From IMG/VR virus record IMGVR_UViG_3300017719_000030, positions 1 to 42,797 of that record: a DNA stretch of 42,797 nt; one strand, 5' to 3'. The stretch comes from a virus. Positions within the stretch are counted from its first letter, which is position 1. Each line of letters opens with the position of its first letter. The position numbers and the translations under genes are program-made. Positions 1-42,797 of this stretch are shown piece by piece. Under the pieces are notes generated by a model. The model had not been told where the DNA came from. It did no database searches and saw nothing but the letters and a program-made list of their open reading frames with translations.

Positions 1-1
1 T

Positions 2-3000
2 AATGATCCTAATAACTACTATGTTGATCCTAACGGATCTTCACGTTTAAACAATCTCGATGTTAATTCATTAACTGTTGATCGTATTAATAACCAAGGT
101 CAATGGTACGGTGACATTATTCTGAATGGTAATGAAAATACTTACTATCCGGTTACGTGGTATGGTGGTAACCAAGACGAGATAGTTGAAATTGAAATCT
201 ATCGTGGATATTCTGAACGAGCACCATGGAACCCAATTGGTACAGGTGTACACCACGGTGGCTTGAGTATGAAGCTACGGGCCAACTTCGGTGGCTGGGG
301 TGGCTCAACTTATGATTATCAGTTCGAAGATTTCCGTGAAACCTATACAACTATTGTTGCGGAGATCACTCGATTCGCTAATAACCGAGCCCTTTGTATT
401 TGGTTAAGAGGTGGCGGCGGCGGTGGTGCTATCTATCACGTTCGAATTAAAGGTAGAACATCTGGTCCTGTTGTTTCTTATGGTAGTTATGATCCGGGCG
501 GTAATGGAACTGGTGTTAGTCCTCGTACTGATACACCACAAACTAACATTCAAAATCATAACCACACTATTGGTCCTGATTTACAAGCTCGTTATTCGAA
601 CTCTTATATTTTCCGAGATCGTGATAACACTGGTTACTATGCAGATCCTACTGCTACTACATCACTAAGAACAGTAGGTGCTTGGTTAGCAAATGACACC
701 AGTTGGAGTGGTAACCCAGGATCTAACGTCGGTAAGTTGCAATATCACTCTGATCGTTGGTATATCGCTGCAGGATCAAACTCAAGTTTAATTGCTCAGT
801 TCCGTAGAAGTGGTTCTGACGTTGCTCGAGTTGATAATGACGGTGATATGGCTATTCAAAATAGTGATCCAACTTTCCGTTTCCAAGATACAAACAATCG
901 ATCAGCACACATTCATGTTAACAGTAATATATTCTATGTGTTACGTGGAGCTGGAACTAACTCAACAGGCTGGGCGTCAACAAACGGACGTTGGCCGTTA
1001 GAACTCCACATGAATGATAACAACGCTTACTTCGGTGGTCATGTTTGGATTACTGGTAATGCTAGGTCGTTCCGTTCTAACTCAACAAGTTCTTGGAGTG
1101 GTAACCCTGGCTCAAGCACTGGTAAGATCGAATATCACTCGAATCGTTGGTATTACAACGCTGGTCCTAACTCGACTGAAGTAGCAAGATGGCGACGTGG
1201 CGGTACTGATGTTGCTAGCATGAATAACAACGGTTGGACGAGATTTGGAAGTACAGGTACTGCTTCTTATTCTGTACATGGCAGCGACATCTATGCTGAT
1301 GGCGGCTGGTTACGAGTTTCAGGATCTCAAGGTGTTTACTGGCAGAGTCACGACACTCGGATTTATTCTCCAAACTCAACTTATATCTACACTCGTTCAA
1401 ACAACGGATGGATATTCGCGAACCGCTCTGCTCAGAATAAAGGTTATGTGTATCATGACGGTTCTAGCTTCGGATTACTAAACGGTGCTGGTTCTTGGAG
1501 AGTAAGAGTCCAGAACACTAATAACGATATTGAATTCTACGGCTCATCTCAATACGGAACGGCCGCTCGATTCCAAATTTACTATGATCGTGATCAAGGC
1601 TCGTCTTACTACGGTAACTTTGGCGGCACTTCACGGATGAATGAAATATCCGTTAATAGAATAAACTACGTAAGTGGTGGACCTGCTTACTTCTATACAA
1701 GTTCAGGTAACTTACGTGGATATATTCGTGCAACTGAGAGTAATGATTCTCACTTCGAATTTGCTACATCGGGTGGTGAAGATATTATCTTCCGTGATGG
1801 CGGATTCGGTGGTCAATGGAATCAGATTATTCGTGGTAATGGTCAAGTACTAACTGAGAATCAACATGATGCTCAGATATTCCGAGATCGTAATAATACT
1901 GATTTTTATGTAAATCCAAGTTCTACATCAAGGCTTTACAACTTGCGTGTTGAAGCTGGCCATGGCGATACTCGTCTACAATTACATTATAACCACCCGA
2001 GTAACCAATATGATTCTCATTTAACACTATGGGCATCTGAGCCAGGTATTACATACGACAACTGCGGTATCGGTGGTAACATTAACTTTAGTGGCCAATA
2101 CTATGGTCGACAAATTAATGATCATTCATACGGTACATATGTAAGATTCGATGTTAATGCTGGATACGTTGAAGCTTGGACAACTTCAGGTACTGCAGGT
2201 GGTGCTGGTGGACAAGGTACACGACAGTGGTATGTAAATAGCGGTGGTGATGCTATTGCTCGTGGTGCTTATAGTGCACCTGTATTCCGGTCTTCAAGTA
2301 ATAGCAGCTATAGATTCCAGCCTGTTGTAAGTAATGCATGGAGACTTAGTACTCCTAGCGGTTATTTAGATATTGGCCCAATGAACACTTCATATGTTCA
2401 TTTCCAATCTAACGGACCTACTAGATTCTATTTCCAACGCACAGCTTACTTCGATAATGATATTCGAGCTTATGGTACAAATGAAAGTGCTATTTTCTAT
2501 CGATTTATTGATCGTAATGATGGCAATTACTATACGCAGCCACACCAAACCAGTATTGTAAGGTATATTGGCCGACGTCGACACAATGAAGGCTTCTTAG
2601 TTGGTTCTTATAACAGCTACCAAGAAAACTCTTCTAGAACTAACCCAATTTATACAATCGGCTCGAGCTACATGCCGACTAATAATAACAATGCGTCCGC
2701 CCTTGCTAACATGTATGGTATTGGTTATACTTATGCTAATAATTCTCCCTTTATTAATATTGGCGGTGCTACTGGCTGGGGTATGTATGTTGCAGCCGAC
2801 GGGGATGCTCGAATCTTCCTAGATGGGTCATCTGGAATTGTATCAGCCTTAAGCGATGTATGGGGTAACAGATTTAGGGATCGTAACAATTCAAATTATT
2901 GGTGTGATCCTGCTGGTCAGTCTCGCTTCAATACGTTAACACTGCAAGGTAACCGAATAGGATTTATCAACACTGCTTTTGATGCTGAAATACGAGTTGA

Positions 3001-3778
3001 TGATAGTAACTTCGCTGGTTCAGGAGCACTATTTAGATTCTATGGTGATGGAGGCGCAGACAACGCTGCTTTAAGATCTGAAGTTCAAATTGCAACTACT
3101 CGAAGTTATGCTGAAATATTCTACGAGTGGGATGATGTAGGTTATTACTGTGATCCATCAGGCTTCTCTCGTCTGAACACCTTGCGGCTTTCAGGTAACT
3201 CTTTAGAGATTCAAGGTGGCTCACCTACGATCTACTTCCGAGATAGCAACAACCGCTCGGCAATGATACACAACAACTCGAACTTGATGTACATTCTACG
3301 TGGATCTGGAAATAACTCAACATCGTGGCAGACAATATTTGGTTACTGGCCTGTATATTGGAACTTGGAAAATAATGATGCCACATTCGGCGGAAGTATT
3401 TTTGCAAGAACTAACATTACTGCATACTCAGATGCTCGTCTTAAAGAGAACGTTTCAACAATTGAGAATGCTCTTGATAAAGTAATGCAACTCCGTGGTG
3501 TTAATTATAATTGGATTGATGATCCAGATAATACTCCTAAGATTGGTGTTATTGCTCAAGAAGTACAAGAGGTTCTTCCAGAAGTTGTTCAGTTCCACCA
3601 AGACAACGAAGATACAGAAGGAACGTATGCGGTTGACTATGGTAACATGACTGCACTCTTAATTGAAGGCATGAAGGAACAGCAGGAATTGATAAATAAC
3701 CAAAACAACATTATAAATAACCAGCAAACACAAATAGACGAGCTGAAAGCATTAGTTGATCAGCTTATTAACAAATAA
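2..3778 (+). CDS. Long tail fibre protein, 5'-truncated by the window edge, with C-terminal S74 peptidase/chaperone
   Basis: The reading frame is open from base 2, so the true start lies outside the window; the first internal ATG (263) is not a credible start. The protein is a receptor-binding fibre. It contains about six copies of a motif like D-x-N-N-x-x-Y-Y-x-D-P-x-x-x-S-R-L, typical of marine T4-like fibres. Two larger internal duplications are visible: the blocks containing SWSGNPGS (about 700 and 1090) and those containing NNRSA-I (about 890 and 3250). The last ~115 residues form an intramolecular chaperone (peptidase S74). The sequence SDARLKENV holds the Ser (codon at 3428) and Lys of the catalytic dyad, followed by IGVIAQEVQEVLPEVV and a C-terminal coiled coil. 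By family knowledge the domain trimerises the fibre and cuts itself off just before the Ser. The fibre type (distal half or side fibre) cannot be assigned. Confidence 0.9.
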   Translation, partial: NDPNNYYVDPNGSSRLNNLDVNSLTVDRINNQGQWYGDIILNGNENTYYPVTWYGGNQDEIVEIEIYRGYSERAPWNPIGTGVHHGGLSMKLRANFGGWGGSTYDYQFEDFRETYTTIVAEITRFANNRALCIWLRGGGGGGAIYHVRIKGRTSGPVVSYGSYDPGGNGTGVSPRTDTPQTNIQNHNHTIGPDLQARYSNSYIFRDRDNTGYYADPTATTSLRTVGAWLANDTSWSGNPGSNVGKLQYHSDRWYIAAGSNSSLIAQFRRSGSDVARVDNDGDMAIQNSDPTFRFQDTNNRSAHIHVNSNIFYVLRGAGTNSTGWASTNGRWPLELHMNDNNAYFGGHVWITGNARSFRSNSTSSWSGNPGSSTGKIEYHSNRWYYNAGPNSTEVARWRRGGTDVASMNNNGWTRFGSTGTASYSVHGSDIYADGGWLRVSGSQGVYWQSHDTRIYSPNSTYIYTRSNNGWIFANRSAQNKGYVYHDGSSFGLLNGAGSWRVRVQNTNNDIEFYGSSQYGTAARFQIYYDRDQGSSYYGNFGGTSRMNEISVNRINYVSGGPAYFYTSSGNLRGYIRATESNDSHFEFATSGGEDIIFRDGGFGGQWNQIIRGNGQVLTENQHDAQIFRDRNNTDFYVNPSSTSRLYNLRVEAGHGDTRLQLHYNHPSNQYDSHLTLWASEPGITYDNCGIGGNINFSGQYYGRQINDHSYGTYVRFDVNAGYVEAWTTSGTAGGAGGQGTRQWYVNSGGDAIARGAYSAPVFRSSSNSSYRFQPVVSNAWRLSTPSGYLDIGPMNTSYVHFQSNGPTRFYFQRTAYFDNDIRAYGTNESAIFYRFIDRNDGNYYTQPHQTSIVRYIGRRRHNEGFLVGSYNSYQENSSRTNPIYTIGSSYMPTNNNNASALANMYGIGYTYANNSPFINIGGATGWGMYVAADGDARIFLDGSSGIVSALSDVWGNRFRDRNNSNYWCDPAGQSRFNTLTLQGNRIGFINTAFDAEIRVDDSNFAGSGALFRFYGDGGADNAALRSEVQIATTRSYAEIFYEWDDVGYYCDPSGFSRLNTLRLSGNSLEIQGGSPTIYFRDSNNRSAMIHNNSNLMYILRGSGNNSTSWQTIFGYWPVYWNLENNDATFGGSIFARTNITAYSDARLKENVSTIENALDKVMQLRGVNYNWIDDPDNTPKIGVIAQEVQEVLPEVVQFHQDNEDTEGTYAVDYGNMTALLIEGMKEQQELINNQNNIINNQQTQIDELKALVDQLINK

Positions 3779-3782
3779 ACAG

Positions 3783-3811
3783 TTGACAATACTGCCAACT
3801 TGTGTTAGAAT
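3783..3811 (+). promoter_or_regulatory. Consensus sigma70 (early-type) promoter
   Basis: TTGACA (3783-3788), a 17-base spacer and TAGAAT (3806-3811), with TG one base upstream of the -10 (extended -10). It lies between the tail fibre stop and the 150-residue gene at 3839. It matches host RNA polymerase consensus, not the T4 late TATAAATA, although it sits in the late arm. Confidence 0.8.
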
Positions 3812-3838
3812 ACTAAATTTAGTAAGGAGAATATTACT

Positions 3839-4291
3839 ATGGCTATGACTTATGAATGGTCCATTACCGGACTCAGAAAGCGCAATCAAGTGAACAGCGA
3901 AGGAGCTACCTTGGAAGGCGCTATTGTACAAACCTATTGGAAAGTTGTAGGTACAGATGATGTTAGTGGAGAAGTTGGTGAGTTCCCCGGCGCTACTCCA
4001 TTTACAGCAGTTGATGTACCAGCAGGTTCTTTTAAGGCTTTCTCTCAGTTGACCGAAGACGATGTTCTTGGTTGGGTACGAGCTTATGTAGATAATGATG
4101 CTACATATTGGGCACATATTCAAGAGCGCATTTTGAAGCAAATCGACGAAAGAGCTATTGAAGACGTTGCTGATCTGCCTTGGGGCGGCGCAACTACTGT
4201 TGCTATTCCTGAAGATCCAATCGGTGGACAGGAAGCAGAAGAAGATGTAGTTGAAGAAGAAACACCTGACGCTACTCCAGATTCAGAGTAA
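3839..4291 (+). CDS. Conserved phage protein, paralogue of the next gene
   Basis: A 150-residue acidic protein of unknown function with a good Shine-Dalgarno (taaggagaat) before the ATG. Residues 1-120 (MAMTYEWSITGL ... ADLPWGG) align with the following gene. Shared features are a (E/T)W-I start, N-S-(E/D)-G near residue 20, a W-(K/R) pair, a P-x-(G)-(S/D)-F step and a conserved L-T-E near the middle. The C-terminal 30 residues are a Glu/Asp/Pro-rich tail (EEDVVEEETPD) absent from the paralogue. Similar short proteins are common beside fibre genes of marine myoviruses; fibre-associated or assembly factor is a guess. It is the first gene behind the promoter at 3783. Confidence 0.8.
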   Translation: MAMTYEWSITGLRKRNQVNSEGATLEGAIVQTYWKVVGTDDVSGEVGEFPGATPFTAVDVPAGSFKAFSQLTEDDVLGWVRAYVDNDATYWAHIQERILKQIDERAIEDVADLPWGGATTVAIPEDPIGGQEAEEDVVEEETPDATPDSE

Positions 4292-4310
4292 CAAAATCTA
4301 GGAAAATCAA

Positions 4311-4643
4311 ATGACTTACACCTGGGAAATACTAAAATTTTCGACTCGAGACCAAACTAACAGTGACGGTGTTTTGTTAGAAAATTCCGTAGTCTCTATA
4401 CATTGGAGACGAACAGGTTTAGATTCTGAAGGGAACGTTGCTTCTATCGTGGGACACACCGTGTTATCAGCGGAAACTGTTCCAGAAGGAGACTTCGTTC
4501 CTTTCACTTCTTTAACTGAGTCTGCAGCTAATAGCTGGCTTGAAGCTAACATTAGTGCTGAAAGAATGTCCAGCTATAACGAAAAGATTCAAGCAAAGAT
4601 AAATAGTTCTGTTACGACTGAAAGAGCTGTTCCTTGGTCTTAA
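4311..4643 (+). CDS. Conserved phage protein, tandem duplicate of the preceding gene
   Basis: A 110-residue protein beginning MTYTWEILKFSTRDQTNSDG, clearly related to the upstream 150-residue protein over its whole length but without the acidic tail. Both end near a Pro-Trp. It starts 19 bases after the upstream stop, preceded by aggaaaa. The function is unknown; the pair has diverged strongly, so this is an old duplication. No signal peptide or membrane segment is seen. Confidence 0.8.
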   Translation: MTYTWEILKFSTRDQTNSDGVLLENSVVSIHWRRTGLDSEGNVASIVGHTVLSAETVPEGDFVPFTSLTESAANSWLEANISAERMSSYNEKIQAKINSSVTTERAVPWS

Positions 4644-4679
4644 ACCTTTAATTGATTTATATTTTATTATGGAGTTGTT

Positions 4680-5714
4680 ATGCATGATTTACGGTATCAT
4701 GGCCTCGTTAGATACGCATTAAAACGGGGCGGAAGCATCCATCCTATTACCTTACCTAAAGAGCTTACTAACGAAACTGGTATCATGAACCCTTCCATCT
4801 TTATTCACGATGGAAGGATCTTTATGAATGTTCGACACGTTAACTATACTCTTTACCATTCAGAAGGTAAAAAGTTCCCTCATATGTGGGGTCCTCTTCA
4901 ATACATTCACCCAGAAAATGATGTTACACTCCGTACACACAATATAATGTGTGAGCTTGATTCTAACATGAAAGTGCTTAATGCTGGCCGAATTAATATG
5001 AAGCTGGATACAGATCCTACTTGGAACTTTATCGGTCTTGAAGATGGTCGCCTTTTTAGTTGGGAGAATCGCTTATTCCTTTGTGGTGTTCGTCGAGATT
5101 GTTACGATGATAAAGGCACCGGTCGAATGGAAATGTGTGAGATTGAGTGGATTGATAACGAGTGGCAAGAAGTATCTCGTAATCCTATTCCTGCCCCAGG
5201 AGACAATGCTACTTACTGCGAAAAGAATTGGATGCCGGTTATTGATATGCCATGGCATTTTGTCAAGTGGTGTAACCCAACTGAAGTCATTAAGTTTGAT
5301 ATTGAAAAGGGTACAACAACTACTGTTCACTTAGACGAAACCAAGCGTTATCATCAGTTTTCAAGAGATCTTAGAGGTGGCACTCAAGTATTTCCTATAG
5401 GTGATGGACGTCGCTTATGCTTTACACACGAAGTTGACTTGCTCAAAGATGTCTTCCATCGAAAAGATGGTCACTATAATCACCGTGTTATTGTATGGGA
5501 TGATGAATGGAACATTATTCATGCAACACAAGATTTTAGCTTCTTTGGTAGCCAAATAGATCCAACACTAGGACATGAATATAACATTGAGTTTGCTACA
5601 GGTATTACTTTCTTAGATGGTGATGTTCTTATTGCGTTTGGTTATCAAGACAACGGAACATTTATTTTGAGAATGTCTGAAGAGATATTCTTCGACTTTG
5701 TGGCGAGAGGATAG
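4680..5714 (+). CDS. Five-bladed beta-propeller glycosidase/phosphorylase-like protein (GH130-like)
   Basis: A 344-residue protein with repeated blades of the type N-P-S-(I)-F-x-x-D-G-R-(I)-F near residue 38, G-L-E-D-G-R-L-F near 119, GGTQVFPIGDGRRLCFTH near 235 and a late G-I-T-F-x-D-G-D-V-L-I. The E-D-x-R step corresponds to the E-D-P-R region of GH130 mannoside phosphorylases, where the catalytic Asp sits. The spacing of blades also resembles beta-1,2-mannosyltransferase-type propellers. The role is therefore probably sugar transfer or phosphorolysis, but the substrate is unknown. It ends three bases before the FkbM gene and is followed by a nucleotidyltransferase/cupin gene, so a glycan-modification operon is likely. 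The family call rests on motif memory only. Confidence 0.55.
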   Translation: MHDLRYHGLVRYALKRGGSIHPITLPKELTNETGIMNPSIFIHDGRIFMNVRHVNYTLYHSEGKKFPHMWGPLQYIHPENDVTLRTHNIMCELDSNMKVLNAGRINMKLDTDPTWNFIGLEDGRLFSWENRLFLCGVRRDCYDDKGTGRMEMCEIEWIDNEWQEVSRNPIPAPGDNATYCEKNWMPVIDMPWHFVKWCNPTEVIKFDIEKGTTTTVHLDETKRYHQFSRDLRGGTQVFPIGDGRRLCFTHEVDLLKDVFHRKDGHYNHRVIVWDDEWNIIHATQDFSFFGSQIDPTLGHEYNIEFATGITFLDGDVLIAFGYQDNGTFILRMSEEIFFDFVARG

Positions 5715-5717
5715 ATT

Positions 5718-6935
5718 ATGTTACAAGAATTATTGAATGAACACGCTCATGATCCAAAAGATCCGAATAAAATATACAACCTCGCTCGACAATATGATAT
5801 TGAAGAACAAGGTGCAATGGCAATATCTCTTTATCTAAAGGCTGCTGATTTAACATTCGACGAAGAACTACAATATCGTTGTATGCTAAGAATTGCGTTA
5901 GTATATAACAGACAAGGTAACCGCCGATACACTGTTGAAGGAGCTTTGCTAGATGCTCTTGGTTTAGGACCTGAAAGACCTGAAGTACATCATCACTTAT
6001 CTAATTACTACGCAGAAGTAGGAGCTTGGAAGCAAGCTTATTATCATGCTCATGCAGGTGTCATGTGTTCAGAATCATATGATCACTATGAAGAACTTGA
6101 GTTTGGTGGCATTGAACATGTATTGGTACAGCGAGCTATAGCAAAGTGGCATATCACTGGTCAGCAAGATGCTAAGCGTATGTTGTTTGATCTTAAATTT
6201 AGACAGGGCCTGAAAGACCCTGAGTTGTACCAGCAGGTCAGTGATAAGCTAGACTATATACTATATCCTGACACGATCTATTACAAGGAGGAGGACTTCG
6301 AGAGGTTTAAGTGGTACTTCCCAGGCCTGGAAGACATAAAGAAGAATTATTCTAAACATTACCAAGACTTATTCGTATTATCACTTTACCAAGGCAAGCG
6401 AGATGGAACTTACTTTGAAATAGGCGCAGGTGATCCGTTTGTTCATAGCAATACTGCACTACTTGAAAAAGAATTTGGCTGGAAAGGTATTTCAATTGAC
6501 AACAACCCTGGGCTGTGTTATAATTTTAAGCAGAATCGTCGTAATCCAGTAATATGTGCAGATGCTACTACAATAGGGTTTAACGATCTTTTTGATAAAC
6601 ATTGTGTGGATCCTATTGTTGATTACTTACAAATTGATTGCGATGATGCAACACATGATATACTTAAAAATATCCCATTCGATCGTTATAAGTTTGGTGT
6701 AATTACTCTCGAGCATGATTGTTATCGTTTGGGAACAGAAACTCGAGATGAAATGCGAGAACTTCTACGTGAGCAGGGATACGTTTTACTAGTCGGTAAC
6801 GTAGCATTTACAGAAATCTTCCCTTACGAAGATTGGTTTGTACATCCTGACGTTGTTGACATATATAATCATATGAAAGGAAAATCTGGTCTCAACTTTG
6901 TTTGGGACTACTTTATGAACGAAATTGAGGTGTGA
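5718..6935 (+). CDS. TPR-like domain plus FkbM-type methyltransferase
   Basis: A 405-residue two-domain protein. Residues 1-150 are helical with TPR-like repeats (KIYNLARQYDIEEQGAMAIS, then two similar helix pairs with Y and A at fixed positions). Residues ~215-390 are an FkbM-family SAM-dependent methyltransferase: motif I is YFEIGAGDPFVHSNT (about 232), followed by an acidic SIDNNP and by DYLQIDCDD, which replaces the usual D-x-L-K-I-D-V-E-G. FkbM enzymes O-methylate sugars or other hydroxyls. The gene starts 3 bases after the propeller gene and its end overlaps the start region of the next gene. Bases ~6200-6330, between the domains, use AGG, GAG, CTG and GGC codons much more than the surroundings. 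Confidence 0.75.
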   Translation: MLQELLNEHAHDPKDPNKIYNLARQYDIEEQGAMAISLYLKAADLTFDEELQYRCMLRIALVYNRQGNRRYTVEGALLDALGLGPERPEVHHHLSNYYAEVGAWKQAYYHAHAGVMCSESYDHYEELEFGGIEHVLVQRAIAKWHITGQQDAKRMLFDLKFRQGLKDPELYQQVSDKLDYILYPDTIYYKEEDFERFKWYFPGLEDIKKNYSKHYQDLFVLSLYQGKRDGTYFEIGAGDPFVHSNTALLEKEFGWKGISIDNNPGLCYNFKQNRRNPVICADATTIGFNDLFDKHCVDPIVDYLQIDCDDATHDILKNIPFDRYKFGVITLEHDCYRLGTETRDEMRELLREQGYVLLVGNVAFTEIFPYEDWFVHPDVVDIYNHMKGKSGLNFVWDYFMNEIEV

Positions 6936-6937
6936 CT

Positions 6938-7690
6938 ATGATAACGGTAATTGTGACTGGTGGCTTTGATCCGATACACAGCGGACATATTGCTTATCTT
7001 GAACATGCATCTAGAGAAGGAACTCGTTTAGTTGTCGGTGTAAATTCAGACGAGTGGTTAAGGCGTAAGAAAGGCAGAGAATTTATGCCTTGGAAAGAGC
7101 GCGCAGCAATTATTCAAGGTCTAACAAGTGTGGACTCGGTAATTGCATTTGATGATTCGGATGATTCTGCATGTGATGCTATTCGCCAAGTAAAAGAAAA
7201 GTATCCCGAAGAAATAATCGTTTTCGCTAATGGCGGTGATAGGACTAAAGACAATATTCCAGAGATGATATTTGATGATGTAGAATTTGTGTTTGGTGTA
7301 GGTGGCGAAGATAAGAAGAACAGTTCGTCTTGGATACTTAAAGAGTGGGCTCAGCCTACAACTCAGCGTAAATGGGGTACGTATAAAGTACTTGATTCGA
7401 ATGGTAGCTGGGCAGTTAAAGAACTAAGCTTTGATCAAGGTAAATCATTAAGTGATCAACGACATTTTGAGCGTAGTGAGCATTGGCATGTTGTTGCGGG
7501 TCGTATACGAATGGACCTTGAGTTTCCCAATGGTGATACGTCTACTATCACTTACGGACCAGGACAGAGCATCGATATACCTGTTAATACATGGCATAAG
7601 GCTACGAATGTCGGTGATACAGCCGCAAAAGTAATCGAAGTCTGGCTCGGAGATACACTGAAAGAAGAAGACATCGAGCGTCGAGATTAG
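6938..7690 (+). CDS. Cytidylyltransferase-like domain fused to mannose-6-P-isomerase-type cupin
   Basis: Residues 1-130 are a nucleotidyltransferase of the TagD/RfaE-C type: VTGGFDPIHSGHIAYLEHA carries the HxGH signature, and NGGDRTKDNIPE matches the second conserved loop. Residues ~145-250 are a cupin like the C-terminal domain of ManC/type II phosphomannose isomerase (KWGTYKVLDSNGSW, SLSDQRHFERSEHWHVV, an IPVNTWH metal-site strand, and the end V-I-E-V-W-x-G). The fusion suggests activation and isomerisation of a sugar phosphate for a nucleotide sugar. The ATG at 6938 was chosen because gagg lies 7 bases upstream; a GTG at 6932 is in frame but has no spacing for a ribosome site. It overlaps nothing but follows the FkbM stop by 2 bases. 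Confidence 0.75.
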   Translation: MITVIVTGGFDPIHSGHIAYLEHASREGTRLVVGVNSDEWLRRKKGREFMPWKERAAIIQGLTSVDSVIAFDDSDDSACDAIRQVKEKYPEEIIVFANGGDRTKDNIPEMIFDDVEFVFGVGGEDKKNSSSWILKEWAQPTTQRKWGTYKVLDSNGSWAVKELSFDQGKSLSDQRHFERSEHWHVVAGRIRMDLEFPNGDTSTITYGPGQSIDIPVNTWHKATNVGDTAAKVIEVWLGDTLKEEDIERRD

Positions 7691-7698
7691 TATAAATA
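7691..7698 (+). promoter_or_regulatory. T4-type late promoter (TATAAATA)
   Basis: Exact TATAAATA directly after the stop of the nucleotidyltransferase gene, 36 bases before the ATG at 7735. It matches the T4 late -10 consensus read by the gp55 sigma factor, and no -35 is needed. Confidence 0.75.
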
Positions 7699-7711
7699 TA
7701 GTAGATAATAA

Positions 7712-7740
7712 CGCTAATAGTCTGGAGGACGAAGATGGCG
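7712..7740 (+). repeat. Duplicated leader, copy 1 (second copy 10061-10088)
   Basis: The stretch CGCTAATAGTC(T/A)GGAG(G)ACGAAG followed by ATGGC is present here and at 10061-10088, each time carrying the Shine-Dalgarno of a paralogous gene. It indicates duplication of a leader-plus-gene unit. Confidence 0.75.
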
Positions 7741-8124
7741 GTACAAGTCGGTTCTGATGTCGTCATTGATGACAATAAAAATCTAACAAACATTGCAGGG
7801 GCTGATGGCCGCTACGATTCTTTCTATCCTAATGTATCTGCACCAACCACTACAGGTACGCTGAATATCAGTATGGATGTTCCCATGTATAACTTAGTTA
7901 TGACTGGGACAACAGCATTTACTGTTACAGACAAAGGTCTGGGTAAAACAAACATTGTTCTTATCGATACAGCAACTGCTCCTCATTCTGTTTCATTTGA
8001 TACTAATGTAAAATGGGCTGGTGATACAGAACCAACTTGGACTGACCATAGGTTTTGGACTGTCGGATTAGTATCTTGGGATACGACCACTGTTAGGGCA
8101 ACAGCATCCGGATTTGATTCATAA
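7735..8124 (+). CDS. Putative virion structural/adhesin-associated protein (paralogue 1 of 4)
   Basis: A 129-residue beta-rich protein starting MAVQVGSDVVIDDNKNLTNI. The same fold-length module occurs in the genes at 8135, 10083 and 10471. Shared marks are I-x-G-A-x-G-x-Y-D near residue 23, a D-T-(A/S)-(T)-A step near 80, V-K-W near 97 and E-P-T-W-(T/S/A)-D-H-R-(F/Y)-W near 103, then A-x-G-(F/Y) at the end. It follows a late promoter and a strong ribosome site (ctggagg), so it is probably made late as a virion part. The family has no function that I recognise. Confidence 0.75.
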   Translation: MAVQVGSDVVIDDNKNLTNIAGADGRYDSFYPNVSAPTTTGTLNISMDVPMYNLVMTGTTAFTVTDKGLGKTNIVLIDTATAPHSVSFDTNVKWAGDTEPTWTDHRFWTVGLVSWDTTTVRATASGFDS

Positions 8125-8134
8125 GGAATAAATT

Positions 8135-8974
8135 ATGACAGTTCAAATCGGCCCAGACGTAGTTATAAATGATTCTCTCTTTCTGCAAAACATAGCAGGA
8201 GCACAAGGTCGTCATGATAACTTTGCTTCAAAAGTACATACACTAGTTAATGGAACACTTGATTTCAGTAATGGTGTTATTCAAAAAATGGATATGTCTA
8301 GTGATGTTACGTTTACTATTCCGGGCACCGTACCTAATGTAGCATCTATACTTCTGCTGTTAGATACTTCCGCGACTCCACATACTCCAACATTTGCTGA
8401 TACTGGACAGCTATCATTTAGCTGGGCTGGTGGTAGTGAACCAACTTGGTCCGATTTTAGATTTTGGCAAGTATACATACAAGCCACACTCGTTTCCGGT
8501 GTTGTGAGAGTATCTGCACAGGGATTTGCCGCAGCTGCAGCGCCTCCACCTACTGAAACTGTAAGCTTAACCGGAACTCTTGCACTTCCAAATAATGCAA
8601 TTGGCCAATCTGATGGTGACGTGGCTGGCATTGTTGTTGGGTGGGCATTTTACGCTGATGGTAATATAGTTACTACGACTACTGATGCTACTGCACCACC
8701 TACGTCAGCTCGAGGTGCTTGGTGCTCAAACAGTCCTCCGAATAACACTTACTATATGCGTATAACTGATTCAACAGGTGTTAATATTGATACTTCGATT
8801 TCAAGTCCTATAAACACTTGGAATCAAATGAATAGTTCATTACTAGTTAAATGGTCAATCGACTATCAAACCGCCTCAATAGGTCAAGTCAAAATAGAAA
8901 TCTCAGATGCTTCTGATGGTAGCAATATTCTTGATACTGGATACTATGGCATAAACGTAGAGAGTGGTCAGTAA
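8135..8974 (+). CDS. Putative virion protein: module shared with neighbours plus beta-sandwich extension
   Basis: A 279-residue protein. Residues 1-~130 are a copy of the 129-residue module (LQNIAGAQGRHDNF, SEPTWSDFRFW, SAQGFAAAA). After a short Ala/Pro linker (about 131-140) comes a Ser/Thr-rich beta-type domain. It starts 10 bases after its paralogue, with aaggaataaatt as ribosome site. The extension occupies the same place as the extension of the 10471 product but lacks a Hint domain, which is instead encoded by the next gene. Confidence 0.7.
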   Translation: MTVQIGPDVVINDSLFLQNIAGAQGRHDNFASKVHTLVNGTLDFSNGVIQKMDMSSDVTFTIPGTVPNVASILLLLDTSATPHTPTFADTGQLSFSWAGGSEPTWSDFRFWQVYIQATLVSGVVRVSAQGFAAAAAPPPTETVSLTGTLALPNNAIGQSDGDVAGIVVGWAFYADGNIVTTTTDATAPPTSARGAWCSNSPPNNTYYMRITDSTGVNIDTSISSPINTWNQMNSSLLVKWSIDYQTASIGQVKIEISDASDGSNILDTGYYGINVESGQ

Positions 8975-8975
8975 C

Positions 8976-10058
8976 ATGAGTATATTACCTCACGCAATTC
9001 AAGTTATTGGAACAGCCGGTGAAGGAAAACCACCTTACCCAACAGGTACATTTACTGTAAAGCAATACGGTGATGGGGAAACTGGAAACAGTGTTACTAT
9101 TCTTGCTTCTGAAAGTCTCAGTGGTGCTGGGACCGCGCAATCAAGCGCTCTCATAACAACACGAACAACTCGAACAGCAAATGGCGCTACAATTACATTT
9201 ACTCCTAGTGGTAATAATAGAACTTCAAATCAATATCGCCAAGCTTCAGACGGAACACAAGTATCTTTTCCTTCACCATCTACAACTATTACAGGATGGT
9301 CTTATGCAGGTGGGTCTTCTACAATAACGGCAGTACGTTATGATGTAAATGGCGCAACAGGTAATTGGTTGCCTATTACTGGTGTAGGTCTTGATGCTAG
9401 TATTGTTCGTGGGTCATCTGCATCTTACAGCGGTAGTGGTGGCGACGGGTCTAGTTCTGATTCAGATAGTGACTTCATTGAAATTTATCTTCGAAGTAAC
9501 GAATACGCAGATACTAAAGTAGCAGAATTCCAATTTTATACACAAGCATATGCTGCTGCTAATTGCTTTATCAAATCATCTCGAGTATTAGTATGGGATG
9601 AAGAGTCTAGCACTTATGTAGAACATCCAATATCACACGTATATAATCTTGTAGAAGTTGGTCATAGCGTTATTGTTCAAGGTTCTGACGGTGTAAGAAA
9701 TACCGTCGTTGAAGCAAGAGCAGTGTGGCAACCTCAAACAATATACGGATTTAATGGATCAGATAATTTTGTTACCGGCGGCCATCCATTTTTAACTACA
9801 ACAGGTTGGAAGTGTATGGATGCTGAAAATGGCCGAGCGCTTCATCCAGAATTAAACATCACTCAGCTCGAAGTTGGTGATACTCTTGTTCGTTTTGATA
9901 AAGATACTGGCCAATACACAGAAGAAGCTTTATCAATAATTACAGAAGAAGCTACAGAACAAACAGTGTACTCACTTGATGTGAGTGGTGATAATACACC
10001 AGACATTGAAGGAAATGATACATATATAGTTAATGGTTACGTAGTACATAACAAATAA
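8976..10058 (+). CDS. Virion/adhesin-like protein with C-terminal Hint (hedgehog/intein-like) domain
   Basis: A 360-residue protein. Residues 1-~195 are a Ser/Thr/Gly-rich beta region ending in YADTKVAEF. The last 164 residues form a Hint autoprocessing domain. It begins with Cys (codon at 9564), carries T-G-G-H (block B T-x-x-H) in FVTGGHPFLTT, then V-G-D-T-L and V-Y-S-L-D-V, and finishes YIVNGYVVHN plus one Lys before the stop. The nucleophile, the block-B His and the terminal His-Asn are all present, but there is no splicing +1 Cys/Ser/Thr. Thiol-mediated cleavage or transfer of the N-terminal part to an acceptor is therefore more likely than splicing. ATG 8976 was chosen over GTG 8964 because the start MSILPHA matches MTLPHA of the gene at 11883. 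Confidence 0.8.
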   Translation: MSILPHAIQVIGTAGEGKPPYPTGTFTVKQYGDGETGNSVTILASESLSGAGTAQSSALITTRTTRTANGATITFTPSGNNRTSNQYRQASDGTQVSFPSPSTTITGWSYAGGSSTITAVRYDVNGATGNWLPITGVGLDASIVRGSSASYSGSGGDGSSSDSDSDFIEIYLRSNEYADTKVAEFQFYTQAYAAANCFIKSSRVLVWDEESSTYVEHPISHVYNLVEVGHSVIVQGSDGVRNTVVEARAVWQPQTIYGFNGSDNFVTGGHPFLTTTGWKCMDAENGRALHPELNITQLEVGDTLVRFDKDTGQYTEEALSIITEEATEQTVYSLDVSGDNTPDIEGNDTYIVNGYVVHNK

Positions 10059-10060
10059 AG

Positions 10061-10088
10061 CGCTAATAGTCAGGAGACGAAGATGGCA
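10061..10088 (+). repeat. Duplicated leader, copy 2
   Basis: Second copy of the leader at 7712-7740, differing by a T/A change, one missing G and the bases after ATGGC. It lies right after the Hint-gene stop and supplies the ribosome site of the gene at 10083. Unlike copy 1 it has no TATAAATA upstream. Confidence 0.7.
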
Positions 10089-10460
10089 CTCAAAATATCA
10101 GGAATTACAGTTGTTAACGACTCGAGAGAGCTCACAAATATTATCGGAGCATCTGGAAATTATGATGGGTTTCACCCTACGGTAACTACTATTACAACCA
10201 CGCTCGATTTTGATAAGCCGGTAATGATACGCACTTTAACTTCGGCTTCATCGTTTACTACTTCTAATGTATCTGCTGGGCAAACTTCGATTCTCATTCT
10301 CGACACTTCCGCGACTGGCTATGATCCATCATTTACCTCAGCTATTAAGTGGCCTGATGATAACGAGCCTACTTGGGCAGACCATCGCTATTGGGTTATC
10401 TCATTCATATGTGTTAGTGGTACTTCAGTAAGAGCTAACGCAGCTGGATATAATTCTTAA
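10083..10460 (+). CDS. Putative virion protein (paralogue 3 of 4)
   Basis: A 125-residue paralogue of the 7735 product: the MALKISGITVVNDSRELTNI start, IIGASGNYDGFHP, LDTSATGYDPSF, IKWPDDNEPTWADHRYW and ANAAGYNS end all align. It is preceded by the duplicated leader with tcaggaga. The order small module gene, then longer module gene, repeats the arrangement at 7735-8974. Confidence 0.75.
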   Translation: MALKISGITVVNDSRELTNIIGASGNYDGFHPTVTTITTTLDFDKPVMIRTLTSASSFTTSNVSAGQTSILILDTSATGYDPSFTSAIKWPDDNEPTWADHRYWVISFICVSGTSVRANAAGYNS

Positions 10461-10470
10461 GGGATAAATC

Positions 10471-11871
10471 ATGGCACTTAAAATTCAAGGCAATGATGCC
10501 GTAACAAATACTCGAGAGCTTGATGTTGTTGGAGCAGACGGAGTATATGACGATTGGCATCCCAATACAACTGTTGCTTCTCCGGGCGCAGCCTACTCAA
10601 TCAACTTTCAGAATCCTTTCCACAGCTTGAGCTTAACAGCTAGTGTTACTTTTTCCGAATTAAATAAATCTGTTGGTCGAAGTGTTACTATACATTTAGA
10701 TACAGGTACTGCGCAATATTCACCGTCGTGGTCGGGTAATGTAAAATGGCCTGGAGGCACAGAGCCTACTTGGTCTGATAATCAATATTGGATAGTGAAT
10801 CTTATCGTAGGTATTGGTGGAAGTATTATATTCGGTTCAGCGCAAGGATTTGAAGGTATTCCAGCAACGGCAAACTGGCCAAGCGGAACGTATACCGCAA
10901 GAAGTGGAACTGTAAACTTAGCTGCCGAAGTAAATGACTATAGCGCCGACCTTCCGCCTGTATCATCTACTGCAAGAGCAAGGTTTAGATTTTATCGTAG
11001 AAATGGAGGCGGATCTTATATAGAATTCGAACCAACTGGCACAGACGGTGGTGACCCAAACGTTTGGTGGACTCCCAGCGGCACACAAAACACAATTGCT
11101 AGTGGAGCAGACCAAACCTTTTGGACTGAAACCACGGTTAATCCTTCACACACAAGAATAGTTGTTAAAGAAGGTGCAACAGTAATAGATGACACTGGAT
11201 ATGTATCAAGCGCTTCTGTTGACACCGGTGCGGTAGAATCCGCTACTGTTAATGCTAGTGAATCTGGTACCGGCAGTACTACGAATACATCTACTAAGAT
11301 CGTCGAATGTTGGGCCCGACAGAGTGGTTATGCAGATACTAAAGTTTCAGAATTTAAAGTTGAGTTAACAGCACGTGCGAATGGGTTAGCTTGTTTTACT
11401 GGAGAAGTTCCATTATACAAATGGGATACGAGTTCTAATTCTTGTGTTATAACTCCGATGAGTCAAGCATATAATGAGTGGCTCAATCGTGAAGAAGGCG
11501 AGACTCATCATGTAATTGGGCAAAATAATAATACAAAAGAAATATTAAAATTCAAAGAGTTTGAAGTAACTCAACTCATATACGGCATCAATGGTTCTGA
11601 TTACTTTGTTACCGGTGGCCATCCATTCTTAACAACTGACGGATGGAAGTGTTGTAATCTTGAAACAGGTAATCAATACTATGAGAATGTTGAGCTTACT
11701 CAGCTTGTAGTTGGAGATAAGCTTCTTAAATACGATGCAGAGTATAATACGTACTATGAGCAAGAGGTACTTGAAATGACTTCTTCGCTATTAACTAAAA
11801 CTGTTTATTTGTTAGATGTAGCAGGCGATGATACATATATTGCTGATGGCTATATTGTTCACAATAAGTAA
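10471..11871 (+). CDS. Virion/adhesin-like protein: module + beta region + C-terminal Hint domain
   Basis: A 466-residue three-part protein. Residues 1-~130 are the module shared with the three preceding paralogues (ELDVVGADGVYDDWHP, EPTWSDNQYW, GSAQGFEG). Residues ~135-305 are a Ser/Thr-rich beta region ending in YADTKVSEF. Residues 308-466 are a Hint domain starting CFTGEVPLYKWD, with FVTGGHPFLTT (His384), VGDKLLKYD, VYLLDVAGDDTYI and the end YIVHN-K. It looks like the gene at 8135 fused to the Hint part of the gene at 8976. Cys, T-x-x-H and His-Asn are all kept; the +1 residue is Lys, so cleavage or ligation is more likely than splicing. Confidence 0.8.
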   Translation: MALKIQGNDAVTNTRELDVVGADGVYDDWHPNTTVASPGAAYSINFQNPFHSLSLTASVTFSELNKSVGRSVTIHLDTGTAQYSPSWSGNVKWPGGTEPTWSDNQYWIVNLIVGIGGSIIFGSAQGFEGIPATANWPSGTYTARSGTVNLAAEVNDYSADLPPVSSTARARFRFYRRNGGGSYIEFEPTGTDGGDPNVWWTPSGTQNTIASGADQTFWTETTVNPSHTRIVVKEGATVIDDTGYVSSASVDTGAVESATVNASESGTGSTTNTSTKIVECWARQSGYADTKVSEFKVELTARANGLACFTGEVPLYKWDTSSNSCVITPMSQAYNEWLNREEGETHHVIGQNNNTKEILKFKEFEVTQLIYGINGSDYFVTGGHPFLTTDGWKCCNLETGNQYYENVELTQLVVGDKLLKYDAEYNTYYEQEVLEMTSSLLTKTVYLLDVAGDDTYIADGYIVHNK

Positions 11872-11882
11872 GGACTGATCGA

Positions 11883-14800
11883 ATGACTTTACCACATGCA
11901 ACAGGAATTTTCGGAGGACTATCTGAGACTCATGCATCCTCAGCAGTTCCAGAAATTAGTACTGTCGTTTTAAATGGCGGCGGATCCTCTGTTAGTGAAG
12001 GTGGAACAGCTACTTTTAATGTTAGCACGGTAAATATACCAGATGCTACATCTTTAACTTGGGTCGTTACGCACGGTACTACAGCGGCCGCTGACTTCAC
12101 CTCAACTACTGGAACAGTTACAATTACTAGTAATAGCGGTTCGTTCGGTGTACCCACTGTTGCTGATAATACAACTGAAGGTAATGAAACATTTACCGTA
12201 AGCGTAACAGGTAATGTTAGTGGCACCGCGGTATCTAAGTCTTCAACCAGTATAACAGTACTTGATACTTCACAAGATCCTTCGACACCACAGATAACGT
12301 CCTTTGCAGCCTCTCCTACTGCTATATACGAAGGTGGATCTGCTAGCACTATTACACTTGCTACCAGCGACATACCAAATGGTACACAATTAAATTGGGA
12401 AATCGCTAATGGGACCAACACAACTAATGCAGATTTTACAGCATCATCAGGAACTATAACAATTAACAGCAATGCAGCAACGATCTCTGTTTCTGCCGTT
12501 GACGATGCAACTCGAAACGCTGCAGTTGGACAAACTGGATCAGATACATTTGGTATTCGAATCTATGGCACAGTCGGTGGTAACACCGTCGATACAACTA
12601 GTGCATTAACTATTTGTGGCATTCGAGATGAAACACCAGTTATTCATAACATTGTTGTACCTACTTCAGTTAACGAAGGAAGTAGCGCGAACATAACAGT
12701 AGAGCATTATGATATTCCCACTGCAACATCAATGAGTTGGGAATTAATAGGATCTGGCGGATCTCCTTTTTCCAATGCCGATTTTTCAAATTCTTCAGGT
12801 ACAGTCAATTCTGGAGGCGATGGCGGCTCAACAACGCTTGATGATACAACTATTATTAGCATTGCTCCTATCAACGACAATACTACCGAAGGAGCTGAAA
12901 CTGGATTTATTCGTGTTTCTGGTACTTCTGGTGGTGTTGCGTTTACTAAAGATTCTGGCGTGTTTACAATTAATGATACATCAACAACACCTCCATCAGT
13001 AGATTCTGTTACAGGGCCGTCTTCTGTTAATGAAGGTGCTGCGGCAACTATCAACGTATCGACAACAAATATTCCTGATGGCACCACTCTTTCGTTTACA
13101 GTTAACCATGGAACATCATCTGCCGCTGATATGAATGTATCTTCTGGTAACGTAACAATTAATAGTAATGCCGGTGCGTTTGCTTTAACTATGACTGCTG
13201 ATTCTACAACTGAAGGAAGTGAAACCTTTACTGTTACAGTGTCAGGTACAGTAAGTGGCACGGCGGTTTCTGCTACATCAAGCGCAATTACTATTAATGA
13301 TACATCTACAACACCGGCTCAACCGGCTATTAATAGTGTTACAGGACCTACTACGGTTAATGAAGGATCCAGTGCTACAATCAATGTTGTTACATCAAAC
13401 ATTGGTAATGGAAATACTTTAAGTTGGAGCATAAATCACTCTTCGACTGCATCTGCAGATTTTGGATCAACAAGTGGTACTGTAAATGTTAGTTCAAACG
13501 CAGCTTCATTTACGATTCCTATAGTTGCGGATAGTACAACTGAAGGTAATGAAACATTTACAGTAAGTGTAGCATGGACTGTACCGAACGGCGGACAGGG
13601 TGAATCCGGTACTTCAGGAGTCATTACAATCAGCGATACATCTCAAACACCTGCACCTACATATAGTGTAACAGCACCGGCTTCTGTTAACGAAGGTGCA
13701 ACTGGAAGTATGAGCGTCACTACAACGAACGTAACAAACGGAACAACACTTTACTGGACTGTAACTCCCTCAGCAGATTTTGGAACTACGTCGGGATCAT
13801 TTACTGTTAACTCAAATGCAGGATCATTTACAGTAAGCCCTACAGCCGACTCAACGACAGAAGGTGCAGAGACAGGTACAATTGCAATTCGAACCGGAAG
13901 TACGAGCGGCACAATCGTTGCAACTGATACATTTACAATTAATGATACGTCAACGACTCCTGTTCCTACCTATGCAATTAGTGCGCCATCTTCGATTGAT
14001 GAAGGTTCTTCTGGTTCGTTTACTGTAACTACCACGAATGTGACGAATGGTACAGTGTTATATTTTACGATGAACTTAACTGGAGATTTTGCTAGTCCAT
14101 CCGGAACAGTTGCAATTAATAGTAACACAGGATCGTTTTCTCGCACACCTACTGCTGATACTACGACTGAAGGAGCTGAAACTTGTACAGTCAGCCTCAG
14201 AACAGGAAGTACAAGTGGTACAATCGTTGCAACCGACACCTTTACAATTAATGATACTTCAACAACACCACCAACATATTCAATTGCAGGTCCCGCTACT
14301 CTTAATGAAGGCGCGACAGGCACGATGACTGTAACCACCACGAACGTAGCGAATGGCACTACACTTTACTGGTTAGCAGGTCCTGCTAGTGACTTTAATA
14401 CAGACATTGGTACTCTTACTATTAACAGTAACTCGGGTACGTTTACGATTACACCTACAGCTGATAATACAACTGAAGGTACTGAAACTGCAACAATACG
14501 TGTATACGATGACGCAGGTAGAACAAATCAAGTAACTGGTAGAGATGTTGATATTATTGATACTTCAACAACACCACCAACTTATGCTGTTACAGCTCCA
14601 GCTTCTATCAATGAGGGTTCAGCTGGTACAATTAACGTTACAACCACAAACGTAGCTGATAGCACAGCGTTGTACTGGTCAGTAACTACAGGTGATTCAC
14701 CAGCAGACTTTAGTACAGGTAGCGGTACAGTCACAATTACCAGTAATGCAGGATCGTTTACTGTAACACCGGATGCTGACACTACGACCGAAGGGTCTGA

Positions 14801-15539
14801 AACAGCTACTATAACTTTAAGAACTGGTAGCCAAGGTGGTACAATTGTTGCTACGGATACCTTTACAATTAATGATACGTCACAAACACCTGCACCAACT
14901 TATGCTGTTACAGCTCCAGCTTCTATCGATGAAGGTGTTGCTGGTACCATGAACGTTACAACCACAAACGTGGCGGATAGCACGACATTGTACTGGTCTG
15001 TCGAGCCGGCTGGTGACTTTAGCACATCGTCAGGAAGCTTTAGCATAAGTTCAAACGCAGGTTCGTTCACTGCAACACCTACAGCAGATTCTACAACTGA
15101 AGGTGCAGAAACCGGAACTATCAGAATACGAACAGGAAGCACGAGTGGCACAATCGTTGCAAGTGATACGTTTACGATTAATGACACATCAACAGCTCCT
15201 TCACAGACTCTTACATGTTCTAACGGTAATAATTTCACATTGCTCAACCAAGACAACTCGACGAGCGAAACATTTACTGCTACAGGACTGAATACGTCGG
15301 GAACATATAATCTCGTTGTACCAAACCCAACAGTTACTTCAGGTTCTTTGTTATGTGAGTTTAGTTCTTTCTTTTACGCAATGACTCACCAAGGTGGTGG
15401 TACTTGGACTGCTAATGTAAGACTAGATCGCACAGGTACTACAGTGGGAACCGGTTCGTCTTTATGTGAAGTTAAGGACGGCTTTACCTCACTCTCGCCT
15501 ACTTTAACACGAACAGTTTACGTCGTACAGTCCAACTAA
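11883..15539 (+). CDS. Calx-beta repeat protein, probable virion adhesin
   Basis: A 1218-residue protein whose start MTLPHATGIFGG resembles the N-terminus of the 8976 Hint protein. It has ten tandem beta-sandwich repeats of 100-115 residues. Each opens with (V/I)-(N/S/D)-E-G-x-(S/A)-x-(T/S)-(I/F/M)-x-V-x-T and closes with T-T-E-G-x-E-T-x-T, a (V/I) strand, and D-T-S-x-(T)-P. This is the Calx-beta pattern, whose acidic loops usually bind Ca2+. The final ~110 residues (from TLTCSNGN) are a different beta domain with three Cys. There is no signal peptide, so a role on the phage particle fits better than secretion. It sits 11 bases after the Hint gene and is the last gene before the neck operon. 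Confidence 0.8.
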   Translation: MTLPHATGIFGGLSETHASSAVPEISTVVLNGGGSSVSEGGTATFNVSTVNIPDATSLTWVVTHGTTAAADFTSTTGTVTITSNSGSFGVPTVADNTTEGNETFTVSVTGNVSGTAVSKSSTSITVLDTSQDPSTPQITSFAASPTAIYEGGSASTITLATSDIPNGTQLNWEIANGTNTTNADFTASSGTITINSNAATISVSAVDDATRNAAVGQTGSDTFGIRIYGTVGGNTVDTTSALTICGIRDETPVIHNIVVPTSVNEGSSANITVEHYDIPTATSMSWELIGSGGSPFSNADFSNSSGTVNSGGDGGSTTLDDTTIISIAPINDNTTEGAETGFIRVSGTSGGVAFTKDSGVFTINDTSTTPPSVDSVTGPSSVNEGAAATINVSTTNIPDGTTLSFTVNHGTSSAADMNVSSGNVTINSNAGAFALTMTADSTTEGSETFTVTVSGTVSGTAVSATSSAITINDTSTTPAQPAINSVTGPTTVNEGSSATINVVTSNIGNGNTLSWSINHSSTASADFGSTSGTVNVSSNAASFTIPIVADSTTEGNETFTVSVAWTVPNGGQGESGTSGVITISDTSQTPAPTYSVTAPASVNEGATGSMSVTTTNVTNGTTLYWTVTPSADFGTTSGSFTVNSNAGSFTVSPTADSTTEGAETGTIAIRTGSTSGTIVATDTFTINDTSTTPVPTYAISAPSSIDEGSSGSFTVTTTNVTNGTVLYFTMNLTGDFASPSGTVAINSNTGSFSRTPTADTTTEGAETCTVSLRTGSTSGTIVATDTFTINDTSTTPPTYSIAGPATLNEGATGTMTVTTTNVANGTTLYWLAGPASDFNTDIGTLTINSNSGTFTITPTADNTTEGTETATIRVYDDAGRTNQVTGRDVDIIDTSTTPPTYAVTAPASINEGSAGTINVTTTNVADSTALYWSVTTGDSPADFSTGSGTVTITSNAGSFTVTPDADTTTEGSETATITLRTGSQGGTIVATDTFTINDTSQTPAPTYAVTAPASIDEGVAGTMNVTTTNVADSTTLYWSVEPAGDFSTSSGSFSISSNAGSFTATPTADSTTEGAETGTIRIRTGSTSGTIVASDTFTINDTSTAPSQTLTCSNGNNFTLLNQDNSTSETFTATGLNTSGTYNLVVPNPTVTSGSLLCEFSSFFYAMTHQGGGTWTANVRLDRTGTTVGTGSSLCEVKDGFTSLSPTLTRTVYVVQSN
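11952..15200 (+). repeat. Ten-copy Calx-beta coding repeat array
   Basis: The repeats are recognisable in DNA as well as protein. The ninth and tenth copies are the closest: a run of about 30 identical bases starts at 14580 and again at 14898 (318 bases, 106 codons apart) and is followed by near-identity for about 80 more. Other copies differ at most third positions, so only the last duplication looks recent. Confidence 0.75.
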
Positions 15540-15556
15540 ATTAGAATTAATCGCCT

Positions 15557-15564
15557 TATAAATA
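15557..15564 (+). promoter_or_regulatory. T4-type late promoter (TATAAATA)
   Basis: Exact TATAAATA 31 bases before the ATG of the neck gene at 15596. It is the apparent start of the neck/packaging operon. Confidence 0.75.
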
Positions 15565-15595
15565 GAACATATAAACCAGTTATAGAGAAAAAAAC

Positions 15596-16339
15596 ATGGC
15601 GCAACCAACGACAAGAGAAGAGTTTAAAGATTACGTCCTTCGTAAAATAGGCGCCCCTGTAATTGAAATAAACGTAGCTGAAGAGCAGGTTGATGATAGG
15701 GTTGACGAAGCAGTTTCGTATTGGAGAGATTATCATTACAACGGCAGCCAGCAAGTTTATTTGAAACATCAAATTACTGCGGAAGATGCTACGAATGGGT
15801 ACATTACTCTACCTCAAGGATTGCTCGGTATTTCAGGAGTCTTTCCTTTAACGACTAATCTTTCTACAGGTTCTGGTATTTTTAATGTTCAGTATCAATT
15901 TGTATTGAATAACATTGAAGATATTACTGGCTATAATGTTCAAAACTATTATATGGCAATGAGTCATTTATCTTTCCTTCAGGAAATTCTTGTTGGTAAA
16001 CCAATGATTCGATATAATAAGCACGTAAACAAATTACATATCGATGTTGATAAGAGTTTTCTTTCTGAAGGCGAATATATTATCATTGAAGCTTACGACG
16101 TAATTGATCCAGATACATACTCAGATGTATGGGGTGACCGATGGTTACAAAACTATGCATCTGCACTCATCCGAGAGCAATGGGGACTTAATCTTACTAA
16201 GTTTACTGGAATGCAATTGGTTGGAGGTGTATCGTTTAACGGAGAGCAAATACTAACAGAGGCAAAAGCAGAACGCGAAAAAATGGAAGAAGAAGCGGTT
16301 TCTTCTTTACAGCCTTTGACCTACAACTTCATTGGATAA
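15596..16339 (+). CDS. 13: Neck protein gp13
   Basis: A 247-residue protein. The N-terminus (TTREEFKDYVLRKIGAPVIE, then INVAEEQVDDRVDEAVSYW) is the conserved opening of T4-like gp13 in marine myoviruses, which is shorter than T4 gp13 (about 309 residues). gp13 and gp14 form the neck that closes the filled head and joins it to the tail. It is the first gene behind its own late promoter. The next gene starts 3 bases after its stop, and the gp13-gp14-gp15 order supports the call. Confidence 0.75.
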   Translation: MAQPTTREEFKDYVLRKIGAPVIEINVAEEQVDDRVDEAVSYWRDYHYNGSQQVYLKHQITAEDATNGYITLPQGLLGISGVFPLTTNLSTGSGIFNVQYQFVLNNIEDITGYNVQNYYMAMSHLSFLQEILVGKPMIRYNKHVNKLHIDVDKSFLSEGEYIIIEAYDVIDPDTYSDVWGDRWLQNYASALIREQWGLNLTKFTGMQLVGGVSFNGEQILTEAKAEREKMEEEAVSSLQPLTYNFIG

Positions 16340-16342
16340 ATC

Positions 16343-17050
16343 ATGGCTACTAATGTATTCTTTCGAAACTATGATCACTTCAATGAGCAACAGCTTATTG
16401 ATGATCTTGTAATTGAAAGCATCAAAATTTATGGTGTTGATATTATTTACGTCAAGCGTTCTTTAGGCGCTGTTGATCGCGTATTTAATGAAGATGATCT
16501 TCCACTCTACGATGAAACTTTCCAATTCGAAACCTATGTTAAAAACGTAGATGCATTCGAAGGAGAAGGTGATTTCCTTTCTAAGTTCGGTTTACAAATA
16601 CGCGATCAAATGACATTGACCGTAGCGAATCGTACATTTGAAAAGCATGTTACACGAGAAGTTACTGATATCATTCGTCCTCGAGAAGGTGATATTATTT
16701 ACTTCCCACTAAGTGAAAAGATGTATGAAATCAAGTTTGTAGAGCATGAAAGCTTATTCTATCAGAGTGGTGCATTACAGGTTTACGACATGCAATGTGA
16801 ACTTGTAGAATACAGTGGTCAACGTTTTGAAACAGGTCGAGATGCAATTGATAATTACTTCGATCCTATCGATACTACACCTACAACTACTCTTGCTGAC
16901 TTGGCGAATACTGAACCTAATATATTCGGTGAAACGGAAAATGCAGATGTACTTGCTCGTAACTACGTATTTGAACAAGAAGCAGATGCTATTCTCGATT
17001 TCTCTGAGGTAGATCCATTTAGCGAAAACATAACAATAAGTGATGACTGA
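16343..17050 (+). CDS. 14: Neck protein gp14
   Basis: A 235-residue protein with the gp14 family pattern: MATNVFFRNYDHFNEQQLID, then ESIKIYGVDIIYVKR, a central DIIRPREGDIIYFPL and KMYEIKFVEHESLFYQSG. This is close to the usual length (T4 gp14 about 256 residues). It assembles with gp13 at the head-tail junction. The stop overlaps the start of gp15 by one base (TGATG), implying translational coupling. Confidence 0.85.
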   Translation: MATNVFFRNYDHFNEQQLIDDLVIESIKIYGVDIIYVKRSLGAVDRVFNEDDLPLYDETFQFETYVKNVDAFEGEGDFLSKFGLQIRDQMTLTVANRTFEKHVTREVTDIIRPREGDIIYFPLSEKMYEIKFVEHESLFYQSGALQVYDMQCELVEYSGQRFETGRDAIDNYFDPIDTTPTTTLADLANTEPNIFGETENADVLARNYVFEQEADAILDFSEVDPFSENITISDD

Positions 17051-17871
17051 TGGCATTAGCAAATTACTTTTATAATCAAACAACTCGAAAGTATGTAGCC
17101 TTATTCGGCACGTACTTTAATCAGTTGACTGTTGAAAGGATTGACAACAATCAAGTCCTTCAGCAGCGTATGATTGTACCTATTTCCTATGCTCCTTATC
17201 AAAAGATTTTAGCAAGACTCGATCAAGCACCTGATTTAAATAAAACAAAATCAGCAATACAATTACCGCGCATGTCTTTTGAAATGACTAGCATGTCGTA
17301 TGATGCAGAACGAAAGATTGCTCCCACCACTAAGATACGTAAAAGCGTAGTCGATGATGCAACCGGCGGTCGTAAATTTACATATGCTGGTTCACCATAC
17401 AACCTCGAATTTTCGTTGTATATAATGTCTAAATATCAAGAAGATGCTACTAAGCTTCTTGAACAAATTATACCTTTCTTCAATCCAGATTTTACGAGTA
17501 CTGTTCGTCTTATTGAAGGTGTAGATCCTATAGATATTCCTTTGATACTCACAGGAGTAACAACTGAAGATATATACGAAGCAGGATTTGAAGAAAGACG
17601 AAGTATTTTATATACACTGAACTTCACGATGAAAGGATGGTTCTTTGGACCAGAACGTGAGAAAAAGATTATCAAGTTTATCGATGTACGATATGCTACA
17701 GATACACCGATCGACACACCATTTGAAGAATTCTATACACTTCAACCTGGTATGACAGCGAATAACGAACCAACAACTGATCAAGAACTAAGTATAGATT
17801 ATAGTTTGATTGATTTTGATGACAATTGGGCTTACGCCGAGGAGATTGCTAATACAGCACCTTCTGATTAA
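17050..17871 (+). CDS. 15: Tail sheath stabiliser/terminator gp15
   Basis: A 273-residue protein, almost the length of T4 gp15 (272). The start ALANYFYNQTTRKYVALFGT, RMIVPISYAPYQKIL and PRMSFEMTSMSYDAERK are typical of the family. gp15 forms a hexameric ring that caps the finished tail and docks it to the neck. It is coupled to gp14 by a one-base overlap. The next gene is not gp16, as in T4, but an inserted methyltransferase gene. Confidence 0.9.
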   Translation: MALANYFYNQTTRKYVALFGTYFNQLTVERIDNNQVLQQRMIVPISYAPYQKILARLDQAPDLNKTKSAIQLPRMSFEMTSMSYDAERKIAPTTKIRKSVVDDATGGRKFTYAGSPYNLEFSLYIMSKYQEDATKLLEQIIPFFNPDFTSTVRLIEGVDPIDIPLILTGVTTEDIYEAGFEERRSILYTLNFTMKGWFFGPEREKKIIKFIDVRYATDTPIDTPFEEFYTLQPGMTANNEPTTDQELSIDYSLIDFDDNWAYAEEIANTAPSD

Positions 17872-17888
17872 TAAAGGATGAATATATT

Positions 17889-18641
17889 ATGTTAAAAAAT
17901 AGAAAGAAAGCGTTAACACAAGTGATGAACACTGATGGTATAGTTCTTGAAATGGCCTCAACGTTTTATCAAGAGTTTTTCCGAACTCGAGATTACGAAA
18001 GACACTATCAAGTACAGCCCGGCGATATCGTGGTAGATATTGGTGCATGTATTGGAATGATGTCGGCTGGAGCATTAGACAGAGGTGCTTCTAAAGTATA
18101 CATGATCGAAGGTAATCGTAAGCTTCTACGAACTGCTATTGATAATGTTGCAGAACATATCATGAATGAGCCCACAACTAAAGTGTATCCTATTAATTGT
18201 ATTATGGGTGCTGCTAACGAAGGTGCTACTGGTGCCGGTGGTGTATTTACTACTCACGAAGATGATGTAGGATTTGATGAAATAGATCGAATGTCATTCC
18301 GCGAGTTTATACGTGATTATAGTATTGATCGTATTGATTATCTCAAAATAGATATCGAAGGAAACGAATACGATATTTTGAATGAAGAGAACTTAGAGTT
18401 CATAGATAAAAATGTTAAGCACATGGCGATTGAAATACACACTCAAGCGGGTGACAATACTCTAGAACGCTTTTTCCATTTTCGTGATACGTTTCTCAAG
18501 CATTTCAAAGATTCTCCTCGCCATACGTTACGTGGTGCAGGTGATGGGTACTTTATTAATAACACGATGTGGGATAATGCGACTGTTCGTAGCCTAGATT
18601 TACATTCATCGTACTTTATGCTATACATTACGAGAGAATAA
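17889..18641 (+). CDS. FkbM-family SAM-dependent methyltransferase
   Basis: A 250-residue, single-domain FkbM enzyme. Motif I is PGDIVVDIGACIGMMSAGAL (about residues 44-63), the acidic second strand is YMIEGNRKLL, and the family mark is IDYLKIDIEGNEYDIL (about 152-167), followed by an A-I-E-I-H strand. FkbM enzymes methylate hydroxyl groups of sugars or other acceptors. It starts 17 bases after gp15 and ends 2 bases before gp16, so it is transcribed late with packaging genes. It is distinct from the TPR-FkbM protein at 5718, which has a degenerate D-C-D-D in place of D-I-E-G. The target is unknown; a virion glycan or protein is possible. Confidence 0.85.
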   Translation: MLKNRKKALTQVMNTDGIVLEMASTFYQEFFRTRDYERHYQVQPGDIVVDIGACIGMMSAGALDRGASKVYMIEGNRKLLRTAIDNVAEHIMNEPTTKVYPINCIMGAANEGATGAGGVFTTHEDDVGFDEIDRMSFREFIRDYSIDRIDYLKIDIEGNEYDILNEENLEFIDKNVKHMAIEIHTQAGDNTLERFFHFRDTFLKHFKDSPRHTLRGAGDGYFINNTMWDNATVRSLDLHSSYFMLYITRE

Positions 18642-18643
18642 TT

Positions 18644-19093
18644 ATGAGTGGAGACAAGATATTAGAAAGCATGGGACTAGCACCGATCGAGAAAGATCAG
18701 GAGCTAAAGCCTGTAGAAGATATTACTGAGCAGCTTCCGGTTGTACAAGAAAGTAATCTTCCTGTTACTAGCGTAGCAAGTGAAAGAGCCGCAGAAGAAA
18801 ATCTTAAAGACATAGAGCTTGCTAAACGTAATATCGAAAACATTATTAATCTTGGTGATGACTCTGTAAAAGAAATGGTCGAGATTGCAAAGCAGTCAGA
18901 ATCACCTCGAGCTTTTGAAGTTGTCTCCACTCTCATGAAAACTTTACTAGACGCTAACAAAGATTATGTTGAGATGTCTACTAAAAAGCGCTATGCTAAA
19001 GAAGAAAAGCAAGCAGAAACCCAAGTTACAAATAATAATCTTATTGTATCAACGGCCGATTTACTTAAGATGATAAAGGGTGAAGATGACTAG
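18644..19093 (+). CDS. 16: Small terminase subunit gp16
   Basis: A 149-residue protein. The gp16 core is present: DIELAKRNIENIINLGDDSV, ESPRAFEVVSTLMKTLLDAN and a C-terminal LIVSTADLLKMIKGEDD, close to T4 gp16 (164 residues). It is an acidic helical protein, expected to form a ring that recognises DNA and stimulates gp17. The last 8 bases overlap the start of gp17 (ATGACTAG). Confidence 0.85.
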   Translation: MSGDKILESMGLAPIEKDQELKPVEDITEQLPVVQESNLPVTSVASERAAEENLKDIELAKRNIENIINLGDDSVKEMVEIAKQSESPRAFEVVSTLMKTLLDANKDYVEMSTKKRYAKEEKQAETQVTNNNLIVSTADLLKMIKGEDD

Positions 19094-20690
19094 TGGCTAT
19101 CTTGGTAATACTAATCTAAAGCGTATCGGTGAACAAATTGAATTTACTCCTGATAACCTAAAGGAGTACATGAAATGTATGAAAGATCCGGTCTACTTTG
19201 CTGAGACCTACATTAAGATTGTACACGTTGATAGAGGATTCGTTCCTCTTGACATGTATGATTATCAAAAAGAAATTACAGAAAAGATTACAAACAATCG
19301 TCGAGTAGCAGTATTAACAGCTCGGCAGGCCGGTAAGACAACTACGGCTGTTGCTGTAATTCTACATTATATCTTATTCAATGAGTACAAAACAACTGCG
19401 ATTCTTGCTAACAAAGGAGATGCTGCAAAAGAAGTACTTGATCGAGTTAAGATTGCATATGAAGCATTACCTAAATGGATGCAGCAAGGTGTTGAAGAGT
19501 GGAACAAGTATAGTATTGTTCTTGAGAATGGTTGTAAGATTTATGCAGGTACTACTTCTTCATCGGCTATTCGAGGTAAGTCAATATCATTCTTGTATCT
19601 TGATGAGGTTGCATTTATTGAGGGATACGATGAGTTCTTCGCTTCTGTATATCCTACAATCTCATCCGGTGAGAGTACAAAACTATTAATGACTTCCACA
19701 CCAAATGGTCTGAATCACTTTTGGAAAACATGCAAAGGTGCTGAAGAAGGAACGAATGGTTACGAGTTTGTTAAGGTCATGTGGAATGATGTACCTGGCC
19801 GAGATGAGAAATGGAGACAAGAAACTCTTGCCGCACTTGATTTTGACGAACAAAAGTTTGCTCAGGAATACTGTGGAGAATTCTTAGGAAGTTCTGGTAC
19901 ACTTATTGATGGAAGTAAGCTCAAACAACTTGCGTATTCGCGACCTTTAGCAGATTCAGAAGGTGTAACACAATATGCGAAACCAGAACCTGATCGTGTA
20001 TATGTAATGACTGTTGATGTATCTCGAGGCAAAGGACTTGACTACTCAACATTTAGCATTATTGATGTCACGAATATGCCTTATAGTCAAGTGTGTGTTT
20101 TCCGTGACAATATGGTGGGCCCAGTTGATTTTGCGTCTGTTATATATAGATTAGGATTAATGTATAACGAAGCGTCTGTTTTAATTGAAATTAACGATAT
20201 TGGTGAACAAGTTGCAGATGTTCTTTATATGGATTATGGCTATGAAAATCTTCTTTACACTGAAAATGCCGGGAGAAACGGAAAAAGAATCTCCAGTGGC
20301 TTTGGTAAAAAAGTAGACAATGGGATACGAACAACAAAGAGTGTTAAAAGCATCGGTTGTTCAATATTAAAAATGTTGGTCGAACAGAATCAACTTATAG
20401 TACAAGACTATAACACAATACAAGAGTTATCTCGTTTTTCGAAAAAGGGATCTTCATACGAGGCCGAATCTGGCGCTCATGATGATTTAGTAATGAACTT
20501 AGTAATCTTTTCTTGGCTAACTGATCAAGAGTTTTTTAAAGAGGTTACAGACATAAATACTATGATGAAACTGAGAGAAAAAACCGAAGAGCAAATCGAA
20601 CAAGATTTACTACCTTTCGGTTTCATTGACGTTGGTGATATTGATGATGGTGACGAACAACTACTAGCCCGAGAAGCATGGAAAATATAA
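19086..20690 (+). CDS. 17: Large terminase subunit gp17 (ATPase-nuclease)
   Basis: A 534-residue packaging motor. The ATPase has Walker A ARQAGKTT (about residue 80), Walker B FLYLDE (about 170) and a coupling motif TSTPNG (about 205). The RNase H-like nuclease carries VDVSRGKGLDYS, EINDIG and the last Asp pair in GAHDDL. T4 gp17 has 610 residues; the difference is mostly at the ends. ATG 19086 was chosen because aaaggg lies 5-6 bases upstream; a GTG at 19080 lies inside that site. The start overlaps the gp16 stop. Confidence 0.95.
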   Translation: MTSGYLGNTNLKRIGEQIEFTPDNLKEYMKCMKDPVYFAETYIKIVHVDRGFVPLDMYDYQKEITEKITNNRRVAVLTARQAGKTTTAVAVILHYILFNEYKTTAILANKGDAAKEVLDRVKIAYEALPKWMQQGVEEWNKYSIVLENGCKIYAGTTSSSAIRGKSISFLYLDEVAFIEGYDEFFASVYPTISSGESTKLLMTSTPNGLNHFWKTCKGAEEGTNGYEFVKVMWNDVPGRDEKWRQETLAALDFDEQKFAQEYCGEFLGSSGTLIDGSKLKQLAYSRPLADSEGVTQYAKPEPDRVYVMTVDVSRGKGLDYSTFSIIDVTNMPYSQVCVFRDNMVGPVDFASVIYRLGLMYNEASVLIEINDIGEQVADVLYMDYGYENLLYTENAGRNGKRISSGFGKKVDNGIRTTKSVKSIGCSILKMLVEQNQLIVQDYNTIQELSRFSKKGSSYEAESGAHDDLVMNLVIFSWLTDQEFFKEVTDINTMMKLREKTEEQIEQDLLPFGFIDVGDIDDGDEQLLAREAWKI

Positions 20691-20702
20691 ATCCTTAGTT
20701 TT

Positions 20703-20710
20703 TATAAATA
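20703..20710 (+). promoter_or_regulatory. T4-type late promoter (TATAAATA)
   Basis: Exact TATAAATA 61 bases before the sheath gene, in the 81-base gap after gp17. Confidence 0.75.
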
Positions 20711-20771
20711 GAAAATAGTGATAACTAAATTAAAACTAGGTCTAATTAGATAATATTTAAAGGAGAATAAT

Positions 20772-22817
20772 ATGGCTTTTTCCGTAAGTCCTTCCGTAAT
20801 CGTTCGAGAAGTGGACGCGTCAACCACGGTACCGGCCATCGCAACAGCCCCTGCAGCGATCGCAGGCGTTTTTAGATGGGGTCCTGTTGGAGAAGCTGTT
20901 CTGGTTTCTTCAGAAAGCGAACTAGCTGGTAGATTCGGTGAACCAAACAACGACAACTACGAAACATTTTTTACCGCATCCGATTACCTTTCATATGCGA
21001 ATGCTTTATTTGTTGCTCGTCTAGATAATGGATCCACTAGAGCAGAAGCACCGACAGAGGAAATACTGTTAACTGCAGATACTGCTTATCTGACTGCAAA
21101 CTCATCTAACGGTGTTGTTGAAGGCGTAACCCCAGGCACTGAAGGTACACTTGATGTTGCAAACTCTACACTCGGTGTATTCGAAGGTCTCTATCCTGGC
21201 GCATTGGGTAACGCACTCGATGTTCAATATGTAGATTCCACTGCTTTCGCAGCAGACTTACTTGATGTAGGTGGTATTCCTGCAACATTCATTGCTGGTG
21301 ATGCAGAAGAGCTTGAAATCGAAAATGCAATTGAGTTTGCATCTTCATCGTTTAGATTCCAAATTCCAGCGTTTGTTGGTGGTGAGACTAATGACGCACT
21401 CGATCCTCTGGTAGCAGGTGACTTGCTTACCGTCGGTAATGACAGTGTAGGATTCCAAGAAATTCCAGTTGTTTCGATTAGTCATACAGTTCAATCAACT
21501 AACGGAACAGTATTGGAAGGTGACTCTGCAGCAAACAGTTCTATCGCGGTAGCTCGTGAATACTCAGTCAGTCTAGGTTCTCAATTTACACTTACTTCAG
21601 GCGCTCTGGATGAGATGAAGCTTGGAAGGAAGTATAAAAATGCTGGAATGTTTGGAACGACACCTCAAGCCGGTAACTATCACGTAGCAGTTATTGATAG
21701 AACAGGTGAAGTTTCAGGTGAAGTCGGTGGTGTGATCGAAATGTATACCGATCTTTCGACATCGGCATCTAGCACACGTGCAGATGGTTCAACAAACTAT
21801 ATTGTAAATGTAATTGAAAACGAATCCGGTTGGGTACGAGTTGCTGATACAAGGAATCTTACAACTAACGGTGTAGGTCAGAATAATACTGAAGTTCTAG
21901 CAGGTGGTGCTGATGGTACTACTGAAGGTGCAACAACCCTTCAAGCAGTTGCAGAAGGTTACGATATCTTTGCAAATGCAAACGAGATTGACGTATCATT
22001 TATCCTGCAAGGTAAGGGTGATGCTGGAGCTACACGAGCTAACTACATAATTAGTAATGTAGTCGATAAGCGAAAAGATGCTATACTATTCGTATCTCCA
22101 TCTTATGAAGCTTCAGTAGCAGAAAACAGAACAAACGGTAAGTTGAACAAGACTATCGGTTACCGTAATGCTCTACAAAACAGTTCTTACTGGTTCATGG
22201 ATAGTGGATACAAGTATCGATATGACAAGTACAATGATGTTTACCGCTGGACACCACTCAATGGTGACATGGCAGGTCTAGCATCACGAGTACAACCTTT
22301 TGAGTCACCAGCAGGTTTCCGTAAAGGTGTTATTAAGAATGTTGTTAAGCTCGCGTTTAATCCTAATAAAGCACAACGTGATCAGCTTTACAGCAGTGAC
22401 ATTAACCCAGTAATGAGTCAAGTGGGACAAGGTATTGTTCTCTTTGGTGATAAAACTGGTCTCGGCTTACAGAGTGCATTCGATCGACTTAACGTTCGAC
22501 GCTTATTCATCTCTGTTGAAAAAGCAATTGCTAATGCTGCTCAATCATTCTTGTTCGAACTCAACGATGAATTTTCTCAAACTCAATTTAAGAATATTGT
22601 AGAACCTTTCTTAAGAGAAATCCAAGGACGTAGAGGAATCATTGACTTCCGTGTTATTTCGGACTCTACGGTTAATACTCCTGCGGTAGTTGATCAAGGT
22701 AAATTTAAGGCTAACATCTTTATCAAGCCTGCTCGGTCAATTAACGTGATTGAATTGACGTTTGTTGCAACTAGAACAGGCATCGAGTTTGAAGAAATTG
22801 TTGGTTCAATTTCATAA
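20772..22817 (+). CDS. 18: Contractile tail sheath protein gp18
   Basis: A 681-residue protein (T4 gp18 is 659). The start SVSPSVIVREVDASTTVPAI, then AIAGVFRWGPVGE and, at the C-terminus, NVRRLFISVEKAIANAAQSF and ARSINVIELTFVATRTG are hallmark sheath segments; the C-terminal strand forms the interlocking mesh. It has its own late promoter and a strong ribosome site (aaaggagaataat), as expected for a protein needed in about 140 copies. Confidence 0.95.
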   Translation: MAFSVSPSVIVREVDASTTVPAIATAPAAIAGVFRWGPVGEAVLVSSESELAGRFGEPNNDNYETFFTASDYLSYANALFVARLDNGSTRAEAPTEEILLTADTAYLTANSSNGVVEGVTPGTEGTLDVANSTLGVFEGLYPGALGNALDVQYVDSTAFAADLLDVGGIPATFIAGDAEELEIENAIEFASSSFRFQIPAFVGGETNDALDPLVAGDLLTVGNDSVGFQEIPVVSISHTVQSTNGTVLEGDSAANSSIAVAREYSVSLGSQFTLTSGALDEMKLGRKYKNAGMFGTTPQAGNYHVAVIDRTGEVSGEVGGVIEMYTDLSTSASSTRADGSTNYIVNVIENESGWVRVADTRNLTTNGVGQNNTEVLAGGADGTTEGATTLQAVAEGYDIFANANEIDVSFILQGKGDAGATRANYIISNVVDKRKDAILFVSPSYEASVAENRTNGKLNKTIGYRNALQNSSYWFMDSGYKYRYDKYNDVYRWTPLNGDMAGLASRVQPFESPAGFRKGVIKNVVKLAFNPNKAQRDQLYSSDINPVMSQVGQGIVLFGDKTGLGLQSAFDRLNVRRLFISVEKAIANAAQSFLFELNDEFSQTQFKNIVEPFLREIQGRRGIIDFRVISDSTVNTPAVVDQGKFKANIFIKPARSINVIELTFVATRTGIEFEEIVGSIS

Positions 22818-22845
22818 TAAATAAAATTAAAAGGAGAACAAGAGA

Positions 22846-23379
22846 ATGGCATTTAATATTAACGAGTTCAAATCCCAGTTAACTGGTGGTGGCGCTCGTC
22901 CAACTCTCTTCCAGGTTCAAATTCTAAATCCTGTTGATCCAGCTGCTGACTTTAAAGTACCTTTCATGGCTAAAGCGGCTGGTATCCCAGCATCGAATCT
23001 GGGTTCTTTCACTGCACCTTATTTTGGCCGACAAGTTAAGTACGCAGGTGATCGAACATTTGAAGATTGGACAGTAACAATCATCAACGACGAAGACTTT
23101 TTGGTTCGTAACGCTATGGAAGCTTGGAGTAATGCAATCAATAGTCATGATGGCAATACACGAGCTCTTCCTAATGATTACAAATCAAATGGTATCATTA
23201 CACAATACAGTAAAGACGGAGATCCTATTCGTACATATGTATTCGAAGGTATGTATCCTGTTACTATTAGCGAAATTGCTATGGGTTGGGACACCGTCGA
23301 TACAATTGAAGAATTTCAGGTAACTTTCCAATATGACTTCTGGAGAGTCGAGGGAAGTACTGGCGTTCCAACTACATAA
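22846..23379 (+). CDS. 19: Tail tube protein gp19
   Basis: A 177-residue protein (T4 gp19 is 163). The start MAFNINEFKSQLTGGGARPT, PAATGIP-like AAGIPASNLG, PYFGRQVKYAGDRTFEDWTV and the end FQVTFQYDFWRV are the conserved tube signature. It is preceded by aaaaggagaaca. A near-consensus late element AATAAATA (22816-22823, one mismatch) lies 22 bases upstream and may give it separate transcription. Confidence 0.95.
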   Translation: MAFNINEFKSQLTGGGARPTLFQVQILNPVDPAADFKVPFMAKAAGIPASNLGSFTAPYFGRQVKYAGDRTFEDWTVTIINDEDFLVRNAMEAWSNAINSHDGNTRALPNDYKSNGIITQYSKDGDPIRTYVFEGMYPVTISEIAMGWDTVDTIEEFQVTFQYDFWRVEGSTGVPTT

Positions 23380-23399
23380 TTTTTGAAGGATTTTAAATA

Positions 23400-24923
23400 A
23401 TGAAGATCTTTGGTTTTGAGGTCAAGAGGCCAGAAGACGAAGAACAGGCAACCCCTGTATCGTTCGCTGCGCCTCAGAATGATGACGGCGCGATTACCGT
23501 TAGTGGTAACGCGCTTGGTGGTTTCTATAATACGATACTAGATATGGAAGGCTCAGCTAAGTCTGAGTCTGAACTAATTACTAAGTATCGAGCTATGGCT
23601 CAACAACCGGAAATAACACAAGCAATTGATGATATTGTAAACGAAGCGATTAGTATTGATACAGATGATTCAGTAGTTGAGATCTCCTTGGGAGAAACTG
23701 ATCTACCTGATAAAGTAAAAGAATCAATCACAGAAGAGTTTAGTAATATATTAGGTTTGTTTGACTTTTCTAATAATGCTTATGATATGTTTCATAAGTT
23801 TTATGTTGACGGAAGACTAAATTATCATATCATTATTGATGACGAAAACCTTAAGAAAGGTGTCATTGAATTAAGATATGTAGATCCTCGGAAGCTAAAA
23901 TTAATCCGAGAAGTTGATAACAAAGGAAAGGATAAGTGGTCAGGCGCTCCTACTAAGAAAATCAAAAATGAATATTACATGTATTCAGATACTGGTTTCT
24001 CAGGTGCAACAACTACTTCAGGCTCAGCAAGTGGATTTAAGATATCTAAGGATAGTGTAGCTCGAGTAACATCAGGCTTAATGAATGAAAACAATAGCTT
24101 AGTATTATCCCACATCCATCCTGCAATTAAGCCTCTTAACCAACTACGTATGTTGGAAGATGCTACAGTTATCTACACTTTGACAAGGGCTCCAGAGCGT
24201 CGAATATTCTATATCGATGTTGGTAACTTGCCAAAGAATAAGGCAGAGCAATATCTACGTGATATGATGACTCGCCATAAGAATAAGTTACAGTACAATG
24301 CATCAACTGGTGAGATTAGCGATTCTCGTAAGATGATGACAATGACTGAAGATTTCTGGTTCCCACGTCGTGGTGGTGAACGTAGTACAGAAGTTGATAC
24401 TCTTGCCGGTGGTAGTGCACAGGGCTTGAGCACAGACGAAAATTTACAGTACTTTCAACGCAAACTTTATAAAGCGTTGAAGGTACCTATTGGTCGTTTA
24501 GAGCCAGAGACAATGGCTACCTTTGGTAGAGTGTCTGAAATTACTCGAGACGAACTTAAGTTTGCTAAGTTTATTACAAGGGTACGATCACGTTTCTCTT
24601 GGTTATTTAATATTGTATTAGAGAAACAGCTGATCTTAAAAGGGATCCTAACTCCAGAAGAGTTTGAAAATATTCGTAACGATATTCGATATGATTTCAT
24701 TCAGGATAATTACTTTACTGAATTAAAAGAAGCTGAAATCTTACGAGAGCGTTTAAATACTTTGAGAGAGCTTGAAGATCAGGTTGGTGTATATTATTCA
24801 AGACAATGGGTTGTACAGAACGTCTTGAAAATGAACGAAGAAGAGTATAAGGAAGTACAGGATCAGATCGCCTCAGAGAAAGAAGAAGGTGGCGATGAAG
24901 ACGATGATGTCGACTTTAGCTAA
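23400..24923 (+). CDS. 20: Portal protein gp20
   Basis: A 507-residue protein (T4 gp20 is 524). Typical segments are YRAMAQQPEITQAIDDIVNE, YVDGRLNYHIIID, RYVDPRKLKLIRE, the YTLTRAPERRIFYIDVGNLP block used in marker-gene surveys and WFPRRGGERSTEVDTL. It forms the dodecameric ring at the unique vertex through which DNA is packed and ejected. The C-terminus is a Glu/Asp-rich tail. Confidence 0.95.
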   Translation: MKIFGFEVKRPEDEEQATPVSFAAPQNDDGAITVSGNALGGFYNTILDMEGSAKSESELITKYRAMAQQPEITQAIDDIVNEAISIDTDDSVVEISLGETDLPDKVKESITEEFSNILGLFDFSNNAYDMFHKFYVDGRLNYHIIIDDENLKKGVIELRYVDPRKLKLIREVDNKGKDKWSGAPTKKIKNEYYMYSDTGFSGATTTSGSASGFKISKDSVARVTSGLMNENNSLVLSHIHPAIKPLNQLRMLEDATVIYTLTRAPERRIFYIDVGNLPKNKAEQYLRDMMTRHKNKLQYNASTGEISDSRKMMTMTEDFWFPRRGGERSTEVDTLAGGSAQGLSTDENLQYFQRKLYKALKVPIGRLEPETMATFGRVSEITRDELKFAKFITRVRSRFSWLFNIVLEKQLILKGILTPEEFENIRNDIRYDFIQDNYFTELKEAEILRERLNTLRELEDQVGVYYSRQWVVQNVLKMNEEEYKEVQDQIASEKEEGGDEDDDVDFS

Positions 24924-24943
24924 AATACACAAAAAATTTATTA

Positions 24944-24951
24944 TATAAATA
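24944..24951 (+). promoter_or_regulatory. T4-type late promoter (TATAAATA)
   Basis: Exact TATAAATA in the gap after gp20, 37 bases before the ATG of the gene at 24989. Confidence 0.75.
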
Positions 24952-24988
24952 ATGAATAGTAATTAAAAAAATTAAATAGGACTTAACA

Positions 24989-25753
24989 ATGAAAAAACTT
25001 AAAGACATTCTTTCGGAGGTTGCTCAACCAAAGTCTGCGGAAGAAAAGAGATTCAAAGATCAACATACGATCGAATTGATTAAGCATCCTGTTGCACTCG
25101 ATTCTCAATTTACCGGTGAGATTGAAGGTCTTGAAAGTAAAGCTCGACCTGCCGATCAAACTGACGGAAAAGATGCTGATGCATATGACCAGGCTTATGC
25201 TGTTAAAGACAAGCCATTCAAAATGCCTAGGAATATCGATGAGAGCCGGATGCGTTTTTCTGATTTACTAGAGCGAGTTATGGTCAACGAGTCAGATATG
25301 GAAATGATATCTGAAGATCCTTCTCGTGAAGTTCCTATGATGCAACGTCAACTTGAGTTTATCTGTTATGCTGCTGAAGAGATTCAACAGTATCTTTCTC
25401 AAGAAGGTATTGATCCAGAAGAATGGTATCAAAACAAATTAGCAAACGCTTTTTCATATATGAAATCACTGCATGCTTATGCAGAAGGCGAGAAGCGAGT
25501 TAACACGGTTGCTGCAGCTTATCAATACGAAGAGACAGAACAAGATAATACTCTTGAAGAAGCAAACTTTAAGCCAGGTAACATGAAACTTAAAGATGGT
25601 TCTTCTGTTAAACTCTCGATGGACGACGCTAAAGCAATTGCAGCAGTTATGAAAACTTTGAATCCTAAAAATCGTAAGGAAATGGAAGAGCGGTTAATGA
25701 AGGATAAGAAAGGATTTCAGGAAATTGTAGCTTTTGCTAAAACGGTAGGTTAA
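24989..25753 (+). CDS. Putative prohead core protein in the gp67/gp68 position
   Basis: A 254-residue, charged, mainly helical protein. It lies between portal and protease genes, where T4 has gp67 and gp68 (prohead core). Recognisable parts are the start MKKLKDILSE, a LLERVM segment near 90 and a block FICYAAEEIQQYLSQEGIDP followed by EEWYQNKLANAFSYMK that recurs in marine T4-like phages. No sequence resemblance to T4 gp67/68 is evident, and it is larger than either. Position and composition favour an internal core or co-packaged protein; the role is inferred. Confidence 0.75.
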   Translation: MKKLKDILSEVAQPKSAEEKRFKDQHTIELIKHPVALDSQFTGEIEGLESKARPADQTDGKDADAYDQAYAVKDKPFKMPRNIDESRMRFSDLLERVMVNESDMEMISEDPSREVPMMQRQLEFICYAAEEIQQYLSQEGIDPEEWYQNKLANAFSYMKSLHAYAEGEKRVNTVAAAYQYEETEQDNTLEEANFKPGNMKLKDGSSVKLSMDDAKAIAAVMKTLNPKNRKEMEERLMKDKKGFQEIVAFAKTVG

Positions 25754-25765
25754 GAGGATACAAAC

Positions 25766-26452
25766 ATGGCACAACTAATTACTGAAATTAACGAAACTTG
25801 CGAAGTTATTACTGAAGCAAAAGCTGACGGTAAAGGTAAAAACTACTTTATCGAAGGTATCTTTATGCAAGGTGATGTTAAGAATCGCAATGGACGTATT
25901 TACCCAGCAGATACTCTTGAAAACGAAATGAATCGTTATCAGAAAGAATTCATTGATCCAAAGCGAGCTTTAGGCGAGCTTGGTCATCCTGACGGTCCTA
26001 CTATTAATGGAGATCGAGTATCTCACCTTATCACTAGCATGAATCGCGAAGGCGCTGATTTCTATGGCAAGGCTAAGATCCTATCTACTCCAATGGGAGA
26101 GATTGTTAAGTCTTTATTGGATGAAGGTGTTAAGATTGGCGTATCAACTCGTGGACTTGGTTCCGTTAAAGAGAAAAATGGAGTCATGGAAGTTCAAAAG
26201 GATTTCCACTTGTCGACTGTTGACATTGTAACTGATCCATCAGCACCCAATGCATTTGTTAATGGCATCATGGAGAACAGAGAATATTATTACGACATTG
26301 CTTCTAATTCATGGAGACCACAACAGGTTGAAGAAATTATTGAGCAGGTTGTTCAAGAGGTTGAGAAAACGGTCAATCGTGTAGTAAGAACTATTGACGA
26401 AGAAACGGCAGCTAGGATGTTCCAATCGTTCGTTCGATCATTGAGAAGCTAA
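25766..26452 (+). CDS. 21: Prohead maturation protease gp21
   Basis: A 228-residue protein (T4 gp21 is 212). Peptidase S77 features: RNGRIYP near 41, GELGHPDGP with the catalytic His (74), GVSTRGLGS with the nucleophile Ser (127) and STVDIVTDPSAPNAF. It cleaves scaffold and capsid proteins at (L/I)-x-E sites during head maturation. It starts 12 bases after the core gene and is followed by gp22. Confidence 0.95.
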   Translation: MAQLITEINETCEVITEAKADGKGKNYFIEGIFMQGDVKNRNGRIYPADTLENEMNRYQKEFIDPKRALGELGHPDGPTINGDRVSHLITSMNREGADFYGKAKILSTPMGEIVKSLLDEGVKIGVSTRGLGSVKEKNGVMEVQKDFHLSTVDIVTDPSAPNAFVNGIMENREYYYDIASNSWRPQQVEEIIEQVVQEVEKTVNRVVRTIDEETAARMFQSFVRSLRS

Positions 26453-26456
26453 AGTT

Positions 26457-26464
26457 TATAAATA
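26457..26464 (+). promoter_or_regulatory. T4-type late promoter (TATAAATA)
   Basis: Exact TATAAATA starting 4 bases after the gp21 stop and ending 51 bases before the gp22 start. Confidence 0.75.
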
Positions 26465-26515
26465 AATTACAAACAAAAGATTTGTATTACTAATTAAATC
26501 TAAAGGAGAATAATT

Positions 26516-27451
26516 ATGTTAGAAGAAGGTAAAGACTTCGTAGCAGATGACGGCGTTTCTAGCGTACCCAGTCCAGTTACACCCGCCGGTGGAGAAGACA
26601 AGAAGAAAAAGGGTAAGCCTGAAGATAAGATCGACACTAAAGCTGACGAAAAGACACCTGGTCAAGGAGTTAAAGCTGAAGAAGTAGAGACTGAAGAAGA
26701 AGTAGTTGTTGAGTCATCTATTGCTTCAATCTTTGAAGGTGAAGAATTGTCAGAAGACTTCCGTAACAAAATGACTGTTGTATTTGAAGCAGCCGTTAAC
26801 GAGGAAGTAGCTACTAAAACACAGGGCCTCCAAGAGGAACTCGAAGCTCAACTCGAAGCTCAACTTTCAGAAGCAGTTGAATCTAAAATGTCTTCTGTTG
26901 TTGAGAATGTAGACAAGTATCTTGACTACGTAATTGGTGAGTGGATGGTAGAGAACAAGATCGCAATTGAGTCTGGCATCAAAGTAGAAATGGCAGAATC
27001 TCTAATGTCTGGTCTTAAGGATCTATTCCAAGAGCACAACGTTGAAGTTAACGAAGAAACTTTTGACGTAGTTGCTAGCCTTGAGAGTCAAGTAACTGAT
27101 CTCGAAGATAAGGGCAATGCAGTTGTAAACGAAAACATTGAGCTACAACGTACTATTTCTGCTATGAAGGCAGAGCGAGTATTTGAAGGAATGACTGAAG
27201 GCCTTTCTGAAAATCAGATTGAGCGTTTCAAAGTACTTTCTGAAAAGCTTGATGTAGAAGATCTCGAAGATTACACATCCAATCTCGTGGTCATTAAAGA
27301 ATCTTTCTTTAGCGAAGGCAAAATCGCCGCTCCTAAAGTAGAGGATGTCGAAGAAGACGAAATTATTCTAGAGGAACAGGAAGTCACTAAACCAGCTTCT
27401 GATTACTCCTCTATTAATGCTCTGGTTGAAGCACTCAACACTAGAAAGTAA
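26516..27451 (+). CDS. 22: Prohead core scaffold gp22
   Basis: A 311-residue, strongly acidic protein with long coiled-coil stretches (around EELEAQLEAQLSEAVE and LESQVTDLEDKGNAVVNENI) and a Lys-rich N-terminal segment GGEDKKKKGK. Many L-x-E and I-x-E sites fit destruction by gp21 during maturation. T4 gp22 has 269 residues. The position between gp21 and gp23 and a strong ribosome site (taaaggagaataat) support the call. The C-terminal YSSINALVEALN is a conserved end of marine gp22. Confidence 0.9.
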   Translation: MLEEGKDFVADDGVSSVPSPVTPAGGEDKKKKGKPEDKIDTKADEKTPGQGVKAEEVETEEEVVVESSIASIFEGEELSEDFRNKMTVVFEAAVNEEVATKTQGLQEELEAQLEAQLSEAVESKMSSVVENVDKYLDYVIGEWMVENKIAIESGIKVEMAESLMSGLKDLFQEHNVEVNEETFDVVASLESQVTDLEDKGNAVVNENIELQRTISAMKAERVFEGMTEGLSENQIERFKVLSEKLDVEDLEDYTSNLVVIKESFFSEGKIAAPKVEDVEEDEIILEEQEVTKPASDYSSINALVEALNTRK

Positions 27452-27477
27452 AAGAATAATTAACAAATTTGGTTTTT

Positions 27478-27485
27478 TATAAATA
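27478..27485 (+). promoter_or_regulatory. T4-type late promoter (TATAAATA)
   Basis: Exact TATAAATA 36 bases before the major capsid gene, within a very A/T-rich gap. Confidence 0.8.
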
Positions 27486-27521
27486 AATTTTACGTTCAAT
27501 TTACAAACAGGAGATAGAAAC

Positions 27522-28847
27522 ATGGAAAACTATCAAGCGCTTGTGGAAAAGTGGGGGCCAATTCTAGAGCACGAATCTTTTTCACCTATTAGCGATCAAC
27601 ACAAGCGATCGGTTACTGCAACCATCCTTGAAAACACAGAAAATGCACTTCGTCAAGAAGGTGACCTTTCTGCAAACATGACCAGCCTTCTTTCAGAAGC
27701 TGCTCCAACTAACGCTGCTGGCGCAGACGGTTTCAGTAGCGGTGCTACTGCTACAGGTCCTGTTGCTGGATACGATCCTGTACTGATTTCATTAGTACGT
27801 CGTGCAGTACCTAACCTGATCGCATACGACATCTGTGGTGTCCAGCCAATGACTGGTCCTACTGGATTGATCTTTGCAATGCGTTCACACTACGCTACTC
27901 AAGGTGGTGACGAGGCATTCTACAACGAAGCTGCTACTGGATTCTCTGGTACTGGTTCTTCTGTTGGTGCAACTGGTGATGCTAACACTAACACTGGTGT
28001 CTTCGATACTGGTCGTGGTATGGCTACTAACACTGGTGAAGCTCTTGGTGATGGTGTTGGCGCTGGCTACGCAGAAATGGCGTTCTCAATCGAGAAAGTT
28101 ACTGTTGCCGCTAAGACACGAGCTCTGAAGGCTGAGTACACCACTGAGCTTGCTCAAGACCTCCGCGCTGTTCACGGCCTGGATGCTGAGACTGAGCTTG
28201 CGAATATCCTTCAAACTGAGATCCTTACGGAAATCAACCGTGAAGTTATTCGTACTATTTACCAAACTGCTGAAGCTGGTGCCGCTGGTACTGCTACTCC
28301 TGGGATCTTCGATCTCGATGTAGACGCTAACGGTCGTTGGTCTGTAGAGAAGTTCAAGGGTCTTATGTTCCAGATCGAGCAAGAAGCTAACGCAATTGCT
28401 AAGGGAACTCGTCGTGGTAAGGGTAACATCGTTATTTGTTCTTCAGACGTAGCTTCTGCATTGCAAATGGCTGGTGTTCTTGACTACGCTCCTGCTCTCA
28501 ACGGAAACTCTTTGGAAGTTGATGATTCAGGTAACACTTTCGCTGGTGTACTTAACGGTCGCTACCGTGTATATGTTGATCCATTCGCTGGAACAAACTA
28601 CATGGTTGTTGGCTACAAGGGCTCTTCTGCCTTTGACGCTGGTCTTTTCTACTGCCCATACGTACCGCTCCAAATGGTCCGTGCAGTTGGTGAGAACAGC
28701 TTCCAGCCAAAAATTGGTTTCAAGACTCGCTACGGAATGGTTGCAAACCCATTTGCCGAAGGTGATCACGATAGCCAAGGTTCTGGTGCACTCACTGCGA
28801 ATGCTAACAAGTACTACCGTCGAGTACGAGTATCTAACTTGTTCTAA
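27522..28847 (+). CDS. 23: Major capsid protein gp23
   Basis: A 441-residue HK97-fold capsid protein, shorter than T4 gp23 (521), as is usual for marine relatives. Marks are PVLISLVRRAVPNLIAYDIC near 85, QPMTGPTGLIFAMR, KARALKAEYT-like KTRALKAEYTTELAQDL, and the ends FAGTNYMVVGYKGSS, GLFYCPYVPL and KIGFKTRYGM. A gp21 site, L-S-E followed by A (after residue 59), would remove the N-terminal helical arm. Codons are the most regular of the window (GGT, CGT, AAC, ATC), matching high expression. A terminator follows directly. No gp24 vertex gene follows. Confidence 0.97.
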   Translation: MENYQALVEKWGPILEHESFSPISDQHKRSVTATILENTENALRQEGDLSANMTSLLSEAAPTNAAGADGFSSGATATGPVAGYDPVLISLVRRAVPNLIAYDICGVQPMTGPTGLIFAMRSHYATQGGDEAFYNEAATGFSGTGSSVGATGDANTNTGVFDTGRGMATNTGEALGDGVGAGYAEMAFSIEKVTVAAKTRALKAEYTTELAQDLRAVHGLDAETELANILQTEILTEINREVIRTIYQTAEAGAAGTATPGIFDLDVDANGRWSVEKFKGLMFQIEQEANAIAKGTRRGKGNIVICSSDVASALQMAGVLDYAPALNGNSLEVDDSGNTFAGVLNGRYRVYVDPFAGTNYMVVGYKGSSAFDAGLFYCPYVPLQMVRAVGENSFQPKIGFKTRYGMVANPFAEGDHDSQGSGALTANANKYYRRVRVSNLF

Positions 28848-28867
28848 GCAAGCAAATAAAAATAAGA

Positions 28868-28921
28868 GTGGCGGTTTTAGCCACCAACGTTTTGGGGAAC
28901 CTTTCGGGGTTCCCTTTTTTT
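28868..28921 (+). terminator. Tandem hairpins with UUCG-loop intrinsic terminator after gp23
   Basis: The first hairpin is GTGGC/GCCAC (28868-28884). The second is GGGAACCT-TTCG-GGGTTCCC (28895-28914), an 8-base stem closed by a UUCG tetraloop, followed by seven T (28915-28921). This is the typical T4-type strong terminator and separates the capsid operon from the permease unit. Confidence 0.92.
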
Positions 28922-29035
28922 ATGCGTGAAACGTAATAAAACCTTAATTAAAATTTATTCAAACCTTAATAGAAAAACCACTTCTTTGCTGATAGATAAA
29001 TTAGCGTAGACAACAACGTTTACGTATTTGTGAGC

Positions 29036-29052
29036 GATGGTGTAGAGCCATC
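29036..29052 (+). other. Leader hairpin upstream of the outer-membrane protein gene
   Basis: GATGGT-GTAGA-GCCATC can form a 6-base stem (last pair T-G) ending 19 bases before the ATG at 29072. The 150 bases between the gp23 terminator and this hairpin are A/T-rich and must hold the promoter, but no clear TTGACA/TATAAT or TATAAATA is present; GATAAATTA at about 28995 is a weak late-type candidate. Confidence 0.45.
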
Positions 29053-29071
29053 AAGCAAAGGAGAATAATAA

Positions 29072-29620
29072 ATGAAAACAGTTTTACTTGCTCTTATGGC
29101 AAGTGTTTTGTTGTGGTCAGGTGTATCCCAAGCAGATATTTCAGAACATAACTATAAAGCACAAAACGGCGATTGGACATATACGTATCGACATAGAGAA
29201 GGTACATGGCATACCGAACTTGGAAAGAAAGTTAAAGATATTGATGTCATGTATCGGTTCGCAGAACTAAATGGTACAATAGAAAATCGCATTAAATTCA
29301 CACACAACATCTACAAAGCAAAATTCCTCAAGCTCGATCATCGTATCGAGTATCGTCACTTCGACAATAAAGAATCCCATTGGCGTTATCGGTTTATCCT
29401 ATCAGCGGAACGTAAGATCTCTGATAGCGTATCTCTATGGGTGAAGATCCAACCACGTGTTAGTTTTAAAAACGAAACACAATTTGATTCGAGAGACCAA
29501 TTTGGTTTCAAGTTTAAGTATGGTAAACTCAGTGTTTCACCTTTTGTAGAAAGAGGTGGTACTGAAAATTATCGTTATAAGCAAACCGTTATTGGTACGC
29601 ATTTAAAGTATAAGATATAA
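29072..29620 (+). CDS. Secreted, basic beta-barrel-like outer-membrane protein
   Basis: A 182-residue protein with a clear Sec signal peptide (MKTVLLALMASVLLWSGVSQ, cleavage after Ala21). The mature part alternates polar and aromatic residues in short strands (WTYTYRH, HRIEYRHF, WRYRFILSAE, FGFKFKYG, SVSPFVE), as in 8- to 10-stranded outer-membrane barrels, and is rich in Lys, Arg and His. It ends in a strand (IGTHLKYKI), though without the usual terminal Phe. Shine-Dalgarno aaaggagaataata. The stop is 13 bases before the permease gene, so the two are probably co-expressed. An anion-conducting pore feeding the permease is inferred; superinfection blocking by masking a receptor is an alternative. 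Confidence 0.7.
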   Translation: MKTVLLALMASVLLWSGVSQADISEHNYKAQNGDWTYTYRHREGTWHTELGKKVKDIDVMYRFAELNGTIENRIKFTHNIYKAKFLKLDHRIEYRHFDNKESHWRYRFILSAERKISDSVSLWVKIQPRVSFKNETQFDSRDQFGFKFKYGKLSVSPFVERGGTENYRYKQTVIGTHLKYKI

Positions 29621-29633
29621 GGAGATAGCTACA

Positions 29634-30599
29634 ATGGAAATGTTAACACTATGGAGCACACTTGGGTTCCTATTTGCAGCATACGCTGTAATCGCAAATG
29701 ATTCAGTACAAACTCTCGGTACATGGATGGCATCAAACAATGAGAGATTTAACTATAAAACATTGTGGGCAGCAGCAAGTGCTGTTCTACTTGTAACATT
29801 ATGGTATGGTTGGACAGTGAATGGTGGTGATATTAGTTATGGAAGATTGAATAAAATTCCATGGCAAGAAGTACAATGGTATCATGCAGCAGCTCCTGCA
29901 ATCCTTGTATTCTTAACTCGAGTCGGTGTACCTGTATCAACTTCATTCTTAGTCTTATCTGTATTTGCTTCAACCTTTGTATTAGAAAAAATGCTAATGA
30001 AATCAATCATGGGCTACGGTGTAGCAGCTGCATTTGCTTATGCAATATGGTTTGCTATCACAAAGTACGCAGGCCATTGGTTCGATGAAACGAGACCTGT
30101 TTCTGAGGACAATAAGAAGTATTGGCGTATAGCTCAATGGTTCGCGACGGGTGGCCTCTGGTGGACTTGGTTGTCACACGATATGGCGAATATTGCGGTA
30201 TTTTTACCACGCATAGTTCCTGTAGATTTGATGATCATGATCTCTGCCGTATTTGTAGCAGGTCTGTTCTTCATGTTCAGAGAGCGCGGTGGTAAGATTC
30301 AACAGATCGTACTCGAAAAGCACAACACTCGTTATGTACGAAGCGCAACGCTGATCGATCTATTTTATTGGTTATGCTTATTTGTATTCAAGGAAGTAAA
30401 TGATATTCCTATGAGTACTACTTGGGTGTTTGTTGGTTTGTTAGCAGGACGTGAGCTTGCAATGGCCACGTATTTTGGTAAGAAGAAGTCCAAGTCTGTA
30501 TTCCCATTAGTTGCTAAAGACTTTGGTAAGATGATGGTCGGACTCGGTGCATCTGTTGCTCTAGTATTACTAGTGCATTATGTGATCAATCCTGTTTAG
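29634..30599 (+). CDS. PiT/PHO4-type inorganic phosphate permease
   Basis: A 321-residue protein with about eight to nine hydrophobic segments and both halves of the inverted-repeat PiT signature. First half: I-A-N-D-S-V-Q-T near residue 22 and GVPVSTSF near 98. Second half: S-H-D-M-A-N near 181 and IPMSTTW near 258. These are the N-D and P-V-S-T-T motifs that line the ion/phosphate site in PiT transporters. It is shorter than E. coli PitA (499) because the central loop is small. Shine-Dalgarno aaggagata. Its stop overlaps the end of the convergent gene by 4 bases. Proposed role: raising phosphate uptake during phage DNA synthesis. The substrate is inferred from family only. Confidence 0.72.
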   Translation: MEMLTLWSTLGFLFAAYAVIANDSVQTLGTWMASNNERFNYKTLWAAASAVLLVTLWYGWTVNGGDISYGRLNKIPWQEVQWYHAAAPAILVFLTRVGVPVSTSFLVLSVFASTFVLEKMLMKSIMGYGVAAAFAYAIWFAITKYAGHWFDETRPVSEDNKKYWRIAQWFATGGLWWTWLSHDMANIAVFLPRIVPVDLMIMISAVFVAGLFFMFRERGGKIQQIVLEKHNTRYVRSATLIDLFYWLCLFVFKEVNDIPMSTTWVFVGLLAGRELAMATYFGKKKSKSVFPLVAKDFGKMMVGLGASVALVLLVHYVINPV

Positions 30600-30808
30600 T
30601 CGTCGTCTGGGCAAAGATATTCCATGAAGAACGAAAGATCATGATCATCATTCCCCACCGCGGATTCTACCAACGTGGGGATTTGTTTTTGCTCCATCTC
30701 CCATAAGAACTCTCGAGCATGATAAGCTCGCATTTGTCCTTGATCGATAGTCTCAAGTGTAATAGGATTTATAATTGCGATATTGAAAAGAGTAAAATCG
30801 CTAATCAT
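30596..30808 (-). CDS. Small hypothetical protein
   Basis: A 70-residue acidic protein (MISDFTLFNIAIINPITLET to PDDD) of unknown function. The ATG at 30808 was chosen because it overlaps the upstream stop by only 8 bases and has ggata upstream; a longer TTG-started frame (to 30853) would overlap the upstream gene by 53 bases. It is the last gene of the minus arm and meets the permease gene tail to tail. Confidence 0.6.
   Translation of the reverse strand: MISDFTLFNIAIINPITLETIDQGQMRAYHAREFLWEMEQKQIPTLVESAVGNDDHDLSFFMEYLCPDDD
30653..30690 (+). terminator. Possible plus-strand terminator inside the convergent gene
   Basis: CCCCAC (30653-30658) and GTGGGG (30675-30680) with a 16-base loop, followed by ATTTGTTTTT. 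It lies about 55 bases after the permease stop and could end the plus-strand message. The long loop makes it weak. Confidence 0.35.
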
Positions 30809-30995
30809 TTGTGTATCCATCAGGCCATTTGACAATTTCTTGATTGTCGCCAAAACCTTTTGTTTTAAGATAGTTATTAGCGATCAAGTTCTCGATCGTG
30901 ATTCTAACCATTTGTTCACGTGCACGAGCAATAGACAGGTAGTAGCCTAAGCCAGTGAATACGACAGCTGTTATCCAATACATCCAAGTTTCCAT
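30801..30995 (-). CDS. Small membrane protein
   Basis: A 64-residue protein: one N-terminal transmembrane segment (WMYWITAVVFTGLGYYLSIA) and a charged cytoplasmic part that includes an amphipathic helix. Strong ribosome site (ggggaataata). It starts 2 bases after the upstream stop. The function is unknown. Confidence 0.7.
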   Translation of the reverse strand: METWMYWITAVVFTGLGYYLSIARAREQMVRITIENLIANNYLKTKGFGDNQEIVKWPDGYTND

Positions 30996-30997
30996 TA

Positions 30998-31252
30998 TTA
31001 TTCCCCATGTCTACCAAGAACTTTTTCAATGATGCGTTGTTGAACGTCAAGACCTTCTAATGTACGTTCTTCAATCACTTCGCTTACACACTGCTCAGGT
31101 GCACCGATATAACCTTCCTCGATTGCAAAGGTATAGATTGCGCCTGATTTTTCAAGTTCTTTCAAACAAGATTCAAGTAAATGATTCGGATCGATAAAAC
31201 CTTCCCGAGCATCTGACAGTAACTGCTTAGCAATACTGATTTCTTTTTTCAT
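30998..31252 (-). CDS. Small hypothetical protein
   Basis: An 84-residue helical protein (MKKEISIAKQLLSDA to GRHGE). The ATG at 31252 was chosen because aggaga sits 7 bases upstream; a longer in-frame start at 31309 would run into the upstream gene. No motif is recognised. Confidence 0.7.
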   Translation of the reverse strand: MKKEISIAKQLLSDAREGFIDPNHLLESCLKELEKSGAIYTFAIEEGYIGAPEQCVSEVIEERTLEGLDVQQRIIEKVLGRHGE

Positions 31253-31284
31253 AGCGTTTCTCCTAGTTGGTATACTATTTATTG

Positions 31285-31884
31285 TTAAACATATTTTGGC
31301 ACAAACCAATCTGGGTGTGTACCGGTGTAACCTTCATACCCATTCCACCAAGACGGTGCTTCACGTTTCCATTCCCATTTAGCGAACGGCTTAGCGGCAT
31401 GATAGTATTTTCTATAAGCGGCTACCGCATCTCCGGGAACCTTACATTCCGGATAATGACTCATAGCTTGTGCAAATTCTGTTAAACCAATAATCGGTAT
31501 ATTACTAGGAGCTTTAGAGAGTAGCTCACCTAGCTTTAAAAATGTGGCGTGCTTTTTGCCACGACGATACTCATATTCTTCTGACATTGCAACGAAGTGT
31601 GCGTAATGCCAATCATAATTTTCTTTGCTTGCGGCGGTCCAAGTAGTACAAGGATGGTACTTATGAACAGCCAAATAATAGAGGCTGTCCCGTTCATCGC
31701 CAAACGCATAGTACGTTTGCATGGTCTTACCAGATTTACTTCTTCTTTTTTCTGGTATACCATCAAGCATGCGATGAACGGTCGACAGCATTTGTGCAGA
31801 CTCGACAATCATTTTAGGTACGTGTTTATCACATAGATTCTGGGCCGATACGATCGGATCGAGATCTGTCACAAAAATGTTCAT
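31285..31884 (-). CDS. Conserved phage protein of unknown function (MNIFV-D-DP family)
   Basis: A 199-residue protein rich in His, Tyr and Trp. The opening MNIFVTDLDPIVSAQNLCDK followed by HVPKMIVESAQMLSTVHR, the later KYHPCTTW, N-Y-D-W-x-Y-x-H-F and the end PSWW are a pattern I remember from many large phages, always without known function. The conserved Asp, Cys, His and Lys residues near the N-terminus look catalytic. Ribosome site aggataag. It lies between a small membrane protein and an 84-residue protein. Confidence 0.75.
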   Translation of the reverse strand: MNIFVTDLDPIVSAQNLCDKHVPKMIVESAQMLSTVHRMLDGIPEKRRSKSGKTMQTYYAFGDERDSLYYLAVHKYHPCTTWTAASKENYDWHYAHFVAMSEEYEYRRGKKHATFLKLGELLSKAPSNIPIIGLTEFAQAMSHYPECKVPGDAVAAYRKYYHAAKPFAKWEWKREAPSWWNGYEGYTGTHPDWFVPKYV

Positions 31885-32091
31885 TTACTTATCCTGAAAA
31901 CCAAATACACTACGGGTTAATCCACCAAAGCCCCATAGACCAACAACTGCTAGTGGAGCAAATACAGCTAGCTTAACGATGTCTTCGGTAATACCTAAAC
32001 CTCGTAAGCTCTCGATGAAAGCCCACATAACAAAACAAATTGCAGCAACCGCTGCACCACCAAAAGCTACGTCTTTAATAAAATCTCTCAT
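31885..32091 (-). CDS. Small two-span membrane protein
   Basis: A 68-residue protein with two hydrophobic segments (VAFGGAAVAAICFVMWAFIE and LAVFAPLAVVGLWGFGG) and short polar ends. Ribosome site taggaaatc. The stop abuts the next start. The function is unknown. Confidence 0.7.
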   Translation of the reverse strand: MRDFIKDVAFGGAAVAAICFVMWAFIESLRGLGITEDIVKLAVFAPLAVVGLWGFGGLTRSVFGFQDK

Positions 32092-32100
32092 AATGATTTC

Positions 32101-32316
32101 CTATTGTACCCATACGTGATGATATTTAGATGGTAACATTTCGCACGTATAATCGAAACGTTCATCGTGGTTAATAACCTCTACACATTCCTGCGTTTCA
32201 TTGCTGACTCGCACTTCAGGCAGAGTGTTGTACTGTGTTATGCTCAGTACTAGCGCAACAAAGACACCTGCTATAAACAAGTATCCAAGTACATCGTATA
32301 TCTTATCATTATTCAT
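32101..32316 (-). CDS. Small single-span membrane protein
   Basis: A 71-residue protein: N-terminal cytoplasmic MNNDKIYDV, one transmembrane segment (LGYLFIAGVFVALVLSI) and an exported tail with two Cys (ETQECVE, DYTCEM) that could form a disulphide. The ATG at 32316 overlaps the upstream stop by 8 bases. A longer in-frame start would overlap the upstream gene by 56 bases. Confidence 0.65.
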   Translation of the reverse strand: MNNDKIYDVLGYLFIAGVFVALVLSITQYNTLPEVRVSNETQECVEVINHDERFDYTCEMLPSKYHHVWVQ

Positions 32317-32497
32317 ATTCAATTTCCAGACCTTCTTGTTGCTCCTTAATATCAAGGAGATCATATTGCAAATCGTTGATCAATGCTATTGCTGGATTCG
32401 GATTACCATTCACGTTCTCATCGAACTCAGAAACGGTTTCAATACACATTGCAGCAGCAGTAAGTGCTTTAATCTTAAGATCAAGATTCTCGATCAT
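32309..32497 (-). CDS. Small helical protein, paralogue of the 41024 gene
   Basis: A 62-residue, acidic, helical protein. It resembles the product of 41024-41221: L-K-(A)-x-x-A-A-x-x-C-I near the start, an N-P step, then A-L-x-x-L-x-x-D-L-x-D-x-K-x-Q-Q. Ribosome site cgaggaag. The start overlaps the upstream stop as ATGA. The function is unknown. Confidence 0.7.
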   Translation of the reverse strand: MIENLDLKIKALTAAAMCIETVSEFDENVNGNPNPAIALINDLQYDLLDIKEQQEGLEIEYE

Positions 32498-32907
32498 GCA
32501 GCTTCCTCGTTTAGAACGAATCCATTGCTGTCACGCTCCCAAGTTCGATATCCCTCGAACTCATCGGTCATGAAGTTCAGATTGGCTTTGCGGCAATGCA
32601 AAACCGTACCATCAAACGTGGCATAGATGGGAGCTTCCCAATGCTCAACGTAATCAGACTCTTTGAAGTCGATCTCGTCGACGAGAGTCGAGGACAGGAT
32701 GTAATCCTGATACATGTCGGAGTTTTCCTCGATGCACTCAACCACCGAGTCCCAGAAACCAACGTCCATGCTTTGCTCGATCGTCATCTCGACGACGTAT
32801 GTGTCACCACCCTTGGCCTTCCAATAGGCATCGGCGCCAGTACCCAAGGTACCGTCTTCCCGCCAAGCGTAGTTCTCGAGAGTTTGCGTTTGGATTACAG
32901 CCTTCAT
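32494..32907 (-). CDS. Conserved phage hypothetical protein
   Basis: A 137-residue acidic protein (MKAVIQTQTLENYAWREDGT start, Y-x-x-W-E-R-D-S-N-G-F-V-L end). Its DNA is more G/C-rich, with more GAC, GTC, GAG and CTC codons than its neighbours, which hints at a different origin. It overlaps both flanking genes by four bases (ATGA). The function is unknown. Confidence 0.75.
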   Translation of the reverse strand: MKAVIQTQTLENYAWREDGTLGTGADAYWKAKGGDTYVVEMTIEQSMDVGFWDSVVECIEENSDMYQDYILSSTLVDEIDFKESDYVEHWEAPIYATFDGTVLHCRKANLNFMTDEFEGYRTWERDSNGFVLNEEAA

Positions 32908-33227
32908 ACTAAACCTACCTTTTTTGCAGTTTCAAGAATAATTTCGTTCATCTTAGGTTCTACCATCCGATGAATCATTTCCCAGTCTGGGCGACCACGG
33001 AAGCGATGTCGCTCGTTGATGTGAGCCATAACGCCTGGGAACATTTGGCCGATTGCTCGACCACGGTTACAACCACCGTTGTTGAAAATGTCGTAGTAAG
33101 CATTTACTGCTTTACGAAATCGCTCCACTTTTTTGTTCGAGCAAGGACCCTCAACTGGTATAAACTTACTTAGCGTGTCTACCAGATCTTGATGAGTACC
33201 TTCGCCGTTCCAGTAAGTGTTGTTCAT
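32904..33227 (-). CDS. Conserved phage hypothetical protein
   Basis: A 107-residue protein: KFIPVEGPCSNKKVERFRKA, NAYYDIFNNGGCNRGRAIGQ and a C-terminal helical part. The Y-Y-D-x-x-N-N-G block recurs in phage proteins of unknown role. It is the first gene behind promoter copy C, with ribosome site aaggatataaatt. It is coupled to the next gene by ATGA. Confidence 0.75.
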   Translation of the reverse strand: MNNTYWNGEGTHQDLVDTLSKFIPVEGPCSNKKVERFRKAVNAYYDIFNNGGCNRGRAIGQMFPGVMAHINERHRFRGRPDWEMIHRMVEPKMNEIILETAKKVGLV

Positions 33228-33257
33228 AATTTATATCCTTGTTGATTTGATGGTACC

Positions 33258-33312
33258 ATTCTATCAAAACGAATTGCAGTTGTACACCTTTTTTGCAACT
33301 TTTTTTAGATCA
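33258..33312 (-). promoter_or_regulatory. Early promoter, repeated element copy C
   Basis: On the minus strand: an A-tract (CTAAAAAAAGT), TTGCAAAAAAGG, TGTACA (33281-33286), a 17-base spacer and TAGAAT (33258-33263) followed by GGTACC. It lies 31 bases before the start at 33227. The same arrangement occurs at 33806 and 41753. Confidence 0.75.
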
Positions 33313-33325
33313 TTTTGTTATAAGG

Positions 33326-33496
33326 TTATTCCCCAGAAGGATCTTCTTGGAGCGAATGAAACGTCTGGACAAGACATTCTCGCTCGTATTCAACCCAATC
33401 TAGGGGACATCCTACGATCTCAGCAATTTCCTTATTACTGAGATCCTTGCCTAATAGTTCATTAATTTCAACTATAAGATCACTAACACGACTCAT
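33326..33496 (-). CDS. 56-residue protein with helix-turn-helix-like segment
   Basis: The frame runs from ATG 33496 to TAA 33326 and encodes MSRVSDLIVEINELLGKDLS, then NKEIAEIVGCPLDWVEYER and ECLVQTFHSLQEDPSGE. The segment L-S-N-K-E-I-A-E-I-V-G-C-P-x-D-W-V resembles a small HTH (as in sigma region 4 or Xre-like folds). Ribosome site taaggg, 9 bases upstream. It starts 13 bases after the upstream stop and fills an otherwise empty gap. A DNA-binding role is a guess. Confidence 0.65.
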   Translation of the reverse strand: MSRVSDLIVEINELLGKDLSNKEIAEIVGCPLDWVEYERECLVQTFHSLQEDPSGE

Positions 33497-33508
33497 AATG
33501 ATATACCC

Positions 33509-33772
33509 TTAAGCAGCCATCAAAAGACTAGGAGAGACCTTCCAAAGACCCATATTTGTAGACACCTTAATAGTCTTAGGATTGATCTTCAAGATGGTTC
33601 CAGTAACCTTCATGCCACGCTTATCGTTAAAGAAAACTGCATCTCCAACTGAGAACGAACCTTTAATTTCTTGCGAGATCATTGAGCGTCGAGCTCTGAC
33701 CATGTCAACAATTGCATCAAGAGTAGCGTTGTCAGCGTTACGGATAGCGTTCATAGTGGTTTTGTTCAACAT
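33509..33772 (-). CDS. Small protein with SH3/KOW-like C-terminal part
   Basis: An 87-residue protein. Residues 1-40 are helical (NKTTMNAIRNADNATLDAIV); residues ~45-85 are a small beta-barrel-like segment (FSVGDAVFFNDKRGMKVTGT, then ILKINPKTIKVST), typical of phage proteins with an SH3-like fold. ATG 33772 was chosen for the aaggaatt site 8 bases upstream. It is the first gene behind promoter copy B. Confidence 0.7.
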   Translation of the reverse strand: MLNKTTMNAIRNADNATLDAIVDMVRARRSMISQEIKGSFSVGDAVFFNDKRGMKVTGTILKINPKTIKVSTNMGLWKVSPSLLMAA

Positions 33773-33805
33773 AATGTAATTCCTTATCAATTAATTTAAG
33801 GTACC

Positions 33806-33864
33806 ATTCTAACAAAGAAAGCCGCTGTTGTACACCTTTTTGTGCAATTATTTTCACTTTTTTT
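33806..33864 (-). promoter_or_regulatory. Early promoter, repeated element copy B
   Basis: Minus strand: CTAAAAAAAGTG, then ATTGCACAAAAAGG, TGTACA (33829-33834), a 17-base spacer and TAGAAT (33806-33811) plus GGTACC. It is followed by the leader AAATTAATTGATAAGGAATT, shared with copies A and D, and by the start at 33772. Confidence 0.8.
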
Positions 33865-33906
33865 AGATTAATTTGTTATAAGAACTTCAATGCTTAGATC
33901 AAAGTG

Positions 33907-34176
33907 TTATATGAGCCCTGTGCCATTACAGGTAGGGCATGTGGAAGGTTGAGGTGGTTTGTCTGCAGGCGAGGTGTTTGCTTCTGCGTTGTCGAAGTCG
34001 TATATGTACCAGATCGTACTGCCAACAGAGACTGCATCACCGGCTACGCATTCATCCATCGTAGTCTGAGCGATTACGCCATTGATCTTAACGTTGTTAC
34101 CTTTGACGTGTCTTTGAAAAGCTTCTTCTTTAATGTACTGTTCAATGTACGGTCTTATTGCTGGCCACAATTTCAT
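33907..34176 (-). CDS. Hypothetical protein with C-terminal CxxCxGxG zinc-knuckle half-site
   Basis: An 89-residue protein (MKLWPAIRPYIEQYIKEEAF start). Residues ~70-80 are a Pro-rich linker, and the end is TCPTCNGTGLI, one C-x-x-C-x-G-x-G repeat as in DnaJ zinc domains; a dimer would be needed to complete a zinc site. It starts 15 bases after the upstream stop and is last in the exported-protein block. It is itself without signal peptide. Confidence 0.65.
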   Translation of the reverse strand: MKLWPAIRPYIEQYIKEEAFQRHVKGNNVKINGVIAQTTMDECVAGDAVSVGSTIWYIYDFDNAEANTSPADKPPQPSTCPTCNGTGLI

Positions 34177-34191
34177 AATGTACTTTCCTTT

Positions 34192-34632
34192 CTAAAATGC
34201 TACTGATATCGATACACCAATATGATCATTATGAGCTACCACTCCCCATCGACCTACGTTTCCTCCGATCAATGCAGGTACAAGATCGTCTGGTTCATAA
34301 GATCCTATCATATAGTATAATCCACCCAAGAACAAACCATTGATAAGTAGCGATTTGTCCTTCGATGGACTGTTTCCATAGATGAGTGTATTTTCCTCTC
34401 TAAAACAATTACAAGGATGATTCATAGCCCACTGTGTTTGCTTATGGTCAACGTATGCAGCAAGACTATAGCTACTGAAAAGAAGCTGTTCTTTTCGAGT
34501 CCAGTCTCCAAAGTGTCTGATTTCACTATTTGCAAAACTCGCAAGTAGTAAAAATACTAAAGCGGTAACTTTACTAGCTTTCCCCAAGTGGGTTGTCGAG
34601 GGCTTTTTGTATTGTATCTCGTAAGCTTTCAT
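34192..34632 (-). CDS. Membrane/exported protein of unknown function
   Basis: A 146-residue protein. After ~20 basic N-terminal residues comes a hydrophobic stretch KVTALVFLLLASFANS (signal peptide or anchor). The rest has D-W-T-R-K-E-Q, DHKQTQWAMNHPCNCFREEN and NSPSKDKSLLINGLFLGGLY, which resembles the Q-T-x-x-(A)-x-x-(P)-x-x-x-x-E-x-N-x-x-x-G-x-x-P-S pattern of small bacterial membrane proteins. Ribosome site ggaga, 8 bases upstream. It overlaps the upstream gene by 59 bases. Confidence 0.65.
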   Translation of the reverse strand: MKAYEIQYKKPSTTHLGKASKVTALVFLLLASFANSEIRHFGDWTRKEQLLFSSYSLAAYVDHKQTQWAMNHPCNCFREENTLIYGNSPSKDKSLLINGLFLGGLYYMIGSYEPDDLVPALIGGNVGRWGVVAHNDHIGVSISVAF

Positions 34633-35128
34633 CTAACTTCTCCATCTTATCATCAATACGATCTTCTACTTCCCTCATCGTATTTCGAACGTCCTTTTCT
34701 GACTCTCTGCTAATGTCTGATACTTCTCGCAGTCTTGCATCTATTTCGTCTTGTACTGTCTTCACTCGGTTGCTAGCAGACTCAGCTACTCTTTCTGTTC
34801 TTATAATGTCATCTCGTAAACTATTCTTAATATCTCGAGTGTACTCAATAGCATCATCTAATTTACGTTCAATCGCTACGTTACGAGCTTCGACTGCTTC
34901 GATATCGAGTACTGCGAGCTTTTCGCTCATCTCTTGAAAAGCTTTATATGATTCAAACCCACCATACAATGCAGCGAGTACTGAACTCAGTAAACCAAAC
35001 GCTACACCTATTGTTGTCGGAGTCATACTGATTCCGAACAACTGGAATTTCGTGTTCTTTAGATTCTCAACACCTTCTTCAAGGTTTTCTGTCATCTCAC
35101 CTAAGTCTTTTTGTTTTCTTCTTGCCAT
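34574..35128 (-). CDS. Membrane-anchored coiled-coil protein
   Basis: A 184-residue protein. A basic/acidic N-terminus (MARRKQKDLGEMTENLEE) is followed by one transmembrane segment (TIGVAFGLLSSVLAALYGGF, about 37-57) and then ~120 residues of continuous charged helix with heptad character (ERKLDDAIEYTRDI ... RDTIQKALDN). It resembles spanin-like or septal coiled-coil anchors in layout, but no family is recognised. It overlaps the 47-residue gene upstream by 28 bases. Confidence 0.75.
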   Translation of the reverse strand: MARRKQKDLGEMTENLEEGVENLKNTKFQLFGISMTPTTIGVAFGLLSSVLAALYGGFESYKAFQEMSEKLAVLDIEAVEARNVAIERKLDDAIEYTRDIKNSLRDDIIRTERVAESASNRVKTVQDEIDARLREVSDISRESEKDVRNTMREVEDRIDDKMEKLDESLRDTIQKALDNPLGES

Positions 35129-35244
35129 GTTTTAGCCTCTCGTGCCAACTTCAAGTCGGTCGTTCTTATTATTAATGAACCATCATCAGAATATACTGTG
35201 TATGTTCTTCGCAGTTCTCTATCGATTTCAACTCTATAAGTCAT
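35101..35244 (-). CDS. 47-residue hypothetical protein
   Basis: Frame from ATG 35244 to TAG 35101: MTYRVEIDRELRRTYTVYSD, then DGSLIIRTTDLKLAREAKTW. The start overlaps the upstream stop as ATGA, and the end overlaps the next gene by 28 bases in another frame. Beta-hairpin plus helix composition; no motif. The coupling on both sides and the absence of any other frame in the gap support it. Confidence 0.65.
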   Translation of the reverse strand: MTYRVEIDRELRRTYTVYSDDGSLIIRTTDLKLAREAKTWQEENKKT

Positions 35245-35708
35245 GATATTATCAATCCCACAGCACCAATTACAACTACAAGGCCAACCGCAAGAACTAT
35301 TGCGCCTAGGCTAATGTCAATCCAGAAAGCGTTCCTTTCTGCCTTTTTGCGGGCAGCAACCATTCGAGCTTCACGTATTCTTCTACGTTCTCTCATCATA
35401 TCTTCATAAAAGTGAATTTGACCAGAATAGATCAGGAAGTCTCGGAGCTCTTTTTCAATCGCTGCTATTTTATGCTTCGCAGCGGTTACTTGCAAGGCTT
35501 GTGCCTCGACGCTCTTGCCCGAGAAAATTTTGCTAAACGCTGGCGCGTTCTTTGCTGCAATGTTGGCTTCTGCTATACTTTCTTTCGCGTCAAAAAATCT
35601 TGTAAAACCTTCATAGAGATCCTGTGCTTCTCGACCTCTTTCCACACCATTCTTTATCATGTTATAAGCAGAGCCAGCTAGCTGTAAAGCTACCGATATC
35701 TCTACCAT
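35241..35708 (-). CDS. Conserved phage protein with C-terminal transmembrane segment
   Basis: A 155-residue protein. Residues 1-125 are helical and basic (VALQLAGSAYNMIKNGVERG, then MRERRRIREARMVAARKKAE); residues ~130-155 form a transmembrane segment (ISLGAIVLAVGLVVVIGAVG) at the very end, a tail-anchor layout. I associate similar proteins with marine T4-like phages, function unknown. Ribosome site gaaggatag. Confidence 0.75.
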   Translation of the reverse strand: MVEISVALQLAGSAYNMIKNGVERGREAQDLYEGFTRFFDAKESIAEANIAAKNAPAFSKIFSGKSVEAQALQVTAAKHKIAAIEKELRDFLIYSGQIHFYEDMMRERRRIREARMVAARKKAERNAFWIDISLGAIVLAVGLVVVIGAVGLIIS

Positions 35709-35731
35709 GATTTACTATCCTTCAGTGTTCC

Positions 35732-36178
35732 TTAGTTTTCAAACTTTAATTGCTTAAGTTGTTGTATCTCTTGTCTAAGCTTAAGTACTTCTAGACGTTT
35801 CTTTTCAAGCTCGAGCTCGTATAGTTTACTACAATCTAATCGCTTTTTTGGAGCACCGATCGGAATTGTAATTCTTCCATAAACGCCCACATCACGAATA
35901 AAGTTGTCTGAAAACTGATTGTAATACGACGGATCATTTTGCAATGCGAACTGGTTCATCATAGGATCGTTCTGGTTTAAAATACCAACAACGCCAAATT
36001 CTACATTTGTAGAAGAACCAATTGCCGCAGAACATTCAACGTCTCCAGCTCTTACTCTATCAGACTGAAATGATTGTTGTGACTGTGGAATGGCTAGGTT
36101 TAAGCTACTTTGACCGTAAGCTCCACCGCACCATAATCCCACCACAAAATACACACAGCATATTAATAATCTATTCAT
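35732..36178 (-). CDS. Exported protein with C-terminal coiled coil
   Basis: A 148-residue protein with a signal peptide (MNRLLICCVYFVVGLWCGGA, likely cleavage after Gly22). The mature part has D-V-E-C-S-A-A-I-G-S-S-T-N-V-E-F-G, GVYGRITIPIGAPKKRLDCS (two Cys) and a C-terminal coiled coil of ~35 residues (LYELELEKKRLEVLKLRQEI). It overlaps the chaperone-like gene upstream by 8 bases. Its role is unknown; a periplasmic or outer-membrane position is inferred. Confidence 0.7.
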   Translation of the reverse strand: MNRLLICCVYFVVGLWCGGAYGQSSLNLAIPQSQQSFQSDRVRAGDVECSAAIGSSTNVEFGVVGILNQNDPMMNQFALQNDPSYYNQFSDNFIRDVGVYGRITIPIGAPKKRLDCSKLYELELEKKRLEVLKLRQEIQQLKQLKFEN

Positions 36179-36554
36179 CTTTTATCTTCGAACATATTCT
36201 AGAGGATACAACAGTGGCTGCCTCAGTGCCAGCCAACAGTTTTGATCGAGAACAGATATACACAGCTTGCTTTATTTCTGCCTCGCGTATGTAGACTTCA
36301 ACTTCAACTGATTGCAGATATTTAACAGGAAGTATACGTTGCGGAGTCGCAAATCGTACCTTATTCATGTCTTTATCTAACACTTGAAATTCATAATAGG
36401 ACACATCATTGCGTCCATTAAAGAGTCTTAGCCTAGTACTATATATTCCTTCTACAAAGGAAGGAATCATTTTGGGGTATGTTGGAGTCCATTGATGAGC
36501 CATTGCTGACCCACCAATGAAAAGCATCATTCCCGTTATCAAAAATTTCATCAT
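36171..36554 (-). CDS. Exported periplasmic-chaperone-like protein
   Basis: A 127-residue protein: signal peptide MMKFLITGMMLFIGGSAMA before HQW, then one Ig-like domain. SFVEGIYSTRLRLFNGRNDV, SYYEFQVLDKDM, RFATPQRILPV and LQSVEVEVYIR resemble the strand order of the N-terminal domain of PapD/CupB-type fimbrial chaperones, where R-(L/I)-x-(I/L)-x-N is conserved. Two Cys (YICSRSK and SRICSK) could pair. It is half the length of true chaperones (about 230). It follows the pilin-like gene by 17 bases. Similar proteins seem to recur in marine T4-like phages. Confidence 0.65.
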   Translation of the reverse strand: MMKFLITGMMLFIGGSAMAHQWTPTYPKMIPSFVEGIYSTRLRLFNGRNDVSYYEFQVLDKDMNKVRFATPQRILPVKYLQSVEVEVYIREAEIKQAVYICSRSKLLAGTEAATVVSSRICSKIKDE

Positions 36555-36571
36555 AATAAAAATTGCTCATG

Positions 36572-37066
36572 TTACATTGCGATACATTCTGCTTCTACAA
36601 CTGCACGGTAAGTTCCAGCAGGCCATGCTTTTTGGAATCCGTATTCAACATCAGATTCTACTTTAAACCATGTGCTACCGGCTGTAGTCAGTGCAATTTC
36701 AGTTACATTGTCGTACTCGATCTTATCAGTGTCATAGGCAGACATTGCTGCATCAGATACTTCTTTAACTGAAACTTCGCCGGTCCATTGAGTAGTGTCA
36801 CTCAATCCAGGGCTCTCAGTAAAAGAGATAGGATGCTTGATGTAAGCTTTGTAGTAGCTAGCCTGAACTACGTCGTATCGAATAATTGGCTCAACACCAG
36901 CGTCTGCTGTAGCTGTGCTTAGCTTGTATGGAAGTGGGTTACCATAAACACCAACTGTGTCTGTAGTTACTGTACACTTAGATTCTACTGTACCAATCAA
37001 TGGAGTATCGACTGCTAGTGCCAAAGGGCTTATAAGAGCGAGGCCGAGTAGTGCTTTCTTGAACAT
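36572..37066 (-). CDS. Exported pilin-subunit-like protein
   Basis: A 164-residue protein: signal peptide MFKKALLGLALISPLALA, then a beta-rich domain that opens GTVESKCTVTTDTVGVYGNP and closes with P-A-G-T-Y-R-A-V-V-E-A-E-C-I-A-M. The Cys near the first strand and another near the last (C31, C161), with a terminal V-x-V/A-E-A-x-C strand, recall spore-coat-U and chaperone-usher subunits. No usher is encoded in the window. Ribosome site aaggagaac. A virion or cell-surface role is inferred only from export and company. Confidence 0.65.
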   Translation of the reverse strand: MFKKALLGLALISPLALAVDTPLIGTVESKCTVTTDTVGVYGNPLPYKLSTATADAGVEPIIRYDVVQASYYKAYIKHPISFTESPGLSDTTQWTGEVSVKEVSDAAMSAYDTDKIEYDNVTEIALTTAGSTWFKVESDVEYGFQKAWPAGTYRAVVEAECIAM

Positions 37067-37081
37067 ATTTTGTTCTCCTTA

Positions 37082-37969
37082 TTATTTTTTGCTTTTATAC
37101 TGCAAATTTACTAAATCATTATGCATAGCATCTTGTGCAAAGTTCACTCGTCTCGCCCGAGCATTGTCGGGCAGTTTCCCATCTTTTAGTTCAATTTTTT
37201 CTTCGTACTGGGTTGATGGCAACGCAACCAAATAGCTTTGAGGTACAAAGTCTAATGCTTGTAATCCTGCATAAGCTAATTGTGACGCTCCTGCTATTGC
37301 GGTGCCGTTCTCTGTGCCGAGGAGTTTTTCAAGGCGTTCATCTTCACCTTCATCCTCGTCAACAATCTTTTGTCGCTGACGTTCTTCTTCGTCTTCGCTA
37401 TCCATCATAGCTTTTCTATTAAGCTCTGCTTGGACTAAATCATCATCCATTGGGTCATAAGCTTCAGGCTCACCATCTTGTGGTATTGTCGGATCTTTCC
37501 AGCCTGGGCATGTTGGCCCTCCTGCTTGTGGGTCAAAGCAAGGTTCGTATTTGTAAGCGTATGCAACAAATGGATCTTCTACATCCCCTTCGCCTTCGAC
37601 TTCAATCGAACCCAAGCCCCACAATTCTCTTGGAATATTTTCTACGGCTACAGCTTTATTGATCGTACTGCCTGGAATACCAGACCAATCATCAGTCGAT
37701 CTAAAAATGTAGCCCGGTCCTTGTGCATTTTCGTTTTGAACATGAACCAGCATATTAGCGTCTTCGTCTTTTACTGTCGTATAACGATAGATCACAGTAC
37801 TTACTGATAAACCAGCTTGCTGAGGTAATATGTTATTCATTACCCACTGCAAACCAAAGTCTGCGGCATTGTTAGTTGTGCCGTAAACAGTCTCGTTGGA
37901 ATCAGAGTAAGAGTAAGAGGAGCAAGCTAGCAACGCCAGCCCCGCCCAGAAGTGTCTTGTTGCTATCAC
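37082..37969 (-). CDS. Exported acidic protein, possible lipoprotein (GTG start)
   Basis: A 295-residue protein. The GTG at 37969 is supported by an excellent aaggaggg site 5 bases upstream, despite a 68-base overlap with the gene before. The N-terminus MIATRHFWAGLALLACSSYS has a signal peptide with a lipobox-like L-L-A-C (Cys16). The mature part includes FVAYAYKYEPCFDPQAGGPT followed by C-P-G-W-K-D-P, a block I associate with marine myoviruses, then ~40 residues of Asp/Glu-rich sequence (DSEDEEERQRQKIVDEDEGE) and a basic end. Function unknown. Confidence 0.7.
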   Translation of the reverse strand: MIATRHFWAGLALLACSSYSYSDSNETVYGTTNNAADFGLQWVMNNILPQQAGLSVSTVIYRYTTVKDEDANMLVHVQNENAQGPGYIFRSTDDWSGIPGSTINKAVAVENIPRELWGLGSIEVEGEGDVEDPFVAYAYKYEPCFDPQAGGPTCPGWKDPTIPQDGEPEAYDPMDDDLVQAELNRKAMMDSEDEEERQRQKIVDEDEGEDERLEKLLGTENGTAIAGASQLAYAGLQALDFVPQSYLVALPSTQYEEKIELKDGKLPDNARARRVNFAQDAMHNDLVNLQYKSKK

Positions 37970-38498
37970 TCATGCCCTCCTTTTTCTTATCATCGGTAGG
38001 CTGCTTTGTAACATCAGCTGCCCAAGCGACTTTAGCTGCTTCGCCTATTTGCCCATCGTAAGGACAAGGCGTTCCAGCCATCATCATTGCATCAAAGACT
38101 CGTTTATCTTGACACATTGTTGATACTGCAGCAACCTTCATTCCCATATCGTAAAGCGTTTTCGAAAGTTTTAATCTTTCGCAATTATCGTCAGTTACTT
38201 GTGTTCCTGTCGATATACCTAAAATCTGTGTTTGAATCGCGCCTGCTACACCAAAAGTACAAAGATCCGAGTTCGATGTGTTAATCGTCGGAGTAATTGC
38301 TGAGGCCGGTGGCGACTTCAAAGTTGTCGTAGTATTGCCATTCGTCGTTACAGTACTGTTTGATGTAGAATCCGTACGAATTACATCATCTGGTAACGTG
38401 CTATCTGTACCTTCATCTGCTTCTTGAGCGAATGCAGATACAGACAAACCTAGTAACAATACTAGCCCTAGTTTTTTTAATACCATAATATTACCCAT
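37902..38498 (-). CDS. Exported protein with signal peptide and C-terminal hydrophobic anchor
   Basis: A 198-residue protein. Signal peptide ends VLLLGLSVSAFA before QEAD. A Ser/Thr/Asn-rich linker follows, then a conserved block with four Cys (DLCTFGVAGAIQTQILGIST, DDNCERLKLS, VSTMCQDKRVF, GTPCPYDGQIGE) and at the end GGAGVASLLLLLLL, a membrane anchor. ATG 38498 has ggaaac upstream; ATG 38486 would give MVLKKLG and is equally possible. A longer frame to 38555 has no ATG. It is the first gene of the exported block, behind the palindromes at 38582-38620 and a GATAAATA element. Confidence 0.7.
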   Translation of the reverse strand: MGNIMVLKKLGLVLLLGLSVSAFAQEADEGTDSTLPDDVIRTDSTSNSTVTTNGNTTTTLKSPPASAITPTINTSNSDLCTFGVAGAIQTQILGISTGTQVTDDNCERLKLSKTLYDMGMKVAAVSTMCQDKRVFDAMMMAGTPCPYDGQIGEAAKVAWAADVTKQPTDDKKKEGMSDSNKTLLGGAGVASLLLLLLL

Positions 38499-38545
38499 TG
38501 TTTCCAAAAAAATCCATGCACTTACAAACGTATAGTCTTCATAAC

Positions 38546-38553
38546 TATTTATC
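38546..38553 (-). promoter_or_regulatory. Possible late promoter (GATAAATA) for the exported-protein block
   Basis: Minus-strand GATAAATA, one mismatch from TATAAATA, 47 bases before the start at 38498. An isolated TAGAAT (38561-38566) just upstream lacks a -35 at the right distance. Either could start the block's message. Confidence 0.35.
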
Positions 38554-38581
38554 AAATATTATTCTACGGTAGTCTTTTTTT

Positions 38582-38620
38582 TGACGGTGTAACCGTCACA
38601 ATGTTGACAGCTAGTCAACA
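38582..38620. repeat. Two adjacent perfect inverted repeats
   Basis: TGACGGT-GTA-ACCGTCA (38582-38598) and TGTTGAC-AGCTA-GTCAACA (38602-38620), each with 7-base arms, separated by 3 bases. An A/T-tract of nine bases lies on the 38574-38582 side. On neither strand does a T-run follow a hairpin, so this does not read as a normal terminator. It lies between the stop at 38627 and the exported block, so operator or RNA-processing sites are possible. Confidence 0.6.
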
Positions 38621-38626
38621 AAATGA

Positions 38627-38821
38627 CTATTTTTGGAACATATTTACATCTTGACTTTCATAAAGACTGATAAGTTGTTCGTATTCGCGCAGCACACCAG
38701 GTGGAAATTCAAAATCAGGATTGTAACGGCGAGTGAATTCCATCTCTTTTACGAGACTATTCAATCGCTGTTTTTCCTGAAAGTTGTATTCCAAAGGATG
38801 CAGTTTTTCATTGGCTTCCAT
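38627..38821 (-). CDS. Small hypothetical protein
   Basis: A 64-residue charged helical protein (MEANEKLHPLEYNFQEKQRL start). Ribosome site taggaactt. It starts 1 base after the upstream stop. No motif is recognised. Confidence 0.65.
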   Translation of the reverse strand: MEANEKLHPLEYNFQEKQRLNSLVKEMEFTRRYNPDFEFPPGVLREYEQLISLYESQDVNMFQK

Positions 38822-38822
38822 G

Positions 38823-39005
38823 TTAAGTTCCTAAAAATTTTGAAAGGAGTTTATCTCCTCTCACGTTGATCCAGTCTGTAGCGATGTTAAGCCCTTTGAG
38901 TGTGTAAACCCATGCTTCCCATAACAGTACTGGTATAATTACTAGCGCAACTTTTGCTAAGTACAACCACTCAACATCAGTTAAGAAGTTTTTGATTTTG
39001 TTCAT
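38823..39005 (-). CDS. Small membrane protein
   Basis: A 60-residue protein with one transmembrane segment (YLAKVALVIIPVLLWEAWVY) between a short charged start and a C-terminal amphipathic tail. ATG 39005 was chosen because agggggaa is 6 bases upstream; the in-frame ATG at 39011 has that site directly adjacent, too close to work. Confidence 0.65.
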   Translation of the reverse strand: MNKIKNFLTDVEWLYLAKVALVIIPVLLWEAWVYTLKGLNIATDWINVRGDKLLSKFLGT

Positions 39006-39016
39006 ACACATTCCCC

Positions 39017-39247
39017 CTATGTGTTATCACCATCAAAATATTTCACCTTGCTCTTATCAAATACTGATGTCGCTTTACGACCCCAGCTACCGAACAGATA
39101 TACTGCCCATCCACTAAATCCTTCTTCCCAAGGAAGCGCGATTCGACGCTCTTGTCTTTTCTCCTCGTTGAGATGAACTGACATAGCAACCACAAATACT
39201 GCGAAAACTATGAATAAGATTTGAATGAATAATTCAAGTACGAACAT
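39017..39247 (-). CDS. Small membrane protein
   Basis: A 76-residue protein: an N-terminal transmembrane segment (ELFIQILFIVFAVFVVAMSV), a charged NEEKRQERR stretch, then LPWEEGFSGWAVYLFGSWGR and an acidic end. It overlaps the SWIM-finger gene by 14 bases. No function is recognised. Confidence 0.65.
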   Translation of the reverse strand: MFVLELFIQILFIVFAVFVVAMSVHLNEEKRQERRIALPWEEGFSGWAVYLFGSWGRKATSVFDKSKVKYFDGDNT

Positions 39248-39539
39248 GCTTGCAATCTCCTCTATAGATGAATCCTGGGCACGAACATTTACCGTCCAGT
39301 ATATTATATATCTTACCGCTAGATCCTACAACTTGCTTTACATTTGGGTGGTACACATCGGTACGTTCACCGATCTTTTTAAACTTACGACGAGTCTTAC
39401 TGAAAGCTTTCAAGGGATTCTTAAAGACCTTGTCGTTGTACTGGACTAAGTGTCCAGCACTGTTGACGTGGTAAATTCCATTTTGAACTTGATGACCAGC
39501 TTTAGACCAGTCAGTCACTTCTTGTAGAATTTCAATCAT
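39234..39539 (-). CDS. SWIM-type zinc-finger protein
   Basis: A 101-residue basic protein. The C-terminal K-C-S-C-P-G-F-I-Y-R-G-D-C-K-H-V matches the SWIM finger C-x-C-x(n)-C-x-H, a zinc motif found in DNA-associated proteins. The start at 39539 (second of two adjacent ATGs) has gagga at the best distance; an extension upstream would overlap the 38-residue gene completely. The finger ends the protein, with only three residues after it. A DNA- or protein-binding early regulator is possible. Confidence 0.7.
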   Translation of the reverse strand: MIEILQEVTDWSKAGHQVQNGIYHVNSAGHLVQYNDKVFKNPLKAFSKTRRKFKKIGERTDVYHPNVKQVVGSSGKIYNILDGKCSCPGFIYRGDCKHVRT

Positions 39540-39648
39540 CATATTCCTCATTTTCTCGTTCACGAACTGCATTGATCATTTCGATGAGCTCTTCAATTTC
39601 TCGAGCATCACGTTCTGTATCAAGCTCTAATTCAATTTTGATTTTCAT
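39532..39648 (-). CDS. 38-residue acidic helical protein
   Basis: Frame from ATG 39648 to TGA 39532: MKIKIELELDTERDAREIEE, then LIEMINAVREREN. An initial beta strand is followed by a long helix. Ribosome site taggaaa, 6 bases upstream. The end overlaps the SWIM gene start by 8 bases. It fills the only gap in this stretch and keeps the coupled style of neighbours. No function is known. Confidence 0.55.
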   Translation of the reverse strand: MKIKIELELDTERDAREIEELIEMINAVRERENEEYDD

Positions 39649-39656
39649 CCTATTTC

Positions 39657-39956
39657 CTAACGACGGTGAATGTAGACGTCGATTCGCTTAGAGTTTGCTA
39701 AACCTCCGACTACATCACCTTGTGAAGTGTAGGAGCGATTGTTTTCTTTTCGAATGGCCTCTCGACCTTTCAATGAAACACGATACTGAAGTGGAAACCC
39801 ACGACGATCGACGGATCCAGCTTCTCGTAGTTGCTTATTCATTACAGCTACAATATCCTTAATCTCTTCGATTTGCATCATGTCAGAAGAACATTCCGTA
39901 TATGCACTTCCAATATACGAGTTTGAATTTCGTTTTGTCATATTTACTCGTTGCAT
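39657..39956 (-). CDS. Small basic hypothetical protein
   Basis: A 99-residue protein: MQRVNMTKRNSNSYIGSAYT start, a helical I-E-E-I-K-D-I-V-A-V-M-N region, then R-G-F-P-L-Q-Y-R-V-S-L-K-G-R and a basic end with D-V-Y-I-H-R-R. Ribosome site taggag, 7 bases upstream. It lies directly after the terminator of the DUF932 gene, so it needs read-through or a promoter not seen here. Confidence 0.65.
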   Translation of the reverse strand: MQRVNMTKRNSNSYIGSAYTECSSDMMQIEEIKDIVAVMNKQLREAGSVDRRGFPLQYRVSLKGREAIRKENNRSYTSQGDVVGGLANSKRIDVYIHRR

Positions 39957-39976
39957 TACATTACTCCTAATTAATT

Positions 39977-40004
39977 AAAAAAACGAGGTAGCTTACGCTA
40001 CCTC
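39977..40004 (-). terminator. Intrinsic terminator overlapping the DUF932 stop codon
   Basis: On the minus strand GAGGTAGC-GTAA-GCTACCTC-G followed by seven T: an 8-base perfect stem whose 4-base loop contains the TAA stop of the gene. It ends the DUF932 message exactly at its coding end. Confidence 0.92.
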
Positions 40005-40946
40005 TGCCATCTCAACCGCAAGGTCAAGAGCATCAAGTTTACGCTTAGCGTTGACTCCGAACCAAGCTGAAGTAGCTCGAGCATCGGCTGATCGACCAAG
40101 TTCATGGTCAGTCAAGTAAGTCACTGCGTTATAAGCGTTCCACCAAGAACCTCGTGCAAAGTCAGCACCTGGTTGAGTATCTACAATCTCGAAGGCACGT
40201 TCAGCAGTTCGGCTGAGTGTCCTGTGTTCCTGAGAAGAAGTACCAAAGATTTGTCCAAGGAATTGCTTGAAAGACTCATCGGTATAACGCTTCTTGCCTA
40301 GGAATGCAGCAGCTTCTTTGAATTGCTCAATTCGATTATGAGAGATTCCAAGAGCAGTTTTTACCGCTTCAGCATCGAACTGATTACGGTGAGAGACACG
40401 TATTGCAGGCTGACCTTTTTCTGTCAATGCCATCGAAAGTGTATTGTTACATACCACTCGAGTCATAACAAACTTTACATCAATACTTTTGCCGTAGCGA
40501 TGAGGGTTTGAAAACAAGAGGTAACCTTTGACTTCATCACCACCGAAAAGCTCGAATCCATCTCGAACGTCAGCAGCAGCGAAGACAATTTGTCCGTCTT
40601 TAAGCGAACCAGCGGTATCCATTACCATATCACCAGCTTTAACGAAATCGTTGAAGAAGTCGAAAGCTTCAGTGTTTTGGCAAGGATTCCAGTTTCCACC
40701 GACGTTAGTAAGGATCTTCTTGTCAGTGTCACGAATCAATGTTTGCTGACCAGTTTTAACCTGCTCACCATCGATGTCGATGTAAGAATCTTTGAGAGAA
40801 ACTGTCCAGTCAAGACCAGCAGCTTTCATCATTTCACGAGGAGTCATGTCGTCTTCGACAGGAGTACCCATACCGTGCCAAGGCACACCAGAAGATAAGC
40901 GGTAAGCCATTTGAGCTTCGTTGTTGATAATTTCTAATTCATGCAT
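39993..40946 (-). CDS. DUF932 family protein
   Basis: A 317-residue protein of the DUF932 / phage-plasmid-like family: PWHGMGTPVEDDMTPREMMK, AAGLDWTV, VGGNWNPCQNTEAFDFF, LLFSNPHRYGKSIDVKFVMT, RVVCNNTLSMAL, and R-G-S-W-W-N-A-Y-N-A-V-T-Y-L-T-D-H near the end. The family is widespread in phages and plasmids with no established biochemical role. It is a single-gene unit with a consensus sigma70 promoter (40982-41010) and a terminator at its stop, suggesting strong, early, separate expression. Ribosome site taggaaac. Confidence 0.88.
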   Translation of the reverse strand: MHELEIINNEAQMAYRLSSGVPWHGMGTPVEDDMTPREMMKAAGLDWTVSLKDSYIDIDGEQVKTGQQTLIRDTDKKILTNVGGNWNPCQNTEAFDFFNDFVKAGDMVMDTAGSLKDGQIVFAAADVRDGFELFGGDEVKGYLLFSNPHRYGKSIDVKFVMTRVVCNNTLSMALTEKGQPAIRVSHRNQFDAEAVKTALGISHNRIEQFKEAAAFLGKKRYTDESFKQFLGQIFGTSSQEHRTLSRTAERAFEIVDTQPGADFARGSWWNAYNAVTYLTDHELGRSADARATSAWFGVNAKRKLDALDLAVEMAEVA

Positions 40947-40981
40947 AATGTAGTTTCCTAATCAATTAATTTATACTGCCT

Positions 40982-41010
40982 ATTCTATACTAGTTCAAAG
41001 CAAATGTCAA
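40982..41010 (-). promoter_or_regulatory. Consensus sigma70 early promoter (copy D)
   Basis: Minus strand TTGACA (41005-41010), 17-base spacer, TAGAAT (40982-40987), preceded by AATGCAAAAAAACAG and followed by the leader AAATTAATTGATTAGGAA, shared with promoter copies A and B. It drives the DUF932 gene. Confidence 0.85.
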
Positions 41011-41023
41011 CTGTTTTTTTGCA

Positions 41024-41221
41024 TTAAAAGCAATTAATTTCACTTTGTTGATCTTTTGCATCATATAGGTCCATCTTCAACTCGTTCAGAGCTACAAAGA
41101 CTTTCATATCGACTGCTCGAGGATTAACTGACAGACATGAATTGATGCAGTTTTCTGCTGCACGAATAGCTGCCAGCTTTTCATCGATGCTTTGAATTAC
41201 GATTCCAGCTTCACTCACCAC
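41024..41221 (-). CDS. Small helical protein, paralogue of the 32309 gene (GTG start)
   Basis: A 65-residue protein with GTG start behind a perfect aggagg (5 bases). L-A-A-I-R-A-A-E-N-C-I, then A-L-N-E-L-K-M-D-L-Y-D-A-K-D-Q-Q align with the product of 32309-32497. The start overlaps the upstream gene by 11 bases. Function unknown. Confidence 0.7.
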   Translation of the reverse strand: MVSEAGIVIQSIDEKLAAIRAAENCINSCLSVNPRAVDMKVFVALNELKMDLYDAKDQQSEINCF

Positions 41222-41384
41222 TCTTTCCTCCTAAAGGACTGTTGTTGTATACGCCCACCGCTGTAACAGCAGAGTTCGGAAAAGCGTATGGGTTACGCTC
41301 AACGAAGATCAAAATCTCGTCGAACGGCATGTTAAGGAACTCTGCTTGCTTTTTGATAATCTTAATAGCTGCATTTACAGTCAT
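41211..41384 (-). CDS. 57-residue hypothetical protein
   Basis: Frame from ATG 41384 to TGA 41211: MTVNAAIKIIKKQAEFLNMP, then FDEILIFVERNPYAFP and a Gly/Ser-rich end. The start overlaps the upstream stop as TAATG, and the end overlaps the next gene by 11 bases, whose ribosome site lies inside it. The tight coupling supports it. No motif is recognised. Confidence 0.7.
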   Translation of the reverse strand: MTVNAAIKIIKKQAEFLNMPFDEILIFVERNPYAFPNSAVTAVGVYNNSPLGGKSGE

Positions 41385-41719
41385 TATGCTACATCCTCCA
41401 TCTCTTCACATTTCTTGAAACCGAACATAGCAACTTCATACTTCCCATCTTCAGTAAACATAACGTCACCCATCGAAGTAGAACGAAGACCGTAGCCACC
41501 TTCATGAAGTGGAGCCACTCGAGTAACGTTAGGATTGAAGTCACCGTTATCTTCGATGTCAGTACGTGACCAAGAACCTGCAATGTTATTAGTCCAACGA
41601 TAAGCATACTCTAAAGCTTCCATTACATCATCCATAGGAGCTTCTACTACAGCAACTCGAGTAAAGGTAGCGTTGTCACCGAGGTGCATGTTTTCGTTGT
41701 GGTATACTGTTACTCTCAT
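41384..41719 (-). CDS. Small conserved-type phage hypothetical protein
   Basis: A 111-residue acidic protein (MRVTVYHNENMHLGDNATFT start). A-L-E-Y-A-Y-R-W-T-N-N followed by R-S-T-S-M-G-D-V is a pattern I associate with phage proteins of unknown role. It is the first gene behind promoter copy A, with the shared leader and ribosome site aaggaatt. Confidence 0.75.
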   Translation of the reverse strand: MRVTVYHNENMHLGDNATFTRVAVVEAPMDDVMEALEYAYRWTNNIAGSWSRTDIEDNGDFNPNVTRVAPLHEGGYGLRSTSMGDVMFTEDGKYEVAMFGFKKCEEMEDVA

Positions 41720-41752
41720 GTTTAATTCCTTATCAATTAATTTATGAGTACC

Positions 41753-41818
41753 ATTCTACCCTAAAAAGCAACGGTTGTACACCGTTTTGTGCAAATAAAT
41801 GCACTTTTTTTAGATCAT
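41753..41818 (-). promoter_or_regulatory. Early promoter, repeated element copy A
   Basis: Minus strand: GATCTAAAAAAAGTGCA, TTTGCACAAAACGG, TGTACA (41776-41781), 17-base spacer, TAGAAT (41753-41758) plus GGTAC, then the leader AAATTAATTGATAAGGAATT. GTGCA and TGCAC in the upstream part form a small palindrome. Confidence 0.8.
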
Positions 41819-41869
41819 TTTGGAATAAAGATTGAACTTGTTAGATCAAAAAGTTATAAGCACGTGAAG

Positions 41870-42391
41870 CTACTGTTCCCAATTTGCGTCCAACATCTCC
41901 TGTGCCTGATGTAATAAGGTTACGTCTGCTTTTGTGAGAATGTTGAGCATGTACTGCTTCTCGAACTTAAACTTGGAATGAAAGAATTTTTGGTCGTATC
42001 GGACAACTGATGAGACGTTAAACATCATATCAGCAACTTTGATTGTCTGAGACTCGGCTGGCCCCAGAGCGAAGTGGTCTGCATCCATCTTTTTTCGGAA
42101 GGCTCGGTTGCCATCTTTCTTTTCGGATACATTGGTACAGTAATGAACATACATGCCAATCTTAGGTCCAAATTGGTCACATATTTCATCGATGGTTACA
42201 TTACAATCTTCTACTACATCATGTAACAAAGCAGCAGCTATCATGCTGGGCGTATGCTCAACAGTCTCAACTATCTTAGCTACACCTACAGGATGAACAA
42301 TGTAAGGCTCACCTGTATATTTTCTACGCTGATCTCCATGTGCATTGATAGCAAACATGAGCGCGTCATTAACTAGTTTTTTATCATTCAT
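41870..42391 (-). CDS. MESH1/SpoT-type HD hydrolase, putative (p)ppGpp hydrolase
   Basis: A 173-residue single-domain protein, the size of small alarmone hydrolases (MESH1 about 179). The metal and catalytic residues of the RelA/SpoT hydrolase domain are all in place: R-R-K-Y-T-G-E-P-Y-I-x-H-P with His33, A-A-L-L-H-D-V-V-E-D with His57-Asp58 and Glu61-Asp62, and I-K-V-A-D-M with Asp121, plus N125. It lacks synthetase, TGS and ACT domains. It is expected to remove the 3'-pyrophosphate of (p)ppGpp in the host cytoplasm, keeping the host from a stringent response; MESH1 can also act on NADPH. It is coupled to the upstream gene by TAATG. Confidence 0.82.
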   Translation of the reverse strand: MNDKKLVNDALMFAINAHGDQRRKYTGEPYIVHPVGVAKIVETVEHTPSMIAAALLHDVVEDCNVTIDEICDQFGPKIGMYVHYCTNVSEKKDGNRAFRKKMDADHFALGPAESQTIKVADMMFNVSSVVRYDQKFFHSKFKFEKQYMLNILTKADVTLLHQAQEMLDANWEQ

Positions 42392-42744
42392 TAGTGGATC
42401 GTCGGATTTTCGATTTCTTCGTGGAATAGTTCATCCAGCATATCATGTGTATACTCTGAATGACCGGCTTTAATAATGTCGATCACATCTGGATATTCTG
42501 ACTCAGACTCTACTTCTAAAATATTTAGATAGTTACGCTTATTGGGCGCGAATGTGTCACTTATATATTCCAAAGCAATATATGAATCCGTGAAAGAGCA
42601 TGCTGATGTTAGACCGAAAGGATTGTTAGCAGCAAAACAGGCATACAATTTATCTTCGTCTGTTTTACCTAGATCACTGCCCGAGTATGTTCCTAAGAAT
42701 ACACCCATCCTATCATCAACTATTATGTACCTTGTCTTTTTCAT
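42391..42744 (-). CDS. Hypothetical protein
   Basis: A 117-residue acidic protein: MKKTRYIIVDDRMGVFLGTY start, D-E-D-K-L-Y-A-C-F-A-A-N-N-P-F-G near residue 30, and an acidic helical end. The first part resembles small proteins that read a phage-specific parameter, but no family is recognised. It is coupled to the hydrolase gene (TAATG), which suggests joint expression. Confidence 0.7.
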   Translation of the reverse strand: MKKTRYIIVDDRMGVFLGTYSGSDLGKTDEDKLYACFAANNPFGLTSACSFTDSYIALEYISDTFAPNKRNYLNILEVESESEYPDVIDIIKAGHSEYTHDMLDELFHEEIENPTIH

Positions 42745-42796
42745 AGAGGTTTTTGTATGCCTCCCTTACAGCTTTAAAGTGTTCAATGTATTCCTC
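42716..42796 (-). CDS. 3' end of a further small gene, cut by the window edge
   Basis: An open frame enters from the right edge and ends at TGA 42716: E-E-Y-I-E-H-F-K-A-V-R-E-A-Y-K-N-L-Y-E-K. It overlaps the next start by 29 bases, similar to other overlaps in this arm. Helical and charged. Only 26 residues are visible, so the call is tentative. Confidence 0.45.
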   Translation of the reverse strand, partial: EEYIEHFKAVREAYKNLYEKDKVHNS

Positions 42797-42797
42797 A

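Follow-up and report, generated by a model that had tools for sequence, protein, structure and literature searches.

A near-invariant lysine after C-terminal Hint domains hints at cutting or chemical attachment of virus adhesins

Two neighbouring genes of a 42,797-base fragment of a marine virus from IMG/VR (the window, meaning the whole stretch analysed) encode tail-fibre or adhesin-type virion proteins that each end in a Hint domain resembling the type A bacterial-intein-like (BIL) class. The explanation that we favour, with a confidence only a little above even, is that the Hint is a self-removing C-terminal module, which would form a thioester at its first Cys and so release the adhesin during virion maturation. 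Across the wider family in ocean phages, a near-invariant lysine directly after the terminal Asn (the +1 position) hints at an apparently undescribed form of cutting or chemical attachment of virus adhesins.

Two Hint proteins in a tail and fibre region

By sequence comparison the source virus is T4-like; its terminase (19080-20690) is 61% identical to that of Sinorhizobium phage phiM12, and the genes 3' of the Hint genes run in the order neck adaptor of gp13 type (PHROG 211), head closure, tail sheath stabiliser, terminase and sheath. On the upstream side a tail fibre with a C-terminal Peptidase_S74 domain (endosialidase chaperone; 2-3778) is encoded, and the position between this fibre and the neck genes places the Hint genes in a tail and fibre region. 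Four paralogous genes with a common N-terminal domain of ~128 aa form an array at 7735-11871, and two of them encode that domain alone. Besides protein 2 below, the array holds a stand-alone, Hint-less copy of the protein 2 N-terminal domain (7735..8124, + strand; 33% identity to protein 2, E 1e-23), a second Hint-less gene in which a domain of this type is joined to a further part (8135..8974, +), and a stand-alone copy between the two Hint genes (10083..10460, +; 36% to protein 2). A large Calx-beta repeat protein (11883..15539, +; PF03160) directly follows the gene for protein 2. Separately, three genes lie at 4680-7690: one of 344 aa that belongs to no known family, one for an FkbM-type methyltransferase and one for a cytidylyltransferase-cupin protein. 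All three are conserved beside the adhesin array in relatives, which suggests a sugar-related modification.

Protein 1 (360 aa; 8976..10058, +), delimited by its open reading frame and a structural model, comprises a beta-rich N-part (residues 1-196) and a C-terminal Hint domain (197-360); its ATG at 8976 directly follows the stop of the upstream gene, and a GTG at 8964 is a possible alternative start. The segment directly before the first Cys, YADTKVAEFQFYTQAYAAAN (9504..9563, +), is common to protein 2 and to Hint-less paralogues. From Cys197 (codon at 9564) to the +1 Lys, Hint 1 spans 9564..10055 (+), with the block B motif T-G-G-H at residues 267-270 (9774..9785, +) and a terminal His-Asn-Lys at residues 358-360 (10047..10055, +), followed by the stop TAA (10056-10058). 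Protein 2 (466 aa; 10471..11871, +) comprises the N-terminal array domain (1-128), a beta-rich middle, a YADTKV segment and a C-terminal Hint (308-466) preceded by YADTKVSEFKVELTARANGLA (11329..11391, +). Hint 2, recognised from a sub-threshold match to PF14890 and a fold model, spans 11392..11868 (+) from Cys308 (codon at 11392) to Lys, with T-G-G-H at residues 381-384 (11611..11622, +) and His-Asn-Lys at residues 464-466 (11860..11868, +) before TAA (11869-11871). The first-pass annotation, made from the letters alone, had described two frames ending in one same domain, with these Cys codons and motifs, and on all these points it holds. The two copies are homologous, aligning over 198 aa at 40% identity with E 1e-42 (43% in a second comparison), a value that rejects chance likeness; the common region takes in ~30 residues before the Cys (YADTKV..EF).

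Fold and class of the Hint domains

In sequence-only searches the window Hints matched no NCBIfam family and no PHROG, Hint 1 alone gave no meaningful match among PDB sequences, and INPHARED yielded no phage at E 0.01; the sole Pfam signal was PF14890 (Intein_splicing) on Hint 2, at E 0.0019 and below cut-off. Kinship is visible only by profile or fold model. A profile of relatives used in a sequence search found 2lwy (E 2e-8) and 6y75 (E 5e-8), and AlphaFold models made from the window proteins and from proteins of related loci have Hint pLDDT mostly >90. The best match of the Hint 1 model is 6y75, the BIL2 domain of Tetrahymena thermophila BUBL1 (Z 18.3, rmsd 2.0, 136 residues aligned), to which Hint 2 matches at Z 18.1; the Clostridium BIL 2lwy follows at Z 15.7 and 15.3 for Hints 1 and 2, and hedgehog 1at0 at 15.6 and 14.7. 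Many inteins match both models at Z 14-17, and there is little besides HINT domains among the matches. In the structure alignments of both models the Cys falls on residue 1 and the Asn on the last Hint residue. Both window domains are thus predicted to be Hint domains with the horseshoe-shaped, all-beta HINT fold, and the proposed Hint identity and active-site layout are borne out by models of both C-terminal domains that match solved HINT structures.

Within the superfamily, the window copies possess the Cys nucleophile at residue 1 and block B T-x-x-H, together with the C-terminal His-Asn of type A BIL domains and a Lys in place of Cys, Ser or Thr at +1. Their carriers are variable, as in type A: N-parts evolve faster than Hints in nearly all pairs and are unrelated between distant members. 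Judged by sequence, the domains are best classed as type A-like BIL, with an HN end and no +1 nucleophile, following the type definitions in PMC4031507 and PMC7765530. Type B BIL domains lack the block G His-Asn, which both window copies retain; a canonical intein would continue into a C-extein with Cys, Ser or Thr at +1, where here a single Lys precedes the stop; and the PT-HINT domains of polymorphic toxins have a toxin domain C-terminal to the Hint, where nothing follows the Lys in either window copy. The N-parts matched no Pfam family, ubiquitin included, and were barely covered by fold searches. A resemblance of protein 2 to T4 gp9 (1qex) was set aside: its probability of 0.97 came with an rmsd of 16 A and a TM of 0.14-0.21, and it was absent among the matches listed in a second comparison.

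A family of Hint domains on unrelated tail proteins

Alignment-based searches of IMG/VR recovered about 100 distinct relatives, where a pattern search with a single protein as query had found nothing. Of 110 family domains long enough to include position 1, 109 have the Cys there, the one without it being a split partial match; block B [TS]xxH is missing from only 6 of 114 (four partial matches, and two with a His outside the pattern used), so that Cys1, the block B His and HN persist across very divergent members. The Hints end or interrupt unrelated proteins, among them T4-like array proteins, repeat-rich fibres, phrog_32 tail assembly proteins (lambda gpI-like), a phrog_1101 tail protein, a Calx-beta-like protein (L070) and a DUF4815 protein; together with gene position, these recognised tail proteins support the virion and adhesin setting first proposed for the window pair. 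In the isolate phages JWF and PSTNGR1, proteins from the tail region likewise end in Hints, but these lack the terminal HNK.

Several further observations concern the carriers. Lambda gpI-like tail assembly proteins ending in an HNK Hint are L092 (for which phrog_32 was shown), L095, L081, L087-L089, L091 and L093. Since gpI itself contains a domain of the ubiquitin-like type (PMC1779556), this recalls BUBL, in which ubiquitin-like domains adjoin a BIL. Tandem Hints in one protein (L099, L100, L146, L035 and others) are linked by as little as Lys-Gly (HNKGCF) or Lys alone (HNKCF), so that the would-be extein between them amounts to one or two residues. In four large structural proteins (L041, L134, L137, L150) an HNK Hint lies internally, before a DPxAQTF-type segment, and L134 carries DUF4815. 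Two genes after the Hint tail-fibre gene of Achromobacter phage JWF (L115), an anaerobic sulfatase-maturating enzyme is annotated at 4234-5598. A contig from a Planctomycetota MAG (L111) also has this phage locus and is probably a phage contig in the bin.

The +1 lysine

The frequency of Lys at +1 was counted from searches with queries cut before the His-Asn; a first set, whose pattern contained HNK, was dropped as evidence. Lys occupies +1 in 105 of 110 distinct domains, in 48 of 53 clusters at 70% identity and in 22 of 26 at 50%, the exceptions being S, V, T, R and A. Exactly at this residue 37 of the 110 end. What had been described as a single Lys before the stop is present in both window copies, as stated, and is no incidental residue: the family as a whole conserves it at +1. 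Codon usage is mixed (AAA 61, AAG 47), all three stop codons occur afterwards, and relatives with C-parts of up to 764 residues have the same HNK, which rejects a codon or stop-context artefact. In members with a C-part the following residue varies (G, C, A, P, S, D and others), so the Lys belongs with the Hint, whatever extein comes after it. It is likely to take part in the Hint chemistry or its local geometry rather than to be a C-extein. In a control on bacterial Hints from 395 and 392 genomes, Lys+1 occurred in 3 of the 10 whose HN end could be read, the sites being read by eye; the residue is thus not unique to phages but far more fixed there.

The ending of the domain also tracks block F. 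At the position of the intein block F His, domains ending at +1 have Asp in 33 of 39 cases and His in none, whereas His is found in 23 of 71 domains with a C-part; the window copies lack it. Because block F is without the intein His, Asn cyclisation may be weak in such domains, and the Asp pattern would fit either a lost or altered cyclisation step or a pairing of Asp with the terminal Lys.

Descent, selection and Hint-less paralogues

Of the 36 Hints ending at +1 in a 109-member tree, 35 group together, though with weak fork support (90/51), the outsider being the HNT-ending L155. Hint 2 falls in a set of nine (100/99) with L013 and L016, and Hint 1 lies outside it, within a set of 18 (100/94). 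These separate places reject a recent tandem duplication and agree with the description of two different proteins, with Hints from different sub-clades; the window phage accordingly holds two Hint types, each of which occurs singly in the related loci examined.

Selection acts unevenly on the two parts of these proteins. In seven of the eight usable pairs (Hint identity 0.65-0.95) purifying selection is stronger on the Hint, with dN/dS of 0.06-0.35 for the Hint and 0.34-1.35 for the N-part; one pair is level (L015/L022, 0.30 vs 0.27), and saturation of the Hint's synonymous sites affects L058/L008.

The arrangement was sought in related phages and recurs: in ~20 related contigs the Hint gene lies at the same place, inside the paralogue array, after the 344-aa, FkbM methyltransferase-type and cytidylyltransferase-cupin genes and before gp13, with the Calx-beta protein directly behind it in the L005, L008, L009 and L058 types. 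The arrays of these same four types also hold Hint-less paralogues, which have the segment before Cys1 and then end, their stop coming a few residues past the Cys1 position. Their last residues before the stop are YTVQAYAEARIGSV in L005, FKIQAYAWARAYS in L058 and CEAYAAGQRSVL in L009, for comparison with the junction of window protein 1 (...FYTQAYAAAN, followed by the C of residue 1). Since these sister genes stop near the Cys1 position, an N-part without a Hint looks to be a natural, complete protein.

Self-removal and its alternatives

The first-pass annotation had proposed that the phage uses the Hint to mature its adhesins or to attach them covalently, and both outcomes are still matters that we infer. 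Maturation by self-removal gains support from the Hint-less paralogues ending at the junction. In this scheme the domain would fold and Cys1 would attack the preceding peptide bond; an N-S acyl shift, helped by block B T-x-x-H, would yield a thioester; and either hydrolysis or attack by an amine nucleophile would then free the adhesin. The Hint might thereby play a role in tail assembly akin to that of the chaperone (Peptidase_S74) borne by the 2-3778 fibre. Self-removal would explain why Cys and His are conserved, why paralogues lacking a Hint look complete and why the domain is terminal. Against it, N-terminal cleavage alone leaves the conserved terminal Asn and Lys unexplained.

A Lys-directed step is an unlikely reading and the most interesting alternative, because BIL2 is reported (PMC8616854) to splice with formation of a Lys isopeptide and to hand a ubiquitin-like protein on to substrates. 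A lysine epsilon-amine, either of the Hint's own +1 Lys or of another virion or host-surface protein, would capture the thioester as an isopeptide, and Asn cyclisation would then free the product, leaving in the window an adhesin with an isopeptide-linked Lys or one cross-linked to a partner. The fixation of Lys at +1, whether counted over distinct domains or over clusters at 50% identity, its encoding by both codons and the variability of the residues after it are consistent with such a role, and covalent attachment has its precedent in this nearest solved fold. The Lys of BIL2, however, is described as part of the neighbouring ubl5 domain, Lys+1 also occurs in the bacterial control, no candidate partner was identified, and the step requires a deprotonated Lys amine near the thioester.

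An uncleaved domain, in which the Hint fold is kept as a structural or adhesive element and performs no chemistry in the virion, is improbable. Changes at block F affect some of the positions that assist catalysis, and a search of the open-access literature yielded no paper with cleavage data on phage tail Hint domains and no published activity for any family member; yet the retention of Cys1, the block B His and HN in very divergent members, and the stronger constraint on the Hint than on its carrier in nearly all pairs, argue against it.

Two further readings are more improbable still. Splicing with a one-residue C-extein would have Asn cyclisation free the lysine, whose alpha-amine would aminolyse the thioester to leave the N-part plus Lys; PMC4031507 describes a type A BIL mechanism that needs no nucleophile at +1, HN and +1 are conserved together, and the same HNK occurs in relatives with long C-parts, but a freed single amino acid would diffuse off, making religation unlikely, and the window copies lack the block F His. 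Selfish mini-intein remnants moving between tail genes without benefit would suit the promiscuity on unrelated proteins and the mini-intein-like size, although a homing endonuclease would not fit into the window domains of 159-164 aa, traceless splicing is not expected where +1 is not Cys, Ser or Thr, the domains ending at +1 group together (if weakly), and gene position is fixed in the ~20 related contigs.

A broader proposal, which we regard as doubtful, is that marine tailed phages carry a distinct HNK class of Hint, in which the +1 Lys is, or positions, the amine nucleophile and tail adhesins are freed in isopeptide form or linked by isopeptide bonds with no ATP or separate enzyme, as a viral counterpart of BIL2 dispensing.

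Implications

If HNK Hint domains are active, the maturation of virion adhesins would be an autocatalytic thioester process, and a conserved lysine without a C-extein would be accounted for. Phage HNK Hints also make testable the question of what natural purpose BIL domains have and which nucleophile they serve, and an ATP-free, one-gene means of attaching proteins to lysines would, if true, serve as a tool in protein ligation. The plain reading too gives reason for annotation, since many unrelated tail proteins of marine phages would share one promiscuous, self-processing cap.

Comparison with known systems

Type A BIL domains, reportedly the subject of Amitai 2003 and Dassa 2004, share with the window Hints the HINT fold, Cys1, block B T-x-x-H, the C-terminal His-Asn, fast-evolving carriers and the want of Cys, Ser or Thr at +1. 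The phage Hints differ in sitting on tail-type proteins and in a +1 residue that is nearly always Lys and often the last, and whereas type A domains cleave on the N side, the C side or both, with splicing in some, the phage Hints are only predicted to do so. BIL2 of Tetrahymena thermophila (BUBL1 locus, 6y75/6tmm), also a BIL domain, gives both Hints their nearest match among solved folds (Z 18); it is eukaryotic, lies between ubiquitin-like domains and is only 17-18% identical, whereas the window proteins match no ubiquitin family, and the Lys isopeptide chemistry reported for BIL2 is a proposal for them. The hedgehog Hog domain is likewise a C-terminal Hint that could pass its N-part to a nucleophile (1at0, Z 15.6), but the window proteins stop one residue past the Asn and have no sterol-recognition region, which sets them apart from that class. 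The tail protein of Achromobacter phage JWF (KP202971, 'Hom_end-associated Hint family protein') provides an isolate with a C-terminal Hint on a tail-fibre-like protein, though this Hint has no terminal His-Asn-Lys and is closer to a type B arrangement. The Peptidase_S74 endosialidase chaperone is a C-terminal self-cleaving module of phage fibres; one is encoded in the window itself, and it and the Hint share a C-terminal position on fibres while being unrelated in fold and chemistry.
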